In this document: piece after piece, positions 1-48,916 of the stretch | Layout: each line of letters opens with the position of its first letter | Numbering within the stretch: position 1 is the first letter of the stretch | Translations under genes and position numbers: made by a program | The notes under the pieces: model-generated | Told to the model about the DNA's origin: nothing | Seen by the model: only the letters and a program-made list of their open reading frames with translations | Databases searched by the model: none | Origin: a virus | Reading direction: 5' to 3' (one strand) | IMG/VR virus record: IMGVR_UViG_3300017967_000039 | Span: 1-48,916 of that record | Length of the DNA stretch: 48,916 bases

Positions 1-60
1 CTGAGTTTGATTACCCACGCTCATAAAGTTTTTTACTGTTAAATCTTTAATTTTTATCAT
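1..60 (-). CDS. gp46: gp46 recombination endonuclease subunit, first 20 codons only
   Basis: The gene starts at an ATG whose complement is 58-60 and runs out of the window at position 1. The 20 visible residues begin MIKIKDLTVKNFMSVGNQTQ, which fits the N-terminal beta strand and N-F-x-S-x-G pattern of the SbcC/Rad50-like ATPase gp46, just before the Walker A region. The start overlaps the gp47 stop by one base (TAATG), so the two subunits are translationally coupled. In T4, gp46 and gp47 form the nuclease complex that resects DNA ends for recombination-dependent replication. The assignment rests on this short N-terminus plus the gp47 neighbour; the ATPase motifs lie outside the window. Confidence 0.8.
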   Translation of the reverse strand, partial: MIKIKDLTVKNFMSVGNQTQ

Positions 61-1070
61 TATAGCTCGTTGTAGATGTCTAATAACATCTTTTTGTTAA
101 ATTGTTCCGAATCTATTGCTGATATTTCTCCACTTACAATTTGATCTACACTTTCAAACTGCTGAATATCAACATCTGTTGTAATTTCTTCCATTTGTTT
201 TTGTGGAATAAGTGATATTTCTCTACACTTGTATTGATTGACAAATGTTTCTTTGATAAATGTAGCCTCTTCAAATGAAATAGGTACATCAATAGTAACA
301 CGCAAATACATCTTAGGTTTGATAATGTTGTCTGTGTCTTCTAATAGTTGTTTTAGTCCGATAGTTCTGTACTTTGGACAGTCTGCCCAACTTAAATATT
401 CTGGTTCTTTGTTATTTTCTTTATCAAGTATCATCATACCGCGGTCATCGTCCCATGCATCTGCATAGTTGTGCGGAAATGCATTACCTATATAATGAAT
501 CTTGCTTTGCTTTTGACGCTTGTGGAAATGCCCTGAAAAAACATAATCTTGATTTTTAAAATGTTCTGCTTTGAGTTCACCGTGGTCTGGCATTTGTACC
601 ATAGCGTTCATATAGAAACTTGGAAGTTCAAAATGTCCAAACATATACTTGGCTTTTATTTTTTCAATTTTTTTCCATTCATCGCCTACCAACCACGGCA
701 CAAGTGCTACATCATCTTCCTCATAGATGTTGTCTACCAATGTTACACCTGGAATGTGTCTACCAAACTCTGTTGAACTTACATCACGTTTGTCTTTGTA
801 GTACAAATCGTGGTTACCAACAAACATATAGAACTTATCAAATGCTTTCCCTAGCTTTTCCAAGCATCGGATAGTAGCATCCATGGTAGTTAGGTTAAGT
901 GAATTACGATTATGATGCCAATCACCACAAAATATGCCAGTCTCACAGCCATTTGCCTGTGCCTGTTCTATGTACCAATCCACAAAGTCTTCGCAATCAT
1001 CATTGTGAACCTTAGAGTTGCCTTTAAGGCCCAAGTGGATATCGGTAAAAACTGCTGCTTTCTTAAACAA
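60..1070 (-). CDS. gp47: gp47 recombination endonuclease subunit (Mre11/SbcD family)
   Basis: This is the nuclease subunit of the phage gp46-gp47 complex, equivalent to SbcCD/Mre11-Rad50. It processes double-strand ends during recombination-dependent replication in the cytoplasm. All calcineurin-type phosphoesterase motifs are visible in its 336 residues: D10-x-H12, G49-D50, GNHD at 85-88, GH at 145-146 and GHFH at 180-183. T4 gp47 is of similar length. The start is a TTG (complement of 1068-1070). An in-frame TGA lies two codons upstream, so no ATG start is possible, and a GAGG sits eight bases before the TTG. It lies downstream of gp55, behind its own putative sigma70 promoter, and overlaps gp46 by one base. 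Family is very sure; the exact start is fairly sure. Confidence 0.93.
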   Translation of the reverse strand: MFKKAAVFTDIHLGLKGNSKVHNDDCEDFVDWYIEQAQANGCETGIFCGDWHHNRNSLNLTTMDATIRCLEKLGKAFDKFYMFVGNHDLYYKDKRDVSSTEFGRHIPGVTLVDNIYEEDDVALVPWLVGDEWKKIEKIKAKYMFGHFELPSFYMNAMVQMPDHGELKAEHFKNQDYVFSGHFHKRQKQSKIHYIGNAFPHNYADAWDDDRGMMILDKENNKEPEYLSWADCPKYRTIGLKQLLEDTDNIIKPKMYLRVTIDVPISFEEATFIKETFVNQYKCREISLIPQKQMEEITTDVDIQQFESVDQIVSGEISAIDSEQFNKKMLLDIYNEL

Positions 1071-1097
1071 TATTCAATCCTCAGTTATGTTATACTA

Positions 1098-1126
1098 AGT
1101 GTAACGCAAAAATTCGCTAAAGTCAA
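1098..1126 (-). promoter_or_regulatory. Putative sigma70-type promoter for gp47-gp46
   Basis: Read on the minus strand, TTGACT (complement of 1121-1126) is followed after 17 bases by TACACT (complement of 1098-1103). The -35 box overlaps the gp55 stop codon. Transcription would start near 1090, about 20 bases before the gp47 TTG. The -10 box is weaker than that of the gp55 promoter, so gp47 may also be reached by read-through from gp55. Confidence 0.55.
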
Positions 1127-1953
1127 GAGGTTTTTTTGCTTGCTTCTTCTCGTTTCATCTGATTTTCCCATTCACCTTGACTTTGTCTAGTGTAGCTAGG
1201 ATTTAAATGATTCATTTCGAGAATGTCGTCTCGAATGTTTTGATTGCGTTTTTCAATATTGATAACACGTACAAATGAGTTTGTAACTGCTGCTGTGTAG
1301 TAAGCAAATGGATTTTGACTTTTAGACTCGTCAAACTGTAGACCGATTTGAGTAAGTTGTAGTATTGCCTGACCACGCATTTCGTCATTGTATGTATATC
1401 CTCGCACATTTCCTCTTGTACCGTATCTATCACACAGTTTCATCCACATTCTAGCTAGTTTTGTAGTAGCAGTTCCGTGATTCATAGAAAATACGCCGTT
1501 TTCCATTCCACCTTGCCAGTGGCTTTTTCCTACACATATTAATTCGTCGTTTTCGTTAAATTTATAGTGTTGAAAGGGAGGAAAATTTAGCCTTACTTTT
1601 TTATCTGCTTCTGTTTTAGGATTTTTTTTGCGACCTGGTTCGTCCGGAATGTGATCATATGTCATTACACGAAAGATTAGCTCTTCTTTTGTGATCTTTC
1701 TGTAGTCAACTTCACATTCTGCCATCTTTTTGCGTTTGCCTGATTCTTTTGCCCGTTCAAACTCTGCTACTGACAATCTTTTTGCTTTGTTACGCTTTGC
1801 TTCTGCAATAGTTCTGATATTAATTTTGTCTACACTTGGTAGTATTATGTCAAATTGATGATAATCATCATCAACAAAACTACAAAAACTGCTTTTTGAC
1901 TTGTGTATCTCCGCAAGTATGTCTTTGTTATTCAAATAGTTAATTTTTTTCAT
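1123..1953 (-). CDS. gp55: gp55 sigma factor for late transcription
   Basis: This is the sigma-like specificity factor that directs host RNA polymerase core to T4-type late promoters (TATAAATA class). The conserved part is at residues 185-245, with segments such as GYTYNDEMRGQAILQL, FDESKSQNPFAYYT and VRVINIEKR, closely matching the sigma region 2-like segment of T4 gp55. The protein has 276 residues against about 185 in T4. The extra length is mostly at residues 30-180, including a conserved-looking SHWQGGMENGVFSMNHG stretch, and this long form is what I expect in marine T4-like phages. I see no SLDFLYE-type sliding-clamp motif at the C-terminus, which ends in charged residues. The start at 1953 is chosen because GGAG lies five bases upstream. 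An in-frame ATG at 1968 has no ribosome site and would sit almost on the predicted transcription start. Confidence 0.88.
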   Translation of the reverse strand: MKKINYLNNKDILAEIHKSKSSFCSFVDDDYHQFDIILPSVDKINIRTIAEAKRNKAKRLSVAEFERAKESGKRKKMAECEVDYRKITKEELIFRVMTYDHIPDEPGRKKNPKTEADKKVRLNFPPFQHYKFNENDELICVGKSHWQGGMENGVFSMNHGTATTKLARMWMKLCDRYGTRGNVRGYTYNDEMRGQAILQLTQIGLQFDESKSQNPFAYYTAAVTNSFVRVINIEKRNQNIRDDILEMNHLNPSYTRQSQGEWENQMKREEASKKTS

Positions 1954-1957
1954 AGAT

Positions 1958-1962
1958 TCTCC
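1958..1962 (-). promoter_or_regulatory. Ribosome binding site deciding the gp55 start
   Basis: GGAGA on the minus strand lies just before the ATG at 1953. It falls inside the reading frame that would begin at the alternative ATG at 1968, which has only A/T-rich sequence upstream. This supports the shorter gp55. Confidence 0.6.
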
Positions 1963-1976
1963 AAACATTATATCTT

Positions 1977-2005
1977 ATTATAAACTACGCAGTTAAAAAA
2001 GTCAA
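1977..2005 (-). promoter_or_regulatory. Sigma70-type promoter for gp55
   Basis: On the minus strand TTGACT (complement of 2000-2005) and a perfect TATAAT (complement of 1977-1982) are separated by exactly 17 bases. Transcription would start near 1970, giving a leader of under 20 bases to the gp55 ATG at 1953. The -35 box shares two bases with the divergent late promoter at 2004-2011. This is an early-type promoter read by host polymerase without phage factors. Confidence 0.75.
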
Positions 2006-2011
2006 TAAATA
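2004..2011 (+). promoter_or_regulatory. T4-type late promoter before the baseplate genes
   Basis: AATAAATA matches the T4-family late promoter core NATAAATA, which occupies the -10 position and is recognised by gp55. It lies 17 bases before the first virion gene, followed by a strong AGGAGAA ribosome site at 2018-2024. The same spacing pattern recurs at 26781, 31398 and 32959. Confidence 0.7.
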
Positions 2012-2028
2012 CTTTATAGGAGAACCAA

Positions 2029-2877
2029 ATGATTGGACCAAGACAAGCAAGAAACTTAGCATCACAAGTGCGTAACGGCCAAAATCCTTTTGATAGTGTA
2101 GCCAACACAGTAGGATCTGAGTTTTTACGAACAGGAGGCAATCTAGTAGACACAGCTAAACAACGAGTAGCAGATTTTGTAAGTGATACTGGATTTGGAA
2201 AAGCTCTTCGAGCATTTGGGTTATTTGCTGATGCTGTTCCAAAAGAAATTAGTTTAGCAGAAGGTAACTGGGGTTCAAGTTCTAGTAGTGGTGATTGGCG
2301 AGTCAAGTTAAGTTTACCTAGTAATTTTGCAGGCAGTCCGGTTTTAAGTCCACTAACAGAAACAAGTGGTCTAGTTTTTCCATATACTCCTACGATTTAT
2401 ATAACTCATTCTGCTGGTTATAATCAAATACAACCAATACACAGTAATTATCCCTTTTATGCATACCAGAACTCAAGAGTGGAACAGTTTAGTATTGTGG
2501 GAGATTTTTATGTTGAAAATGCAAAAGAAGCTGAATATTGGATAGCAGCTATACATTATTTAAGATCAGTTACAAAAATGGCATATGGTCAAACATCAAA
2601 TTCTGGTTCACCCCCACCTGTTGTGCGATTAAACGGCTACGGTGATTTTGTTTTTAAAAATGTTCCTGTAATTGTTAATAGTTTTGCAGTTGAACTTGGC
2701 CAAGATATAGATTATATTAAATGTAATGTTGGTGAAGGAGCATCATGGGTACCTACAAGAAGCAATATCCAAGTTACAGTTGCTCCAATTTACAGTAGAA
2801 GAGCAGTAGAGTCATTTAGTTTAGATAAATTTGTCAACGGTGGATACATAGGTCCTAATGGCGGAGGATTTATTTAA
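2029..2877 (+). CDS. Baseplate-tail tube junction protein, gp48/gp54-like
   Basis: This 282-residue virion protein opens the late structural block. Its C-terminal half (residues about 140-255) resembles the tube-like domain of T4 gp48/gp54, the proteins that cap the baseplate hub and start the tail tube. It has a hydrophobic helix around EAEYWIAAIHYLRSVTKMAYG, then a PPPVVRLNGYGDFVFKNVPV strand pair and an AVELGQDIDYIKC strand. The N-terminal 90 residues are helical with a Ser/Gly linker. It is followed directly by gp53 and the hub genes, as expected for a central baseplate component. I cannot separate gp48 from gp54 by eye. AGGAGAA four bases before the ATG fixes the start. Confidence 0.6.
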   Translation: MIGPRQARNLASQVRNGQNPFDSVANTVGSEFLRTGGNLVDTAKQRVADFVSDTGFGKALRAFGLFADAVPKEISLAEGNWGSSSSSGDWRVKLSLPSNFAGSPVLSPLTETSGLVFPYTPTIYITHSAGYNQIQPIHSNYPFYAYQNSRVEQFSIVGDFYVENAKEAEYWIAAIHYLRSVTKMAYGQTSNSGSPPPVVRLNGYGDFVFKNVPVIVNSFAVELGQDIDYIKCNVGEGASWVPTRSNIQVTVAPIYSRRAVESFSLDKFVNGGYIGPNGGGFI

Positions 2878-3179
2878 TGGCCAAATACAGTTCAAGTAGT
2901 CCTTGGCACAAAACTAAAATAAAAAACTCTCAATACCTAGATTTTTTATCTATTAGACCAGTACCAAAACAAAGTGATGACATATTATATACAATAGAAG
3001 TACAGTATACACATAGACCAGATTTGCTTGCATACGATTTGTATGGAAACAAGGACCTTTGGTGGGTATTTGCTCAAAGAAACATGGATGTAATCAAAGA
3101 TCCAATTTATGATTTTGAAGAAGGTGTAGAAATTTATCTTCCTAAAGGTCCACAACTAAGAAAATTATTAGGATTGTAA
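2877..3179 (+). CDS. gp53: gp53 baseplate wedge protein
   Basis: This 100-residue protein matches the conserved core of the gp53 wedge family: YTHRPDLLAYDLYGNKDLWW (residues about 44-63), then a short helix, a D-P-x-Y-D segment and a final IYLPKGPQLRKLLG segment. The Tyr-Gly-Asn followed by Leu-Trp-Trp is the family hallmark (T4: YGNPQLYWV). T4 gp53 is about twice as long; this is a short version of the kind found in many marine and other contractile phages. It is a structural part of the baseplate wedge that joins wedges around the hub. The start codon overlaps the previous stop (TAATG). Confidence 0.8.
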   Translation: MAKYSSSSPWHKTKIKNSQYLDFLSIRPVPKQSDDILYTIEVQYTHRPDLLAYDLYGNKDLWWVFAQRNMDVIKDPIYDFEEGVEIYLPKGPQLRKLLGL

Positions 3180-3180
3180 T

Positions 3181-5835
3181 ATGACATTCCAAGCACAAAA
3201 TTTAGCACGAAGAGCAGCTGCCGCAGGCAGGCAAGTTGAAGATTTTGTAGAATCAGCAGTTAGAGATTCTAACATAGTTAACAGTGCAGGAATTACAGTA
3301 AATGCAATAAGAGACAGCATAGATGGTGCAGTTGAAGAAATAGCAGGAGCAGTAGCAGACCCAATAAACGAGGTTGCATCAAGAGCAACAGAAATGCAAT
3401 CAATTTTGGGCAATCCTGGAGGAGCGTTGTTATCTGTGATAGCCGGCGGACTTTTTGGAGGATCTAAAAAAGGAAATGATTTAAAAGATTTTGCATCATA
3501 CACATCTATTTTTACACTAGGAGTTCTAACTAATTTTGAAATTAACTTTCCTGACTTGACATATCGCAGAAGAGATCCTTGGATTACAATTTTAAGATCA
3601 GGCGGCGGCCTTGGAAACAGCAAAGCAACCACAATATATGAATCTCAAGGAAGATTAGAATATTTTATTGATAATGTTAATATAGATTCGCTTGTTGGAT
3701 TAAACCAAGCAACAAAACAAACAAATGCAACTAATATAGAATTCAAAGTTACTGAACCTTACAGCATGGGTCTGTTCTTGCAAACAATACAAGTAGCAGC
3801 AGCTAAAGCTGGTCATAAAAATTATCTTGAAGCACCGTTTGTTTTAAGTGTAGAATTCAAAGGTTGGGACGATTATGGTAATAACATATCAAAACCAGGA
3901 CTACGTAGAATATTTCCGTTAAAATTAGCAAGTGTAGATTTTCAAGTTACTGAAGGTGGAAGCGAATACAATGTTATTGCTATTCCTTGGCACGAAAAAG
4001 CAATGGCTGATCAAGTACAAAGCATTAAAGCAGATGTAAATTTAACAGGAACAACTGTTTCAGAATTATTACAAACTGGAGGTGCTAGTTTAGCAGAAAA
4101 CTTAAACACTAGAGAACAAGAAAGAGCTGAAGAAGGCCAGGTTCCAAAACCTGACGAATATGTAGTACTGTTTCCTAAAGAAAGATCAAGTCTTGACGAG
4201 GCCTTACTAGGTAATCCTGCAGACAGTGCAGGTGCTACAGAAGAAGAAGGAGAAGAAAGAGAACTAAGTGAAGAAGAAAAAGTAAGAATATTTGAAAGTA
4301 TAACTGGTTTGGAAAATGCTACATTGCCTGCAGACTTTGATGCTGAACTTTCTAAAATACTAGGAGTAATTGTCAATAGATCAAACATAGGTGAAACTAT
4401 TAGGGAATATGCAGAAAACCCAGAGAACATGAATGAAATAGGAACTGCAAAACTTGTTGATTCATTTTTAGACGGAGGCAGAAAACCTTTTGGAAGACCA
4501 GCATTTGTTGAAGAAACTAGACTAACTGGTGGACCACCTCCTCAACAAACTAGAGTAGGTACAGGTATTTTCACTAGAGGAAATATCACCATTAGTGATA
4601 ATGGCAGAACATTAACTTTTAAAAATGGTACAAAGTTTCAAGATATAATTGAAGAAATTATACTATTAAGTGAATATGGTAGAAAAATTGTAGATGCGGA
4701 ACCTGATGCAAATGGTATGATACCGTGGTTTAAAATTGAATCAGATGTTTATAATATTACAGATCATGAAACAATGGATCAAACAGGTAAATTTCCTCAC
4801 ATATATGTTTACAGAGTTGTGCCATACAAAGCACATGTTAGTAGAACTTCACCAACGTCTCAAGCGAGTCCTGGAATAAACATGCTGAAAAGACAAGCAA
4901 TTAAAAAATATGATTACATATATACAGGACAGAATGATGATATACTAGATTTTAATATAGAATTTAATGCAGCTTTCTTTCAATCTATTACACCGTTCGG
5001 TGGTAGAGATACAGCAGGAAATAATCAACAATCAGAAGAAAGTCCGGGACCACCACCTGGGCATCCAGAATTTAACATGCGAGCAGGCGATACCACAGGT
5101 GGTGTAAATGGTAATGCTACAACTGTAGAAACACCTAGACCAGAATCTGGTCAAACAGGAGGAGGATTGTTGTCTAACAGTAAAACAGCAATAGCTAGAA
5201 ACTTCAACGATGCTCTTGTAAATTCTCCTGTAGATTTAGTTAGTGTTGATCTAACAATTTGGGGAGATCCATATTATATAACAGATAGCGGTATGGGAAA
5301 TTATAACGCCGCAGAAACACCATTTATTAACATAACTGCTGATGGTACAATGGATTATCAAAGTTCAGAAGTTGATATAGAATTAAACTTTAGAACTCCT
5401 ATAGATTATCAAGTTAACGGAAGTTATATGACTTTTCCAGGATCCGGATCAAGACCTGTAGGACAGTTTAGTGGATTGTATCAAGTTATTAGTTGTTTAA
5501 ATCAATTTAGTGGCGGAACATTCACCCAGCAACTTAAATTAATACGTAGAAGAAACCAACCAGGCTTAGATACAAATGCACAACCTGTAACAACTGGTAA
5601 TCAAATAGTTGAAGAAGCAGTAGAAGATACAAGTTCAACAACCACTGGTGGTACAAGCTCAGGCGGAAGTGGTACAGGTAATGCAGGAGACGATCCGACC
5701 GGAAACACTGGTGGCACAGGAGCAACAGCAAGTGGCGATCAAGGCGATGGACTTAGAGGCTCAGGAACAGTAACTCAAACTGGTGGTACCGGAGCAACTG
5801 CAAGTGGAGCTGCAGGTGATGGACTTAGAACATAA
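3181..5835 (+). CDS. Large baseplate hub protein, gp27-like (tentative)
   Basis: This 884-residue virion protein sits between gp53 and the gp5-like spike, the place where a hub protein (T4 gp27) is expected. Residues 1-110 are Ala-rich and probably helical. Residues about 115-275 and 500-600 are beta-rich, including YSMGLFLQTIQVAAAKAG near 193. Residues about 690-790 contain DLTIWGDPYYI and a final GGTFTQQLKLIRRR strand, a pattern seen in late-control/hub-type proteins. An acidic stretch (about 350-375) splits the protein. The last 90 residues are a Gly/Thr/Ser-rich tail in which GGTGATASG, two residues, GDGLR occurs twice. It is more than twice the length of T4 gp27 (391). The virion role is sure; the gp27 equivalence is inferred from position and weak pattern. 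Confidence 0.55.
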   Translation: MTFQAQNLARRAAAAGRQVEDFVESAVRDSNIVNSAGITVNAIRDSIDGAVEEIAGAVADPINEVASRATEMQSILGNPGGALLSVIAGGLFGGSKKGNDLKDFASYTSIFTLGVLTNFEINFPDLTYRRRDPWITILRSGGGLGNSKATTIYESQGRLEYFIDNVNIDSLVGLNQATKQTNATNIEFKVTEPYSMGLFLQTIQVAAAKAGHKNYLEAPFVLSVEFKGWDDYGNNISKPGLRRIFPLKLASVDFQVTEGGSEYNVIAIPWHEKAMADQVQSIKADVNLTGTTVSELLQTGGASLAENLNTREQERAEEGQVPKPDEYVVLFPKERSSLDEALLGNPADSAGATEEEGEERELSEEEKVRIFESITGLENATLPADFDAELSKILGVIVNRSNIGETIREYAENPENMNEIGTAKLVDSFLDGGRKPFGRPAFVEETRLTGGPPPQQTRVGTGIFTRGNITISDNGRTLTFKNGTKFQDIIEEIILLSEYGRKIVDAEPDANGMIPWFKIESDVYNITDHETMDQTGKFPHIYVYRVVPYKAHVSRTSPTSQASPGINMLKRQAIKKYDYIYTGQNDDILDFNIEFNAAFFQSITPFGGRDTAGNNQQSEESPGPPPGHPEFNMRAGDTTGGVNGNATTVETPRPESGQTGGGLLSNSKTAIARNFNDALVNSPVDLVSVDLTIWGDPYYITDSGMGNYNAAETPFINITADGTMDYQSSEVDIELNFRTPIDYQVNGSYMTFPGSGSRPVGQFSGLYQVISCLNQFSGGTFTQQLKLIRRRNQPGLDTNAQPVTTGNQIVEEAVEDTSSTTTGGTSSGGSGTGNAGDDPTGNTGGTGATASGDQGDGLRGSGTVTQTGGTGATASGAAGDGLRT

Positions 5836-5844
5836 AGGTTAAAC

Positions 5845-7230
5845 ATGGGAAATGAACAGTCAAGAACTAGACGCCCGTCCTGGATGGAAGGAAGCGGACC
5901 CTATTTGGGAAAAATTATCAATCATCTAGATTCAGAGTATATGGGCGCAGTAGAAGTGGAAATTTTAAAAATTACTGAAAACGGTAACCCCGCAACTGCT
6001 GAAGGTTCAGGATACCAACTGCCTTGCTACTACGTTTCTCCGTTTTATAATGTCACTCCTAGATCAGGAGTCAAAAAAAATCAAAACTATCAATCTACTC
6101 AACAAAGTTCCGGATTTTGGGCTGTGCCGCCTAATGTAGGAACAAAAGTTATTGTTCTTACACTTGAAGAAAATTTTGGATTTGGTTACTGGATAGGATG
6201 TGTTCAAGATCAGTATATGAATTTTATGGTGCCAGGCTATGCAAGTACAACGTATAATACAACTGATCCTAGCAAACCTAAACCTGTAGGAGAATACAAC
6301 AAAGAGCTAGAAACAGCAGAAGGTAGAGATCCAACAAAGTATATTAAACCTACTAGTACCCTTGCTGACGAAATTTTAACCACCCAAGGATTAGGAGGAG
6401 ACCACACTAGAGGAACAACAACTAGTAGTTCAAGGCGTGAAGTTCCTAGCATGGTATTTGGTTGGAGTACTCCAGGACCTTACGATACTAGACCTGGTCA
6501 ACCTACAGCCGCTTATGGACCTGATTTAGCAAGAAGTAATGTACCTTTCAGTAGATTAGGCGGAAGCAGTTTTGTTATGGATGACGGCGACATGACACTA
6601 TTGCGTAAAAAACCTGCCGGCGGTGATGACGCAGGTCCTCCAGAATACGCAAATGCAGAGTTAGGTGATTTATCCGGTAATCCTACACTACCTCACAATG
6701 AATTAATACGTTTAAAAACTCGAACAGGGCATCAAATATTGATGCACAATACTGAAGATTTAATTTACATTGGCAACGCCAAAGGTACCACATGGATTGA
6801 AATGACTAGCAATGGTAAAATAGATATTTTTGCTCAGGATAGTGTAAGCATACACACAAGCAATGATTTAAATGTTACCGCAGATAGAGATATTATAATG
6901 AGTGCTGGCAGAAATATTTGTTTAAAAGCAGGAAATGACGGTAGAATTACTGCTACAGAAGGTGTACACATAAATGCCAAAACACACACTGAAACAGCAC
7001 CAGATGGTATAAACATGAATGGTCCTACAGCAACACCAGCATATGAACCTATGCGTACTCCGCAACACGAACCTTGGTTGAGTCATGAGCATTTGAATCC
7101 TTTAGAATTTTCACCCGAAAAAACAGATGCAGATCCAGAAGCAGAAAACGAGCGTGATACTGAAACTGCAAACAATTTTGTAGCAACAGAACCTCCTACT
7201 GTACCAGATACTTTTAGGAAAAGCAGGTAA
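5845..7230 (+). CDS. gp5-like central spike protein without a lysozyme domain
   Basis: The 461 residues split into an N-terminal OB-fold-like domain (about 18-130, including GPYLGKIINHLD, FWAVPPNVGTKVIVL and FGYWIGCVQD), a long Pro/Gly/Thr-rich linker (about 130-280), and a repeating beta segment (about 285-380). The repeats have strands such as IEMTSNGKIDIFAQDSVSIH and DIIMSAGRNICLKAG, like the needle beta-helix of gp5/VgrG spikes. This is the membrane-piercing tip of the tail. T4 gp5 is 575 residues and carries a T4-lysozyme domain between the two parts. I see no lysozyme catalytic signature here, only linker. It follows the hub gene by 9 bases and precedes gp25, as expected. Confidence 0.78.
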   Translation: MGNEQSRTRRPSWMEGSGPYLGKIINHLDSEYMGAVEVEILKITENGNPATAEGSGYQLPCYYVSPFYNVTPRSGVKKNQNYQSTQQSSGFWAVPPNVGTKVIVLTLEENFGFGYWIGCVQDQYMNFMVPGYASTTYNTTDPSKPKPVGEYNKELETAEGRDPTKYIKPTSTLADEILTTQGLGGDHTRGTTTSSSRREVPSMVFGWSTPGPYDTRPGQPTAAYGPDLARSNVPFSRLGGSSFVMDDGDMTLLRKKPAGGDDAGPPEYANAELGDLSGNPTLPHNELIRLKTRTGHQILMHNTEDLIYIGNAKGTTWIEMTSNGKIDIFAQDSVSIHTSNDLNVTADRDIIMSAGRNICLKAGNDGRITATEGVHINAKTHTETAPDGINMNGPTATPAYEPMRTPQHEPWLSHEHLNPLEFSPEKTDADPEAENERDTETANNFVATEPPTVPDTFRKSR

Positions 7231-7242
7231 GGTAAATACGTT

Positions 7243-7695
7243 ATGAGCAGTTTAGAAAAAAATTTATACAAACAAATTACAGTAAAACCAAATAATCGTG
7301 TTCAAAACACAAATATTGGTAGTAGAGCATATCGTGGTATAAGCACAGTAAATCCTGAAAATTCTTCAACTGTTTTGTATGATCTTGCTTTGATAAAGCA
7401 AGATTTACTAAATCATTTTCACATACGTCAAGGCGAAAAACTTTCAGATCCTGAGTTTGGAACAATTATTTGGGACGCATTGTTTGAACCACTTACTGAT
7501 GATATGCGTGATGCAATCAAAAACAACGTTACAAAAATTGTAAATTATGATCCAAGAGTCAGTGTAGACAAAATTACTATAGATCAGTATGAAAGTGGCA
7601 TTCAAATTGAAATAGACCTAACTTACTTGCCTTATAATATTGCAGAAACAATGAAGTTGCAGTTTGACGAAAATGCTGGGTTCCTAAATACATAA
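7243..7695 (+). CDS. gp25: gp25 baseplate wedge protein
   Basis: This 150-residue protein belongs to the gp25 family, a small wedge/sheath-initiator component conserved in contractile injection machines. Family features visible are ALIKQDLLNHFHIRQGEKL, then LSDPEFGTIIWDALFEPLTD, and the NYDPRV segment (the family's E/D-P-R motif) followed by a strand IQIEIDLTYLP near the C-terminus. In contractile phages it nucleates the tail sheath next to gp6. The order gp5-gp25-gp6 supports the call. The N-terminal 35 residues form a family-variable extension. Confidence 0.9.
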   Translation: MSSLEKNLYKQITVKPNNRVQNTNIGSRAYRGISTVNPENSSTVLYDLALIKQDLLNHFHIRQGEKLSDPEFGTIIWDALFEPLTDDMRDAIKNNVTKIVNYDPRVSVDKITIDQYESGIQIEIDLTYLPYNIAETMKLQFDENAGFLNT

Positions 7696-7720
7696 TTAAC
7701 TACGCACTTATCTCTAATTG

Positions 7721-7727
7721 CTAAATA
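7721..7727 (+). promoter_or_regulatory. Possible weak late promoter before gp6
   Basis: CTAAATA lies 21 bases before the gp6 ATG in a 53-base gap between gp25 and gp6. Most other gaps in the block are under 15 bases, so the gap may be regulatory. It differs from NATAAATA at one core position. The spacing to the start codon fits the better late promoters in this window. Confidence 0.4.
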
Positions 7728-7733
7728 TTGTAT

Positions 7734-7740
7734 AGAGGAA
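7734..7740 (+). promoter_or_regulatory. Ribosome binding site deciding the gp6 start
   Basis: AGAGGAA lies eight bases before the ATG at 7749. A TTG at 7728 is in frame but upstream of this site, so the ATG at 7749 is the supported start. Confidence 0.7.
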
Positions 7741-7748
7741 TTACAAGC

Positions 7749-10700
7749 ATGTCATCAACAGATAGACAAAATAGATTATTAGTAGCAGAAGACTGGAAAC
7801 GCATTTATCAAAGTTATAGAAATGCTGATTTCAAAAGTTATGACTTTGACAATCTGCGTAGAACTATGATAGCGTATCTAAGGGAAAATTATCCTGAAGA
7901 TTTCAACGACTACATAGAAAGTTCAGAATATCTTGCACTAATAGATTTAATTGCATTCTTAGGACAAAATTTAGCATTTAGAGTTGATTTAAATGCACGT
8001 GAAAATTACCTTGAACTTGCTGAACGCAGAGAAAGTGTTCTACGTTTAGCACGGTTACTTTCATATAATACCAAAAGAAATCAGTGTGCAAACGGATTAC
8101 TAAAAATTGAAAGTGTGTCTACAACTGAGGACATTTTAGATTCAAATAATAACAATCTTGCAAATCAAACTATACTATGGAATGATCCTAGCAACTCAGA
8201 TTGGAACGAACAGTATGTTAAAATTTTAAATGCTGCTTTACCGGTAAATGGAACATTTGGACGTCCAGTGAAAAAAGATACTGTAAATGGCGTACCAACA
8301 GAACAATATAGATTCAACTCAACAAACTCTGATGTGCCTGCTTATAGTTTTAACACAACAGTTGACGGAAGCACTACAAGATTTGAAATAGTTTCAACAG
8401 ATATTACAGATCAAAATATCTATGAAGAGTCTCCGTTTCCTGGAAATAACTTTGCTTTTCTTTATAGAGATGACGGCAAAGGACCTGGAAGTTCAAATAC
8501 TGGATTTTTTTGTCATTTCCGCCAAGGTACATTAGACCAAGGAACATTTACTATTGATAATCCTAGCACCAATCAAACAGTTGCGATAGATGCTACAAAT
8601 ATTAATAATTCAGATGTATGGTTGTACAAGTTAGATAGTTTTGGAAATGAAAACGAACAATGGACTAAAGTAGATTCAGTTGAAGGTAACAATATAATTT
8701 ACAACAGTCTTAATAAAAATATTAGAAATATCTATAGTGTATTAACAAGAATAGAAGATAGGGTAAGTTTGATATTTTCAGACGGTGTATTTGGAAATTT
8801 ACCACAAGGTTCTTTTAGAATATATTATAGAACAAGTAAAAACAAAAGAATTGTTGTAGAGCCAAATGATCTACGTGGTATTAGTATTAAAATAAAGTAT
8901 TTGTCTAAAAACAACAAAGTAGAAACAATTACTTTAACATTTAGTTTACAATATACAATTGACAATGCAAGTGTTTCGGAAACAAACGCTAGTATAAGAA
9001 CAAATGCTCCGGCAACATATTATACACAGAATAGATTAATAACAGCTGAAGATTATCAAATTGGACCTTTAGCTGCAAGTCAAGAGATTATTAAAGCAAA
9101 GTCTGTTAATAGAACAGCAAGTGGCATAAGCAGATATTTTGATCTTTTAGATGCTACAGGAAAATATTCAAAAACTAATTTGTTTGGTACAGACGGAATT
9201 GTTTATAGAGATATTTTTAATAGCAAAGAACGTTTTACTTTTACAACACAAACAGATGTAGAAGGAATAATACTAAACACTATTGAACCGATCTTAAGTG
9301 GAAAAAAAGTAAGAAATTATTACCTAAGTCAGTTTAGTGTAATTGATTTGACAGACTTGAATATCATATGGAACCAATCAACTGCTGACACTAATATAAG
9401 CACCGGATATTTTACAAACGTAAACAATATTAGACAAACTTTAGGTTCTTTTACTACAAGTACTTTACAACTTGTAAGACCCGGCACTGCACTTAAATTT
9501 ATAGCACCAGCCGGTAAACATTTTATGCCAGACGGCACATTAATGGATGGCGAAGCTGATCATTTGAATTCTAGAAGTTACAAATGGGTAAAAGTTATTA
9601 GTGTTGAAGGTAACGGAACAACAGTAAATGATGCTGGAGAAGGTCCTGTTGTTTTCAACGATGTAATTCCTAGCACTGCACAATTGGTAGAAATTAAACC
9701 AAGCATTGCACAAAGTTTAGAATCAGAAGTAAAAACACAAATAGTTGATCAAGTATTTTCATACAAAACATTTGGTTTGAGATTTGATAGAACTTTAGGA
9801 CAGTGGAGAGTAATTACTGAAAGTAACTTAAACACAACTAATGAATTTAGCATTGGTAAAACAGGCGATAATTCAAATCAACAACTTGATTCTAGTTGGT
9901 TGCTGAAATTTACTACTGATGGTGAAACATATACAATAGAATATAGAGGAAGTAGATATGTATTTGAAAGTGACAAGGAAATACGTTTCTACTACGACAG
10001 CAGTGATAAGATATACAATAGCCAAACAGGAAAAATTGTTAAAGACAAAATCAGTGTATTAAACAATAATAATAAACCTGACAGCGTGGATAAATTTACT
10101 ATAGACTTTGATTGGGAAATTACTCAAGAATACAGAGACGCAGAAGGATATGTTAACAGCAAAAAAGTTGAAGTTACATTCTTTGATGAAGACGATGACG
10201 GCGTTGTAGATGATCCTGAGTTGTTTGATGTAATTGTTGATGAAGATATTAATCCATTAACAAAATATATATTCCAACAAAAATATTTGACAACCGATGG
10301 TGTTGAAGATTACAATTATGTAAGTAATGATGAATTATCAATAATAGTATTAGCAACAAAAGATAGCCTAGGGCCATTAAGTGCTTATGATGATAAACAA
10401 ATTTTCTACTATACAGATACAGGTATTTTCGAGCAGTTAGATAGCGCAACAAAAACTCTTACACAACAAACTAATTACAGAGCATTTGTTGGCCGAGACA
10501 ATTTAAGATTTTTGTATGTTCATGCAGCTGACGATAGTTCAAGAATAGATCCTAGTGCAAGTAACATAATTGACACATATATGTTAACAAGATCCTACGA
10601 TACTAATTTTAGAAAATATTTAGATGGCGTGATTGAAGCAAAACCATTAGCGCCAAGTTCGGACAATTTGTTCCAAAGTTATGGATCTGCACTAGACCAA

Positions 10701-11216
10701 ATAAAGTCATTGAGTGATGAAATAATATATCATCCTGTAAAATATAAAGTATTGTTTGGAAATAAGGCTGATATTAATTTGCAATGTAAATTTAAAATTG
10801 TAAAAAATCCTGATCTAGTTCTTAATGATAATGATGTAAAGTCTAGAATTATTAGTGCAGTAAATCAATTTTTTGCATTAGAAAATTGGGATTTTGGAGA
10901 AAAGTTTTATTTCTCAGAGTTAAGTGCATATGTCATGCAACAACTTGCACCCGACGTAGTAACATTTGTTATAGTGCCTGAGCAAGTTTCTCAAACTTTT
11001 GGTTCACTTTACGAAATAAAAGCAGAAGTTGATGAAATCTTTATTAGTGGTGCTACAGTTGATGATGTAGAAATTATTGATGCAATTACAGCAACAAGAC
11101 TAAATGCAAGTGGAAATGTTATTACAAGTTCAACAGCTTCAAACGCAGGCATAACAAGTGCTTCAAACACAAATTCATCGAGTAGTAGTTCTAGTAGTGG
11201 AGGAAATAGTTACTAA
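7749..11216 (+). CDS. gp6: gp6 baseplate wedge protein
   Basis: gp6 is the main wedge protein (gpJ-like fold) whose dimers form the inner ring of the baseplate around gp25 and gp53. Family features in these 1,155 residues are an N-terminal helical region (about 40-105) with YLRENYPEDF, LIAFLGQNLAFRVDLNARE and LARLLSYNTKR, the LIFSDGVFGNLPQG segment (about 341-354), and YYTQNRLITAEDYQI (about 424-438). T4 gp6 is 660 residues. The extra length here is mainly in the second half, which has an acidic Asp-rich stretch near residues 810-830 and ends in a Ser-rich tail. The start is set by the AGAGGAA site. The stop overlaps the next start (TAATG). Confidence 0.9.
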   Translation: MSSTDRQNRLLVAEDWKRIYQSYRNADFKSYDFDNLRRTMIAYLRENYPEDFNDYIESSEYLALIDLIAFLGQNLAFRVDLNARENYLELAERRESVLRLARLLSYNTKRNQCANGLLKIESVSTTEDILDSNNNNLANQTILWNDPSNSDWNEQYVKILNAALPVNGTFGRPVKKDTVNGVPTEQYRFNSTNSDVPAYSFNTTVDGSTTRFEIVSTDITDQNIYEESPFPGNNFAFLYRDDGKGPGSSNTGFFCHFRQGTLDQGTFTIDNPSTNQTVAIDATNINNSDVWLYKLDSFGNENEQWTKVDSVEGNNIIYNSLNKNIRNIYSVLTRIEDRVSLIFSDGVFGNLPQGSFRIYYRTSKNKRIVVEPNDLRGISIKIKYLSKNNKVETITLTFSLQYTIDNASVSETNASIRTNAPATYYTQNRLITAEDYQIGPLAASQEIIKAKSVNRTASGISRYFDLLDATGKYSKTNLFGTDGIVYRDIFNSKERFTFTTQTDVEGIILNTIEPILSGKKVRNYYLSQFSVIDLTDLNIIWNQSTADTNISTGYFTNVNNIRQTLGSFTTSTLQLVRPGTALKFIAPAGKHFMPDGTLMDGEADHLNSRSYKWVKVISVEGNGTTVNDAGEGPVVFNDVIPSTAQLVEIKPSIAQSLESEVKTQIVDQVFSYKTFGLRFDRTLGQWRVITESNLNTTNEFSIGKTGDNSNQQLDSSWLLKFTTDGETYTIEYRGSRYVFESDKEIRFYYDSSDKIYNSQTGKIVKDKISVLNNNNKPDSVDKFTIDFDWEITQEYRDAEGYVNSKKVEVTFFDEDDDGVVDDPELFDVIVDEDINPLTKYIFQQKYLTTDGVEDYNYVSNDELSIIVLATKDSLGPLSAYDDKQIFYYTDTGIFEQLDSATKTLTQQTNYRAFVGRDNLRFLYVHAADDSSRIDPSASNIIDTYMLTRSYDTNFRKYLDGVIEAKPLAPSSDNLFQSYGSALDQIKSLSDEIIYHPVKYKVLFGNKADINLQCKFKIVKNPDLVLNDNDVKSRIISAVNQFFALENWDFGEKFYFSELSAYVMQQLAPDVVTFVIVPEQVSQTFGSLYEIKAEVDEIFISGATVDDVEIIDAITATRLNASGNVITSSTASNAGITSASNTNSSSSSSSSGGNSY

Positions 11217-14200
11217 TGGCTTACGACAATGACCAGAGAGAACCTTCTCTGCCAGCAGGCAACGAAAACTACCGCAGAAAAACAGAAAATCATTTACCTC
11301 GGTATTTTCGAACAAATTTCAATTCAAAGTTTTTATCTGCTACATTAGATCAGCTAATACAACCTGGGATTGCAGAAAAACTCAATGGATATCTAGGAAG
11401 AAAAACTGCAAAAGCATTTCACCCCAATGACAATTATGTCGGAGGCGTTACACCTTCTAGAGAAAATTATCAATTAGAACCTGCAACAATTATAAAAGAT
11501 GATCTTGGTAATGTTGATTTCTATAAAGACTATAATGATTATATTAATCAAGTAAAAAACTTTGGAGGATCTACAAGCAATCATAGTAAATTGAATGCTC
11601 AAGAATACTATGCATGGAATCCGCACATTGATTGGGATAAATTTGTAAATTTTAGAGAGTACTATTGGTTACCAAATGGGCCTGACCTTTTAACAGTTGT
11701 AGGACAATCTAAAGAAATCACAAGCACATTCTCTATAGATTTACAAGACAATGCAGATAATATTTCTTACTTGTTTACACCTGACGGTAAAACAAGTAAT
11801 CCGTCAATCACATTGTACAGAGGACAAACATATCGATTTGAAGTAAACACACCTAATTTTCCTATTGCGTTTGCTACACGTAGAACTTGGACACCCGGTA
11901 ATGAACCCGGAGAACAAGCAGTTAATAATGCACTGATATATGATACAGGAATAACAAAGTTTAACATAGACGGTAAAGAAATAGATGATGTTTGGATAGA
12001 TGAAGGTGTTATTGAATTTACAGTGCCAGAGACAGCACCTGATACTTTACATTATATAAGTGAAAATGATCCTAATACAGCTGGGTTAATTAAAATATTT
12101 GATATAATTGAAAATACAAAAATTGATGTTGAAAAAGAAATATTAGGTAAAAAAACTTACGTAACCGGTGACGGATATGCTTTAAGTAATGGCATGAAAA
12201 TAGAATTTGCTGGTAATGTTACACCTGAGAAATACGCTTCGGGAGAGTGGTTTGTAGAAGGTGTTGGTGATTCTATAAAACTTATTTCACAAAACAACTT
12301 AACAGTATCTGGTTCATATACAGGTGATATACAAGTAGAATTTGATCAAACAGGTTTTGATTTTTATCCTTTTAGTGAAGCATTGGGTTATCCTACAAAC
12401 AAAGATTACATTGTTATTAATCGTGCAACAAATGATGGTAATCTATGGAGTAGATATAACAGATGGTTCCATAAAAGCGTCATTGAAGAGTCAGCAAGAA
12501 TTAACAGCCAGGTTTCGTCTGTTGATGAAAGTGCAAGAGCAAAGCGTCCTATTATTGAATTTGATGCAGGCCTAAAACTTTTTAATTTTGGTACAAATGC
12601 AAAACTAGATGTAGATTTAGTTGATACATTTACTAAAGATGTTTTTAGTACAATTGAAGGTAGTGCTGGATATAATGTAGACGGTATTGATTTGTCTCAA
12701 GGTATGCGTGTGTTATTTACAGCTGATACAGACATACGTGTAACAGGTAAAATTTACAAAGTTAATTTTATTACGCACAATAATAGAAATCAAATTAGTT
12801 TAATAGAAGAAACAGATGGTACACCGTTAGATAATGAAACTGTTCTTGTGAAAGCAGGAAACAAATATGCAGGTAAATTTTTCTACTATAACAATTCAAC
12901 ATGGAAAATAGGCCAAGAAAAAACAAAAAGAAATCAGCCACCATTATTTGATTTATTCGACAAAGACGGAACAAGTTATTCTGATGCAGATAGTTATGAT
13001 GCATCTACTTTCGCAGGAAATAAATTATTTTCCTATCAAGAAGGATCCGGCACAGTTGATACCGAACTTGATTTTGCATTACAATACAGAAGTATTGCAA
13101 ATACCGGTGATATAGTTTTTAACTTTGATTTACTTAATAATAATTTTACCTATCAAATAGGTAATGACATTATAACAGTTAATACAGATACAGCATTTTT
13201 ACAAAAATACAATGACAGAACAAACTATGCAAGTGTAAACGGTTGGATCAAAGCTGATAATGATAGTACTCAGAACGTTTTAAGACAATACGTTTTTGAT
13301 AATTCGACCAATCAATTTGAAATAGATGTATACAATGAAATTGATTTTATTGACAATGTTTGGTTAAGGGTTTATCTAAACAATAAATTACAATTTATAA
13401 ATGTTGATTTTGAAATAGTAAAAGATGCTAACAATAAAAGTTATGTTCAGTTTACAAAAAGTTTAGCATTAGACGATATTATACTAATTAAAACCAGAAG
13501 TCAATATAATAAAAATTCTAACGGACTTTATGAAATAGCAAGTAATTTAGAAAAAAATCCGTTGAATAATAATATCAATCAATTTACTTTAGGCGAAGTA
13601 AATGATCATGTTAGCACAATAGTTGAAGAATTAAATAATTTTTCAGGAGTCTATCCAGGTGCAAGCAATCTTAGAGACACAGGTCAAATTAGCAAACTAG
13701 GTAAAAAGTTTTTAAAACACAGTGGACCTATTAACTTATCTTTGTATCATCTTTTAGATAAAGAAGCAAATGTTGTCCAAGCAATAAGATACGCAAAAAA
13801 AGAATATAGAAAATTCAAAAGACAATTTTTGGAAATTGCAAATACTTTAGGATTTGAAGGCGAAACAAAAATTCATGTTGACAAGATCATTACTGAATTA
13901 AACAAAGATAAAGTCAACACTATGCCGTTTTACTTTAGTGATATGATTCCTTATAGCGGAGCAATTCAAACTAATCACACTGTGCTCGATAGTGATGAAG
14001 TATTTTTTCCTTTGAGTCAAATTTTTAGTTTAGAAGAATTAAGTAGAAAAGCAGTAAATGTTTATTTGAATAATACACAGCTATTGTACGGAATAGATTA
14101 CACTTTCAATGATGAAGGCTTTGCTGTTGTTACGGCAACTAAAGCACCAGATGATATTATTTCAATTTATGAATATGAATCAACTAATGGTAGCTATGTA

Positions 14201-17200
14201 CCTCCTACGCCTACTAAACTAGGTTTGTATCCTAAATATGATCCTAAAGTTTATATTGATGATACGTATCTAACTCCAACTAAAATTGTACAAGGCCATG
14301 ATGGTAGTAAAACTGTTGCATTTGATGATTTTAGAGATGACCTGTTATTAGAATTAGAAAAAAGAATTTTCAATAACATAAAAATAAAATATGACACAAA
14401 CTTATTTGATATAAATGATTTTGTATCTGGAGAACATAGAGATACAGGATTTACTAAAACACAAATAGACTCAACAATGAGTTTTGACTTCTTAGAATAC
14501 AATAGATTAGTAGATGGTGATTTTGTTACACAGGATTATTTTTTAAGAGAAAACAGTTTTACTTTTAACTATTCACAAATGAATTATCCCACAGGCGGCA
14601 AACTTCCTGGCTGGTGGAGACAAGTTTATAAACAGGCATACGATACAGATCGCCCGCATTTAACTCCTTGGGAAATGCTGGGATTTAGTATCAAACCTAT
14701 TTGGTGGGAAGACCAATACGGACCAGCACCATATACCAGAGACAACTTAGTTTTATGGCAAGACCTTGAAAAAGGAATCATTAGAGAACCTAACAAACCA
14801 ATTGTAGTTGCTAAAAAATATGTTCGTCCTGGATTAGTTAACCACATACCTGTTGACTCACAAGGAACATTGTTAAGTCCATCAGAAAGCGGATATGCAA
14901 GCAACTTCAGCACAAGTGGCGCAAGATTACCGTTCAAATACGGTGACGGAAGTCCTGTAGAATCTTCTTGGAGAAGTAGCAGTGACTATCCTTTTGCCAT
15001 AATTACAAGTTGGTTACTAAATCAACCTAATAAAGTAATGTCTACAGGTTTTGATAGAGCCAGACAAATTAGAAACAGTGCAGGACAAATTGTATACAGT
15101 GCAACCGGAAAACAAGTAACACTCAAGGACATTGTATTTCCAAATTCTATTAATGACACTACTCAAATTTACACTAGCGGTTTAATAAATTATGTAGCAA
15201 ATTATCTAACATTTAACACTGCTAGTCAGTATACTACATATAAAGAAAATTTGTTCAACATAGAAAACCAAATTGGTGCAAAAATAGCAGGTTACACAGA
15301 AAAAGAAAAATTTAAATTAATTTTAGATAGTAGAACACCCCTCAATGAAGGAAACGTTTTTATTCCTGATGAAAACTACAGTGTGTTTTTAAATACCAGC
15401 TCGCCAATAGATTTACTTTCTTATAGCGGAGTATTAATAGAAAAAACTTCTAGCGGATATATCGTAAGCGGTTATGACACTGTAACACCTAGTTTTAAAT
15501 ATTTTAAACCAATACCTCAAACAAATGATCCTTATGTAACTGTAGGAGGAATATCAGAATCTTTTGTTGATTTTGACGGCGGCAGAACTTATGCAGAAGG
15601 AAGTGTAGTTAGAGTAAGTGATAAATTTTACAGAGCTAAAGAAACACACACAAGTGGCGCAGAAATAGACGCTGAAAAATTTGTGCTATTACCTCAACTA
15701 CCCGTAGTAGGCGGAAAAACAGCACAATTTAGAAGAATATACGAAACCAAAGAAAGTGTATTAGAATATGGAGTAATTCTTTCAACCCTGCAAGACGTTG
15801 TAGACTTTTTACAAGGATACGGTGCATGGTTAGAAAGTAAAGGATTTATTTTTGAAGAATTTGTATCAGGGTCGAATACTGTAAGTGACTGGCGAACAAC
15901 TTCAAAACAGTTTATGTTTTGGACTACACAAAACTGGGGACAAGGGTCGGTTATTACATTAAGTCCTGCAGCAGAAAAAATAAAATTCAAAACAGATTAT
16001 GCAATAGTAGATAATGTATTTGATACTTTCTATGGTTACAGTGTTTTAAAAGCAGATGGAAAAAAATTAAAAGATGAATATCTAAAAATTTATAAAGAAT
16101 CTGACAATACATTTAGCATGTATACTGTTAATACTGCTGACGGAATTTATGCTGTAAGACTTCCTTTGGTGCAGAAGGAGCATGTTGTTTTATTAGATAA
16201 TACAACAGTGTTCGGTGACGTAATTTACGATCTTGAACCGGGTTATAGACAGGAAAGAATAAAGGTATTAGGTTATAGAACTGACAACTGGAACGGAAGT
16301 TTAAACATACCTGGTTTTATATTTGATAATGCAAGACCCAAACTTTGGGAACCTTGGACAGATTATACTATTGGTGATTTAGTAAAATACAAAGAATTTT
16401 ATTATAGTGCTGATAAAAAGATAGCAGGCAAAGAATTTTTTAATGCCAACGATTGGAATAGGTTATCTGAAGAACCTACATCAAGATTACTTACTAACTT
16501 TGATTATAAAATAAATCAATTTGCAGATTTTTATGATTTAGATAGTGATAATTTTGATACTGAACAACAACGACTTGCTCAACACTTAATTGGATATCAA
16601 AAAAGACAATATTTAGAAAATATTATTAATGATGATGTAAGCCAATATAAATTTTATCAAGGTTTTATTCAAGACAAGGGAACAAAGAACGCATTAACAA
16701 AATTATTTGATGCACTAGCAAGTGCAGACAAAGACAGTCTAGAGTTTTATGAAGAATGGGCAATTAAAGATGGACAATACGGTGCATCTGAAGGTTTTGA
16801 AGAAGTTGAATATTTACTAGATGAGAAAAAGTTTAGATTAACACCTCAGCCTATTTTATTAACCAATAATGTAACCGGAAAAGAAACAGATTTAATTTAC
16901 AGAATTCAAAGCTATGAAACTTATTTAAAACCAAAAAATTATAATCATAGACCTTTGCCTGCAAAGTACATTGATCAAGGTTATACAAAAAATAGCGGTT
17001 ATGTAAATCCTGAAGATGTAAGTTTTGTATTATCTACATATGATGACATTTTAACACTTAATTTGTCTGATGTTACAAACGGTGCATATGTTTGGGTAGG
17101 AAATGTAGAAAAATCATGGAATGTATACAAACATATTAACAGCGAATTAAAAATTAACAAAGTAATTTCTGGCACTGAGGAATTTAGTGTAGAGTTAGAC

Positions 17201-20200
17201 ACTACTGCATTTAATGTAACGGTAGGCGATATACTAGGTGTTTTTGATATTATTACTACGGTTGTAGATCCTGCAGATTCTACTCAGCAAGTAAGTCAAA
17301 CAACGGCTCCTGTAGAAGGATTTTTTAAAGTCAAAAAGGTAAGCCTAAACAAAATTACTTTTGAAACTTCGCAAAGCATTGCCGATGTAGATGACTGTAC
17401 TGGAATATTAACAAAGTTTGTAAGTGTACGTGCAGACACTCTTTCAAATGCAAATAAAATTGCAGAGTATTACACTAGACTTAATGACAAGATTTGGGTA
17501 GATGACGATACCACAGGTAAATGGCTTGTGCTTGAAAATAAAAATGAATACAATGAATTACAAGCATTGTCTAACACAGAAGAGGGAACAGATCACAACT
17601 ATGGTATAAGCATTAGTGCCGATGAAAGAAACTCTGTTATGGTTGTTGGCGCACCTAATAATGCTGACGGAAAGGTTTTAGTATACTCTAGAGCAAGTAA
17701 TGCAAATAACTGGGTACTAAGGCAAGTAATAGAAGCAGACAGTACCATAGCCGATGCTGAACAAAACTTTGGAAAAAGTGTAGATGTATCTGCTGATGGA
17801 AAATATTTAATAGTTGGCGCACCTAATGCATCTAATGTAAAAACAAACTTCAAAGGCGATTATGTTGACACACAAAATTATCAAGCAGGAGAAATTGTTC
17901 GTAGACAGGATAGTTTGTGGCAAGCAGACTTTGACATACTAGGAGCAGAAGCAAACATCCAATTTGATAGTTTTCAAAGTGTTCCACAAATAATAGATAC
18001 TTTAAATTTAGAAGCAAGTGATGCAGAAGACATTCCGTTTTTACTAGCTGGAAATTATCCTTTTACTAACCAAACAACGGATCATTTTTTAATACGTGCA
18101 CCTAAAACAATGTATGATGGTACAGGTTTGGGTGATGAAATTGTGCTTCACTGGAACAGCCTAGCAAATGCTAATCAAGATCAAGATACGCTTGTAGAGA
18201 CAGAGCCTTTTGCAAATACAATACCATATATTAATAAAAATTATTTAGAAAGTGCTCACACTGTATTTGATAAAATAGATGCAGTTCTTTATGTAGATAC
18301 AAGCACAAATATACCTAGTGTAGGAAGCACTATAAGCACAATAGGAGCAACAGCTACAGTTGCTTACACATATAATGAAGGCGCAAGTGTAACGATATAT
18401 GTTAAAGATGTTAATGGTACATTTCCTGATGCAAATAGTTTAACAATTGACAATGGTGATTTTGTTGGTGAATACGAAAGAGTAGGTCCTATTGAAGAGA
18501 CTAGCACTTCTACAGTGCTTGGCGGCTTTTGGTTGGTTAAAACTAGCACACCATATCAAGTAGGTGAAGTAACTAGTGATATTGCCGGAGGTTTAATTTT
18601 TAAAGATGTAATTCCTGATAGCACTGCTACCGGAAGAGTATATTTTAATTCACTTGATTATTCAACAAATACAATATCTTCTGAAGATACTTTAAACAAC
18701 TTTTTACAAGTTTTAAGTTTTAATGGTGCTCCAGGGCCCGGAGGAACCACAGGTCCAGTTGAAAGCCAGTTATATGTAATGAGAGCTCCTAAAGATCTTA
18801 CAGACAATATAAATCCTGGAGACCAAATTTACACCTATGTAAATAACCTTGCAAAACATAGCGACGGAGCATTAGAAAATCCTAGTTCAATCGGGTTAAA
18901 TTTTGCAACAACAAATGCTGAAAAAACAGTTTATGATGTTTGGGATGGTTATATTAATTATAAAAATCAATTTTTCTTAGATGATGAACCATTTGAACCT
19001 GTAGTTGGTCAAACAGTTCGTGATGTTACTACAGGAGCAGAAGCCGAAGTAGCATACTATATAAGAAATCTTGACGATGTTACAATATTTGTAAAAAATG
19101 TAACCGGAACGTGGAGTAAAGGCGATCAATTTGGTCAAGCTGCTGAAATAGAAATGCTGGCTTATCCTGGAGGACCTGACCCCGATGCGTTTGGTAGACC
19201 TGGCATTTATGGAGTAGACAGAAAAGTAGGTGTGTCTCAGAGAATAAGTTTGGGATATTCTGCAAGCGGAATCGGAAAACTACTTGTATTCCAAGCCGCT
19301 GTACCTATATCAGCACCAACTGGAGATTATAGATACACTAGTGTTTTAGGAGCAACACCTGTTTTTGATAGTATAGGTAATTTCTTATACTTACAATCAA
19401 ATTCAGATTTTGAAATTTGGTTCTATAATGTAGGAACAGTTTTAGGTATACCTCGTCTTGCTAACATTCCTGCAGGTGATAACTTAGATTGGACTGAAGT
19501 TTTTAAAATACCTACAAGCGTTAACGGAACTTCAGAAGGATATGTAAACGAAGGTATCTATTATATCTATGAAAGAAATAGAGCAAATACATATGTTTCA
19601 TTGGGTAGTTTTGTAGGGCCACAACGACAAAATAATAACTATTTAGGAACCAAAGTTGAAATAAGACAAACAGGTAATCTATATAGAGGATTTATCAGTG
19701 CACCTGCATCTGAAACTGTAGATAATCCGGGAAGAATTTATTTTATTAAAAACGGATTTGAAAATAGTGAAACATATAATTGGGATTATGCTAAAGACAA
19801 AAATTTCAAAGGTGAATTCAGTGAATCTCAAAGATACTTTACAGGAAATAAAGTATATCTAGCAAATAGAATTTACACAGCAATTACAAATGTTAATGCT
19901 GGACCTTTTGATACGTTGCAGTGGACTAGTACTGATGATTTAATCGATTATGTGGGATTTGTTCCTAATGATACAGGGCTAGTTGTAATAACTGACAGTT
20001 CGTACGTTCCTGGTGATGTGTTTGATCCTGATAATATTTTACCGGGTGATAGTACAGTTTTAGATCAAGGAAGTTTGTATGATTTTGCAACAGCATTTGA
20101 TGTTAGTGCAAGTGGTGATGTTTTAGTTGTTAGTGCAAAGTATGGTAATGATAAACCAAATCTAGTTGTAATTTATAGAGTTTTAAATGGACAATACTTG

Positions 20201-23200
20201 CGTGATCAAACAATAACTGCACCAAACAATTTTATAGGATTTGGTGATAGTGTAAGTATTAGTTCTGATGGAAGATTACTTGCAATAAGTGCACCATTTG
20301 ACGATAGTGCAAAAAGAGATCAAGGAAAGGTCTTTGTTTATAAACAGCAAAGTGGAAAATTTGTTCAAACACAAATTTTAAATAGTCCTTTTGATGAAAG
20401 TGCTGAACAATTCGGAAACGTTATCCAATTTGACGGTGACACATTAGCCGTTAATGCACAAAATACAGACACTACTACATCAACAACGTTTGATAACAAG
20501 CAAACAACGTTTGACGATCAGTTTACAAAGTTTAATTATGAAAATGAAAACGGCGGAACAGTATATGTTTATGAAAGAATTAATGATAATTTAATCTATG
20601 CACAAAATCTAGATTTTGAAAGTCAGTTTAGTGACGTAAATTATTTTGGTAGAAATTTATATCTTAAAAATAATCATATATACGTTGGATTACCTACAGT
20701 AAAAACAAACAGCACTTATCAAGGAACAATAGTTGATTATAGAAAACTAGACAATTCTACATTGTTTAATAAATTGCGCGAGCCAAAAGACACTATAGAT
20801 TTAAGTAAAATCAAACGTGCAATACTTTACAATACAGAAACAAATCAGTTGCTAACATATCTAGATTATATAGATCCTATACAAGGCAAAATTGCTGGCC
20901 CAGCAGAACAAGACATTAGTTATAAATTGTATTATGATCCTGCAACTTACACAGTTGGACCTGACACTGTTAATGTCAATGAAACAAACAGTTGGGGACC
21001 AGAACAAGTTGGTAAAATTTGGTGGAACTTGAATAATGCAAAATTTTATAATCCATATCAATCTGATATAATTTATAGCACAGCTAATTGGAGTAAACTT
21101 TTTGAAGGTAACAGCATAGACATCTACGAATGGGTGCAATCATCTGTGCTTCCATCGGAATGGGATACGTTATCAGGAACAGATAGAGGTGTAGCAAGAG
21201 GTATTACAGGCACAAGCGTTTACGGTGATACTACATATGTTTCTAAACGTAAATTTGATTCAGTATCTCAAACATTTAGCAACATATATTACTTTTGGGT
21301 AAAAGATAAAAGAACAGTTCCTGATGTAGAGTTTAGAAGCATAAGTGCAAGAGATATTGCAAATCTAATTGCAGATCCGCAAGGACAAGGATATCGATAT
21401 GCTGCTTTAGTATCACCTGATAGCTTTGTTTTATATAACTGTGAATCATTAATAGAAGAAAATAATGTTGCAGTTAGTTTCCAATATTATACTATTGATG
21501 ATCAAACAATCAATACACACAATCAATACCAAATTATAACAGACGGTTTGGCCACAAGCACTCCGAATAGAGATATAGAACGCAAATGGATTGACAGTTT
21601 AGTAGGATATGATGAGTATGACCGAGAAGTACCTGCAACTAATCTTTCACCTAAAGAAAAATATGGTATTTTAAATAGTCCTAGACAGAGTTGGTTTGTA
21701 AATAGAGCTGAAGCGTTAAAACAGTTAATTGAAAGGGTAAATGGTGTACTCAAAGAAAATTTAATTGTAGATGACAAAAATCTAACCAAATTAAATTTGA
21801 GAGATCCTGAGCCTAGCACTGTATCTAATCTTTATGACACAACAGTAGATTCTGTAGCTGATCTACAATTTATTGGTGTAGCTAAAGCAGAGCAAGCAAA
21901 ATTAAATTTAGTTGTCGAAAATGGAAAAGTTGTTAGAGTTTTAATTACAGATCCAGGTAGGGGATACAGAACAGTTCCTACATATACAATAGACGGCGCC
22001 GGCTCTGGATTAGAATTAGCCATTACAATAGATAATTTTGGATCTATATCTGGAGTCAAAGTTACAAACCAAGGAAAAGACTACACAGCAAATGATTCAA
22101 TCGAAGTTAGAAAATTTACTGCACTAGTTTTAAACGACGAAACTATCCAAGGCAAATGGGCATTGTATGAAAGAGACACTAATCTTAGATTGTGGCAAAG
22201 AATTTCTAGTCAGTCTTATGATGTGTCATTATATTGGGATTACATAGATTGGTATGCAACTGGATATAGTGAATTTACTAAAATAGACTATGTTATTAGT
22301 GATGCTTACCAATTACAGAGTTTAGATGATGTACTCGGTGATGTAGTAAAAATTGAAAACATAGGATCAGGCGGCTGGCTATTACTAAGAAAAATTGACG
22401 TACAAAACGATGTTGATTATACTGTTAATTATGAAACTATTGGTAGACAAAATGGTACTGTTAGTTTTAAGAATACTTTGTATGATACACAACGAAATCA
22501 GGTAGGTTTCGACGTTGTAAGTTATGATATAAGATCTTTTGATAGTTTACCTACGGTTGAAACACGTACAATTTTAGATAGTTTAAAAACAGATATCTTT
22601 ACAGAAGAACTTGCAATAGAATATAATAAGTTATTCTTTGCAAGTTTACGTTATGTTTTTTCAGAACAAAATTATGTGGACTGGGCATTTAAAACTAGCT
22701 TTATAAAAGCCAGACATAATGTTGGTGAACTTAGAGTTGATAATACATTTAACAATGACAATCTTTCTAGTTACGAAGATTACATTAATGAAGTCAAACC
22801 ATTTAAAACTAAATTGCGTGAGTATGTTAGTGCGTATGAAAAAGTTGAAAACTCTAACAGCCGGATTACAGATTTTGATTTACAACCAAGTTATAACGAA
22901 GACTTTAAAAAGATTCTACCACAGAGTATAAAAGTAGTTAACAATAGCCTTATTGGTGTTAATGATAAACTTGATAGTTATCCGTTTAAGAATTGGGCAG
23001 ATAATGTTGGCTTTAATGTAGTTGCTGTTGAAATTGCCGATGGCGGTATGGGATATCAAACTCCACCAGTTTTAACTTTCAGCGGCGGAGGCGGCAGTGG
23101 AGCAAAAGCAATAGCAAAATTAGGTACTGGCGGTAAAATTACATCAGTAGAAATTACATCTAAAGGTACAGGATATATAAGTGCTCCAACTCTTTCTATA

Positions 23201-26200
23201 AACGGTTCTATATCTGATGGAGGAAAACAAGCAAAACTAAGTGTGATACTTGGCGAAGGACTTCCTAAAACTATTAAAACTGAAGTTAAATTTGACAGAA
23301 CAGGCAGCAGATATTTTATTACTAATTTAACAGAAACTGAATCATTTGTAGGAACAGGTTCTAGATATATATTTGATCTAGTATGGCCTATGCAAGTGAA
23401 AAACACTGATGTAAGTGTAACTGTTAACAATATTCAGCTATTAAGAAGTGAATACACATTTGAAAATGTAAAAGATTTAACCAAAGGATACACTAGATAT
23501 TTTGGTAGAATAATTTTAACAAATCCTGCTGTAATAGGAACAAGCATTGTTGTAGAGTATAAGAAAGATATTACACTATTACATGCTGCTGATAGAATTA
23601 ATTTAGCATACAATCCTGAAACAGGACAATTTGCAAAAGATCTAGGCCAATTAATGGACGGTGTTGACTATGGCGGCGTTGAAGTTAAAAGTTTTGAATT
23701 TTTAAAACCATTAGGATGGGAATCTAATCCTTGGGGTACTGGAACTTATGATACATACGACGAAACTTATCTTGATGAAGAGTTTGTTAGGAAATTTGTA
23801 TCATTAACCTTTAACAATAATGTTAATGCTCTACGTTATGCAAATATTATTCAAGACAACACAAATGCTACAGGAGTTGTTTCAGCTGATGTAACTAATT
23901 CTACTACTATAGTTGTGGAAAGTTCATTTGATATCAACTTTACAACAGAGCATGAGGTTAGATTTGATGATAGTACATTAATATCTAATTCAAACGAAAA
24001 TGCAAAGCCTACAACTATACAAAATTATGTAAAATTAAAAAATCCTTTAGATTCGGCAGTTGTGTATAATGTTTACAAAAATGGTGTAAGAATAGACGAT
24101 CCAAATTTTGGAACATTAGATCCTGTGACAAATCCTAATGCAGTGATGCAAAGTTTAACAGGAGACGGAACAACAACTATAGTAGCTTTACCTGATATAG
24201 CATATACTAGCACTGACAAGATTATTGTAAGAAAATCAACAAGTGATGGAAGTTTCCTACCACCAAGTGACACATATGATACTTTGATTGGCGGAGGCAG
24301 TCTTGATTATTCAAATGCAAGAGGTATAGACTCTGCAGAAATTAATATAGACGGCGACGGATTTGTTACCCCTACAAGTTCAAAAGGACCAGAAGAACTT
24401 GTTCCTGGACAAGTGCTTGATACAGTAGATATACAAGTTTATGAAAGACCAACAACTGGTGCAAGTAATATTATATCTATGAACTATAGAGGTGACGGCG
24501 TTACTAAAGTATATAATATAGGAACCAGTCCTGTAACAGACACAGCCATATTTGTAAAAGTTGATTATATTATACAAAAACTAGATACTGATTACACTAT
24601 TGATTATGATGCAAAGACTTTGACATTCACTACAGCACCTAGTAATAATAGTTTAATAAATTTTGTTACATTAGAATATAGCGGATCAAATGTTCTTGAC
24701 ATTGATGAGTTTACTGGCGATGGAAGCACAGTTAATTTCTTAACAAACATTACATTTACAAAAGACAACAGTAGTTTAATTACAGTTGACGGAAAAGAAG
24801 TAGAACACGTTCTAGTTGAAGCTGACAACTCGTATGCTATCCCAGGAAATTTTGTAATTAAATTTTCATCAGCACCAGCAGATGGATCTGTAATTAGATA
24901 TGCTATATTCGAAGGACAAATACAAAATTACAGTGCAGTAACCATAGACGAATTTGTAAGTGACGGAAGTACAACTTCTTATCAATTAACACAAACACCA
25001 TTTAATCAAGCACCAACTGAATGGTATACAATAGTTAAAATAAACAATACTATTTTAAATGCAGGTTACAATGAAGTATTTGATGTTACCGATACAAGAG
25101 AATATACATTAAAATTATGGCAAGTTCCGTTGGGGTCACTTTTAACTAATCAAATTAAAGTGTATCTAAACAACAGAGAATTAGAACCGATAGGAGAATT
25201 TACTTTTAGTAGTGCTGATGCATTTGATCCTACTTTACCTCTAAATGCCCAAGCGGGTAGTACTATCACACTAAATGAGAATGTAGGATCTACTGGAGAC
25301 AAATTGCGTGTGTTTGTTATGGGTTGGGACGACAGCACACAAAGCGGCGGCGACTATCGATTTGGATATTTTGACGAACAAGATGAGTTTGTTTCTACAC
25401 CAGGCGAATTGTTTATTAGCAAGAATTATGAACTAGATGATATTATCACAGTTTACCAATTTAGCAATCATGATAGTCAAGATATCGATAGACAAAGTTA
25501 TGATATTGTAGAAAGAACCGAATTAGTCAAAGGTATTAATTCGTCAGTTGAGACTTTTATTGCAGATGGTAGCACAGATAGTTTTGATCTAGAAAATGTA
25601 TTACAAGCAGGCCAATATTATGCAGTTTATAAAAATAACATTCGTATAGATGATCCAAACTACGGCACTTCTTTACAAAGAAATTCAAATGCTCAAATGC
25701 AAACTATACTAGGCGACAATATTACACAGCAACTTAAATTAGATGATCTAGGAGTTATTGCTGGAGTAGGTGATGTGTTTAGGATTGAACAGTTAAAAGC
25801 CCAAACTATTCCTGATTCAGGAACAGCAGATTGGTATCAACTGCGTAGATTGAGAAACGGAGTTATAGATCTAAGATATCCAGCCGTAGATGATCAATAT
25901 GTTTGGGTGGTGAAAAACGGACAGTTGTTAAGTCCAAGTGTAGACTATTATGTTACACCCAACAAGATGACTGTAAAACTAATAGAAACACTTGCTGAAA
26001 ATGATACCATTGAAACAATACATTTTAGCAATGACATCTTAAAAAATAAATTTGGATGGCGTCAGTTTAAAGATATTTCTAATAGAAACATATACAAACG
26101 TCTAGATGGTAGTAAGAATTTTGAATTAGCAGAACCTTTAAATTGGTATGATAAAAGTATCCATGTTGTAGATGCTAACGAATTACCAGCACCGCCAGCA

Positions 26201-26782
26201 GGTGCAAACATACCAGCTGTAATTTTTGTTGAAGGTGAACGTATAGAATATTTCATAAAAGATGGAAATTATTTAAAACAGTTGCGTAGAGGAACTTTTG
26301 GTACAGGAATTAAAAGCACATACGCAGAAGGTACTGAAATTTATGACCAAAGTGGTCAGCATACAATGCCTTACAAAGACGAAACACTAAGTACATTGTT
26401 TACAGCTGACGGAACAACTAAAACATATGAGTTAGACTTTACACCGACAACTGTAAATGAATTTGAAGTATTTGTTGCAGGTAGAAGACTTAGAAAAACT
26501 TCTATAAAATCTTATCAATTAGATACAGATCTAAGGACAACATATGCTGAAAATGGTGAAATTATAGCACAAGATAGTCCAGAAGGAGATATAACTTTAC
26601 CAGCAGAATTTGAAATTCAAAACGGTAACGAGCTTGTTTTACATGATTTACCATTAGAAAATCAAAAAGTAATAGTTATAAGAAAGAAAGGAAGAATTTG
26701 GAGTGAGTTAGGTACAAGATTAAGCGATTCTGATACAGATATTGCAAGATTCTTACGTGCTACAACAGTTGACTTACCCTGA
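11216..26782 (+). CDS. Giant gp7-like baseplate wedge/virion protein (5,188 residues)
   Basis: One uninterrupted frame of 15.6 kb directly follows gp6, where T4 has gp7 (1,032 residues). The N-terminal 160 residues (LDQLIQPGIAEKLNGYLGRK, then FYKDYNDYINQ and YYAWNPHIDWDKFVNFREYYWLP pieces) are the conserved start of the gp7-position proteins of marine T4-like phages. Further along are FG-GAP-like beta-propeller blades near residues 2126-2205 and 2955-3083, Gly-rich G-x-G-Y-x-x-x-P segments near 3566-3625 and 3936-4017, and a C-terminal third made of repeated domains opening with an F-x-x-D-G-S/T-T motif. It ends with an RIWSELGTRLSDSDTDIARF-type tail. No signal peptide or transmembrane segment is evident. 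A role in wedge/peripheral baseplate or fibre attachment is inferred. The start overlaps the gp6 stop (TAATG). Confidence 0.75.
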   Translation: MAYDNDQREPSLPAGNENYRRKTENHLPRYFRTNFNSKFLSATLDQLIQPGIAEKLNGYLGRKTAKAFHPNDNYVGGVTPSRENYQLEPATIIKDDLGNVDFYKDYNDYINQVKNFGGSTSNHSKLNAQEYYAWNPHIDWDKFVNFREYYWLPNGPDLLTVVGQSKEITSTFSIDLQDNADNISYLFTPDGKTSNPSITLYRGQTYRFEVNTPNFPIAFATRRTWTPGNEPGEQAVNNALIYDTGITKFNIDGKEIDDVWIDEGVIEFTVPETAPDTLHYISENDPNTAGLIKIFDIIENTKIDVEKEILGKKTYVTGDGYALSNGMKIEFAGNVTPEKYASGEWFVEGVGDSIKLISQNNLTVSGSYTGDIQVEFDQTGFDFYPFSEALGYPTNKDYIVINRATNDGNLWSRYNRWFHKSVIEESARINSQVSSVDESARAKRPIIEFDAGLKLFNFGTNAKLDVDLVDTFTKDVFSTIEGSAGYNVDGIDLSQGMRVLFTADTDIRVTGKIYKVNFITHNNRNQISLIEETDGTPLDNETVLVKAGNKYAGKFFYYNNSTWKIGQEKTKRNQPPLFDLFDKDGTSYSDADSYDASTFAGNKLFSYQEGSGTVDTELDFALQYRSIANTGDIVFNFDLLNNNFTYQIGNDIITVNTDTAFLQKYNDRTNYASVNGWIKADNDSTQNVLRQYVFDNSTNQFEIDVYNEIDFIDNVWLRVYLNNKLQFINVDFEIVKDANNKSYVQFTKSLALDDIILIKTRSQYNKNSNGLYEIASNLEKNPLNNNINQFTLGEVNDHVSTIVEELNNFSGVYPGASNLRDTGQISKLGKKFLKHSGPINLSLYHLLDKEANVVQAIRYAKKEYRKFKRQFLEIANTLGFEGETKIHVDKIITELNKDKVNTMPFYFSDMIPYSGAIQTNHTVLDSDEVFFPLSQIFSLEELSRKAVNVYLNNTQLLYGIDYTFNDEGFAVVTATKAPDDIISIYEYESTNGSYVPPTPTKLGLYPKYDPKVYIDDTYLTPTKIVQGHDGSKTVAFDDFRDDLLLELEKRIFNNIKIKYDTNLFDINDFVSGEHRDTGFTKTQIDSTMSFDFLEYNRLVDGDFVTQDYFLRENSFTFNYSQMNYPTGGKLPGWWRQVYKQAYDTDRPHLTPWEMLGFSIKPIWWEDQYGPAPYTRDNLVLWQDLEKGIIREPNKPIVVAKKYVRPGLVNHIPVDSQGTLLSPSESGYASNFSTSGARLPFKYGDGSPVESSWRSSSDYPFAIITSWLLNQPNKVMSTGFDRARQIRNSAGQIVYSATGKQVTLKDIVFPNSINDTTQIYTSGLINYVANYLTFNTASQYTTYKENLFNIENQIGAKIAGYTEKEKFKLILDSRTPLNEGNVFIPDENYSVFLNTSSPIDLLSYSGVLIEKTSSGYIVSGYDTVTPSFKYFKPIPQTNDPYVTVGGISESFVDFDGGRTYAEGSVVRVSDKFYRAKETHTSGAEIDAEKFVLLPQLPVVGGKTAQFRRIYETKESVLEYGVILSTLQDVVDFLQGYGAWLESKGFIFEEFVSGSNTVSDWRTTSKQFMFWTTQNWGQGSVITLSPAAEKIKFKTDYAIVDNVFDTFYGYSVLKADGKKLKDEYLKIYKESDNTFSMYTVNTADGIYAVRLPLVQKEHVVLLDNTTVFGDVIYDLEPGYRQERIKVLGYRTDNWNGSLNIPGFIFDNARPKLWEPWTDYTIGDLVKYKEFYYSADKKIAGKEFFNANDWNRLSEEPTSRLLTNFDYKINQFADFYDLDSDNFDTEQQRLAQHLIGYQKRQYLENIINDDVSQYKFYQGFIQDKGTKNALTKLFDALASADKDSLEFYEEWAIKDGQYGASEGFEEVEYLLDEKKFRLTPQPILLTNNVTGKETDLIYRIQSYETYLKPKNYNHRPLPAKYIDQGYTKNSGYVNPEDVSFVLSTYDDILTLNLSDVTNGAYVWVGNVEKSWNVYKHINSELKINKVISGTEEFSVELDTTAFNVTVGDILGVFDIITTVVDPADSTQQVSQTTAPVEGFFKVKKVSLNKITFETSQSIADVDDCTGILTKFVSVRADTLSNANKIAEYYTRLNDKIWVDDDTTGKWLVLENKNEYNELQALSNTEEGTDHNYGISISADERNSVMVVGAPNNADGKVLVYSRASNANNWVLRQVIEADSTIADAEQNFGKSVDVSADGKYLIVGAPNASNVKTNFKGDYVDTQNYQAGEIVRRQDSLWQADFDILGAEANIQFDSFQSVPQIIDTLNLEASDAEDIPFLLAGNYPFTNQTTDHFLIRAPKTMYDGTGLGDEIVLHWNSLANANQDQDTLVETEPFANTIPYINKNYLESAHTVFDKIDAVLYVDTSTNIPSVGSTISTIGATATVAYTYNEGASVTIYVKDVNGTFPDANSLTIDNGDFVGEYERVGPIEETSTSTVLGGFWLVKTSTPYQVGEVTSDIAGGLIFKDVIPDSTATGRVYFNSLDYSTNTISSEDTLNNFLQVLSFNGAPGPGGTTGPVESQLYVMRAPKDLTDNINPGDQIYTYVNNLAKHSDGALENPSSIGLNFATTNAEKTVYDVWDGYINYKNQFFLDDEPFEPVVGQTVRDVTTGAEAEVAYYIRNLDDVTIFVKNVTGTWSKGDQFGQAAEIEMLAYPGGPDPDAFGRPGIYGVDRKVGVSQRISLGYSASGIGKLLVFQAAVPISAPTGDYRYTSVLGATPVFDSIGNFLYLQSNSDFEIWFYNVGTVLGIPRLANIPAGDNLDWTEVFKIPTSVNGTSEGYVNEGIYYIYERNRANTYVSLGSFVGPQRQNNNYLGTKVEIRQTGNLYRGFISAPASETVDNPGRIYFIKNGFENSETYNWDYAKDKNFKGEFSESQRYFTGNKVYLANRIYTAITNVNAGPFDTLQWTSTDDLIDYVGFVPNDTGLVVITDSSYVPGDVFDPDNILPGDSTVLDQGSLYDFATAFDVSASGDVLVVSAKYGNDKPNLVVIYRVLNGQYLRDQTITAPNNFIGFGDSVSISSDGRLLAISAPFDDSAKRDQGKVFVYKQQSGKFVQTQILNSPFDESAEQFGNVIQFDGDTLAVNAQNTDTTTSTTFDNKQTTFDDQFTKFNYENENGGTVYVYERINDNLIYAQNLDFESQFSDVNYFGRNLYLKNNHIYVGLPTVKTNSTYQGTIVDYRKLDNSTLFNKLREPKDTIDLSKIKRAILYNTETNQLLTYLDYIDPIQGKIAGPAEQDISYKLYYDPATYTVGPDTVNVNETNSWGPEQVGKIWWNLNNAKFYNPYQSDIIYSTANWSKLFEGNSIDIYEWVQSSVLPSEWDTLSGTDRGVARGITGTSVYGDTTYVSKRKFDSVSQTFSNIYYFWVKDKRTVPDVEFRSISARDIANLIADPQGQGYRYAALVSPDSFVLYNCESLIEENNVAVSFQYYTIDDQTINTHNQYQIITDGLATSTPNRDIERKWIDSLVGYDEYDREVPATNLSPKEKYGILNSPRQSWFVNRAEALKQLIERVNGVLKENLIVDDKNLTKLNLRDPEPSTVSNLYDTTVDSVADLQFIGVAKAEQAKLNLVVENGKVVRVLITDPGRGYRTVPTYTIDGAGSGLELAITIDNFGSISGVKVTNQGKDYTANDSIEVRKFTALVLNDETIQGKWALYERDTNLRLWQRISSQSYDVSLYWDYIDWYATGYSEFTKIDYVISDAYQLQSLDDVLGDVVKIENIGSGGWLLLRKIDVQNDVDYTVNYETIGRQNGTVSFKNTLYDTQRNQVGFDVVSYDIRSFDSLPTVETRTILDSLKTDIFTEELAIEYNKLFFASLRYVFSEQNYVDWAFKTSFIKARHNVGELRVDNTFNNDNLSSYEDYINEVKPFKTKLREYVSAYEKVENSNSRITDFDLQPSYNEDFKKILPQSIKVVNNSLIGVNDKLDSYPFKNWADNVGFNVVAVEIADGGMGYQTPPVLTFSGGGGSGAKAIAKLGTGGKITSVEITSKGTGYISAPTLSINGSISDGGKQAKLSVILGEGLPKTIKTEVKFDRTGSRYFITNLTETESFVGTGSRYIFDLVWPMQVKNTDVSVTVNNIQLLRSEYTFENVKDLTKGYTRYFGRIILTNPAVIGTSIVVEYKKDITLLHAADRINLAYNPETGQFAKDLGQLMDGVDYGGVEVKSFEFLKPLGWESNPWGTGTYDTYDETYLDEEFVRKFVSLTFNNNVNALRYANIIQDNTNATGVVSADVTNSTTIVVESSFDINFTTEHEVRFDDSTLISNSNENAKPTTIQNYVKLKNPLDSAVVYNVYKNGVRIDDPNFGTLDPVTNPNAVMQSLTGDGTTTIVALPDIAYTSTDKIIVRKSTSDGSFLPPSDTYDTLIGGGSLDYSNARGIDSAEINIDGDGFVTPTSSKGPEELVPGQVLDTVDIQVYERPTTGASNIISMNYRGDGVTKVYNIGTSPVTDTAIFVKVDYIIQKLDTDYTIDYDAKTLTFTTAPSNNSLINFVTLEYSGSNVLDIDEFTGDGSTVNFLTNITFTKDNSSLITVDGKEVEHVLVEADNSYAIPGNFVIKFSSAPADGSVIRYAIFEGQIQNYSAVTIDEFVSDGSTTSYQLTQTPFNQAPTEWYTIVKINNTILNAGYNEVFDVTDTREYTLKLWQVPLGSLLTNQIKVYLNNRELEPIGEFTFSSADAFDPTLPLNAQAGSTITLNENVGSTGDKLRVFVMGWDDSTQSGGDYRFGYFDEQDEFVSTPGELFISKNYELDDIITVYQFSNHDSQDIDRQSYDIVERTELVKGINSSVETFIADGSTDSFDLENVLQAGQYYAVYKNNIRIDDPNYGTSLQRNSNAQMQTILGDNITQQLKLDDLGVIAGVGDVFRIEQLKAQTIPDSGTADWYQLRRLRNGVIDLRYPAVDDQYVWVVKNGQLLSPSVDYYVTPNKMTVKLIETLAENDTIETIHFSNDILKNKFGWRQFKDISNRNIYKRLDGSKNFELAEPLNWYDKSIHVVDANELPAPPAGANIPAVIFVEGERIEYFIKDGNYLKQLRRGTFGTGIKSTYAEGTEIYDQSGQHTMPYKDETLSTLFTADGTTKTYELDFTPTTVNEFEVFVAGRRLRKTSIKSYQLDTDLRTTYAENGEIIAQDSPEGDITLPAEFEIQNGNELVLHDLPLENQKVIVIRKKGRIWSELGTRLSDSDTDIARFLRATTVDLP
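17591..17830 (+). repeat. FG-GAP-like repeat pair in the giant protein, first cluster
   Basis: Two copies of the pattern (Y/F)G-x-S-x-x-x-S-A-D-x-(R/K), four or five residues, V-G-A-P-N are encoded: YGISISADERNSVMVVGAPN and FGKSVDVSADGKYLIVGAPN. The pattern is that of integrin-type beta-propeller blades, often found in adhesins. Confidence 0.6.
20071..20465 (+). repeat. FG-GAP-like repeats in the giant protein, second cluster
   Basis: Three related units occur: FATAFDVSASGDVLVVSAKYG, FGDSVSISSDGRLLAISAPF and FGNVIQFDGDTLAVNAQN. They match the first cluster in spacing and in the strand-turn-strand pattern. About 750 residues separate the two clusters, so either there are two propellers or one is split by a large insertion. 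Confidence 0.55.
24151..26470 (+). repeat. Repeated DGST domain array in the C-terminal third of the giant protein
   Basis: Units of roughly 75-100 residues open with a motif like FTGDGST followed by Y/F-x-L: near residues 4313 (SLTGDGTTTIVAL), 4423 (YRGDGVTKVY), 4497 (EFTGDGSTVNF), 4578 (EFVSDGSTTSY), 4780 (TFIADGSTDSF) and 5062 (LFTADGTTKTY). Each is followed by a strand with V-x-V-N/K-G or similar and a D-Y segment. Copies are diverged in DNA, so the expansion is old. Confidence 0.65.
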
Positions 26783-26788
26783 TAAATA
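26781..26788 (+). promoter_or_regulatory. T4-type late promoter overlapping the giant gene's stop
   Basis: GATAAATA begins inside the TGA stop codon (26780-26782) of the giant gene and lies 18 bases before the next ATG. AGGA at 26796-26799 serves as ribosome site. It matches the NATAAATA late core. Confidence 0.65.
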
Positions 26789-26806
26789 ACACTGTAGGAT
26801 AACAAA

Positions 26807-27421
26807 ATGACAGATAAATTACATGAAAATAATGGTATAGTAGTTCAAGGACACATCAAAATTTTTGATCCTGAAACTAAAGAAGTTTACATCAACAAGC
26901 GTAATGCTATTCATTATGAGAATATGAGTATTGCTCTTGCGGAAAGCATTGCCAATGCAGGCCAGGGTTGGATATATGAAATGAGTTTTGGTAATGGTGG
27001 TACTAGTGTCGATCCTACAGGAATTATTACATACCTAACACCAAATTCAACAGGAACAAACGCCAGCTTATACAATGAAACATATTCGAAAGTTGTTGAC
27101 GATAACTCCATTAACAACCTAGATCCTGTAAGAAACAAAATAGAAACACGTCATATAAGCGGAACAAACTATACAGATGTGCTTGTAACTTGTTTGCTAG
27201 ACTACGGTGAGCCTAGTGGACAAGATGCATTTGACACAGCAACAGATGCAAACAGTCTTTATGTGTTTGATGAATTAGGATTAAAAAGTTGGAATCCAAA
27301 TGGCGATGGAAATTTGTTAACACATGTTATTTTCCATCCTGTGCAAAAAAGTTTGAATAGATTAATACAAATAGATTACACCGTAAGAATTCAAAGTCTA
27401 AGCGGACTAGCTGAGGAATAA
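26807..27421 (+). CDS. Uncharacterised virion protein between gp7-like and fibre genes
   Basis: This 204-residue protein lies behind its own late promoter between the giant wedge-region protein and the fibre genes, so it is almost certainly a tail or baseplate component. I do not recognise a named family. The sequence is soluble, beta-rich and Asn/Thr-rich, without cysteine clusters or membrane segments beyond one buried-looking Cys/Leu strand (VLVTCLLDYGEPSG). IYEMSFGNGGTSVDPTG in the first half is a distinctive segment. By position it could take the place of T4 gp8 or an adaptor for the fibres, but no convincing gp8 pattern is visible. Confidence 0.7.
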   Translation: MTDKLHENNGIVVQGHIKIFDPETKEVYINKRNAIHYENMSIALAESIANAGQGWIYEMSFGNGGTSVDPTGIITYLTPNSTGTNASLYNETYSKVVDDNSINNLDPVRNKIETRHISGTNYTDVLVTCLLDYGEPSGQDAFDTATDANSLYVFDELGLKSWNPNGDGNLLTHVIFHPVQKSLNRLIQIDYTVRIQSLSGLAEE

Positions 27422-27424
27422 TAG

Positions 27425-29437
27425 ATGGCATACGAAATAGCGTATACAGATCAGGCAAACAAAGGTACTATCACAATTGAAGATAGAACTATTAACCAGG
27501 AAACTTCGCTTAGTATTCCTGGTAGAAATGAAACTGCATATGGTCCTGCTATAGCAACTAATTTTTTACATTTATTAGAAAATTTTGCCGCACCTACAGA
27601 ACCGGCTAGACCACTCGAAGGACAGTTATGGTATGATTCTACACCAGGCATAGAACTTTTAAAAGTATATGATGGAACTAACTGGATACCAAGCGGTGGT
27701 TTAAAGAAAGCAAATACTGAACCTGAAGCATCACAAAGTCAAATTGGTGATTTATGGGCTGATACTGACAACCAACAATTATATTTGTTTACTGGATCCG
27801 GTTGGATACTAGTAGGACCAGAATTTAGTGACGGATTATCTACCGGAGCATCACCATTAACAGTAGTAGGTACTGATGACAATACATATAACATTTTACA
27901 AATTGAAGTAGATGCTCAACCTGTTGCCTTAATAAGTACGAGAACATTTACTCCTAAGGTTGTTATTCCTGGATTTAGTACAATCCAACCCGGTGTAAAT
28001 TTATCTACAAGTAATATCACTGGTGACGGTGTTTCTAAATTTTATGGAACTGCTGAAAAGGCTGAAGGTCTTATTGTTTCAGGAAACACAGTTGCAGCAG
28101 GAAACTTTTTAAGAGGCGACACAACAAGTACAACAGCATTTCCTATTAATGTACAAAACAATACAGGTATCAACTATGGCATAAACGCAGAAATGAATAT
28201 CGGTGTTGAAGGTAATATAGGAATTATAAGACATAATATTGCAGGATCAAGTGTTGATATTCAAGTTAAAAATGATGGATTATTAAAAACTGCATTACGT
28301 GTAGATAGTAATTTAAAAATAGGAATAAACAACGTTGCACCAGAACAAGAATTAGATGTCACTGGAAACATACAATCTAGTGGTTTTGTCAAAGTTAATG
28401 ATGTTACACAAAGTGATACTTTTGACACAGGTAGTATTATTACACTTGGAGGGCTTGGCGTTGCAAAAAATATTAATATTGGCGAAAATTTAAATGTACT
28501 TGGAAATATTACAACAACACAAGTTTTGCCAGACCAAAACAACACACGGAATATAGGTAGTAGCACATCTAAATATGCAAATATGTTTGCAACTACATTT
28601 GTTGGAAACTTAACAGGAAATGTTAGCGGTACAGTTTCTGGTAGAGCAGGTAGTGCAGATAAGTTAACTTCTGCAAGCACTTTGAGAATTACAGGTGATG
28701 TATCTGCAAATGATGTTGTATTTGACGGACAATCGGGTGGAAGTTTAAAATTATTCCAAACTGTAATTAGCAACCAAATTATTGCAGGTAAACCATCAGT
28801 AGGCCAATCACAAGCAGACGACGAATTTTTAATAAACAGAACTAGCGGGGCAACTGGATTAAAGAAAATAAGCAGAGTAAATTTGTTATCTGCTGTACCT
28901 AGAACACCAATAGGCTTACTTGCACCGTATGCAGGACTAGCCGCACCTAGCGGTTGGCTAATATGTGATGGTAGTGAAGTAGACATTGCTGCTTACAGTG
29001 CATTATATGATATTATTGGTACTATATACAAAGCAAGTCCTACACCAGGAAAGTTTGCCCTTCCAGATTTAAGAGGTAGGGTGCCTATGGGTGCAGATAA
29101 TATGGGTGGCACAAGTGCAGATACTGTAACTGCTGCTTCTGCAGACGTTGTAGGTGCAAAAGACGGTGCTGAACAAGTAAACATCAACGTTAAAAATTTA
29201 CCTGAGCACAATCACGATTTACGTGGACCAAGTGGTGACCAATATTATGCTATAAGAGATGTTAGCGGAACGCCTACTGATAACGAAGCAATTATCTATG
29301 ATGCACCAACAGGCACAGGTGCTGGACAAGCATTTCCAAATAGTGGTGGTATACTTACAGATGGCGATTTAGGTGATCCTATTAATGTAATGAATCCTTA
29401 CATTACAATTAATTACATAATATATACAGGAACGTAG
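27425..29437 (+). CDS. Tail fibre protein with C-terminal collar (gp12-type) domain
   Basis: The 670 residues form an attachment module and a fibre shaft ending in a receptor-binding tip. Residues about 40-130 carry the module shared with the next two genes (LLENFA, then GQLWYD, then a YDG-x-x-W strand and LVGPEF). Residues about 130-490 are repetitive beta-rich shaft, including a LDVTGNIQSSGF stretch. Residues about 495-565 match the phage tail collar domain (PSGWLICDGSEVD, then FALPDLRGRVPMG). A following LPEHNHDL (about 592-599) provides the His-x-His metal site typical of T4 gp12-like tips. It probably binds the host surface. It starts four bases after the previous stop and is likely co-transcribed from the late promoter at 26781. 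Confidence 0.85.
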   Translation: MAYEIAYTDQANKGTITIEDRTINQETSLSIPGRNETAYGPAIATNFLHLLENFAAPTEPARPLEGQLWYDSTPGIELLKVYDGTNWIPSGGLKKANTEPEASQSQIGDLWADTDNQQLYLFTGSGWILVGPEFSDGLSTGASPLTVVGTDDNTYNILQIEVDAQPVALISTRTFTPKVVIPGFSTIQPGVNLSTSNITGDGVSKFYGTAEKAEGLIVSGNTVAAGNFLRGDTTSTTAFPINVQNNTGINYGINAEMNIGVEGNIGIIRHNIAGSSVDIQVKNDGLLKTALRVDSNLKIGINNVAPEQELDVTGNIQSSGFVKVNDVTQSDTFDTGSIITLGGLGVAKNINIGENLNVLGNITTTQVLPDQNNTRNIGSSTSKYANMFATTFVGNLTGNVSGTVSGRAGSADKLTSASTLRITGDVSANDVVFDGQSGGSLKLFQTVISNQIIAGKPSVGQSQADDEFLINRTSGATGLKKISRVNLLSAVPRTPIGLLAPYAGLAAPSGWLICDGSEVDIAAYSALYDIIGTIYKASPTPGKFALPDLRGRVPMGADNMGGTSADTVTAASADVVGAKDGAEQVNINVKNLPEHNHDLRGPSGDQYYAIRDVSGTPTDNEAIIYDAPTGTGAGQAFPNSGGILTDGDLGDPINVMNPYITINYIIYTGT

Positions 29438-29438
29438 G

Positions 29439-31385
29439 ATGAGTTATAGATTAAATAGAACTGACGGAGAATTATTAGTTGATCTAACAGATGGTATTTT
29501 GGATAATACCACTACTGATATAACTCTTATAGGTAAAAATTATAAAGGTTTCGGCGAGTTTTTAAATGAGAACTTTATAAAACTTATGGAAAACTTTGCA
29601 TCCACTAGCCAACCTGCCAATCCTATGACAGGTCAACTATGGTTTGACAAAGAAGAAAATAGATTAAAAGTTTATGACGGTACAAGTTTCCGTCCAGCTA
29701 CAGGATCTGTTGTAAGTAGTACAAGACCTACCAACTTAACTGTAGGTGATATTTGGATTGATAATGAAGCAAACAAACTATATATTTGGGATGGAACTGA
29801 TTTAACACTTGTAGGTCCTGAATATGATGCAAGCCAAGGTAAAACAGGGTTTGAAGTAGCAAGCCAGTTAGATAGTACTGATGTACAAAGAACTATTTTA
29901 AAATTATTTTTAGGAAACACACTAGTTGGCATTTATTCCCCAGCAGAGTTTATCATACCTACAAACTTTGCTATATCAGGATTTCCTGTTTGGGAAGATG
30001 ATACATTTTCACCTAAAAGACAATTACTAAAACAAGGTTTTAATCCTACAACACTAGCATTTAAATATAACGGTACAGCAACGAGTGCAGAAGGTTTGAT
30101 AGATGATGCAGGTAATATTAGAACTGCTGAAAACTTCCTACCAACTGATGCTAATGGTGTAACAACAGGAAGTTTACGTGTAAAAAATAGTGCAGGTGTA
30201 AGTATCGGTGTTGGCGATACGGAATATATGATTGCTAAAATTGTCGGTACTACAAGTACAATAGAAACACAACAAAGTAACAGAGATTTTGCACTAAGAG
30301 TTCGTTCAGGAAGTAGTTTTAAAAATGCTGTATACGTAGATAGTAGTCAAGACTACATTGGTTTGTGGAATACAGCACCAGCGGCAAGTTTAGATGTTAC
30401 TGGTACAGGTAATTTTTCAAGTGATCTTACAGTAGGCGGTAATTTAACAGTGCTAGGTGATGCTACATATTTAAACACAAGCACACTTAGAGTAGAAGAT
30501 AAAAATATTGAATTAGCTTTACTAGATGATAGCACCGAAGGCAATGATACACAAGTAGACGGTGCAGGAATAATCGTAAGAAGCACACAAGGTTCTAAGG
30601 ATTTTACTTGGACACAATCAACATCTAGTTGGACTTCAAATCAAGATATAGATATTAGATCTAATCCTAATAACACTACAGCACATTTAAAAATAGACGG
30701 CACAGATGTTTTAAGTAAAACAGAATTAGGTTCAACAGTAACGTTAGCAAGTGGTTTAACAAGCATAGGAACGTTGACAGAACTTACAGTTGATGATATA
30801 AATTTAAACGCTGCTACAATTACAAGAATTAACGGAACAGGTTTAAACATAGTTGCTGGTGGCACTATTACTGTTGACTCACAAAAAATTACTGGATTAG
30901 CAGATCCTACAACAGCTACAGATGCAGCTAACAAACAGTATGTTGATGCAAGCATATCAGGTGAAACACGTTTTATATCGATGGATATCACAGGGTTAGC
31001 AGATCCTAGTCCGATTACTAGTTTTGACGGAGTAAGCAATTACGGTCCCCAAGATAGTATTAAAAATCTTTTAACTAATTTAATTGATCCGTCAACTGTA
31101 GAAAATGGAACCACTGCTAAAGTGTTAGCAACTACATTTAGTGGATCGACAGTATCAGGTATTAATATTAGTATCAGTACAGACGGTACAGCAGTGCTTG
31201 AAAAATCATATGTAGATGTAAGAGATGCCGCAGATACAGGAACAGAATCGGTGATACAGGACGTTTCCGCTGCAAATACTGCGTCTGGTGCAGTTAACTT
31301 AACACCAACTCGTTATATTTACGAATATCAAACAGGGGGCGGCGTATGGGTATTCCAAGATGCTACTCTACAGACGGTTACTTAA
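29439..31385 (+). CDS. Tail fibre-like protein, second of three paralogues
   Basis: The 648-residue protein shares the N-terminal module of its neighbours (GKNYKGFGEFLNENF, MENFA, GQLWFD, LKVYDGTSFRP, GDIWIDNEANKLYIWDG, LVGPEYD, residues about 25-135) and a similar shaft (YNGTATSAEGL, then SLDVTGTGNFSSDLTVGGNL). A segment around AADPTTATDAANKQYVD-type sequence near residues 485-505 resembles the linker common in phage fibres before the tip. The C-terminal 120 residues are different from both neighbours and carry no collar domain, ending in a Tyr-rich strand pair. It begins one base after the previous stop. The role as a receptor-binding or structural fibre is inferred from the shared module. 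Confidence 0.8.
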   Translation: MSYRLNRTDGELLVDLTDGILDNTTTDITLIGKNYKGFGEFLNENFIKLMENFASTSQPANPMTGQLWFDKEENRLKVYDGTSFRPATGSVVSSTRPTNLTVGDIWIDNEANKLYIWDGTDLTLVGPEYDASQGKTGFEVASQLDSTDVQRTILKLFLGNTLVGIYSPAEFIIPTNFAISGFPVWEDDTFSPKRQLLKQGFNPTTLAFKYNGTATSAEGLIDDAGNIRTAENFLPTDANGVTTGSLRVKNSAGVSIGVGDTEYMIAKIVGTTSTIETQQSNRDFALRVRSGSSFKNAVYVDSSQDYIGLWNTAPAASLDVTGTGNFSSDLTVGGNLTVLGDATYLNTSTLRVEDKNIELALLDDSTEGNDTQVDGAGIIVRSTQGSKDFTWTQSTSSWTSNQDIDIRSNPNNTTAHLKIDGTDVLSKTELGSTVTLASGLTSIGTLTELTVDDINLNAATITRINGTGLNIVAGGTITVDSQKITGLADPTTATDAANKQYVDASISGETRFISMDITGLADPSPITSFDGVSNYGPQDSIKNLLTNLIDPSTVENGTTAKVLATTFSGSTVSGINISISTDGTAVLEKSYVDVRDAADTGTESVIQDVSAANTASGAVNLTPTRYIYEYQTGGGVWVFQDATLQTVT

Positions 31386-31397
31386 TATGCAAAATGC

Positions 31398-31405
31398 GAT
31401 AAATA
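31398..31405 (+). promoter_or_regulatory. T4-type late promoter before the third fibre gene
   Basis: GATAAATA lies 23 bases before the ATG at 31429, in the 43-base gap after the second fibre gene. It is identical in core to the promoter at 26781. AGGGG at 31418-31422 serves as ribosome site. Confidence 0.65.
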
Positions 31406-31428
31406 ATATTAAGCATTAGGGGTAAAAA

Positions 31429-32955
31429 ATGGCATATACGATAAACAATTATAACGGCGCCCAGCTTACAGTAGTTGAGGATGGTACATTAGATCAAACT
31501 ACTGACCTTAAGTTGGTTGGTAAAAACTACGCAGGTTATGGTGAAATACAGAACGAAAATTTTGTATTTTTGTTAGAAAACTTTGCAGGTGGCAACGCTC
31601 CACCTAAAGCAATTAGCGGTCAATTATGGTTTGACACTACAAATAGTAAGTTAAAATTTTATGATGGTACTAAATGGCGTACTACAGGCGGAGCAGAAGT
31701 AAGCGGCACTACCCCAGCTGGCTTATCAGAAGGTGACTTTTGGTGGGATAATGCAAACGAACAATTATATGCCTATAACGGAAGCTCTTTTGTTCTTGTA
31801 GGTCCACAAGGCGTTGGCGACACAGTTACACAATTCCAAAGTGCAAGTATTAGAGATAATACAGGTATTGCAAGATCAGTTATTAAAAGTATTGTAAATG
31901 ATGAAGTTATACATATAATAAGTAATTTAGAATTTACAATAGGAACAGAAGACGCAGGAGATTATCCAGGGTTTGATGTTATAAGAAAGGGTCTTACCCT
32001 AAAAAATACAATTAATTCCACAGGCGGAGTTACATCAACAGATCATAGATTCTGGGGAACTGCATCTAATGCAATAAAACTGAATGGTTTGGATGCAAGT
32101 AATTACGTTATTTCAACACCAGGATCGCCTACCAGCTTTACTACACTAACCGAGTTTGCAGATGTAGGTATTGCTATTGGTGATTCAAACGATTTAGAAG
32201 TAAAAATTGTTGATGATAACAAAGGATTGATTGCAAACAGTCAAGGACAACAAATTTTCATTCAAGTACAAAATCCAAGTGCAGCACAGAAAATGCCTTT
32301 ACGTATTACATCAAGTGCAATATTACCAGGATATAGTACATTTACAAATTATGCAAGTGCATCAGGAGTAGAAACAGTAGACATTGGTGGAGCATCAAAT
32401 AAATTCAATACTATGTATGCTAATAACTTTAACGGTACAGCATCCACTTCGCTAACATTAGATATGAGTGGTAATGCACGTTCTGGTTCTACAAGTGCTA
32501 CAAGTAACACTGTAGCTGTAAGAGATGCATCAGGAAATTTAAGTGCAAACGTTTTCCAAGGTACAGCAACCAGTGCAAGATATGCTGACCTTGCAGAAAA
32601 ATACACAGCAGATAAAAATTACGACCCAGGAACAGTTCTTGTGTTTGGCGGAGATAAAGAAGTTACAGAATCTACTGCTTTTTGCGATCCAAGAGCTGCA
32701 GGAATAGTTTCAACTGATCCTGCTCATTTGATGAACAGTGATATCGACGGAGTTGCAATAGCACTCAAGGGAAGAGTCCCTTGCAAAGTTGATGGTCCTG
32801 TGAAAAAAGGTGATATACTTGTTACCGGACCTATTGCAGGCACTGCAACTGCTTTGAGTAAAGAAAGTGCTACTCCTAATCCATGGTGCGTTATAGGAAA
32901 AAGTTTAGAAGACAGCAACGAGTCAGGCGTCAGATTAGTTGAAGTGGCTGTTTAA
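31429..32955 (+). CDS. Tail fibre-like protein, third of three paralogues
   Basis: The 508 residues repeat the shared N-terminal module (GKNYAGYGEIQNENF, LLENFA, GQLWFD, LKFYDGTKWR, GDFWWDNANEQLYAYNG, LVGPQG; residues about 25-130), followed by a shaft with RFWGTASNA and FNGTASTSL segments. The C-terminal 125 residues (from about 383: ARYADLAEKYTADKNYDPGT, then a GGDKEVT strand, AGIVSTDPAHLMN and CKVDGPVKKGD) form a domain I recognise as recurrent at the ends of phage tail fibres, but I cannot name its family with certainty. It is preceded by its own late promoter, unlike the second paralogue, so its dose may be set separately. Confidence 0.82.
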   Translation: MAYTINNYNGAQLTVVEDGTLDQTTDLKLVGKNYAGYGEIQNENFVFLLENFAGGNAPPKAISGQLWFDTTNSKLKFYDGTKWRTTGGAEVSGTTPAGLSEGDFWWDNANEQLYAYNGSSFVLVGPQGVGDTVTQFQSASIRDNTGIARSVIKSIVNDEVIHIISNLEFTIGTEDAGDYPGFDVIRKGLTLKNTINSTGGVTSTDHRFWGTASNAIKLNGLDASNYVISTPGSPTSFTTLTEFADVGIAIGDSNDLEVKIVDDNKGLIANSQGQQIFIQVQNPSAAQKMPLRITSSAILPGYSTFTNYASASGVETVDIGGASNKFNTMYANNFNGTASTSLTLDMSGNARSGSTSATSNTVAVRDASGNLSANVFQGTATSARYADLAEKYTADKNYDPGTVLVFGGDKEVTESTAFCDPRAAGIVSTDPAHLMNSDIDGVAIALKGRVPCKVDGPVKKGDILVTGPIAGTATALSKESATPNPWCVIGKSLEDSNESGVRLVEVAV

Positions 32956-32958
32956 TAA

Positions 32959-32966
32959 TATAAATA
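32959..32966 (+). promoter_or_regulatory. T4-type late promoter (exact TATAAATA)
   Basis: TATAAATA is the exact T4 late consensus. It begins four bases after the stop of the third fibre gene and lies 28 bases before the next ATG, with AAAGGAAG at 32978-32985 as ribosome site. Confidence 0.75.
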
Positions 32967-32994
32967 TATACGTATTTAAAGGAAGTCGAAAAAA

Positions 32995-33957
32995 ATGGCA
33001 GTAAGTGTAGGAGATACAATAACAGCGGCACAGTACAACGGACTGCAAAGTCGTGTTGCTACCATTATGGGAGTTGGTTCAGGTAACGAAGGTTATGGAC
33101 AAACTTTATCTAGTGCCCAAGTTGCTGTGTCAAACACTGTTACAGCAACACAAATGGATAATCTTCGCACTGATTTAAACAAAGCAAACAATCACCAACT
33201 TGGAACAAATGCATCAATTGGTAATATAGCTGCAGGTGATATTATTGGTGCAGACGCAAGCGGCTTAAACATTTCAAGTTTAACAGATATTGACAAAGGT
33301 TTCAACGATTACGATGCAGCAGTTTCTTCTATAGAAGCAAACAGGTATGCTATAGATGCTGGAAACAGCTCAGTAGAAGCAGCCATAACAAGCACACGTA
33401 CAACAAACTGGAATGGTATAATTGATCACGTGTTTACTGTAACATTTGCAAGCGCAAATGATAGAAGATACTTTTTTAATAGTGGCGGAGAAATACGTTT
33501 TAGTGCAAACTTATCTGGTCAGTCTGGTGCAAAATCAGACGATTGGGCAACATTGTTATCAAACATGGGAACAATAAAATTTAACCATACAGAAACAACA
33601 GCAACAGGCACAGGAACAGGTACTACTATAGGAAACTATGATTTAACATCTGTTTATCAAACAATTTTTACAAAAACAGGTAGCGGTAACTATGCCGAAA
33701 ACGACTACAACATTGCCGCAAAAGAAACCAGCACAACAGTTATTGACTTTAGAATTCAATTTAGAGACGATGACACAGGTGACCAAGTTTTACCTGGAAG
33801 CGAAAATCCTGGCGATGTTGACGGTGTAATTGTTCCAGGACCAGCAGTTGACGAAGATGTAAACGGCAACCTAACTAGTACAATCCAACAATTACGTGCT
33901 ACTGGATCAAATGTTTCTGTAGCTTCTCCGTCCTACGCAAATACATCAACTCTTTAA
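32995..33957 (+). CDS. Virion structural protein, marine T4-like type
   Basis: This 320-residue protein is the last of the late structural block and has its own consensus late promoter, so high expression is likely. The N-terminal 75 residues contain two related halves: ITAAQYNGLQSRVATIMGVG then GYGQ, and VTATQMDNLRTDL. I associate this pattern with structural proteins of marine T4-like phages. The middle and C-terminal parts are Thr/Gly/Asn-rich and beta-forming (GTGTGTTIGNYDLTSVY), as in fibre or surface-decoration proteins. There are no Cys residues and no transmembrane segment. The exact place in the virion is unknown. Confidence 0.75.
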   Translation: MAVSVGDTITAAQYNGLQSRVATIMGVGSGNEGYGQTLSSAQVAVSNTVTATQMDNLRTDLNKANNHQLGTNASIGNIAAGDIIGADASGLNISSLTDIDKGFNDYDAAVSSIEANRYAIDAGNSSVEAAITSTRTTNWNGIIDHVFTVTFASANDRRYFFNSGGEIRFSANLSGQSGAKSDDWATLLSNMGTIKFNHTETTATGTGTGTTIGNYDLTSVYQTIFTKTGSGNYAENDYNIAAKETSTTVIDFRIQFRDDDTGDQVLPGSENPGDVDGVIVPGPAVDEDVNGNLTSTIQQLRATGSNVSVASPSYANTSTL

Positions 33958-33968
33958 TCAATAAATCA

Positions 33969-33997
33969 TTGACAATCAGCGTTTTTTAGTATATACT
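33969..33997 (+). promoter_or_regulatory. Strong sigma70-type promoter for the distal cluster
   Basis: A perfect TTGACA (33969-33974) and TATACT (33992-33997) are separated by 17 bases. Transcription would start near 34004, about 18 bases before the first ATG, with AGGAG at 34010-34014. No late core of good quality lies in this gap; AATAAATC at 33961-33966 region is imperfect. It implies that the distal genes can be transcribed by host polymerase early in infection, unlike the virion genes just upstream. Confidence 0.75.
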
Positions 33998-34021
33998 AGT
34001 ATAAAATCTAGGAGTATCCAT

Positions 34022-34372
34022 ATGGATGATAAACTTAAAAACGCTTTAGAATTTGCCAATTATTCGCACACATTGCACAATCAAAAACAACTTATCAAGC
34101 AGAAGTTTATTGACGATTGTGTATTTTATCATAATGCTGGTAAATTTACAGTTAATAGAGAGTTGCTAGTTTATTGTGGATATTGTCAACAATGGAACAG
34201 GAATATTCCTGTAATTTTACTTGATGATAATAATATTCCTATAGAAATAAAAGATATTGATAAATTTACAATAGATATACTAAAACTTTACAAAAAATCT
34301 TCAGAAGAATATCACAATGCTTATCAAAAATTAGTTGGTAATAAAACTGTAAAAGGACTAATTGATGAGTAA
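34022..34372 (+). CDS. Conserved-looking small protein, function unknown
   Basis: This 116-residue soluble protein is the first gene behind the sigma70 promoter, with AGGAG seven bases before its ATG. I do not recognise a family. It is rich in Lys, Asn and Tyr, has a central CGYC pair of cysteines in a hydrophobic strand (ELLVYCGYCQQW), then a VILLDDNNIPIEI hairpin and a C-terminal helix (KKSSEEYHNAYQKLVG). Its stop codon overlaps the next gene by eight bases, so the two are translationally coupled. The CxxC could be structural, metal-binding or redox; nothing decides between these. Confidence 0.7.
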   Translation: MDDKLKNALEFANYSHTLHNQKQLIKQKFIDDCVFYHNAGKFTVNRELLVYCGYCQQWNRNIPVILLDDNNIPIEIKDIDKFTIDILKLYKKSSEEYHNAYQKLVGNKTVKGLIDE

Positions 34373-35168
34373 AGGATGTCTAGTTTTTGCATTCAACAAT
34401 GAAAAGATAGACTACATAAAACAAGCAACATATCTTGCTAAAAATGTTAGTAAGTATTTGAATTTGCCGACTACGCTAGTAACTGATGTAGAAGTTGAAT
34501 CAAAAGAGTTTGATCAAATTTTAGTTATAGAAGATTCATTTTACAAAAGTAAAAAAACATATCATGATGGCAATCTTGCAAATGAAAGATTAACTTTTAA
34601 AAACGCCGCAAGAATAAAATCTTATGAACTTTCACCTTATGATAATACATTTGTATTTGACACAGATGTTTTGCTTGCAAATGATAATTTTTTAAAATGT
34701 TTTGATCAAGAGAAGTCAGTTTGTATGTATGATAAATCTTTTGATGTGTGTTCATATAGAAAATCTCAAGAATTTACATGGATTAGTGATATAGGTTGCA
34801 AGTTTTACTGGGCAACTTGTCTATACTTTAAAAAAGATGATCAGTCTAAAATGTTTTTTGAAGTTGTAAATCATGTATATGAAAATTATTCATATTATAA
34901 GCGTTTGTATCAAATAAATTCTAACCTATATAGAAATGATTTTGCTTTCAGTATTGCAGCACATATTATGAACGACTATCAAAAAGGTGATTTTGTAGGT
35001 AGTATGCCGGACACTATGTACTACAGTTTAGATACAGACAAAATATTAAGCATAAACAATGACAATTTTTTGTTTTTAAGTTATATAAACAATAAACCCT
35101 TGGCCATAAAAACAAAAAAACAAACAGTTCATGCTATGAACAAGTATGATTTGGAAAAATTGCTATGA
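34365..35168 (+). CDS. GT-A-like glycosyltransferase, paralogue 1
   Basis: The 267 residues look like a nucleotide-sugar glycosyltransferase of the GT-A fold. There is an N-terminal strand (CLVFAFNNEKIDYIKQA), a TTLVTD strand at 36-41, and YELSPYDNTFVFDTDVLL with a DxD-type metal site at D99-T100-D101. A late histidine near 257 (VHAMNKYD) may complete the active site as in GT8-like enzymes. It would act in the cytoplasm; donor and acceptor are unknown. It is clearly related to the next gene (SPYD-x-T-x-V/F, then DxD or ESD). The start at 34365 (ATG overlapping the upstream stop by eight bases) is preferred over an upstream TTG. Confidence 0.65.
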   Translation: MSKGCLVFAFNNEKIDYIKQATYLAKNVSKYLNLPTTLVTDVEVESKEFDQILVIEDSFYKSKKTYHDGNLANERLTFKNAARIKSYELSPYDNTFVFDTDVLLANDNFLKCFDQEKSVCMYDKSFDVCSYRKSQEFTWISDIGCKFYWATCLYFKKDDQSKMFFEVVNHVYENYSYYKRLYQINSNLYRNDFAFSIAAHIMNDYQKGDFVGSMPDTMYYSLDTDKILSINNDNFLFLSYINNKPLAIKTKKQTVHAMNKYDLEKLL

Positions 35169-35923
35169 CACAAGGATATTTAATATATGCTCAAGGTGTA
35201 AAACATAAAAAATATGCGTTACATTGTGCTAAAAGTTTAAAAAAACTTGGAGATACTAGACCTATAAGTTTAGTAACCGACGAAAAGAAACCTAGTGATT
35301 TAAAAGTATTTGATTATATTATAGAAATTGAAAAAAACAATGATAAGTTTCATGTACAAAATAGATCTAAATTGTTTGAGTATTCTCCATATGACGAAAC
35401 TACAGTAATAGAAAGTGATTGCATAATTACTCAAGATTTAAACAACTGGTGGACAAGGAATAAAACTAAAGAATTATCCTTTATAAGTCAAGCCTATACA
35501 TATAGACAAGAAAAATTAGACACAACTGTGGATAGAAAAACTTTTTTAGAAAATAATTTACCAAATCTTTATGTAGCATTGCACTATTTTAAAAAAACTA
35601 AATTTACAAAAAGTTTTTTTGATTTAGTAAGTCTAATTAACACCGATGAAGATTTACGCAAGAAGTTATTACCTAATAGAAATCCTAAAATTCCTAGCAT
35701 GGATGTAGCAATATGTTTAGCGACCAAATTGCTTGATTGCGAAGACGCTGTAAGTTATACAGGATTAGACCCAATGTTTATTCATATGAAACCTTATGCT
35801 CAAGGATGGCAAGAACCATTTGAACAATGGAGTAAACGCATACATTATTTTCCTGGTGATGAAATTTTTGTAGGTCCGTTTAAACAAAAAGGTGTATTTC
35901 ATTATATAGAGGATGTAATATGA
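35165..35923 (+). CDS. GT-A-like glycosyltransferase, paralogue 2
   Basis: The 252 residues share the plan of the preceding protein: N-terminal YLIYAQGVKHKKYALHC, SLVTDE at 35-40, then FEYSPYDETTVIESDCII. Here the acidic metal-binding triplet is E83-S84-D85, not D-T-D, so metal binding or activity may differ. PSMDVAICLATKL (about 178-190) and IHMKPYAQGWQEPFEQW follow. It overlaps its neighbours on both sides by four bases (ATGA), so it is made together with them. Function as a sugar transferase is inferred from fold pattern and paralogy; the substrate is unknown. Confidence 0.6.
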   Translation: MTQGYLIYAQGVKHKKYALHCAKSLKKLGDTRPISLVTDEKKPSDLKVFDYIIEIEKNNDKFHVQNRSKLFEYSPYDETTVIESDCIITQDLNNWWTRNKTKELSFISQAYTYRQEKLDTTVDRKTFLENNLPNLYVALHYFKKTKFTKSFFDLVSLINTDEDLRKKLLPNRNPKIPSMDVAICLATKLLDCEDAVSYTGLDPMFIHMKPYAQGWQEPFEQWSKRIHYFPGDEIFVGPFKQKGVFHYIEDVI

Positions 35924-36420
35924 TTTTTTATGTTTACTTTGACAATGAAACTAGAGAAATTGTTAGTATTACAAATGAAAAAATAGAATCTAATCATTCG
36001 TATGTAGAAAAACAACGCAATGACGTAGAAGATTTTATTCAAGGTAGAAAAAATTTTGTAGATTTTAAGTTTGATAGTAGATTTAATTTTGTTGTAAAAA
36101 ACAAACAAACAAAAGATGTTGTAACTAATACTTTTGTAGAAATTAAAACTAAAATAAATCCTATGCTAAATGTTACACACAATAATTGTTGGCAATTTAG
36201 TTTTGAAAAACCAAATCAAAGCATAAACGGAGACTTATTTTTTGCGGTTACAGAAAAAAATAATCCTAACAAATTAATTAGGACAATACATTTTAATAGC
36301 CAACTAGCAAACAGTGTGTATGAAGTAGATTTTAAATACAACAGCGAGAAAAGTATAAAGAATATTAGTATATGGGCAATAAATCCGCCTTATGAATCAG
36401 CAGGACTACAAACAAAATGA
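35920..36420 (+). CDS. Hypothetical protein in the glycosyltransferase operon
   Basis: I do not recognise this 166-residue protein. It is Asn/Lys/Phe-rich, predicted beta-rich and soluble, with one cysteine and no obvious catalytic motif. The N-terminal strand FYVYFDNETREIVSIT and C-terminal ISIWAINPPYESAG are its most distinctive parts. A beta-sandwich carbohydrate-binding or structural role would fit the neighbours but is a guess. It is joined to both neighbours by four-base ATGA overlaps, so it is clearly part of the same operon and expected to be translated. Confidence 0.65.
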   Translation: MIFYVYFDNETREIVSITNEKIESNHSYVEKQRNDVEDFIQGRKNFVDFKFDSRFNFVVKNKQTKDVVTNTFVEIKTKINPMLNVTHNNCWQFSFEKPNQSINGDLFFAVTEKNNPNKLIRTIHFNSQLANSVYEVDFKYNSEKSIKNISIWAINPPYESAGLQTK

Positions 36421-39227
36421 GTCAAGAATTTAAAGTTTATGATTATGATATAATTTATCTCAGCTATGACGAACCAAATGCTGAAGAAAATTACTACGAT
36501 CTAAAACAAAAGATTCCATGGGCAAAACGCATACATGGAGTAGAAGGATCTGATGCAGCACACAAAGCCTGCGCAGAATTATCTGAAACTGAACGTTTTA
36601 TTACTATCGACGGAGATAATAAAGTATCTCATAATTTTATTTCTGAAGAACTACATTTTAGTGACGACAAAGATCTAAGCAAATGTGTCATAAGTTTTAG
36701 TGCATATAACATGATAAATGGTCTTGTATACGGTAACGGCGGAATAAAATGCTGGCCAACAGAGCTTGTCAAAATTATGCGTACACACGAAAACGCAGAT
36801 CCTGACAATACTGCTGCAGGAATTGATTTTTGTTGGGATTTAGAATACTTGCAAATTAACAAACTTCACAGTCATGTTTACAATAACGCAACACCGTGGC
36901 AGGCTTGGAGAGCCGGATTCCGTGAAGGTGTAAAAATGAGTCTGCTCGAAGGCAAAAAACCAGACAAGGACAAATTTAATACACAAGTTGCAAGAAAAAA
37001 TCTTGATAGGTTAAAAATTTGGACAACAGTGGGCGAGGATGTAAAAAATGGTCTTTGGGCAATCTATGGAGCTCGCGAAGGTGTGTATAAAACCATGTGT
37101 ACAGACTGGGATTATGTAAATGTTCGTGACTTTGAGTATCTAAATAATTTATGGAAAGAAGAATACAGTAAAATACGTGAAGAGGATTTAAGATACGAAA
37201 TAATAGGACTAGGGCACACACTGAGAGAAGAATTAGATCTTAATATTCCTGTAGATCATTACAATACTGAACAAAGTAAGTTTTTTAAAAGTGTTTATAC
37301 ACCGCCAGAAAGAGCTCCTCAGACGTTTTTATCTGAAAAAGAAAAATCAGAATATGATATTGTAATGATTAGTTACAACGAACCTAATGCAGAAGAAAAT
37401 TATCACAAACTAAAAACACGTTTCCCCCGTGCAAAGCGTATTCACGGTGTAAAAGGAATTCCAAAAGCACATCAGGAAGCTGCAAAACTTTGTAAAACAG
37501 ATTTAATTTGGATAGTTGACGGTGATGCTGATATAAAAGATGATTTTAATTTTGATTACAAGTCGCCTAACCATGAAATGAACTATGTTAAGGTTTGGAG
37601 AAGCGAAAATCCAGTAAATGGGTTGAAATATGGTTACGGCGGAGTAAAACTTTTTCCTAGACAGGCAACAATTGAAATGGATATTACCAAACCCGATATG
37701 ACCACTAGTATCAGCAGGCATTTTAGACCTATGCCTAGTGTAAGTAATGTAACTTCCTTCAATACAGATGCATTTAGTGCATGGAAAAGTGGATTTAGAG
37801 AATGTGCAAAGCTAGCCAGTAGCATTATAGATAGACAAAAGCAAGACGAAACAGACAAACGTCTTACAGCCTGGTGTCAAGATGCTGACCAATCTATACC
37901 TTTTGCTAATGAAGCAGTTCAAGGTGCAAGAGAAGGAAGAAAGTATGGTGAAAAATTCAAAAATAATCTAGAGAAATTAAATCTTATAAATGATTTTGAC
38001 TGGTTGCAACAGCAATTCAAAAAAAGCTATAAAACTGAGGATAAACCTTCACAGACAACCAATGATAACGCAGACGAATTTGTAAAAGAAATTTTAGATA
38101 GATTTGAAATATTATATCCTAAAGAAAAAGTTAGTAATTTTAGGAGATTTTATTCTTCACAGGAACTTACAAGTTTATTCAAACTCGTAGATAACGATGA
38201 TTTAAGAAAAGCAATAGTAGAAAAAAATCTACACAGTATTTTTAGATTAGTAGACGTTGACGATGATTTAAGAAAAGCAATAGTAGAAAAAAACCTACAT
38301 AGTATTTTTAGAATAGTTGAAACCGATGATGATTTAAGAAAAGCAATAGTAGAAAAAAATCTACACAGTATTTTTAGATTAGTAAATGCTGACGATGATT
38401 TAAGAAAAGCAATAGTAGAAGAAAACTTGCATAGCATTTTTAGATTATTAGATAATGATGATCTAAGGAAAGCAGTAATTGATAAAAACATGTACAGTCT
38501 TGCGAGATTACTACCAGAACTTCAAGACGAAATGAAAGTTGCGTTGAACAACGATCAATATGCGCTATGGAGAGTGTTAGAAAATTATACTAGTAGTTCT
38601 TTAATTAAACCTATAAAAACGTTAGTAAATGAAAATAAAAACTTTGACAAAGATTGTATTAGTAGAGGACAACTCAAAAGTAAAATATGGTTAATTGATA
38701 CACTATTACAACTTGATGTGAAATTAGGCAATGTATTTTTATGTGCTGGTTGGTATGCTACTATAGTTCCTCTTTTAGTTGAAAAAGGATTACAGTTTAA
38801 TTCCATAAGAAGTTTTGACATTGATCCAGATGTTTGGAAAATTTCGGAAATATTTAACAAAGATCTAGTTGCAAATGGTTGGAAATTTAAAGCTCAAACT
38901 TTAGATATACATGATTTAAAATATGATGAATTTAAATTCACAACTATTAAAAGCAATGGTGAAACAGAACAATTAAAAGAAAGTGCTAATACAATTATTA
39001 ATACAAGTTGTGAACACATAGAAAACTTTAGTGAATGGTATAATAAAATACCAACAGGTAAATTGGTCATTTTACAAAGTAATAATTATTTTGAACTGCC
39101 AGAACATGTAAATTGTGTAGAGGATTCTGTACATTTTGAAAAAATGGCACCGTTTAGTAAAGTATTGTTTACCGGAGAACTTGAATTAGAAAAATATACG
39201 AGGTACATGAGAATTGGATATAAGTAA
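36417..39227 (+). CDS. Fusion of two glycosyltransferase-like domains, a 22-residue repeat array and a methyltransferase-like domain
   Basis: The 936 residues have four parts. Two copies of a GT-A-like domain occupy about 8-285 and 313-535. Each starts with D-I-x-x-x-S-Y-x-E-P-N-A-E-E-N-Y, then A-K-R-I-H-G-V, and carries an Asp-Gly-Asp triplet (65-67; 369-370 with the preceding Asp at 368) and a YGxGGxK segment. Residues about 588-720 are tandem 22-residue repeats. Residues about 745-936 look like a SAM-dependent methyltransferase: VFLCAGWYATIVPLL (773-787, loop I), IRSFDIDPDVW (797-807, acidic loop) and NTSCEHI (862-868). The likely role is sugar transfer plus methylation on one scaffold. 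It overlaps both neighbours, by 4 and 14 bases. Confidence 0.65.
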   Translation: MSQEFKVYDYDIIYLSYDEPNAEENYYDLKQKIPWAKRIHGVEGSDAAHKACAELSETERFITIDGDNKVSHNFISEELHFSDDKDLSKCVISFSAYNMINGLVYGNGGIKCWPTELVKIMRTHENADPDNTAAGIDFCWDLEYLQINKLHSHVYNNATPWQAWRAGFREGVKMSLLEGKKPDKDKFNTQVARKNLDRLKIWTTVGEDVKNGLWAIYGAREGVYKTMCTDWDYVNVRDFEYLNNLWKEEYSKIREEDLRYEIIGLGHTLREELDLNIPVDHYNTEQSKFFKSVYTPPERAPQTFLSEKEKSEYDIVMISYNEPNAEENYHKLKTRFPRAKRIHGVKGIPKAHQEAAKLCKTDLIWIVDGDADIKDDFNFDYKSPNHEMNYVKVWRSENPVNGLKYGYGGVKLFPRQATIEMDITKPDMTTSISRHFRPMPSVSNVTSFNTDAFSAWKSGFRECAKLASSIIDRQKQDETDKRLTAWCQDADQSIPFANEAVQGAREGRKYGEKFKNNLEKLNLINDFDWLQQQFKKSYKTEDKPSQTTNDNADEFVKEILDRFEILYPKEKVSNFRRFYSSQELTSLFKLVDNDDLRKAIVEKNLHSIFRLVDVDDDLRKAIVEKNLHSIFRIVETDDDLRKAIVEKNLHSIFRLVNADDDLRKAIVEENLHSIFRLLDNDDLRKAVIDKNMYSLARLLPELQDEMKVALNNDQYALWRVLENYTSSSLIKPIKTLVNENKNFDKDCISRGQLKSKIWLIDTLLQLDVKLGNVFLCAGWYATIVPLLVEKGLQFNSIRSFDIDPDVWKISEIFNKDLVANGWKFKAQTLDIHDLKYDEFKFTTIKSNGETEQLKESANTIINTSCEHIENFSEWYNKIPTGKLVILQSNNYFELPEHVNCVEDSVHFEKMAPFSKVLFTGELELEKYTRYMRIGYK
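38178..38576 (+). repeat. 66-bp in-frame tandem repeats encoding 22-residue units
   Basis: The block gatgatttaagaaaagcaat recurs at 38196, 38262 and 38328 and again in the fourth unit, exactly 66 bases apart, with nearly identical DNA between. The first four protein units share DLRKAIVEKNLHSIFR with small changes; two more diverged units follow (DLRKAVIDKNMYSLAR and a weaker one). The low divergence points to recent duplication. The units are helical and amphipathic and probably stack as a solenoid or spacer between the transferase and methyltransferase parts. Confidence 0.85.
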
Positions 39228-39444
39228 CCTAACACTTAGACAGTTGCAGCAAGAAAGTGCTAGAGCACTAAGTACTATGCAAGCAACAAACAACAACATA
39301 TACCAATTTAATCAACAAGCACACCATAATAGTCAAAATTGGTATATGGCAGTTATTAAATGGTATGTTGAAAAATATGGAGATTTACCTAGCCGAATTG
39401 GTCCAGGTAAAGATGTAAAATTAGTATTGGAAGATCATGATTAA
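39214..39444 (+). CDS. Small protein (76 residues) immediately before the first radical SAM gene
   Basis: The frame starts at a TTG at 39214 inside the end of the previous gene, with GAGG ten bases upstream and an in-frame TGA just before. An ATG at residue 21 lacks a ribosome site. The protein is Gln/Asn-rich and helical at its start (SNLTLRQLQQESARAL), then has NWYMAVIKWYVEKYGDLP and a short tail. It has no cysteine and no membrane segment. It overlaps the following radical SAM gene by eight bases. It is probably real because coupling is tight on both sides and the frame fills the only gap. Function is unknown; a substrate or partner of the radical SAM enzyme is one idea. Confidence 0.6.
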   Translation: MDISNLTLRQLQQESARALSTMQATNNNIYQFNQQAHHNSQNWYMAVIKWYVEKYGDLPSRIGPGKDVKLVLEDHD

Positions 39445-40576
39445 CAAACTTAATTGTTTAGCGCCATACGGTCATTATCATCTAGATGTACACGGTTACG
39501 CAAAACCTTGTTGTTGGTGGATGATAGATCCTAATAGAAAATTATCAGAATTTTCATGTTTAGAAGAAATAGGAAAGTTTCATGCAAACATGATGTTAGA
39601 TGATAACTTGTTAGACACTTCGTGTGCTAAATGTATCCTATACGAACAAAAAGATACAAATAGTCTGCGTAATATTATTCATAGAAATGTTACGGAGCAA
39701 GACGAATTGCATAGGCCTGTTGAATTAGAAATAAGTTTAGACAGTGTATGTAATTTTGCATGTATTATTTGTGACAGTGCTAGAAGTAGTAAATGGAGAA
39801 GTTTACAAAAGAAAGTAGATTGGACTCCAAAGCAAAATTCAGAAGATCCATCTCATTTTGAAACTGTAATGCGTCTTTTGAAAAACAGTGATCTTTCACA
39901 ATTAAAAGAAATAAAAATGTTAGGCGGCGAACCTTTTTATACAAAGAAATTTCATGAATTTGTAAATTTAATTAGTGAAAAATGTGATATATCAAAAATT
40001 ACACTAATGATAACAAGTAACATGTCTGTATTTCCCAATGACGAATTATATAAGACGCTGTTTAGATTTAAAAAAATAAAATTAATGGCAAGTTTAGATG
40101 CCATAGGAACTACAGCAGAAGTAGTAAGATTTGGTACAAAATGGAAACAAGTTGACAAAAATATTACACGTTGGATAGAAGAAGTTAATAGGCGTAATGG
40201 CGAAGGCATATCACTAGCATTTGGACCAACATTCAGTTTATACAATCTAGAACATGTTAATACTTTAAAAAATTGGTACGTAAGAAAAACAAGATTTAAA
40301 TTTTATATGGTTTTTACATTAGCAAGAGAACCTTATCTTACAATAGAAAATTTAGATAAAGAATTTAGAAGTCAATTTGACAAACATCTGTTCCCCCATC
40401 CTAGATGGAGTATGGGAGAAGATTTTTTTAGCAAATGGCCTAAAAAAGAAAATGTAGATTATGATTTAATATACAGATACATTGATACATATTCAACTAT
40501 GACCGGAACAGACATTGCTAGTACAATACCAAAAACAATGGAACAATTAGAAAAACAACGCAGGGATATTTCATGA
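39437..40576 (+). CDS. Radical SAM protein 1, with N-terminal twitch-like cysteine module
   Basis: The 379 residues carry a radical SAM CxxxCxxC at C105-C109-C112 (CNFACIIC), which binds the 4Fe-4S cluster that cleaves S-adenosylmethionine, and a GGEP motif at 163-166 for the SAM amino group. The N-terminus has C7, a C25-C26 pair after a G-x-x-x-P and C63/C66 (CAKC), a layout that suggests an auxiliary cluster (twitch/SPASM-like) placed before the catalytic barrel. Genes 5 and 6 of this series have the same plan. The substrate is unknown. It overlaps its neighbours by eight and four bases. Confidence 0.8.
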   Translation: MINKLNCLAPYGHYHLDVHGYAKPCCWWMIDPNRKLSEFSCLEEIGKFHANMMLDDNLLDTSCAKCILYEQKDTNSLRNIIHRNVTEQDELHRPVELEISLDSVCNFACIICDSARSSKWRSLQKKVDWTPKQNSEDPSHFETVMRLLKNSDLSQLKEIKMLGGEPFYTKKFHEFVNLISEKCDISKITLMITSNMSVFPNDELYKTLFRFKKIKLMASLDAIGTTAEVVRFGTKWKQVDKNITRWIEEVNRRNGEGISLAFGPTFSLYNLEHVNTLKNWYVRKTRFKFYMVFTLAREPYLTIENLDKEFRSQFDKHLFPHPRWSMGEDFFSKWPKKENVDYDLIYRYIDTYSTMTGTDIASTIPKTMEQLEKQRRDIS

Positions 40577-41319
40577 AAAAAATAGCAGTAATTGGTTGTA
40601 GTTTTAGTAGATGGATTGAACCAAAATTCCGTGATAAACCGCATAAAGCAAAATGTTGGCCTTTTGCATTATCTCAGATCAACGAAGATTTAGAAGTACA
40701 CAACTATGCAATGTATGCAAATTCTTGCAACATGCAATATTTTCAGGCTGTTGAATTTATAAAACGTAAGCAAGAATATGATGCATTCGTTGTACAATGG
40801 ACCACAGAAAATAGATTTACTTTTATGATAAATCCTAAAGAGCCATTACCGTATTTAAGAATTACACAGTATTCAGATAAAATTCCTAACTATTTTCATA
40901 TTCCGGAAGAAGAAAATAAATGGATGAATATTAATAATGAAATGATGCATATATCTCCAGGTGTGCTAAAAAGATTTACAGATAGAGAAATTAAAAATAA
41001 TCGATTTTTATCAGCTGGCGTAACTTTTATGACCAACGGTGTTGGTGTAGGTGGATATTATGGGTCTAGAGAATCTATTAAAGCATTACAATTTACACTG
41101 AAAGAAATAGCAAAAAGTTCTGGAGCACCATTATACCAAATGGATTGGCTTGATAGACAAGACAGTGTAATAGAAAATGATATAGACACTGTAGATTTAA
41201 TTGTCGAGAAACATTTTAGTTTTAAAGAATATGTTGCAGATGAAGGATATCATTTTAACAGTGCAGGCTCAGATGCAGTTGCCGCAAAAGTAAATGATTG
41301 GATAAAAAATAATGTATAA
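40573..41319 (+). CDS. SGNH/GDSL-hydrolase-like protein
   Basis: The 248 residues begin IAVIGCSFSRW, which fits block I of SGNH hydrolases with the catalytic serine in G-x-S (S10), and end with DEGYHFNSAGSDAVAAKV (about 222-239), which fits block V with Asp and His three to four residues apart. A block III-like Asn is plausible at NGVGVGGYYGS (about 155-165). Such enzymes remove or transfer acyl groups, for example O-acetyl groups on glycans. There is no signal peptide, so it would act in the cytoplasm or in the virion. It sits between two radical SAM genes with four- and eight-base overlaps, so it is part of the same pathway. Confidence 0.65.
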   Translation: MKKIAVIGCSFSRWIEPKFRDKPHKAKCWPFALSQINEDLEVHNYAMYANSCNMQYFQAVEFIKRKQEYDAFVVQWTTENRFTFMINPKEPLPYLRITQYSDKIPNYFHIPEEENKWMNINNEMMHISPGVLKRFTDREIKNNRFLSAGVTFMTNGVGVGGYYGSRESIKALQFTLKEIAKSSGAPLYQMDWLDRQDSVIENDIDTVDLIVEKHFSFKEYVADEGYHFNSAGSDAVAAKVNDWIKNNV

Positions 41320-42379
41320 TTACCAAGATATAAAAACAATTCATTTAGAAGTCACACAAAATTGTCAAGCTGCATGTCCTATGTGTGATCGAAACATGAA
41401 TGGTGAAGGAATAAATCCACATATTAATCTTGATGAACTTACACTAGAAGATTGCAAACGTATTTTTCAACCAGAATTTATAAAACAACTTAACACAATG
41501 TACATGTGCGGCAACTTAGGTGATCCTATTGTTGCACGAGATACATTGGAAATATTCAAATATTTTAGAGAGCAAAACCCTACAATGTGGTTAAGCATGA
41601 ACACAAACGGAGGAGCAAAAAATGCAGATTGGTGGAGTGAGTTGGCCCATGTCTTCGGAAGAATGGGGGCTGTTATTTTTAGTGTGGACGGTCTTAGCGA
41701 TACGAATCATGTTTATAGACAAGGGGTAGTATGGAATAACGTAGAACGTAACATGCGAGCGTTCATAGATGCAGGAGGTAGAGCTCGCTGGGATTTCCTT
41801 ATTTTTGAACACAATCAGCACCAAGTAGAAGAAGCTGAAGCATTAGCAAATGAGTGGGGCTGTGAAAAATTTATGAAAAAGAAAACAGGAAGATTCATTG
41901 ATACAAAATCAAACAAAAAAGAAAAGCACCAAGCCAAAGACCGCAAAGGCAAAGATTCAGCAGAGCTTAAAAAGCCAGACGCAAAATACCAGAACAAAGC
42001 TCTCAGCAAGCAAGAAACTATACTCAAGAAATACGGTAGTATGGACGCATATTATGATGCGGCTCCTATCATTTGTAAAGTTAAAAAAGAAAACAGTTTG
42101 TTTATCACAGCAGAAGGACTAGCATTACCTTGTTGCTGGACTGCTGGGCGTATGTACAAATGGTGGCATAAAGATCCTAAAGTTGAACAGATATGGGACT
42201 TTATACCAGATAAAAATGCTATTGATGCACGTAATGGTTTACAAAAAGTTTTTGAAACTGGTATATTTGAAGAAATACAAGCCAGTTGGAGTAAACAAAG
42301 TTGTGATAATGGAAAACTCAAAGTGTGTGCAATGAAGTGTGGCGCCGAGTTCGATCCTTTTACAGAGCAGTTTAAATAA
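41312..42379 (+). CDS. Radical SAM protein 2, SPASM-type, non-canonical GDP motif
   Basis: The 355 residues have CQAACPMC (C18-C22-C25) in a short N-terminal strand. Where most family members have GGEP it has CGNLGDP (66-72). SMNTNGG (95-101) and a DGLSDTNHVYR stretch (126-136) follow the usual barrel order. C-terminal cysteines C255, C274-C275, C331, C339 and C343 suggest a SPASM-like domain with one or more extra clusters. A Lys-rich insert (about 186-245) separates the two halves. It is closely related to the next two genes (DWWSEL, then R-N-M-x-A-(F/Y), then AGGRA). These enzymes often modify peptides or sugars; the substrate is unknown. Confidence 0.82.
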   Translation: MYNYQDIKTIHLEVTQNCQAACPMCDRNMNGEGINPHINLDELTLEDCKRIFQPEFIKQLNTMYMCGNLGDPIVARDTLEIFKYFREQNPTMWLSMNTNGGAKNADWWSELAHVFGRMGAVIFSVDGLSDTNHVYRQGVVWNNVERNMRAFIDAGGRARWDFLIFEHNQHQVEEAEALANEWGCEKFMKKKTGRFIDTKSNKKEKHQAKDRKGKDSAELKKPDAKYQNKALSKQETILKKYGSMDAYYDAAPIICKVKKENSLFITAEGLALPCCWTAGRMYKWWHKDPKVEQIWDFIPDKNAIDARNGLQKVFETGIFEEIQASWSKQSCDNGKLKVCAMKCGAEFDPFTEQFK

Positions 42380-42390
42380 GTACGTATATA

Positions 42391-43422
42391 ATGAATATCG
42401 ATAACATTAAAAAGATTGAACTTGAAATTACAAGTGACTGCAATGCAGCCTGCCCAGGCTGTGCTAGAACACAAAATTTAGATATACTAGAAATTAATAG
42501 TTTTAAGTTATCTGATCTTGTGCGATTGTTTCCTAATGAAAGATATATCAAAAATAAACAGTTTAAATTTTGTGGTGTGCTTGGCGATCCTGCACTTAAC
42601 AAAGATGCAGTTGAAATGACTCGTTATCTTTCTGAACAAGGAGGGTACAGTCAATGGAGTACAAACGGAGCATATCAAACAACAGATTGGTGGTCTGAAT
42701 TAGGAAAAATTAGTAAAAAAACCAAATTGGTAGATGTAAATTTTTGCGTAGACGGACATAAAGAAACTAATCATATCTATAGAGTAGGTACTAATTGGAA
42801 AGTGCTTGAACGGAATATGCAAGCATATAGCGATGCTGGCGGCAGAGCAACTTGGATTTTTATAGTATTTGATCATAATGAACACGAATTAGAATCTGCA
42901 AAAGCACATGCGAACAAATTAGGATTTAAGTTTGCAACTAGAACAGGCATGCGTAATAGTTACCATGATTGGGTTGCAAAAATAGGTAAGAAAAATGATC
43001 AAAAAGAAGTTGTTATAACAACAACAGGTGACAAAGAACATAGTAAAAAAGATCAAGTACAAAAACTTGACAAACTTATAAAAGAAAACAAAGTAGATAA
43101 AGAAGTAATTAGCACAGTTAAATGTAAACTAATACACGAAGGCGAAATATTTATAAGTGCAAAGCAAGAGCTTTGGCCGTGTTGTTTTTTATGGGATAGT
43201 GCTTTTAAAAACAAAGAAAACATTTTAGAAAAACTCGATGAATATTCTACAGGTTGGAATAATCTAAAAACAAAAACTATTAATGATGTTTTACTGCATC
43301 CTTGGTTTGATAAAATACTAAGTGAAAGTTGGAACCCTGCTCATGACAAGCATCTTCCAAGATGTATAAAAACTTGTGCATATAACAAAGCATATCAGAA
43401 TGAGATAAAACATGTGGTCTAG
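42391..43422 (+). CDS. Radical SAM protein 3, SPASM-type paralogue
   Basis: The 343 residues are paralogous to the preceding protein: CNAACPGC (C17-C21-C24), CGVLGDP at 61-67 in place of GGEP, STNGAYQTTDWWSEL, DGHKETNHIYR, and AGGRATWIFIVFDHNEHEL. The C-terminal cysteines C245, C264-C265, C325 and C329 again suggest a SPASM-like auxiliary cluster. A charged Lys-rich linker lies at about 197-240. It is the only gene of the cluster separated from its predecessor, by 11 bases. Its stop overlaps the next start by 11 bases. The tandem position points to gene duplication with substrate divergence. Confidence 0.82.
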   Translation: MNIDNIKKIELEITSDCNAACPGCARTQNLDILEINSFKLSDLVRLFPNERYIKNKQFKFCGVLGDPALNKDAVEMTRYLSEQGGYSQWSTNGAYQTTDWWSELGKISKKTKLVDVNFCVDGHKETNHIYRVGTNWKVLERNMQAYSDAGGRATWIFIVFDHNEHELESAKAHANKLGFKFATRTGMRNSYHDWVAKIGKKNDQKEVVITTTGDKEHSKKDQVQKLDKLIKENKVDKEVISTVKCKLIHEGEIFISAKQELWPCCFLWDSAFKNKENILEKLDEYSTGWNNLKTKTINDVLLHPWFDKILSESWNPAHDKHLPRCIKTCAYNKAYQNEIKHVV

Positions 43423-44353
43423 TGAAACGTTAGAATGGATTGATATAGAACTTACAAGTTTTTGCAACATTAAGTGCAAAGGCTGTTTTCGTGTGCTTTC
43501 CAAAGAAGCAGATAAAATATTAAACAAAACTTATCTTGATGTAAATGTAATTAAAGAAAAGTTTCAAAAAGAAATGTTTCCTAATATCAAAATTATTAAT
43601 TTTTGTGGAAGTGTAGATGAGCCAACTACGCATCCAGATTTTTTTGAAATTATAGAACATTTTGCAAGTTGGGATTGCCATATTAATATTGCTACTAACG
43701 GTAGTCTACGCACCACAAACTGGTGGGCAAAACTTGCAACAATACTTCCATTTAGTCATAAAGTTACCTGGGGAATAGACGGCAGTGATGAACTCAGCGA
43801 ACAATACAGAGAAGGTAGTAGTTTTAAAAAAGTAAGAGACAATTGGAGAGCTTTTATAGGCGCCGGCGGCAAAGCAAATTGGCAGTTTATAAGTTTTGAG
43901 CATAACGAACATCAACTCGAAATAGCAAGACAAATGGCTAAGGATGAAGGGTTTAAAGAGTTTAAAACAATTATTAGTCATAGAAAAGACACTGGCGATA
44001 TTAAACACAAAAAAGTAGAAGTAGAAGAATCGCCTTGTATTAGTTGTAAATATGGAAATCAAAAACGAATCTTCGTAAACCATATGGGCAATGTTATACC
44101 GTGCTGTCATCTTAACAGTAAAATGTTAGAATTTGCAGTTAACAACAAACAAAAAGACAAATTTGAAGAAATACTTGTTGATAATGATTATCTAAATGAC
44201 ATTAATTTAAAAAATGTAAGTTTAGAACAAGCAATGACAGGAAAAGTTTGGACAGCAATACAAAATAGTTGGACCGGAAATGATCGTATACCTAAGTGTC
44301 AAAGTACTTGTAAAGAGAACAAGCGTGACAAATTTATAAAGGAAAAATTATAA
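43412..44353 (+). CDS. Radical SAM protein 4, SPASM-type paralogue
   Basis: The 313-residue protein is the third member of the paralogous set: CNIKCKGC (C18-C22-C25), CGSVDEP at 65-71 in the SAM-binding position, IATNGSLRTTNWWAKL, and AGGKANWQFISFEHNEHQL. It has the shortest linker of the three. The C-terminal cysteines are C209 and C212 (CISC), C231-C232, C296 and C300, giving enough ligands for an auxiliary cluster. The order within the triplet (motifs GDP, GDP, DEP) suggests separate steps on related substrates. The stop overlaps the next start by one base (TAATG). Confidence 0.8.
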   Translation: MWSSETLEWIDIELTSFCNIKCKGCFRVLSKEADKILNKTYLDVNVIKEKFQKEMFPNIKIINFCGSVDEPTTHPDFFEIIEHFASWDCHINIATNGSLRTTNWWAKLATILPFSHKVTWGIDGSDELSEQYREGSSFKKVRDNWRAFIGAGGKANWQFISFEHNEHQLEIARQMAKDEGFKEFKTIISHRKDTGDIKHKKVEVEESPCISCKYGNQKRIFVNHMGNVIPCCHLNSKMLEFAVNNKQKDKFEEILVDNDYLNDINLKNVSLEQAMTGKVWTAIQNSWTGNDRIPKCQSTCKENKRDKFIKEKL

Positions 44354-45762
44354 TGAGCAAAGACGGATTACCATCAGATACTTTTTGTTTGTTACCATGG
44401 GTACATCTTAGCACAAGACCAGATGGCAGTATGCGTGTATGTTGTACAGCCAATGCAAGTTCAGTGGGTCCGACTAACGATAAAGAACACGGTGGTCAAG
44501 TAGGTATTCTTAAAACAGAAGATGGTAAACCTAACAATTTAAATGTAAGTGACTTTGAAACAGCATGGAATAGCACTTATATGAAAAATGTACGCTTACA
44601 AATGCTTAACGGCGAAATGCCTCCTAGTTGTTTAAAATGCTACAAAGAAGAAGCAGCAGGACACAGGTCAAAACGCATGTGGGAAACAAACTATTGGAGA
44701 CAACGTGTAGATTTAGATAAAATACTACAAGAAACAAACCCAGATGGTAGTGTTCCTCCTAATCTAGCATACATCGATTTACGTTTTGGTACAAAATGTC
44801 AATTAGCTTGTGTTATGTGTTCACCGCATGACAGTAGCGGATGGATCAAAGACTATAAAGCAATCTTTCCAGCTGTAAAAAATGAATCTTTGAAAGAGAT
44901 TATGCAATGGAAAGACAAAGGATCTACAAACGGTAGTAGTTATAATTGGCACAAACAAAATCCTACATTTTGGAAACAATTCTATGAACAGATGCCAAGT
45001 ATGCAACAAATTTATTTTGCTGGCGGCGAAAGTCTTATTATTGAAGAACATTACGAAATACTTGAACATGCTATTAAAATGGGATATGCAAAAGATTTAG
45101 AACTACGGTATAATTCAAACGGTGTTGAATGGCGCGAAGATTTATTTGAATTATGGAGTCATTTTAAATTAGTACGTTTCCATTATAGCATTGATAGCAT
45201 TAAAGAAATGAACAGTTATATACGTTATCCTAGCGAATGGGATAATCAAGTAAACACTTTTCATAGATTAGACAAAGAAACAACTGACAACGTAGAAGTT
45301 ACTATTGCTTGTGCTGTGCAAGCTCTAAATATATATTATTTGCCAGATCTTATACAATGGAAACTAGAACAAAATTTCCAAAAAGTAAACATGTGGCCAT
45401 TTGGCGCAGGCGGTATTAGTCAACACTTTGTATACTGGCCAGCACATTTAAATGTAAAAGTATTACCCAAATGGTTTAAAGAAGAAACAAGACGCAAGTA
45501 CGAAGCATGGTATCCTTGGTGGGAGGCTAATTGGGAATTAGGTATTCCGAGCTGGCACAAAGGTAAAGTAGATTATGATACTTGGAGAAATGCTGAATAT
45601 GGTATCAAACGCTTGAATGGTATTTTAAGTTTTATGGAATCAGAAGACTGGAGCATACGTTTACCTGAAATGAAAGAGTTTCTATCTCTTTGTGACAAAC
45701 AACGTGGTATAACTTTTGATCAAACATTTCCAGAAATGAAGGATATTTTTAAAGATGTCTAA
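44353..45762 (+). CDS. Radical SAM protein 5, N-terminal twitch-like type
   Basis: The 469 residues have the N-terminal pattern FCLLPWVHLS, then DGSMRVCC (C12, C30-C31) and CLKC (C93/C96). The catalytic CQLACVMC follows at C149-C153-C156, and AGGESLI at 223-229 takes the GGEP position. YNSNGVEW and HYSIDSI follow in barrel order. The last 130 residues are Trp-rich (VNMWPFGAGG, WYPWWEANWELGIPSWHKG) and could bind a sugar or aromatic substrate. The family with this N-terminal cysteine module is one I associate with marine phages and bacteria, where it is of unknown function. The gene overlaps its neighbours by one and eight bases. Confidence 0.82.
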   Translation: MSKDGLPSDTFCLLPWVHLSTRPDGSMRVCCTANASSVGPTNDKEHGGQVGILKTEDGKPNNLNVSDFETAWNSTYMKNVRLQMLNGEMPPSCLKCYKEEAAGHRSKRMWETNYWRQRVDLDKILQETNPDGSVPPNLAYIDLRFGTKCQLACVMCSPHDSSGWIKDYKAIFPAVKNESLKEIMQWKDKGSTNGSSYNWHKQNPTFWKQFYEQMPSMQQIYFAGGESLIIEEHYEILEHAIKMGYAKDLELRYNSNGVEWREDLFELWSHFKLVRFHYSIDSIKEMNSYIRYPSEWDNQVNTFHRLDKETTDNVEVTIACAVQALNIYYLPDLIQWKLEQNFQKVNMWPFGAGGISQHFVYWPAHLNVKVLPKWFKEETRRKYEAWYPWWEANWELGIPSWHKGKVDYDTWRNAEYGIKRLNGILSFMESEDWSIRLPEMKEFLSLCDKQRGITFDQTFPEMKDIFKDV

Positions 45763-47083
45763 GTTACCTTGTTATTACGCTCATGGTGGCCTAAATTATA
45801 AAAATGGGTTTGCAACCACTTGTCCTATCAGTGGAGCAAGGCTTAAAATGCTTGACGATGATCAAGTTCCTAGCGAGTTTTGGAATAACGAGCAATTCAA
45901 AGAATATAGAAAAATGTTAGATAAAGGTGAATGGCCTTTACATTGTCACCTTTGCAAAGAATCAGAAGAAATAGGCGTTCATAGTATGCGTCAAGACGTA
46001 GAAGCTGATTTAACACATTACAATCCGGAAACGGGTGAAGTTGATTTCAAAGGTCTAAAACATATTGAGTTACGATTTAGTAATGCATGTAACATGGCTT
46101 GTATGCATTGTTCAGAAGTTTTTAGTAGTCAATGGGGTAGTAGATTAAAAAATTATGTACCCGACGAAGAAGACGTAAAGCACAATTTAACTCAACTTCT
46201 TAAAACTGAACACAGATGGGGAGCAGATGATAAAACGAAAATTGATTTACGGTTATCTGATGTTTATAAAATTGTAAACGATTTAAACACAAACTTTCCT
46301 AACATAGAAAAAATAGACTTTGCAGGTGGAGAAGTACTTTTCCAAAAACAATTTTTTCCTACATTAGAAATGTTAAGCAAGCATCCTAATGCAAAAAACA
46401 TTTTTATATTTTTCCATACAAACTTCAATGCTGATTTTGATATTTTAAGATTGAGTGAGTTATTAAAACCATTTGGTAAAAGCAAAATTAAAATAAGTGT
46501 AGATTCTAGTGATAAAATTTATAGTTATTTTAGAGACGGTAGTTCAGATCAACTTACAAAAAATCTACAACAGTTTTGTGCAGTAAATGATTTTACGCAA
46601 GTGGATTTAGTAAACACAACAAGTGTATACCAAATAATGGATATTAAAAATGTATACAAATACTTCTTAAGTTTACATCTTAATAATATTACTACTAGCA
46701 TAGTATACACACCTCCGTACATTAACCCGGCAATCATGATGCACAAATTTAAAGATGAAGTTCTACAGGATATTGCAGACACTAAAAAAATGTTAAAAAA
46801 AGCAATTGAAAAGAGAAAAAAAGAAGCTAATGGAAATCCAGATGATTATCCCAAATATTCTAGATGTTGGCTTAAAGGAAAACAACACTTTTCAGATATT
46901 GAAACTGCATTGCAAGGTATAGCCGAAGTAGAAAAATATGTACAGTCTCATAAAACTTCGCTTAAAGATTGGGAAGCATTTTTAAGTTACAGCAAAAAGA
47001 TAGATAAACTTTGGAAAAAAGATTTTAATCAACATTTTGAAAACTACAAAAGAATTGATGACAATATAGTGAGAGTAAAATGA
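45755..47083 (+). CDS. Radical SAM protein 6, N-terminal twitch-like type
   Basis: The 442 residues are built like gene 5. The catalytic CNMACMHC is at C112-C116-C119 and AGGEVLF at 190-196. The N-terminus carries C6, C23, C64 and C67 (CHLC), but the Cys-Cys pair of gene 5 is replaced by a single cysteine (ATTCPISG). IRLRFSNAC-type wording before the cluster (IELRFSNACNMAC) matches gene 5 (IDLRFGTKCQLAC), showing common origin. The C-terminal part is helical and Lys-rich, with one late cysteine (YSRCWLKG). The gene ends in a four-base overlap with the PP-loop gene, suggesting coupled production. Confidence 0.8.
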   Translation: MSKLPCYYAHGGLNYKNGFATTCPISGARLKMLDDDQVPSEFWNNEQFKEYRKMLDKGEWPLHCHLCKESEEIGVHSMRQDVEADLTHYNPETGEVDFKGLKHIELRFSNACNMACMHCSEVFSSQWGSRLKNYVPDEEDVKHNLTQLLKTEHRWGADDKTKIDLRLSDVYKIVNDLNTNFPNIEKIDFAGGEVLFQKQFFPTLEMLSKHPNAKNIFIFFHTNFNADFDILRLSELLKPFGKSKIKISVDSSDKIYSYFRDGSSDQLTKNLQQFCAVNDFTQVDLVNTTSVYQIMDIKNVYKYFLSLHLNNITTSIVYTPPYINPAIMMHKFKDEVLQDIADTKKMLKKAIEKRKKEANGNPDDYPKYSRCWLKGKQHFSDIETALQGIAEVEKYVQSHKTSLKDWEAFLSYSKKIDKLWKKDFNQHFENYKRIDDNIVRVK

Positions 47084-48234
47084 AAAATCTATACAAACAA
47101 TTTGAGTACGATAAAGATTTTGATTGCAAACAAGTCAATCTAGTTGTTAACAACGATACAAATAGACAAATAACAAATTTAAACAAGTTGCTAAAAGAAC
47201 TTTTAAGTTACAATGCAATGGATATAACTGTAGTGGAAGATCAAGACGCCACTATAAAGGCAGTAAGGCTTGTAATGGAACCAAGCGTAAAAAAAGAGCT
47301 TGATATCTTTGACCAAAAAATTGCTAACTATACAGCAGACGACAGAAAAACTTATAGACTTAAAAAAATTAATCAACAAGCAGAAATTTGTACGCATTGG
47401 CTCAAGCAAGAAATTGCAAAATTACAAAAGCGTAGAATGCATTTGTATGCCAATAACTTACAAAAAGGTGGATTACTAATACATGAAGTCAATGGTGTGC
47501 AAATACCTTTAAATCCAAATTGGAAACGCATTGCTGTTAATTTATCAGGCGGAGCAGATAGTGCTTGTTTAACATCTATACTAGCAAATATAATCAAAGA
47601 AAATAAATTAGAAATAATTATAGACATTATAACGCACACTAGAGTATGGGAAGTAAGACCATGGGCTGGACCGGTTAGTATTCAAGTTTACAAAAAATTA
47701 CAAAAAATCTGGGGCAACATAATAGGTGAAAGAATAACAAATTTTATTCCTACAGAATTAGAACATGGAGTTATAGGAAATTTAAATGAGCTTGAAGACA
47801 GAAGTCCAGACCAAGTAATAGTATCTAGATTTAATGATTATCTAGGAACAGTAAAAAAATATGATGCAATATATAATGCTACAACCAAGAATCCTAGTAT
47901 CGATAAAGAATTATTAGACAGAATGAAAAATAGAGATATTGAAAATATTGATGTAGAAACTTTGGCTATTCCTACAAACTACGGATACTGGATGATATCA
48001 CCGTTGCGTTTTATTGAAAAAGATTGGATAGTAGAGCAATACTACAAAATGGATCTAGTTGATTTATTTGAAACAACAAGAAGTTGTGAAGGAAATCAAG
48101 GAAATATAAGTTTACTTGATGGTTTAGATGTACATTGGTATAACGAAGACAAAGAAGTACCTGAATGCGGAAAGTGTTTTTGGTGCAAAGAACGTGAATG
48201 GGCAATCAAACAAGTAGAACAGAGGTTGAAATGA
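47080..48234 (+). CDS. PP-loop ATPase with QueC-like cysteine cluster
   Basis: The 384-residue protein has the PP-loop pyrophosphatase signature SGGADS at 156-161 inside RIAVNLSGGADSACL, used to adenylate a substrate with ATP. Its C-terminus has C336 (TTRSCEG) and C363-G-K-C366-F-W-C369, the four-cysteine layout of the QueC family (7-cyano-7-deazaguanine synthase), which binds zinc. Unlike QueC (about 230 residues) it has a 145-residue N-terminal extension, mostly helical and Lys/Gln-rich, of unknown role. It may activate a carboxylate or ring carbon on a substrate handled by the surrounding radical SAM enzymes. The exact reaction cannot be stated; an asparagine-synthase- or tRNA-modification-like activity is also possible. 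Confidence 0.72.
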   Translation: MKNLYKQFEYDKDFDCKQVNLVVNNDTNRQITNLNKLLKELLSYNAMDITVVEDQDATIKAVRLVMEPSVKKELDIFDQKIANYTADDRKTYRLKKINQQAEICTHWLKQEIAKLQKRRMHLYANNLQKGGLLIHEVNGVQIPLNPNWKRIAVNLSGGADSACLTSILANIIKENKLEIIIDIITHTRVWEVRPWAGPVSIQVYKKLQKIWGNIIGERITNFIPTELEHGVIGNLNELEDRSPDQVIVSRFNDYLGTVKKYDAIYNATTKNPSIDKELLDRMKNRDIENIDVETLAIPTNYGYWMISPLRFIEKDWIVEQYYKMDLVDLFETTRSCEGNQGNISLLDGLDVHWYNEDKEVPECGKCFWCKEREWAIKQVEQRLK

Positions 48235-48916
48235 GTTTTGATACAATAGATTTATTAACTGGAAAAGTTTTTCAAGTAACATGGGATACCGGAAGGCGTT
48301 GCAACTACGATTGTTCCTATTGTCCTGCAATACGTCATGATAATTTTTCGCCCCATGCAACTCTTGAAGAATTAAAAAATAATACAGATTTTTTATATGA
48401 ATATATTGATTTACATATGCAATATAGGAATTTTAAATTTGCAAGTATTAGTTTTACAGGCGGTGAGCCAACTGTTAATCCAAACTTTATACCTTTTATA
48501 AAATACCTAAAAGAAGAATACAAACAAAAATATGCAGACAAATGGAAAGCAAGTTTTGCACTAACTACAAACGGTGCTATGGGTAAAAAAATGGCAGATA
48601 ATGTCATGGAAAACTTTGGATTTGCTACGGTAAGTTACCATGCAGAAAGCGACAATAAATTGAAACAGCAGGTTAGAGATCGTATTTTACAATTTTCTAA
48701 AGAAGGTCCTGAACACGATTTTGGAGTAAGTGTAAATGTAATGTTCCATGCCGCTTATTTTGATGAATGTAAAGAACTGTGCGATTGGTTACATGACAAC
48801 AAAATAAAATATGTTCCAAGAATAATCGGAGAAGAACCAGGAAGTCGTAGTAACTTTGCTCATGAATATAACGATGAGCAATTAGATTATATGAAAAACT
48901 ATTGGAAATATAAAAA
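48231..48916 (+). CDS. Radical SAM protein 7, cut by the window end
   Basis: The frame starts at the ATG at 48231, overlapping the PP-loop stop by four bases, and is open to the end of the window (228 codons seen). It carries CNYDCSYC at C24-C28-C31 and a fully canonical TGGEPT at 76-81, and ALTTNGAMG at about 106-114. It is a different branch from genes 1-6: there is no N-terminal cysteine module, and the WDTGRRCNYDCSYCPA start is distinctive. It does not have the WCDT stretch typical of QueE, so I do not call it QueE despite its PP-loop neighbour. The C-terminal half and any SPASM domain lie outside the window. Confidence 0.8.
   Translation, partial: MSFDTIDLLTGKVFQVTWDTGRRCNYDCSYCPAIRHDNFSPHATLEELKNNTDFLYEYIDLHMQYRNFKFASISFTGGEPTVNPNFIPFIKYLKEEYKQKYADKWKASFALTTNGAMGKKMADNVMENFGFATVSYHAESDNKLKQQVRDRILQFSKEGPEHDFGVSVNVMFHAAYFDECKELCDWLHDNKIKYVPRIIGEEPGSRSNFAHEYNDEQLDYMKNYWKYK

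Follow-up and report, generated by a model that had tools for sequence, protein, structure and literature searches.

A Reshuffled Cassette of Radical SAM Enzymes beside the Tail Fibres of a Marine Phage: Conserved Core, Bdellovibrionota Relatives and a Possible Glycan Product

Introduction

Why should a phage carry a row of radical SAM genes, when such enzymes are normally employed a few per pathway? The question is raised by the window, the 48,916-nucleotide stretch of the IMG/VR record IMGVR_UViG_3300017967_000039 analysed here, in which seven radical SAM genes were found at 39437-48914, interspersed with genes for an SGNH-fold protein and a PP-loop ATPase. As the record ends inside the cassette and truncates the last of them (48231), seven is a lower bound. 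All features of the window described below lie on the plus strand.

Phage and Tail-Fibre Context

The analysis supported a phage origin of the DNA. The gp6-like baseplate wedge (7728..11216) places it near Rak2/Atu_ph07-type jumbo phages, of which this large phage is a marine relative. A giant virion gene encoding 5188 residues is followed by tail fibres and then by the hypervariable cassette; three tail-fibre/adhesin genes with PHROG tail and virion matches (27425..32955) stand directly upstream of it. In gene order, the feature compared here, this arrangement may correspond to the host recognition cluster known from marine T4-like phages, in which a hypervariable island adjoins the tail fibres and follows the giant VrlC gene. 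The 2025 paper on the "moraphage" lineage makes no mention of radical enzymes.

On the tail-fibre side of the cassette, two genes encode weak GT8-like glycosyltransferase candidates, one of cluster c10 (34365..35168) and one c11-like (35165..35923). The former protein alone gave no Pfam or PHROG match and the latter matched phrog_1903, a family of unknown function, while the combined profile A8 of these candidates reached glycogenin weakly, at E=0.0017. The aligned residues D99/D101 form a DxD-type motif.

Radical SAM Enzymes

CxxxCxxC was observed at the expected position in all seven radical SAM genes, and all seven proteins matched Pfam Radical_SAM (PF04055), six of them above the hmmscan cut-off. 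The protein at 45755 scored just below it (29.3 against 29.5), and its membership therefore rests on NCBIfam NF033640 (N_Twi_rSAM), whose curated cut-off of 170 bits it exceeds with 205.7 bits. Motifs and family matches thus agree with the initial annotation, which had counted seven radical SAM genes of at least three types. Family scores, together with synteny in relatives, rule out a chance array. Among the nine genes from 39437 onward, seven of eight junctions overlap (the exception is 42379/42391), as expected from the translational coupling that had been claimed. The start of the array at 39437 was not upheld, since the coupled array begins earlier, with the GT-MT gene at 36417 and then c7 at 39214.

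Three proteins pass the NF033640 cut-off and were rightly grouped as N-terminal twitch enzymes: accessory TWI-C (39437..40576; PF04055 32 bits, NF033640 178 bits), core TWI-A (44353..45762; NF033640 419 bits) and accessory TWI-B (45755..47083; NF033640 206 bits). The second group, described as SPASM-like, comprises the core enzyme SPA-A (41312..42379; PF04055 33 bits) and the accessory enzymes SPA-B (42391..43422; PF04055 30.4 bits) and SPA-C (43412..44353; radical SAM/SPASM, PF04055 and PF13186 above cut-off). All three carry SPASM/twitch-type Cys sets at the C-terminus, but the strict seven-Cys SPASM pattern, CX9-15GX4C-CX2CX5CX3C-C, was fitted by none of the seven radical SAM proteins of the window, and the label does not hold in that sense. 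Within the trio SPA-C alone passed the Pfam SPASM cut-off; among all seven, the looser Pfam cut-off was passed only by SPA-C and TWI-A, the SPASM-type domain of the latter being N-terminal (24.3 bits).

The remaining enzyme (48231..48914; PF04055 45.7 bits), an accessory protein of the c6 family, is indeed of the canonical GGE type. It is cut at 228 residues by the record end, whereas relatives extend to ~395 residues and include an additional Cys-rich region at the C-terminus; identity to the relative in locus L086 is 81%. Membership in the viperin-type antiviral radical SAM enzymes was rejected, the best NF038283 score being 40.6 bits (48231) against a cut-off of 180. It is plausible that the metabolic cost of seven radical SAM enzymes is a heavy investment for a phage.

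Partner Proteins

Both partners had been identified correctly. The accessory SGNH-fold protein (40573..41319), possibly an acyl-ester hydrolase or transferase, gave a profile match to thioesterase I (E=3.7e-5), and its alignment shows a GCS block of the N-terminal GDS type, with G8, S10 and, near the C-terminus, H227 invariant. The second partner, an accessory PP-loop ATPase (47080..48234), is QueC-like and bears a Cys4 site; it was characterized by alignment A5 and motif counts. It has SGGxDS in 30/30 relatives and, in common with the QueC family (QueC, QatC, Cap9), combines this PP-loop with a C-terminal four-Cys site; a weak PDB match to Cap9 was obtained (E=0.0039). The family differs from QueC in a longer, variable spacing before CxxCxxC, a motif present in 27/30 relatives, of which none shows the exact spacing of the QueC zinc motif, C(x)8CxxCxxC. 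All four Cys are nevertheless conserved without exception in A5, which makes a variant of this site possible. In five relatives (L045, L046, L058, L062, L063) the PP-loop protein is fused to TWI-B. Single-protein scans of viral contigs revealed no relatives of the PP-loop and SGNH proteins; these were found by iterated profiles on the fetched loci.

The GT-GT-MT Protein and c7

The core gene at 36417..39227 encodes predicted tandem GT-A-type domains, short helical repeats and a C-terminal class I SAM methyltransferase, which occur in relatives as fused or split genes (GTn profile in 73/84 loci, MT profile in 74/84). Its N-terminal half has no Pfam match. In a Foldseek search, the AF2 model resembled class I methyltransferases (3e-5) and K4 chondroitin polymerase, which likewise has tandem GT-A domains (E 5e-5, but TM ~0.15); the latter match is by model only, with no sequence similarity found between the two proteins. 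Overall model quality is low (mean pLDDT 65, pTM 0.36), so that the GT-A match depends on two domains modelled moderately well. A DGD of the DxD form, at residues 368-370, is invariant.

The next gene, c7 (39214..39444), has a TTG start, overlaps both flanking genes and encodes an orphan 76-residue core protein confined to phages. Relatives were found in at least 477 stretches, and none among GenBank phages. The protein is conserved along its whole length, with 24 invariant residues in a 43-sequence alignment, and the methyltransferase gene lies directly upstream in 79/79 testable loci. The model is a folded three-helix bundle (pLDDT 87) for which the fold search against PDB returned insignificant helical bundles only; profile matches to PDB entries (designed repeats and antibody chains over ~20 residues) were taken as chance. 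As the one candidate RiPP precursor considered, c7 was examined for a leader and a variable core. No such division is present and the protein models as folded, so this role is unsupported. The initial annotation had overlooked c7, the GT-MT fusion and the Bdellovibrionota link.

Conservation and Turnover

TWI-A relatives occur on at least 170 IMG/VR contigs. The kept core consists of GT-GT-MT, c7, SPA-A and TWI-A, and its neighbourhood is common to dozens of contigs; scattering of the genes with no shared neighbourhood, which had been named as counter-evidence, was not what we found. The order SPA-A, SPA-B, SPA-C, TWI-A, TWI-B with PP-loop, GGE radical SAM recurs in five relatives. Among 38 dereplicated loci, SPA-A is present in 36 (identity to relatives up to 88%), SPA-B in 14 and SPA-C in 12. 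Two of the seven radical SAM enzymes of the window, SPA-A and TWI-A, are thus core, and the other five are accessory and almost wholly swapped between relatives: non-core neighbours reach a Jaccard index of only 0.04-0.10 at a TWI-A identity of 75-94%. The multi-step pathway previously proposed is not one fixed seven-step pathway, as only these two are core.

The median amino-acid identity of TWI-A is 85% although fourfold sites are almost saturated (0.48, with 0.38 expected by chance); judged from these sequence comparisons, TWI-A is under strong purifying selection. Amino-acid identity is similarly kept in SPA-A and SPA-C. The baseplate gp6 of TWI-A-bearing records is mostly 53-70% identical. 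Accessory genes in the phages include sulfotransferase, CMP-sugar-type cytidylyltransferase, FkbM methyltransferase, carbamoyltransferase, 2OG oxygenase and nitroreductase types, and further FMN reductase, Asp/Arg hydroxylases and TauD-type oxygenases. Phage-encoded A-type Fe-S carriers were absent from 13 long records, and among GenBank phages TWI-A was matched only by 20%-identical Vibrio phage relatives. Taken together, the cassette is widespread and rapidly reshuffled, and the window is one sample of it.

Relatives in Bdellovibrionota

In the tree, TWI-A nests within Bdellovibrionota, whose chromosomes carry the same core minus c7 inside glycosyltransferase-rich loci. Eight loci with TWI-A mostly also have SPA-A, the c4 radical SAM enzyme and MT and GTn homologues adjoining. 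In these eight, GT2 glycosyltransferases account for 13/59 other neighbours, and an OafA-like acyltransferase-SGNH protein, a GDP-mannose dehydratase/epimerase-type protein and an asparagine synthase are also found. N-twitch loci of these bacteria (L093, L094, L095, L098, L111, L117, L148) share NF033640-family enzymes with the window, among them TWI-A orthologues at 57-61% identity; they differ in being cellular, in lacking c7, in using both strands and in being GT2-rich. No functional study of such loci was found in the literature searched. Against the few enzymes usual in a pathway stand up to 22 radical SAM domains in a single viral record and up to 42 N-twitch radical SAM genes in some of these predatory-bacterium genomes. 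The link makes the core accessible to study there, though the phages are uncultured.

Proposed Function

A surface glycan is probably decorated by the cassette, because the same cassette in predatory bacteria sits among sugar-chain genes. We give about an even chance to the reading that the cassette is the phage version of a Bdellovibrionota-type system that assembles an unusual surface-type glycan and tailors it with exchangeable radical SAM enzymes; that Bdellovibrionota are the home of the radical SAM-rich cellular system belongs to this reading and shares its even chance. Glycan tailoring had been among the options left open by the initial annotation, which did not specify the product. The position of the cassette, immediately behind the tail-fibre genes, is in keeping with this reading. 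The predicted fold of the 36417 protein, with GT-A domains like those of K4 chondroitin polymerase and a class I methyltransferase, points in the same direction, and the GT2-rich Bdellovibrionota loci and decoration-type accessory genes of the phages, as judged from sequence, suggest a saccharide. The constraint on TWI-A beside a less conserved gp6 is consistent with this, and a kept core with swapped tailoring would be analogous to O-antigen loci. The methyl-capping of O-antigen chains by WbdD offers a parallel to 36417, where a methyltransferase is tied to a predicted glycosyltransferase.

In such a pathway the GT domains would build or extend the saccharide and the methyltransferase would cap or decorate it. 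The core radical SAM enzymes may introduce a common modification through C-H activation, and the exchangeable ones strain-specific changes, i.e., epimerisation, deoxygenation, dehydrogenation or cross-linking. ATP-dependent activation of a carboxylate, e.g., for amidation, might fall to the PP-loop enzyme, and the SGNH protein could add or remove acyl groups. Carried on virion fibres or on the envelope of the infected cell, the glycan would change recognition or superinfection. Should the product prove to be a surface glycan or a modification of the virion, the cassettes would hold a large reservoir of untried C-H activation chemistry in phage-host recognition.

Several observations count against a glycan. 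Characterised SPASM enzymes act mostly on peptides, c7 has no explanation in a glycan pathway, the GT8-like assignments are weak, and the nitroreductase and Asp/Arg-hydroxylase neighbours suit peptide chemistry equally.

Alternative Explanations

Some of these observations lead to protein or peptide modification, in which the radical SAM, 2OG-oxygenase, PP-loop and methyltransferase enzymes act on c7 or on tail fibres, giving a RiPP-like product or a hypermodified adhesin. Apart from the peptide substrates familiar for SPASM/twitch enzymes, the tiny, nearly invariant c7 is strictly linked to the methyltransferase gene, tail fibres are adjacent, and cassettes contain Asp/Arg hydroxylases and TauD-type oxygenases. 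QueC-family enzymes, moreover, can act on proteins (QatC/Cap9; PMC13329287; PMC11996544). This explanation is possible but doubtful, as c7 is predicted to be a folded bundle with no leader/core division and is missing from the Bdellovibrionota loci with the same enzymes, glycosyltransferases dominate the cellular neighbourhood, and the core has GT-A-like domains. A broader proposal, which we consider rather improbable, is that phages and Bdellovibrionota have in common an undescribed kind of biopolymer tailoring, with dozens of exchangeable N-twitch radical SAM enzymes working in combination on a single scaffold. In phages, c7 would then be the carrier or acceptor for the GT-MT core, and each strain would have its own modified coat or receptor chemistry.

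The variety of nitroreductase, carbamoyltransferase, sulfotransferase and FMN reductase genes resembles natural-product loci, and very high gene turnover would also suit a diffusible small molecule or a module of host metabolism (a natural product, a redox or a cofactor function) that has nothing to do with glycans or virions; the position beside tail fibres, the GT-GT-MT core and the GT2-rich cellular context make it improbable. Very unlikely is a modified nucleotide or DNA pathway of the 7-deazaguanine type, in which the PP-loop protein would act as QueC and a radical SAM enzyme as QueE. Weak QueC- and QueE-family matches were obtained, and Campylobacter phage CP220, also rich in radical SAM genes, carries a QueD-like gene close to its cluster, but YxQxHxxE and VPxRN, the substrate motifs of QueC (from PMC13329287), are each missing in 30/30 PP-loop relatives, the best radical SAM families are N_Twi rather than QueE, no QueD/FolE matches were seen in the cassette scans, and several PP-loop paralogues may occur in one cassette. 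QueE/QueC membership was rejected on family scores and motifs. The extreme accessory turnover would suit neutral acquisition or hoarding of genes that do little, but this reading is hardly credible given the amino-acid identity of TWI-A, SPA-A and SPA-C kept at near-saturated fourfold sites, the intact, overlapping reading frames and the core linkage fixed in many contigs.

Comparison with Known Systems

Phages rich in radical SAM genes are already known, and it is the conserved system with its core that appears undescribed in the literature searched. Like the window phage, marine T4-like phages carry many such genes (PMC5332604, PMC7029224), with 12 in TARA_ERS488813_N000010 (PMC5332604), and the radical SAM cassettes of pelagimyophages lie with glycosyltransferases in the host recognition cluster (PMC7029224). 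The available excerpts of these two papers do not report a conserved core, c7, a GT-MT fusion or a Bdellovibrionota link. Campylobacter phages CP220/CPt10 have 11-12 radical SAM genes and a five-gene exchangeable module, with nucleotide-sugar transferases nearby (PMC2853527). They differ from the window in the presence of an amidinotransferase, and neither TWI-A nor c7 nor a GT-MT core was found in the region examined; their locus (L008) has a SPASM-like relative at 28% identity.

Cassette Organization

The window is a fragment: an IMG/VR virus record, 48,916 bases long. Read from the left, it carries a late sigma factor, then baseplate genes; next come a virion structural protein of 5188 residues (phrog_10938; 11216-26782, spanning 15.6 kb immediately 5′ of the tail fibres) and three tail-fibre-like genes, after which a coupled cassette reaches the record's end. 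All seven radical SAM (rSAM) genes claimed in the initial annotation were found to be real: three of the N-terminal-twitch type (NCBIfam NF033640), at 44353, 45755 and 39437 (TWI-A, TWI-B and TWI-C), three with C-terminal SPASM/twitch-like Cys sets, at 41312, 42391 and 43412 (SPA-A, SPA-B and SPA-C), and one GGE type at 48231, truncated by the record's end. Profiles also back the calls of an SGNH and a PP-loop protein. Two neighbours had been missed, a 936-residue protein (GT-MT, 36417-39227) and a 76-residue gene (c7, 39214-39444) overlapping both flanking genes. In a moderate structural model of GT-MT, the N-terminal half (GTn) matches K4 chondroitin polymerase, a tandem GT-A enzyme, and the C-terminal domain (MT) matches class I methyltransferases. 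Tandem repeats of ~22 residues (DDLRKAIVEKNLHSIFRLV; residues about 590-710) bridge the two parts, and their number varies among relatives. An 854-residue GTn relative (1306-3870 in L016, L017, L029 and L030) carries a ~75-residue stretch of the GT-like domain several times over.

The gp6-like baseplate wedge is ~37% identical to proteins of Agrobacterium phage Atu_ph07, Sinorhizobium phage Phosso, Salicola phage SCTP-2 and Pseudomonas phage PA5oct, which places the phage near the Rak2-type jumbo phages.

Conserved Core and Exchanged Genes

At least 170 viral contigs hold a relative of TWI-A, with identities of 81-94% for the top 80; the locus comparison anchored on TWI-A was limited to 80 loci, with genes taken from mechanical ORF calls, and the longest records among the relatives reach 257 kb. 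Judging from the titles of marine MAGs in the cassette's company and the general character of the IMG samples, the relatives are probably mostly marine. At least 477 relatives of c7 were found. Among GenBank phages close TWI-A is absent and c7 has no match at all. Records around TWI-A contain 4 to 22 PF04055 matches, so seven rSAM genes in a truncated window are ordinary for the group.

Across 38 dereplicated TWI-A loci, the core of SPA-A (36), MT (36), GTn (35) and c7 (32) is nearly constant, and SPA-B (14), SPA-C (12), c6 (the GGE-type family; 16), the PP-loop gene (8) and TWI-B (7) come and go. The c7-anchored sample agrees, with MT directly upstream in 79/79 and SPA-A within 3.5 kb in 53/62. 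SPA-B co-occurs with c6 (p = 1.3e-6) and TWI-B with the PP-loop gene (p = 6e-7), both values assuming independence of the loci, which holds only in part. The window order SPA-A, SPA-B, SPA-C, TWI-A, TWI-B, PP-loop, GGE rSAM is retained in five loci, where TWI-B and PP-loop are fused. An 831-residue protein elsewhere (L013:14511-17006) is a tandem fusion of two N-twitch rSAM units. Between loci whose TWI-A proteins are 75-94% identical, no more than 4-10% of the non-core neighbours are common to both.

Median protein identity to the window is 85% for TWI-A, 76% for SPA-A and 78% for SPA-C, at a fourfold-site identity of 0.46-0.48 (chance, 0.38). TWI-A is thus unusually constrained, its protein identity being high against fourfold sites and against gp6, for which identity within that set of records mostly reaches just 53-70%.

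Relation to Bdellovibrionota

A genome scan revealed Bdellovibrionota orthologues of TWI-A at 57-61% identity, some of them on contigs as long as 937 kb and 328 kb; SPA-A and c4, another rSAM cluster, mostly adjoin them, and MT and GTn often do. In the Bdellovibrionota genomes examined, N-twitch matches number as many as 42 per genome and usually at least 10; of 192 genomes sampled from the phylum, 55 pass E ≤ 1e-45. That all viral TWI-A nest inside Bdellovibrionota sequences (31-row fork, 99/95; root set by distant outgroups) suggests, as far as the tree goes, a single transfer into phages. In genome bins c7 occurs on only three contigs, all grouping with viral TWI-A in the tree; binned in MAGs of Neisseriaceae, Rickettsiales and Gammaproteobacteria, they are likely mis-binned viral contigs.

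Proposed Function

Bdellovibrionota would be candidate hosts of the phage, and the product and chemistry proposed for the cassette are inferences. A glycan involved in recognition would fit as the product, because the core is constant, the tailoring genes are swapped and tail fibres are adjacent. Phage accessory types include sulfotransferase, cytidylyltransferase, FkbM, carbamoyltransferase, 2OG oxygenase and nitroreductase, and GT2 enzymes make up 13/59 other neighbours in the cellular loci. Modification of a protein instead, for which c7 together with the QueC-like enzymes is the main argument, is a less likely possibility. In the PP-loop family SGGxDS is retained and four Cys are invariant, but none of the QueC substrate motifs, as defined in PMC13329287, occurs, so the protein counts as QueC-like rather than as QueC itself.

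Comparison with Known Phages

Phages rich in rSAM genes are not new. Earlier work describes 12 rSAM genes in a T4-like marine genome (PMC5332604) and rSAM cassettes in the host recognition cluster of pelagimyophages (PMC7029224), and CP220/CPt10 carry 11-12 with a swappable five-gene module (PMC2853527). No report of this conserved core, of c7, of an origin in Bdellovibrionota or of such a scale was found in the literature searched, which was open-access only, so that the absence is weak evidence. Pelagibacter phage Mosig (L009:9874-20273) has a tailoring-rich island adjoining tail fibres, similar in style to the window cassette but without its core, containing three MoaA-type enzymes, Asp/Arg hydroxylases, nitroreductases and a carbamoyltransferase.
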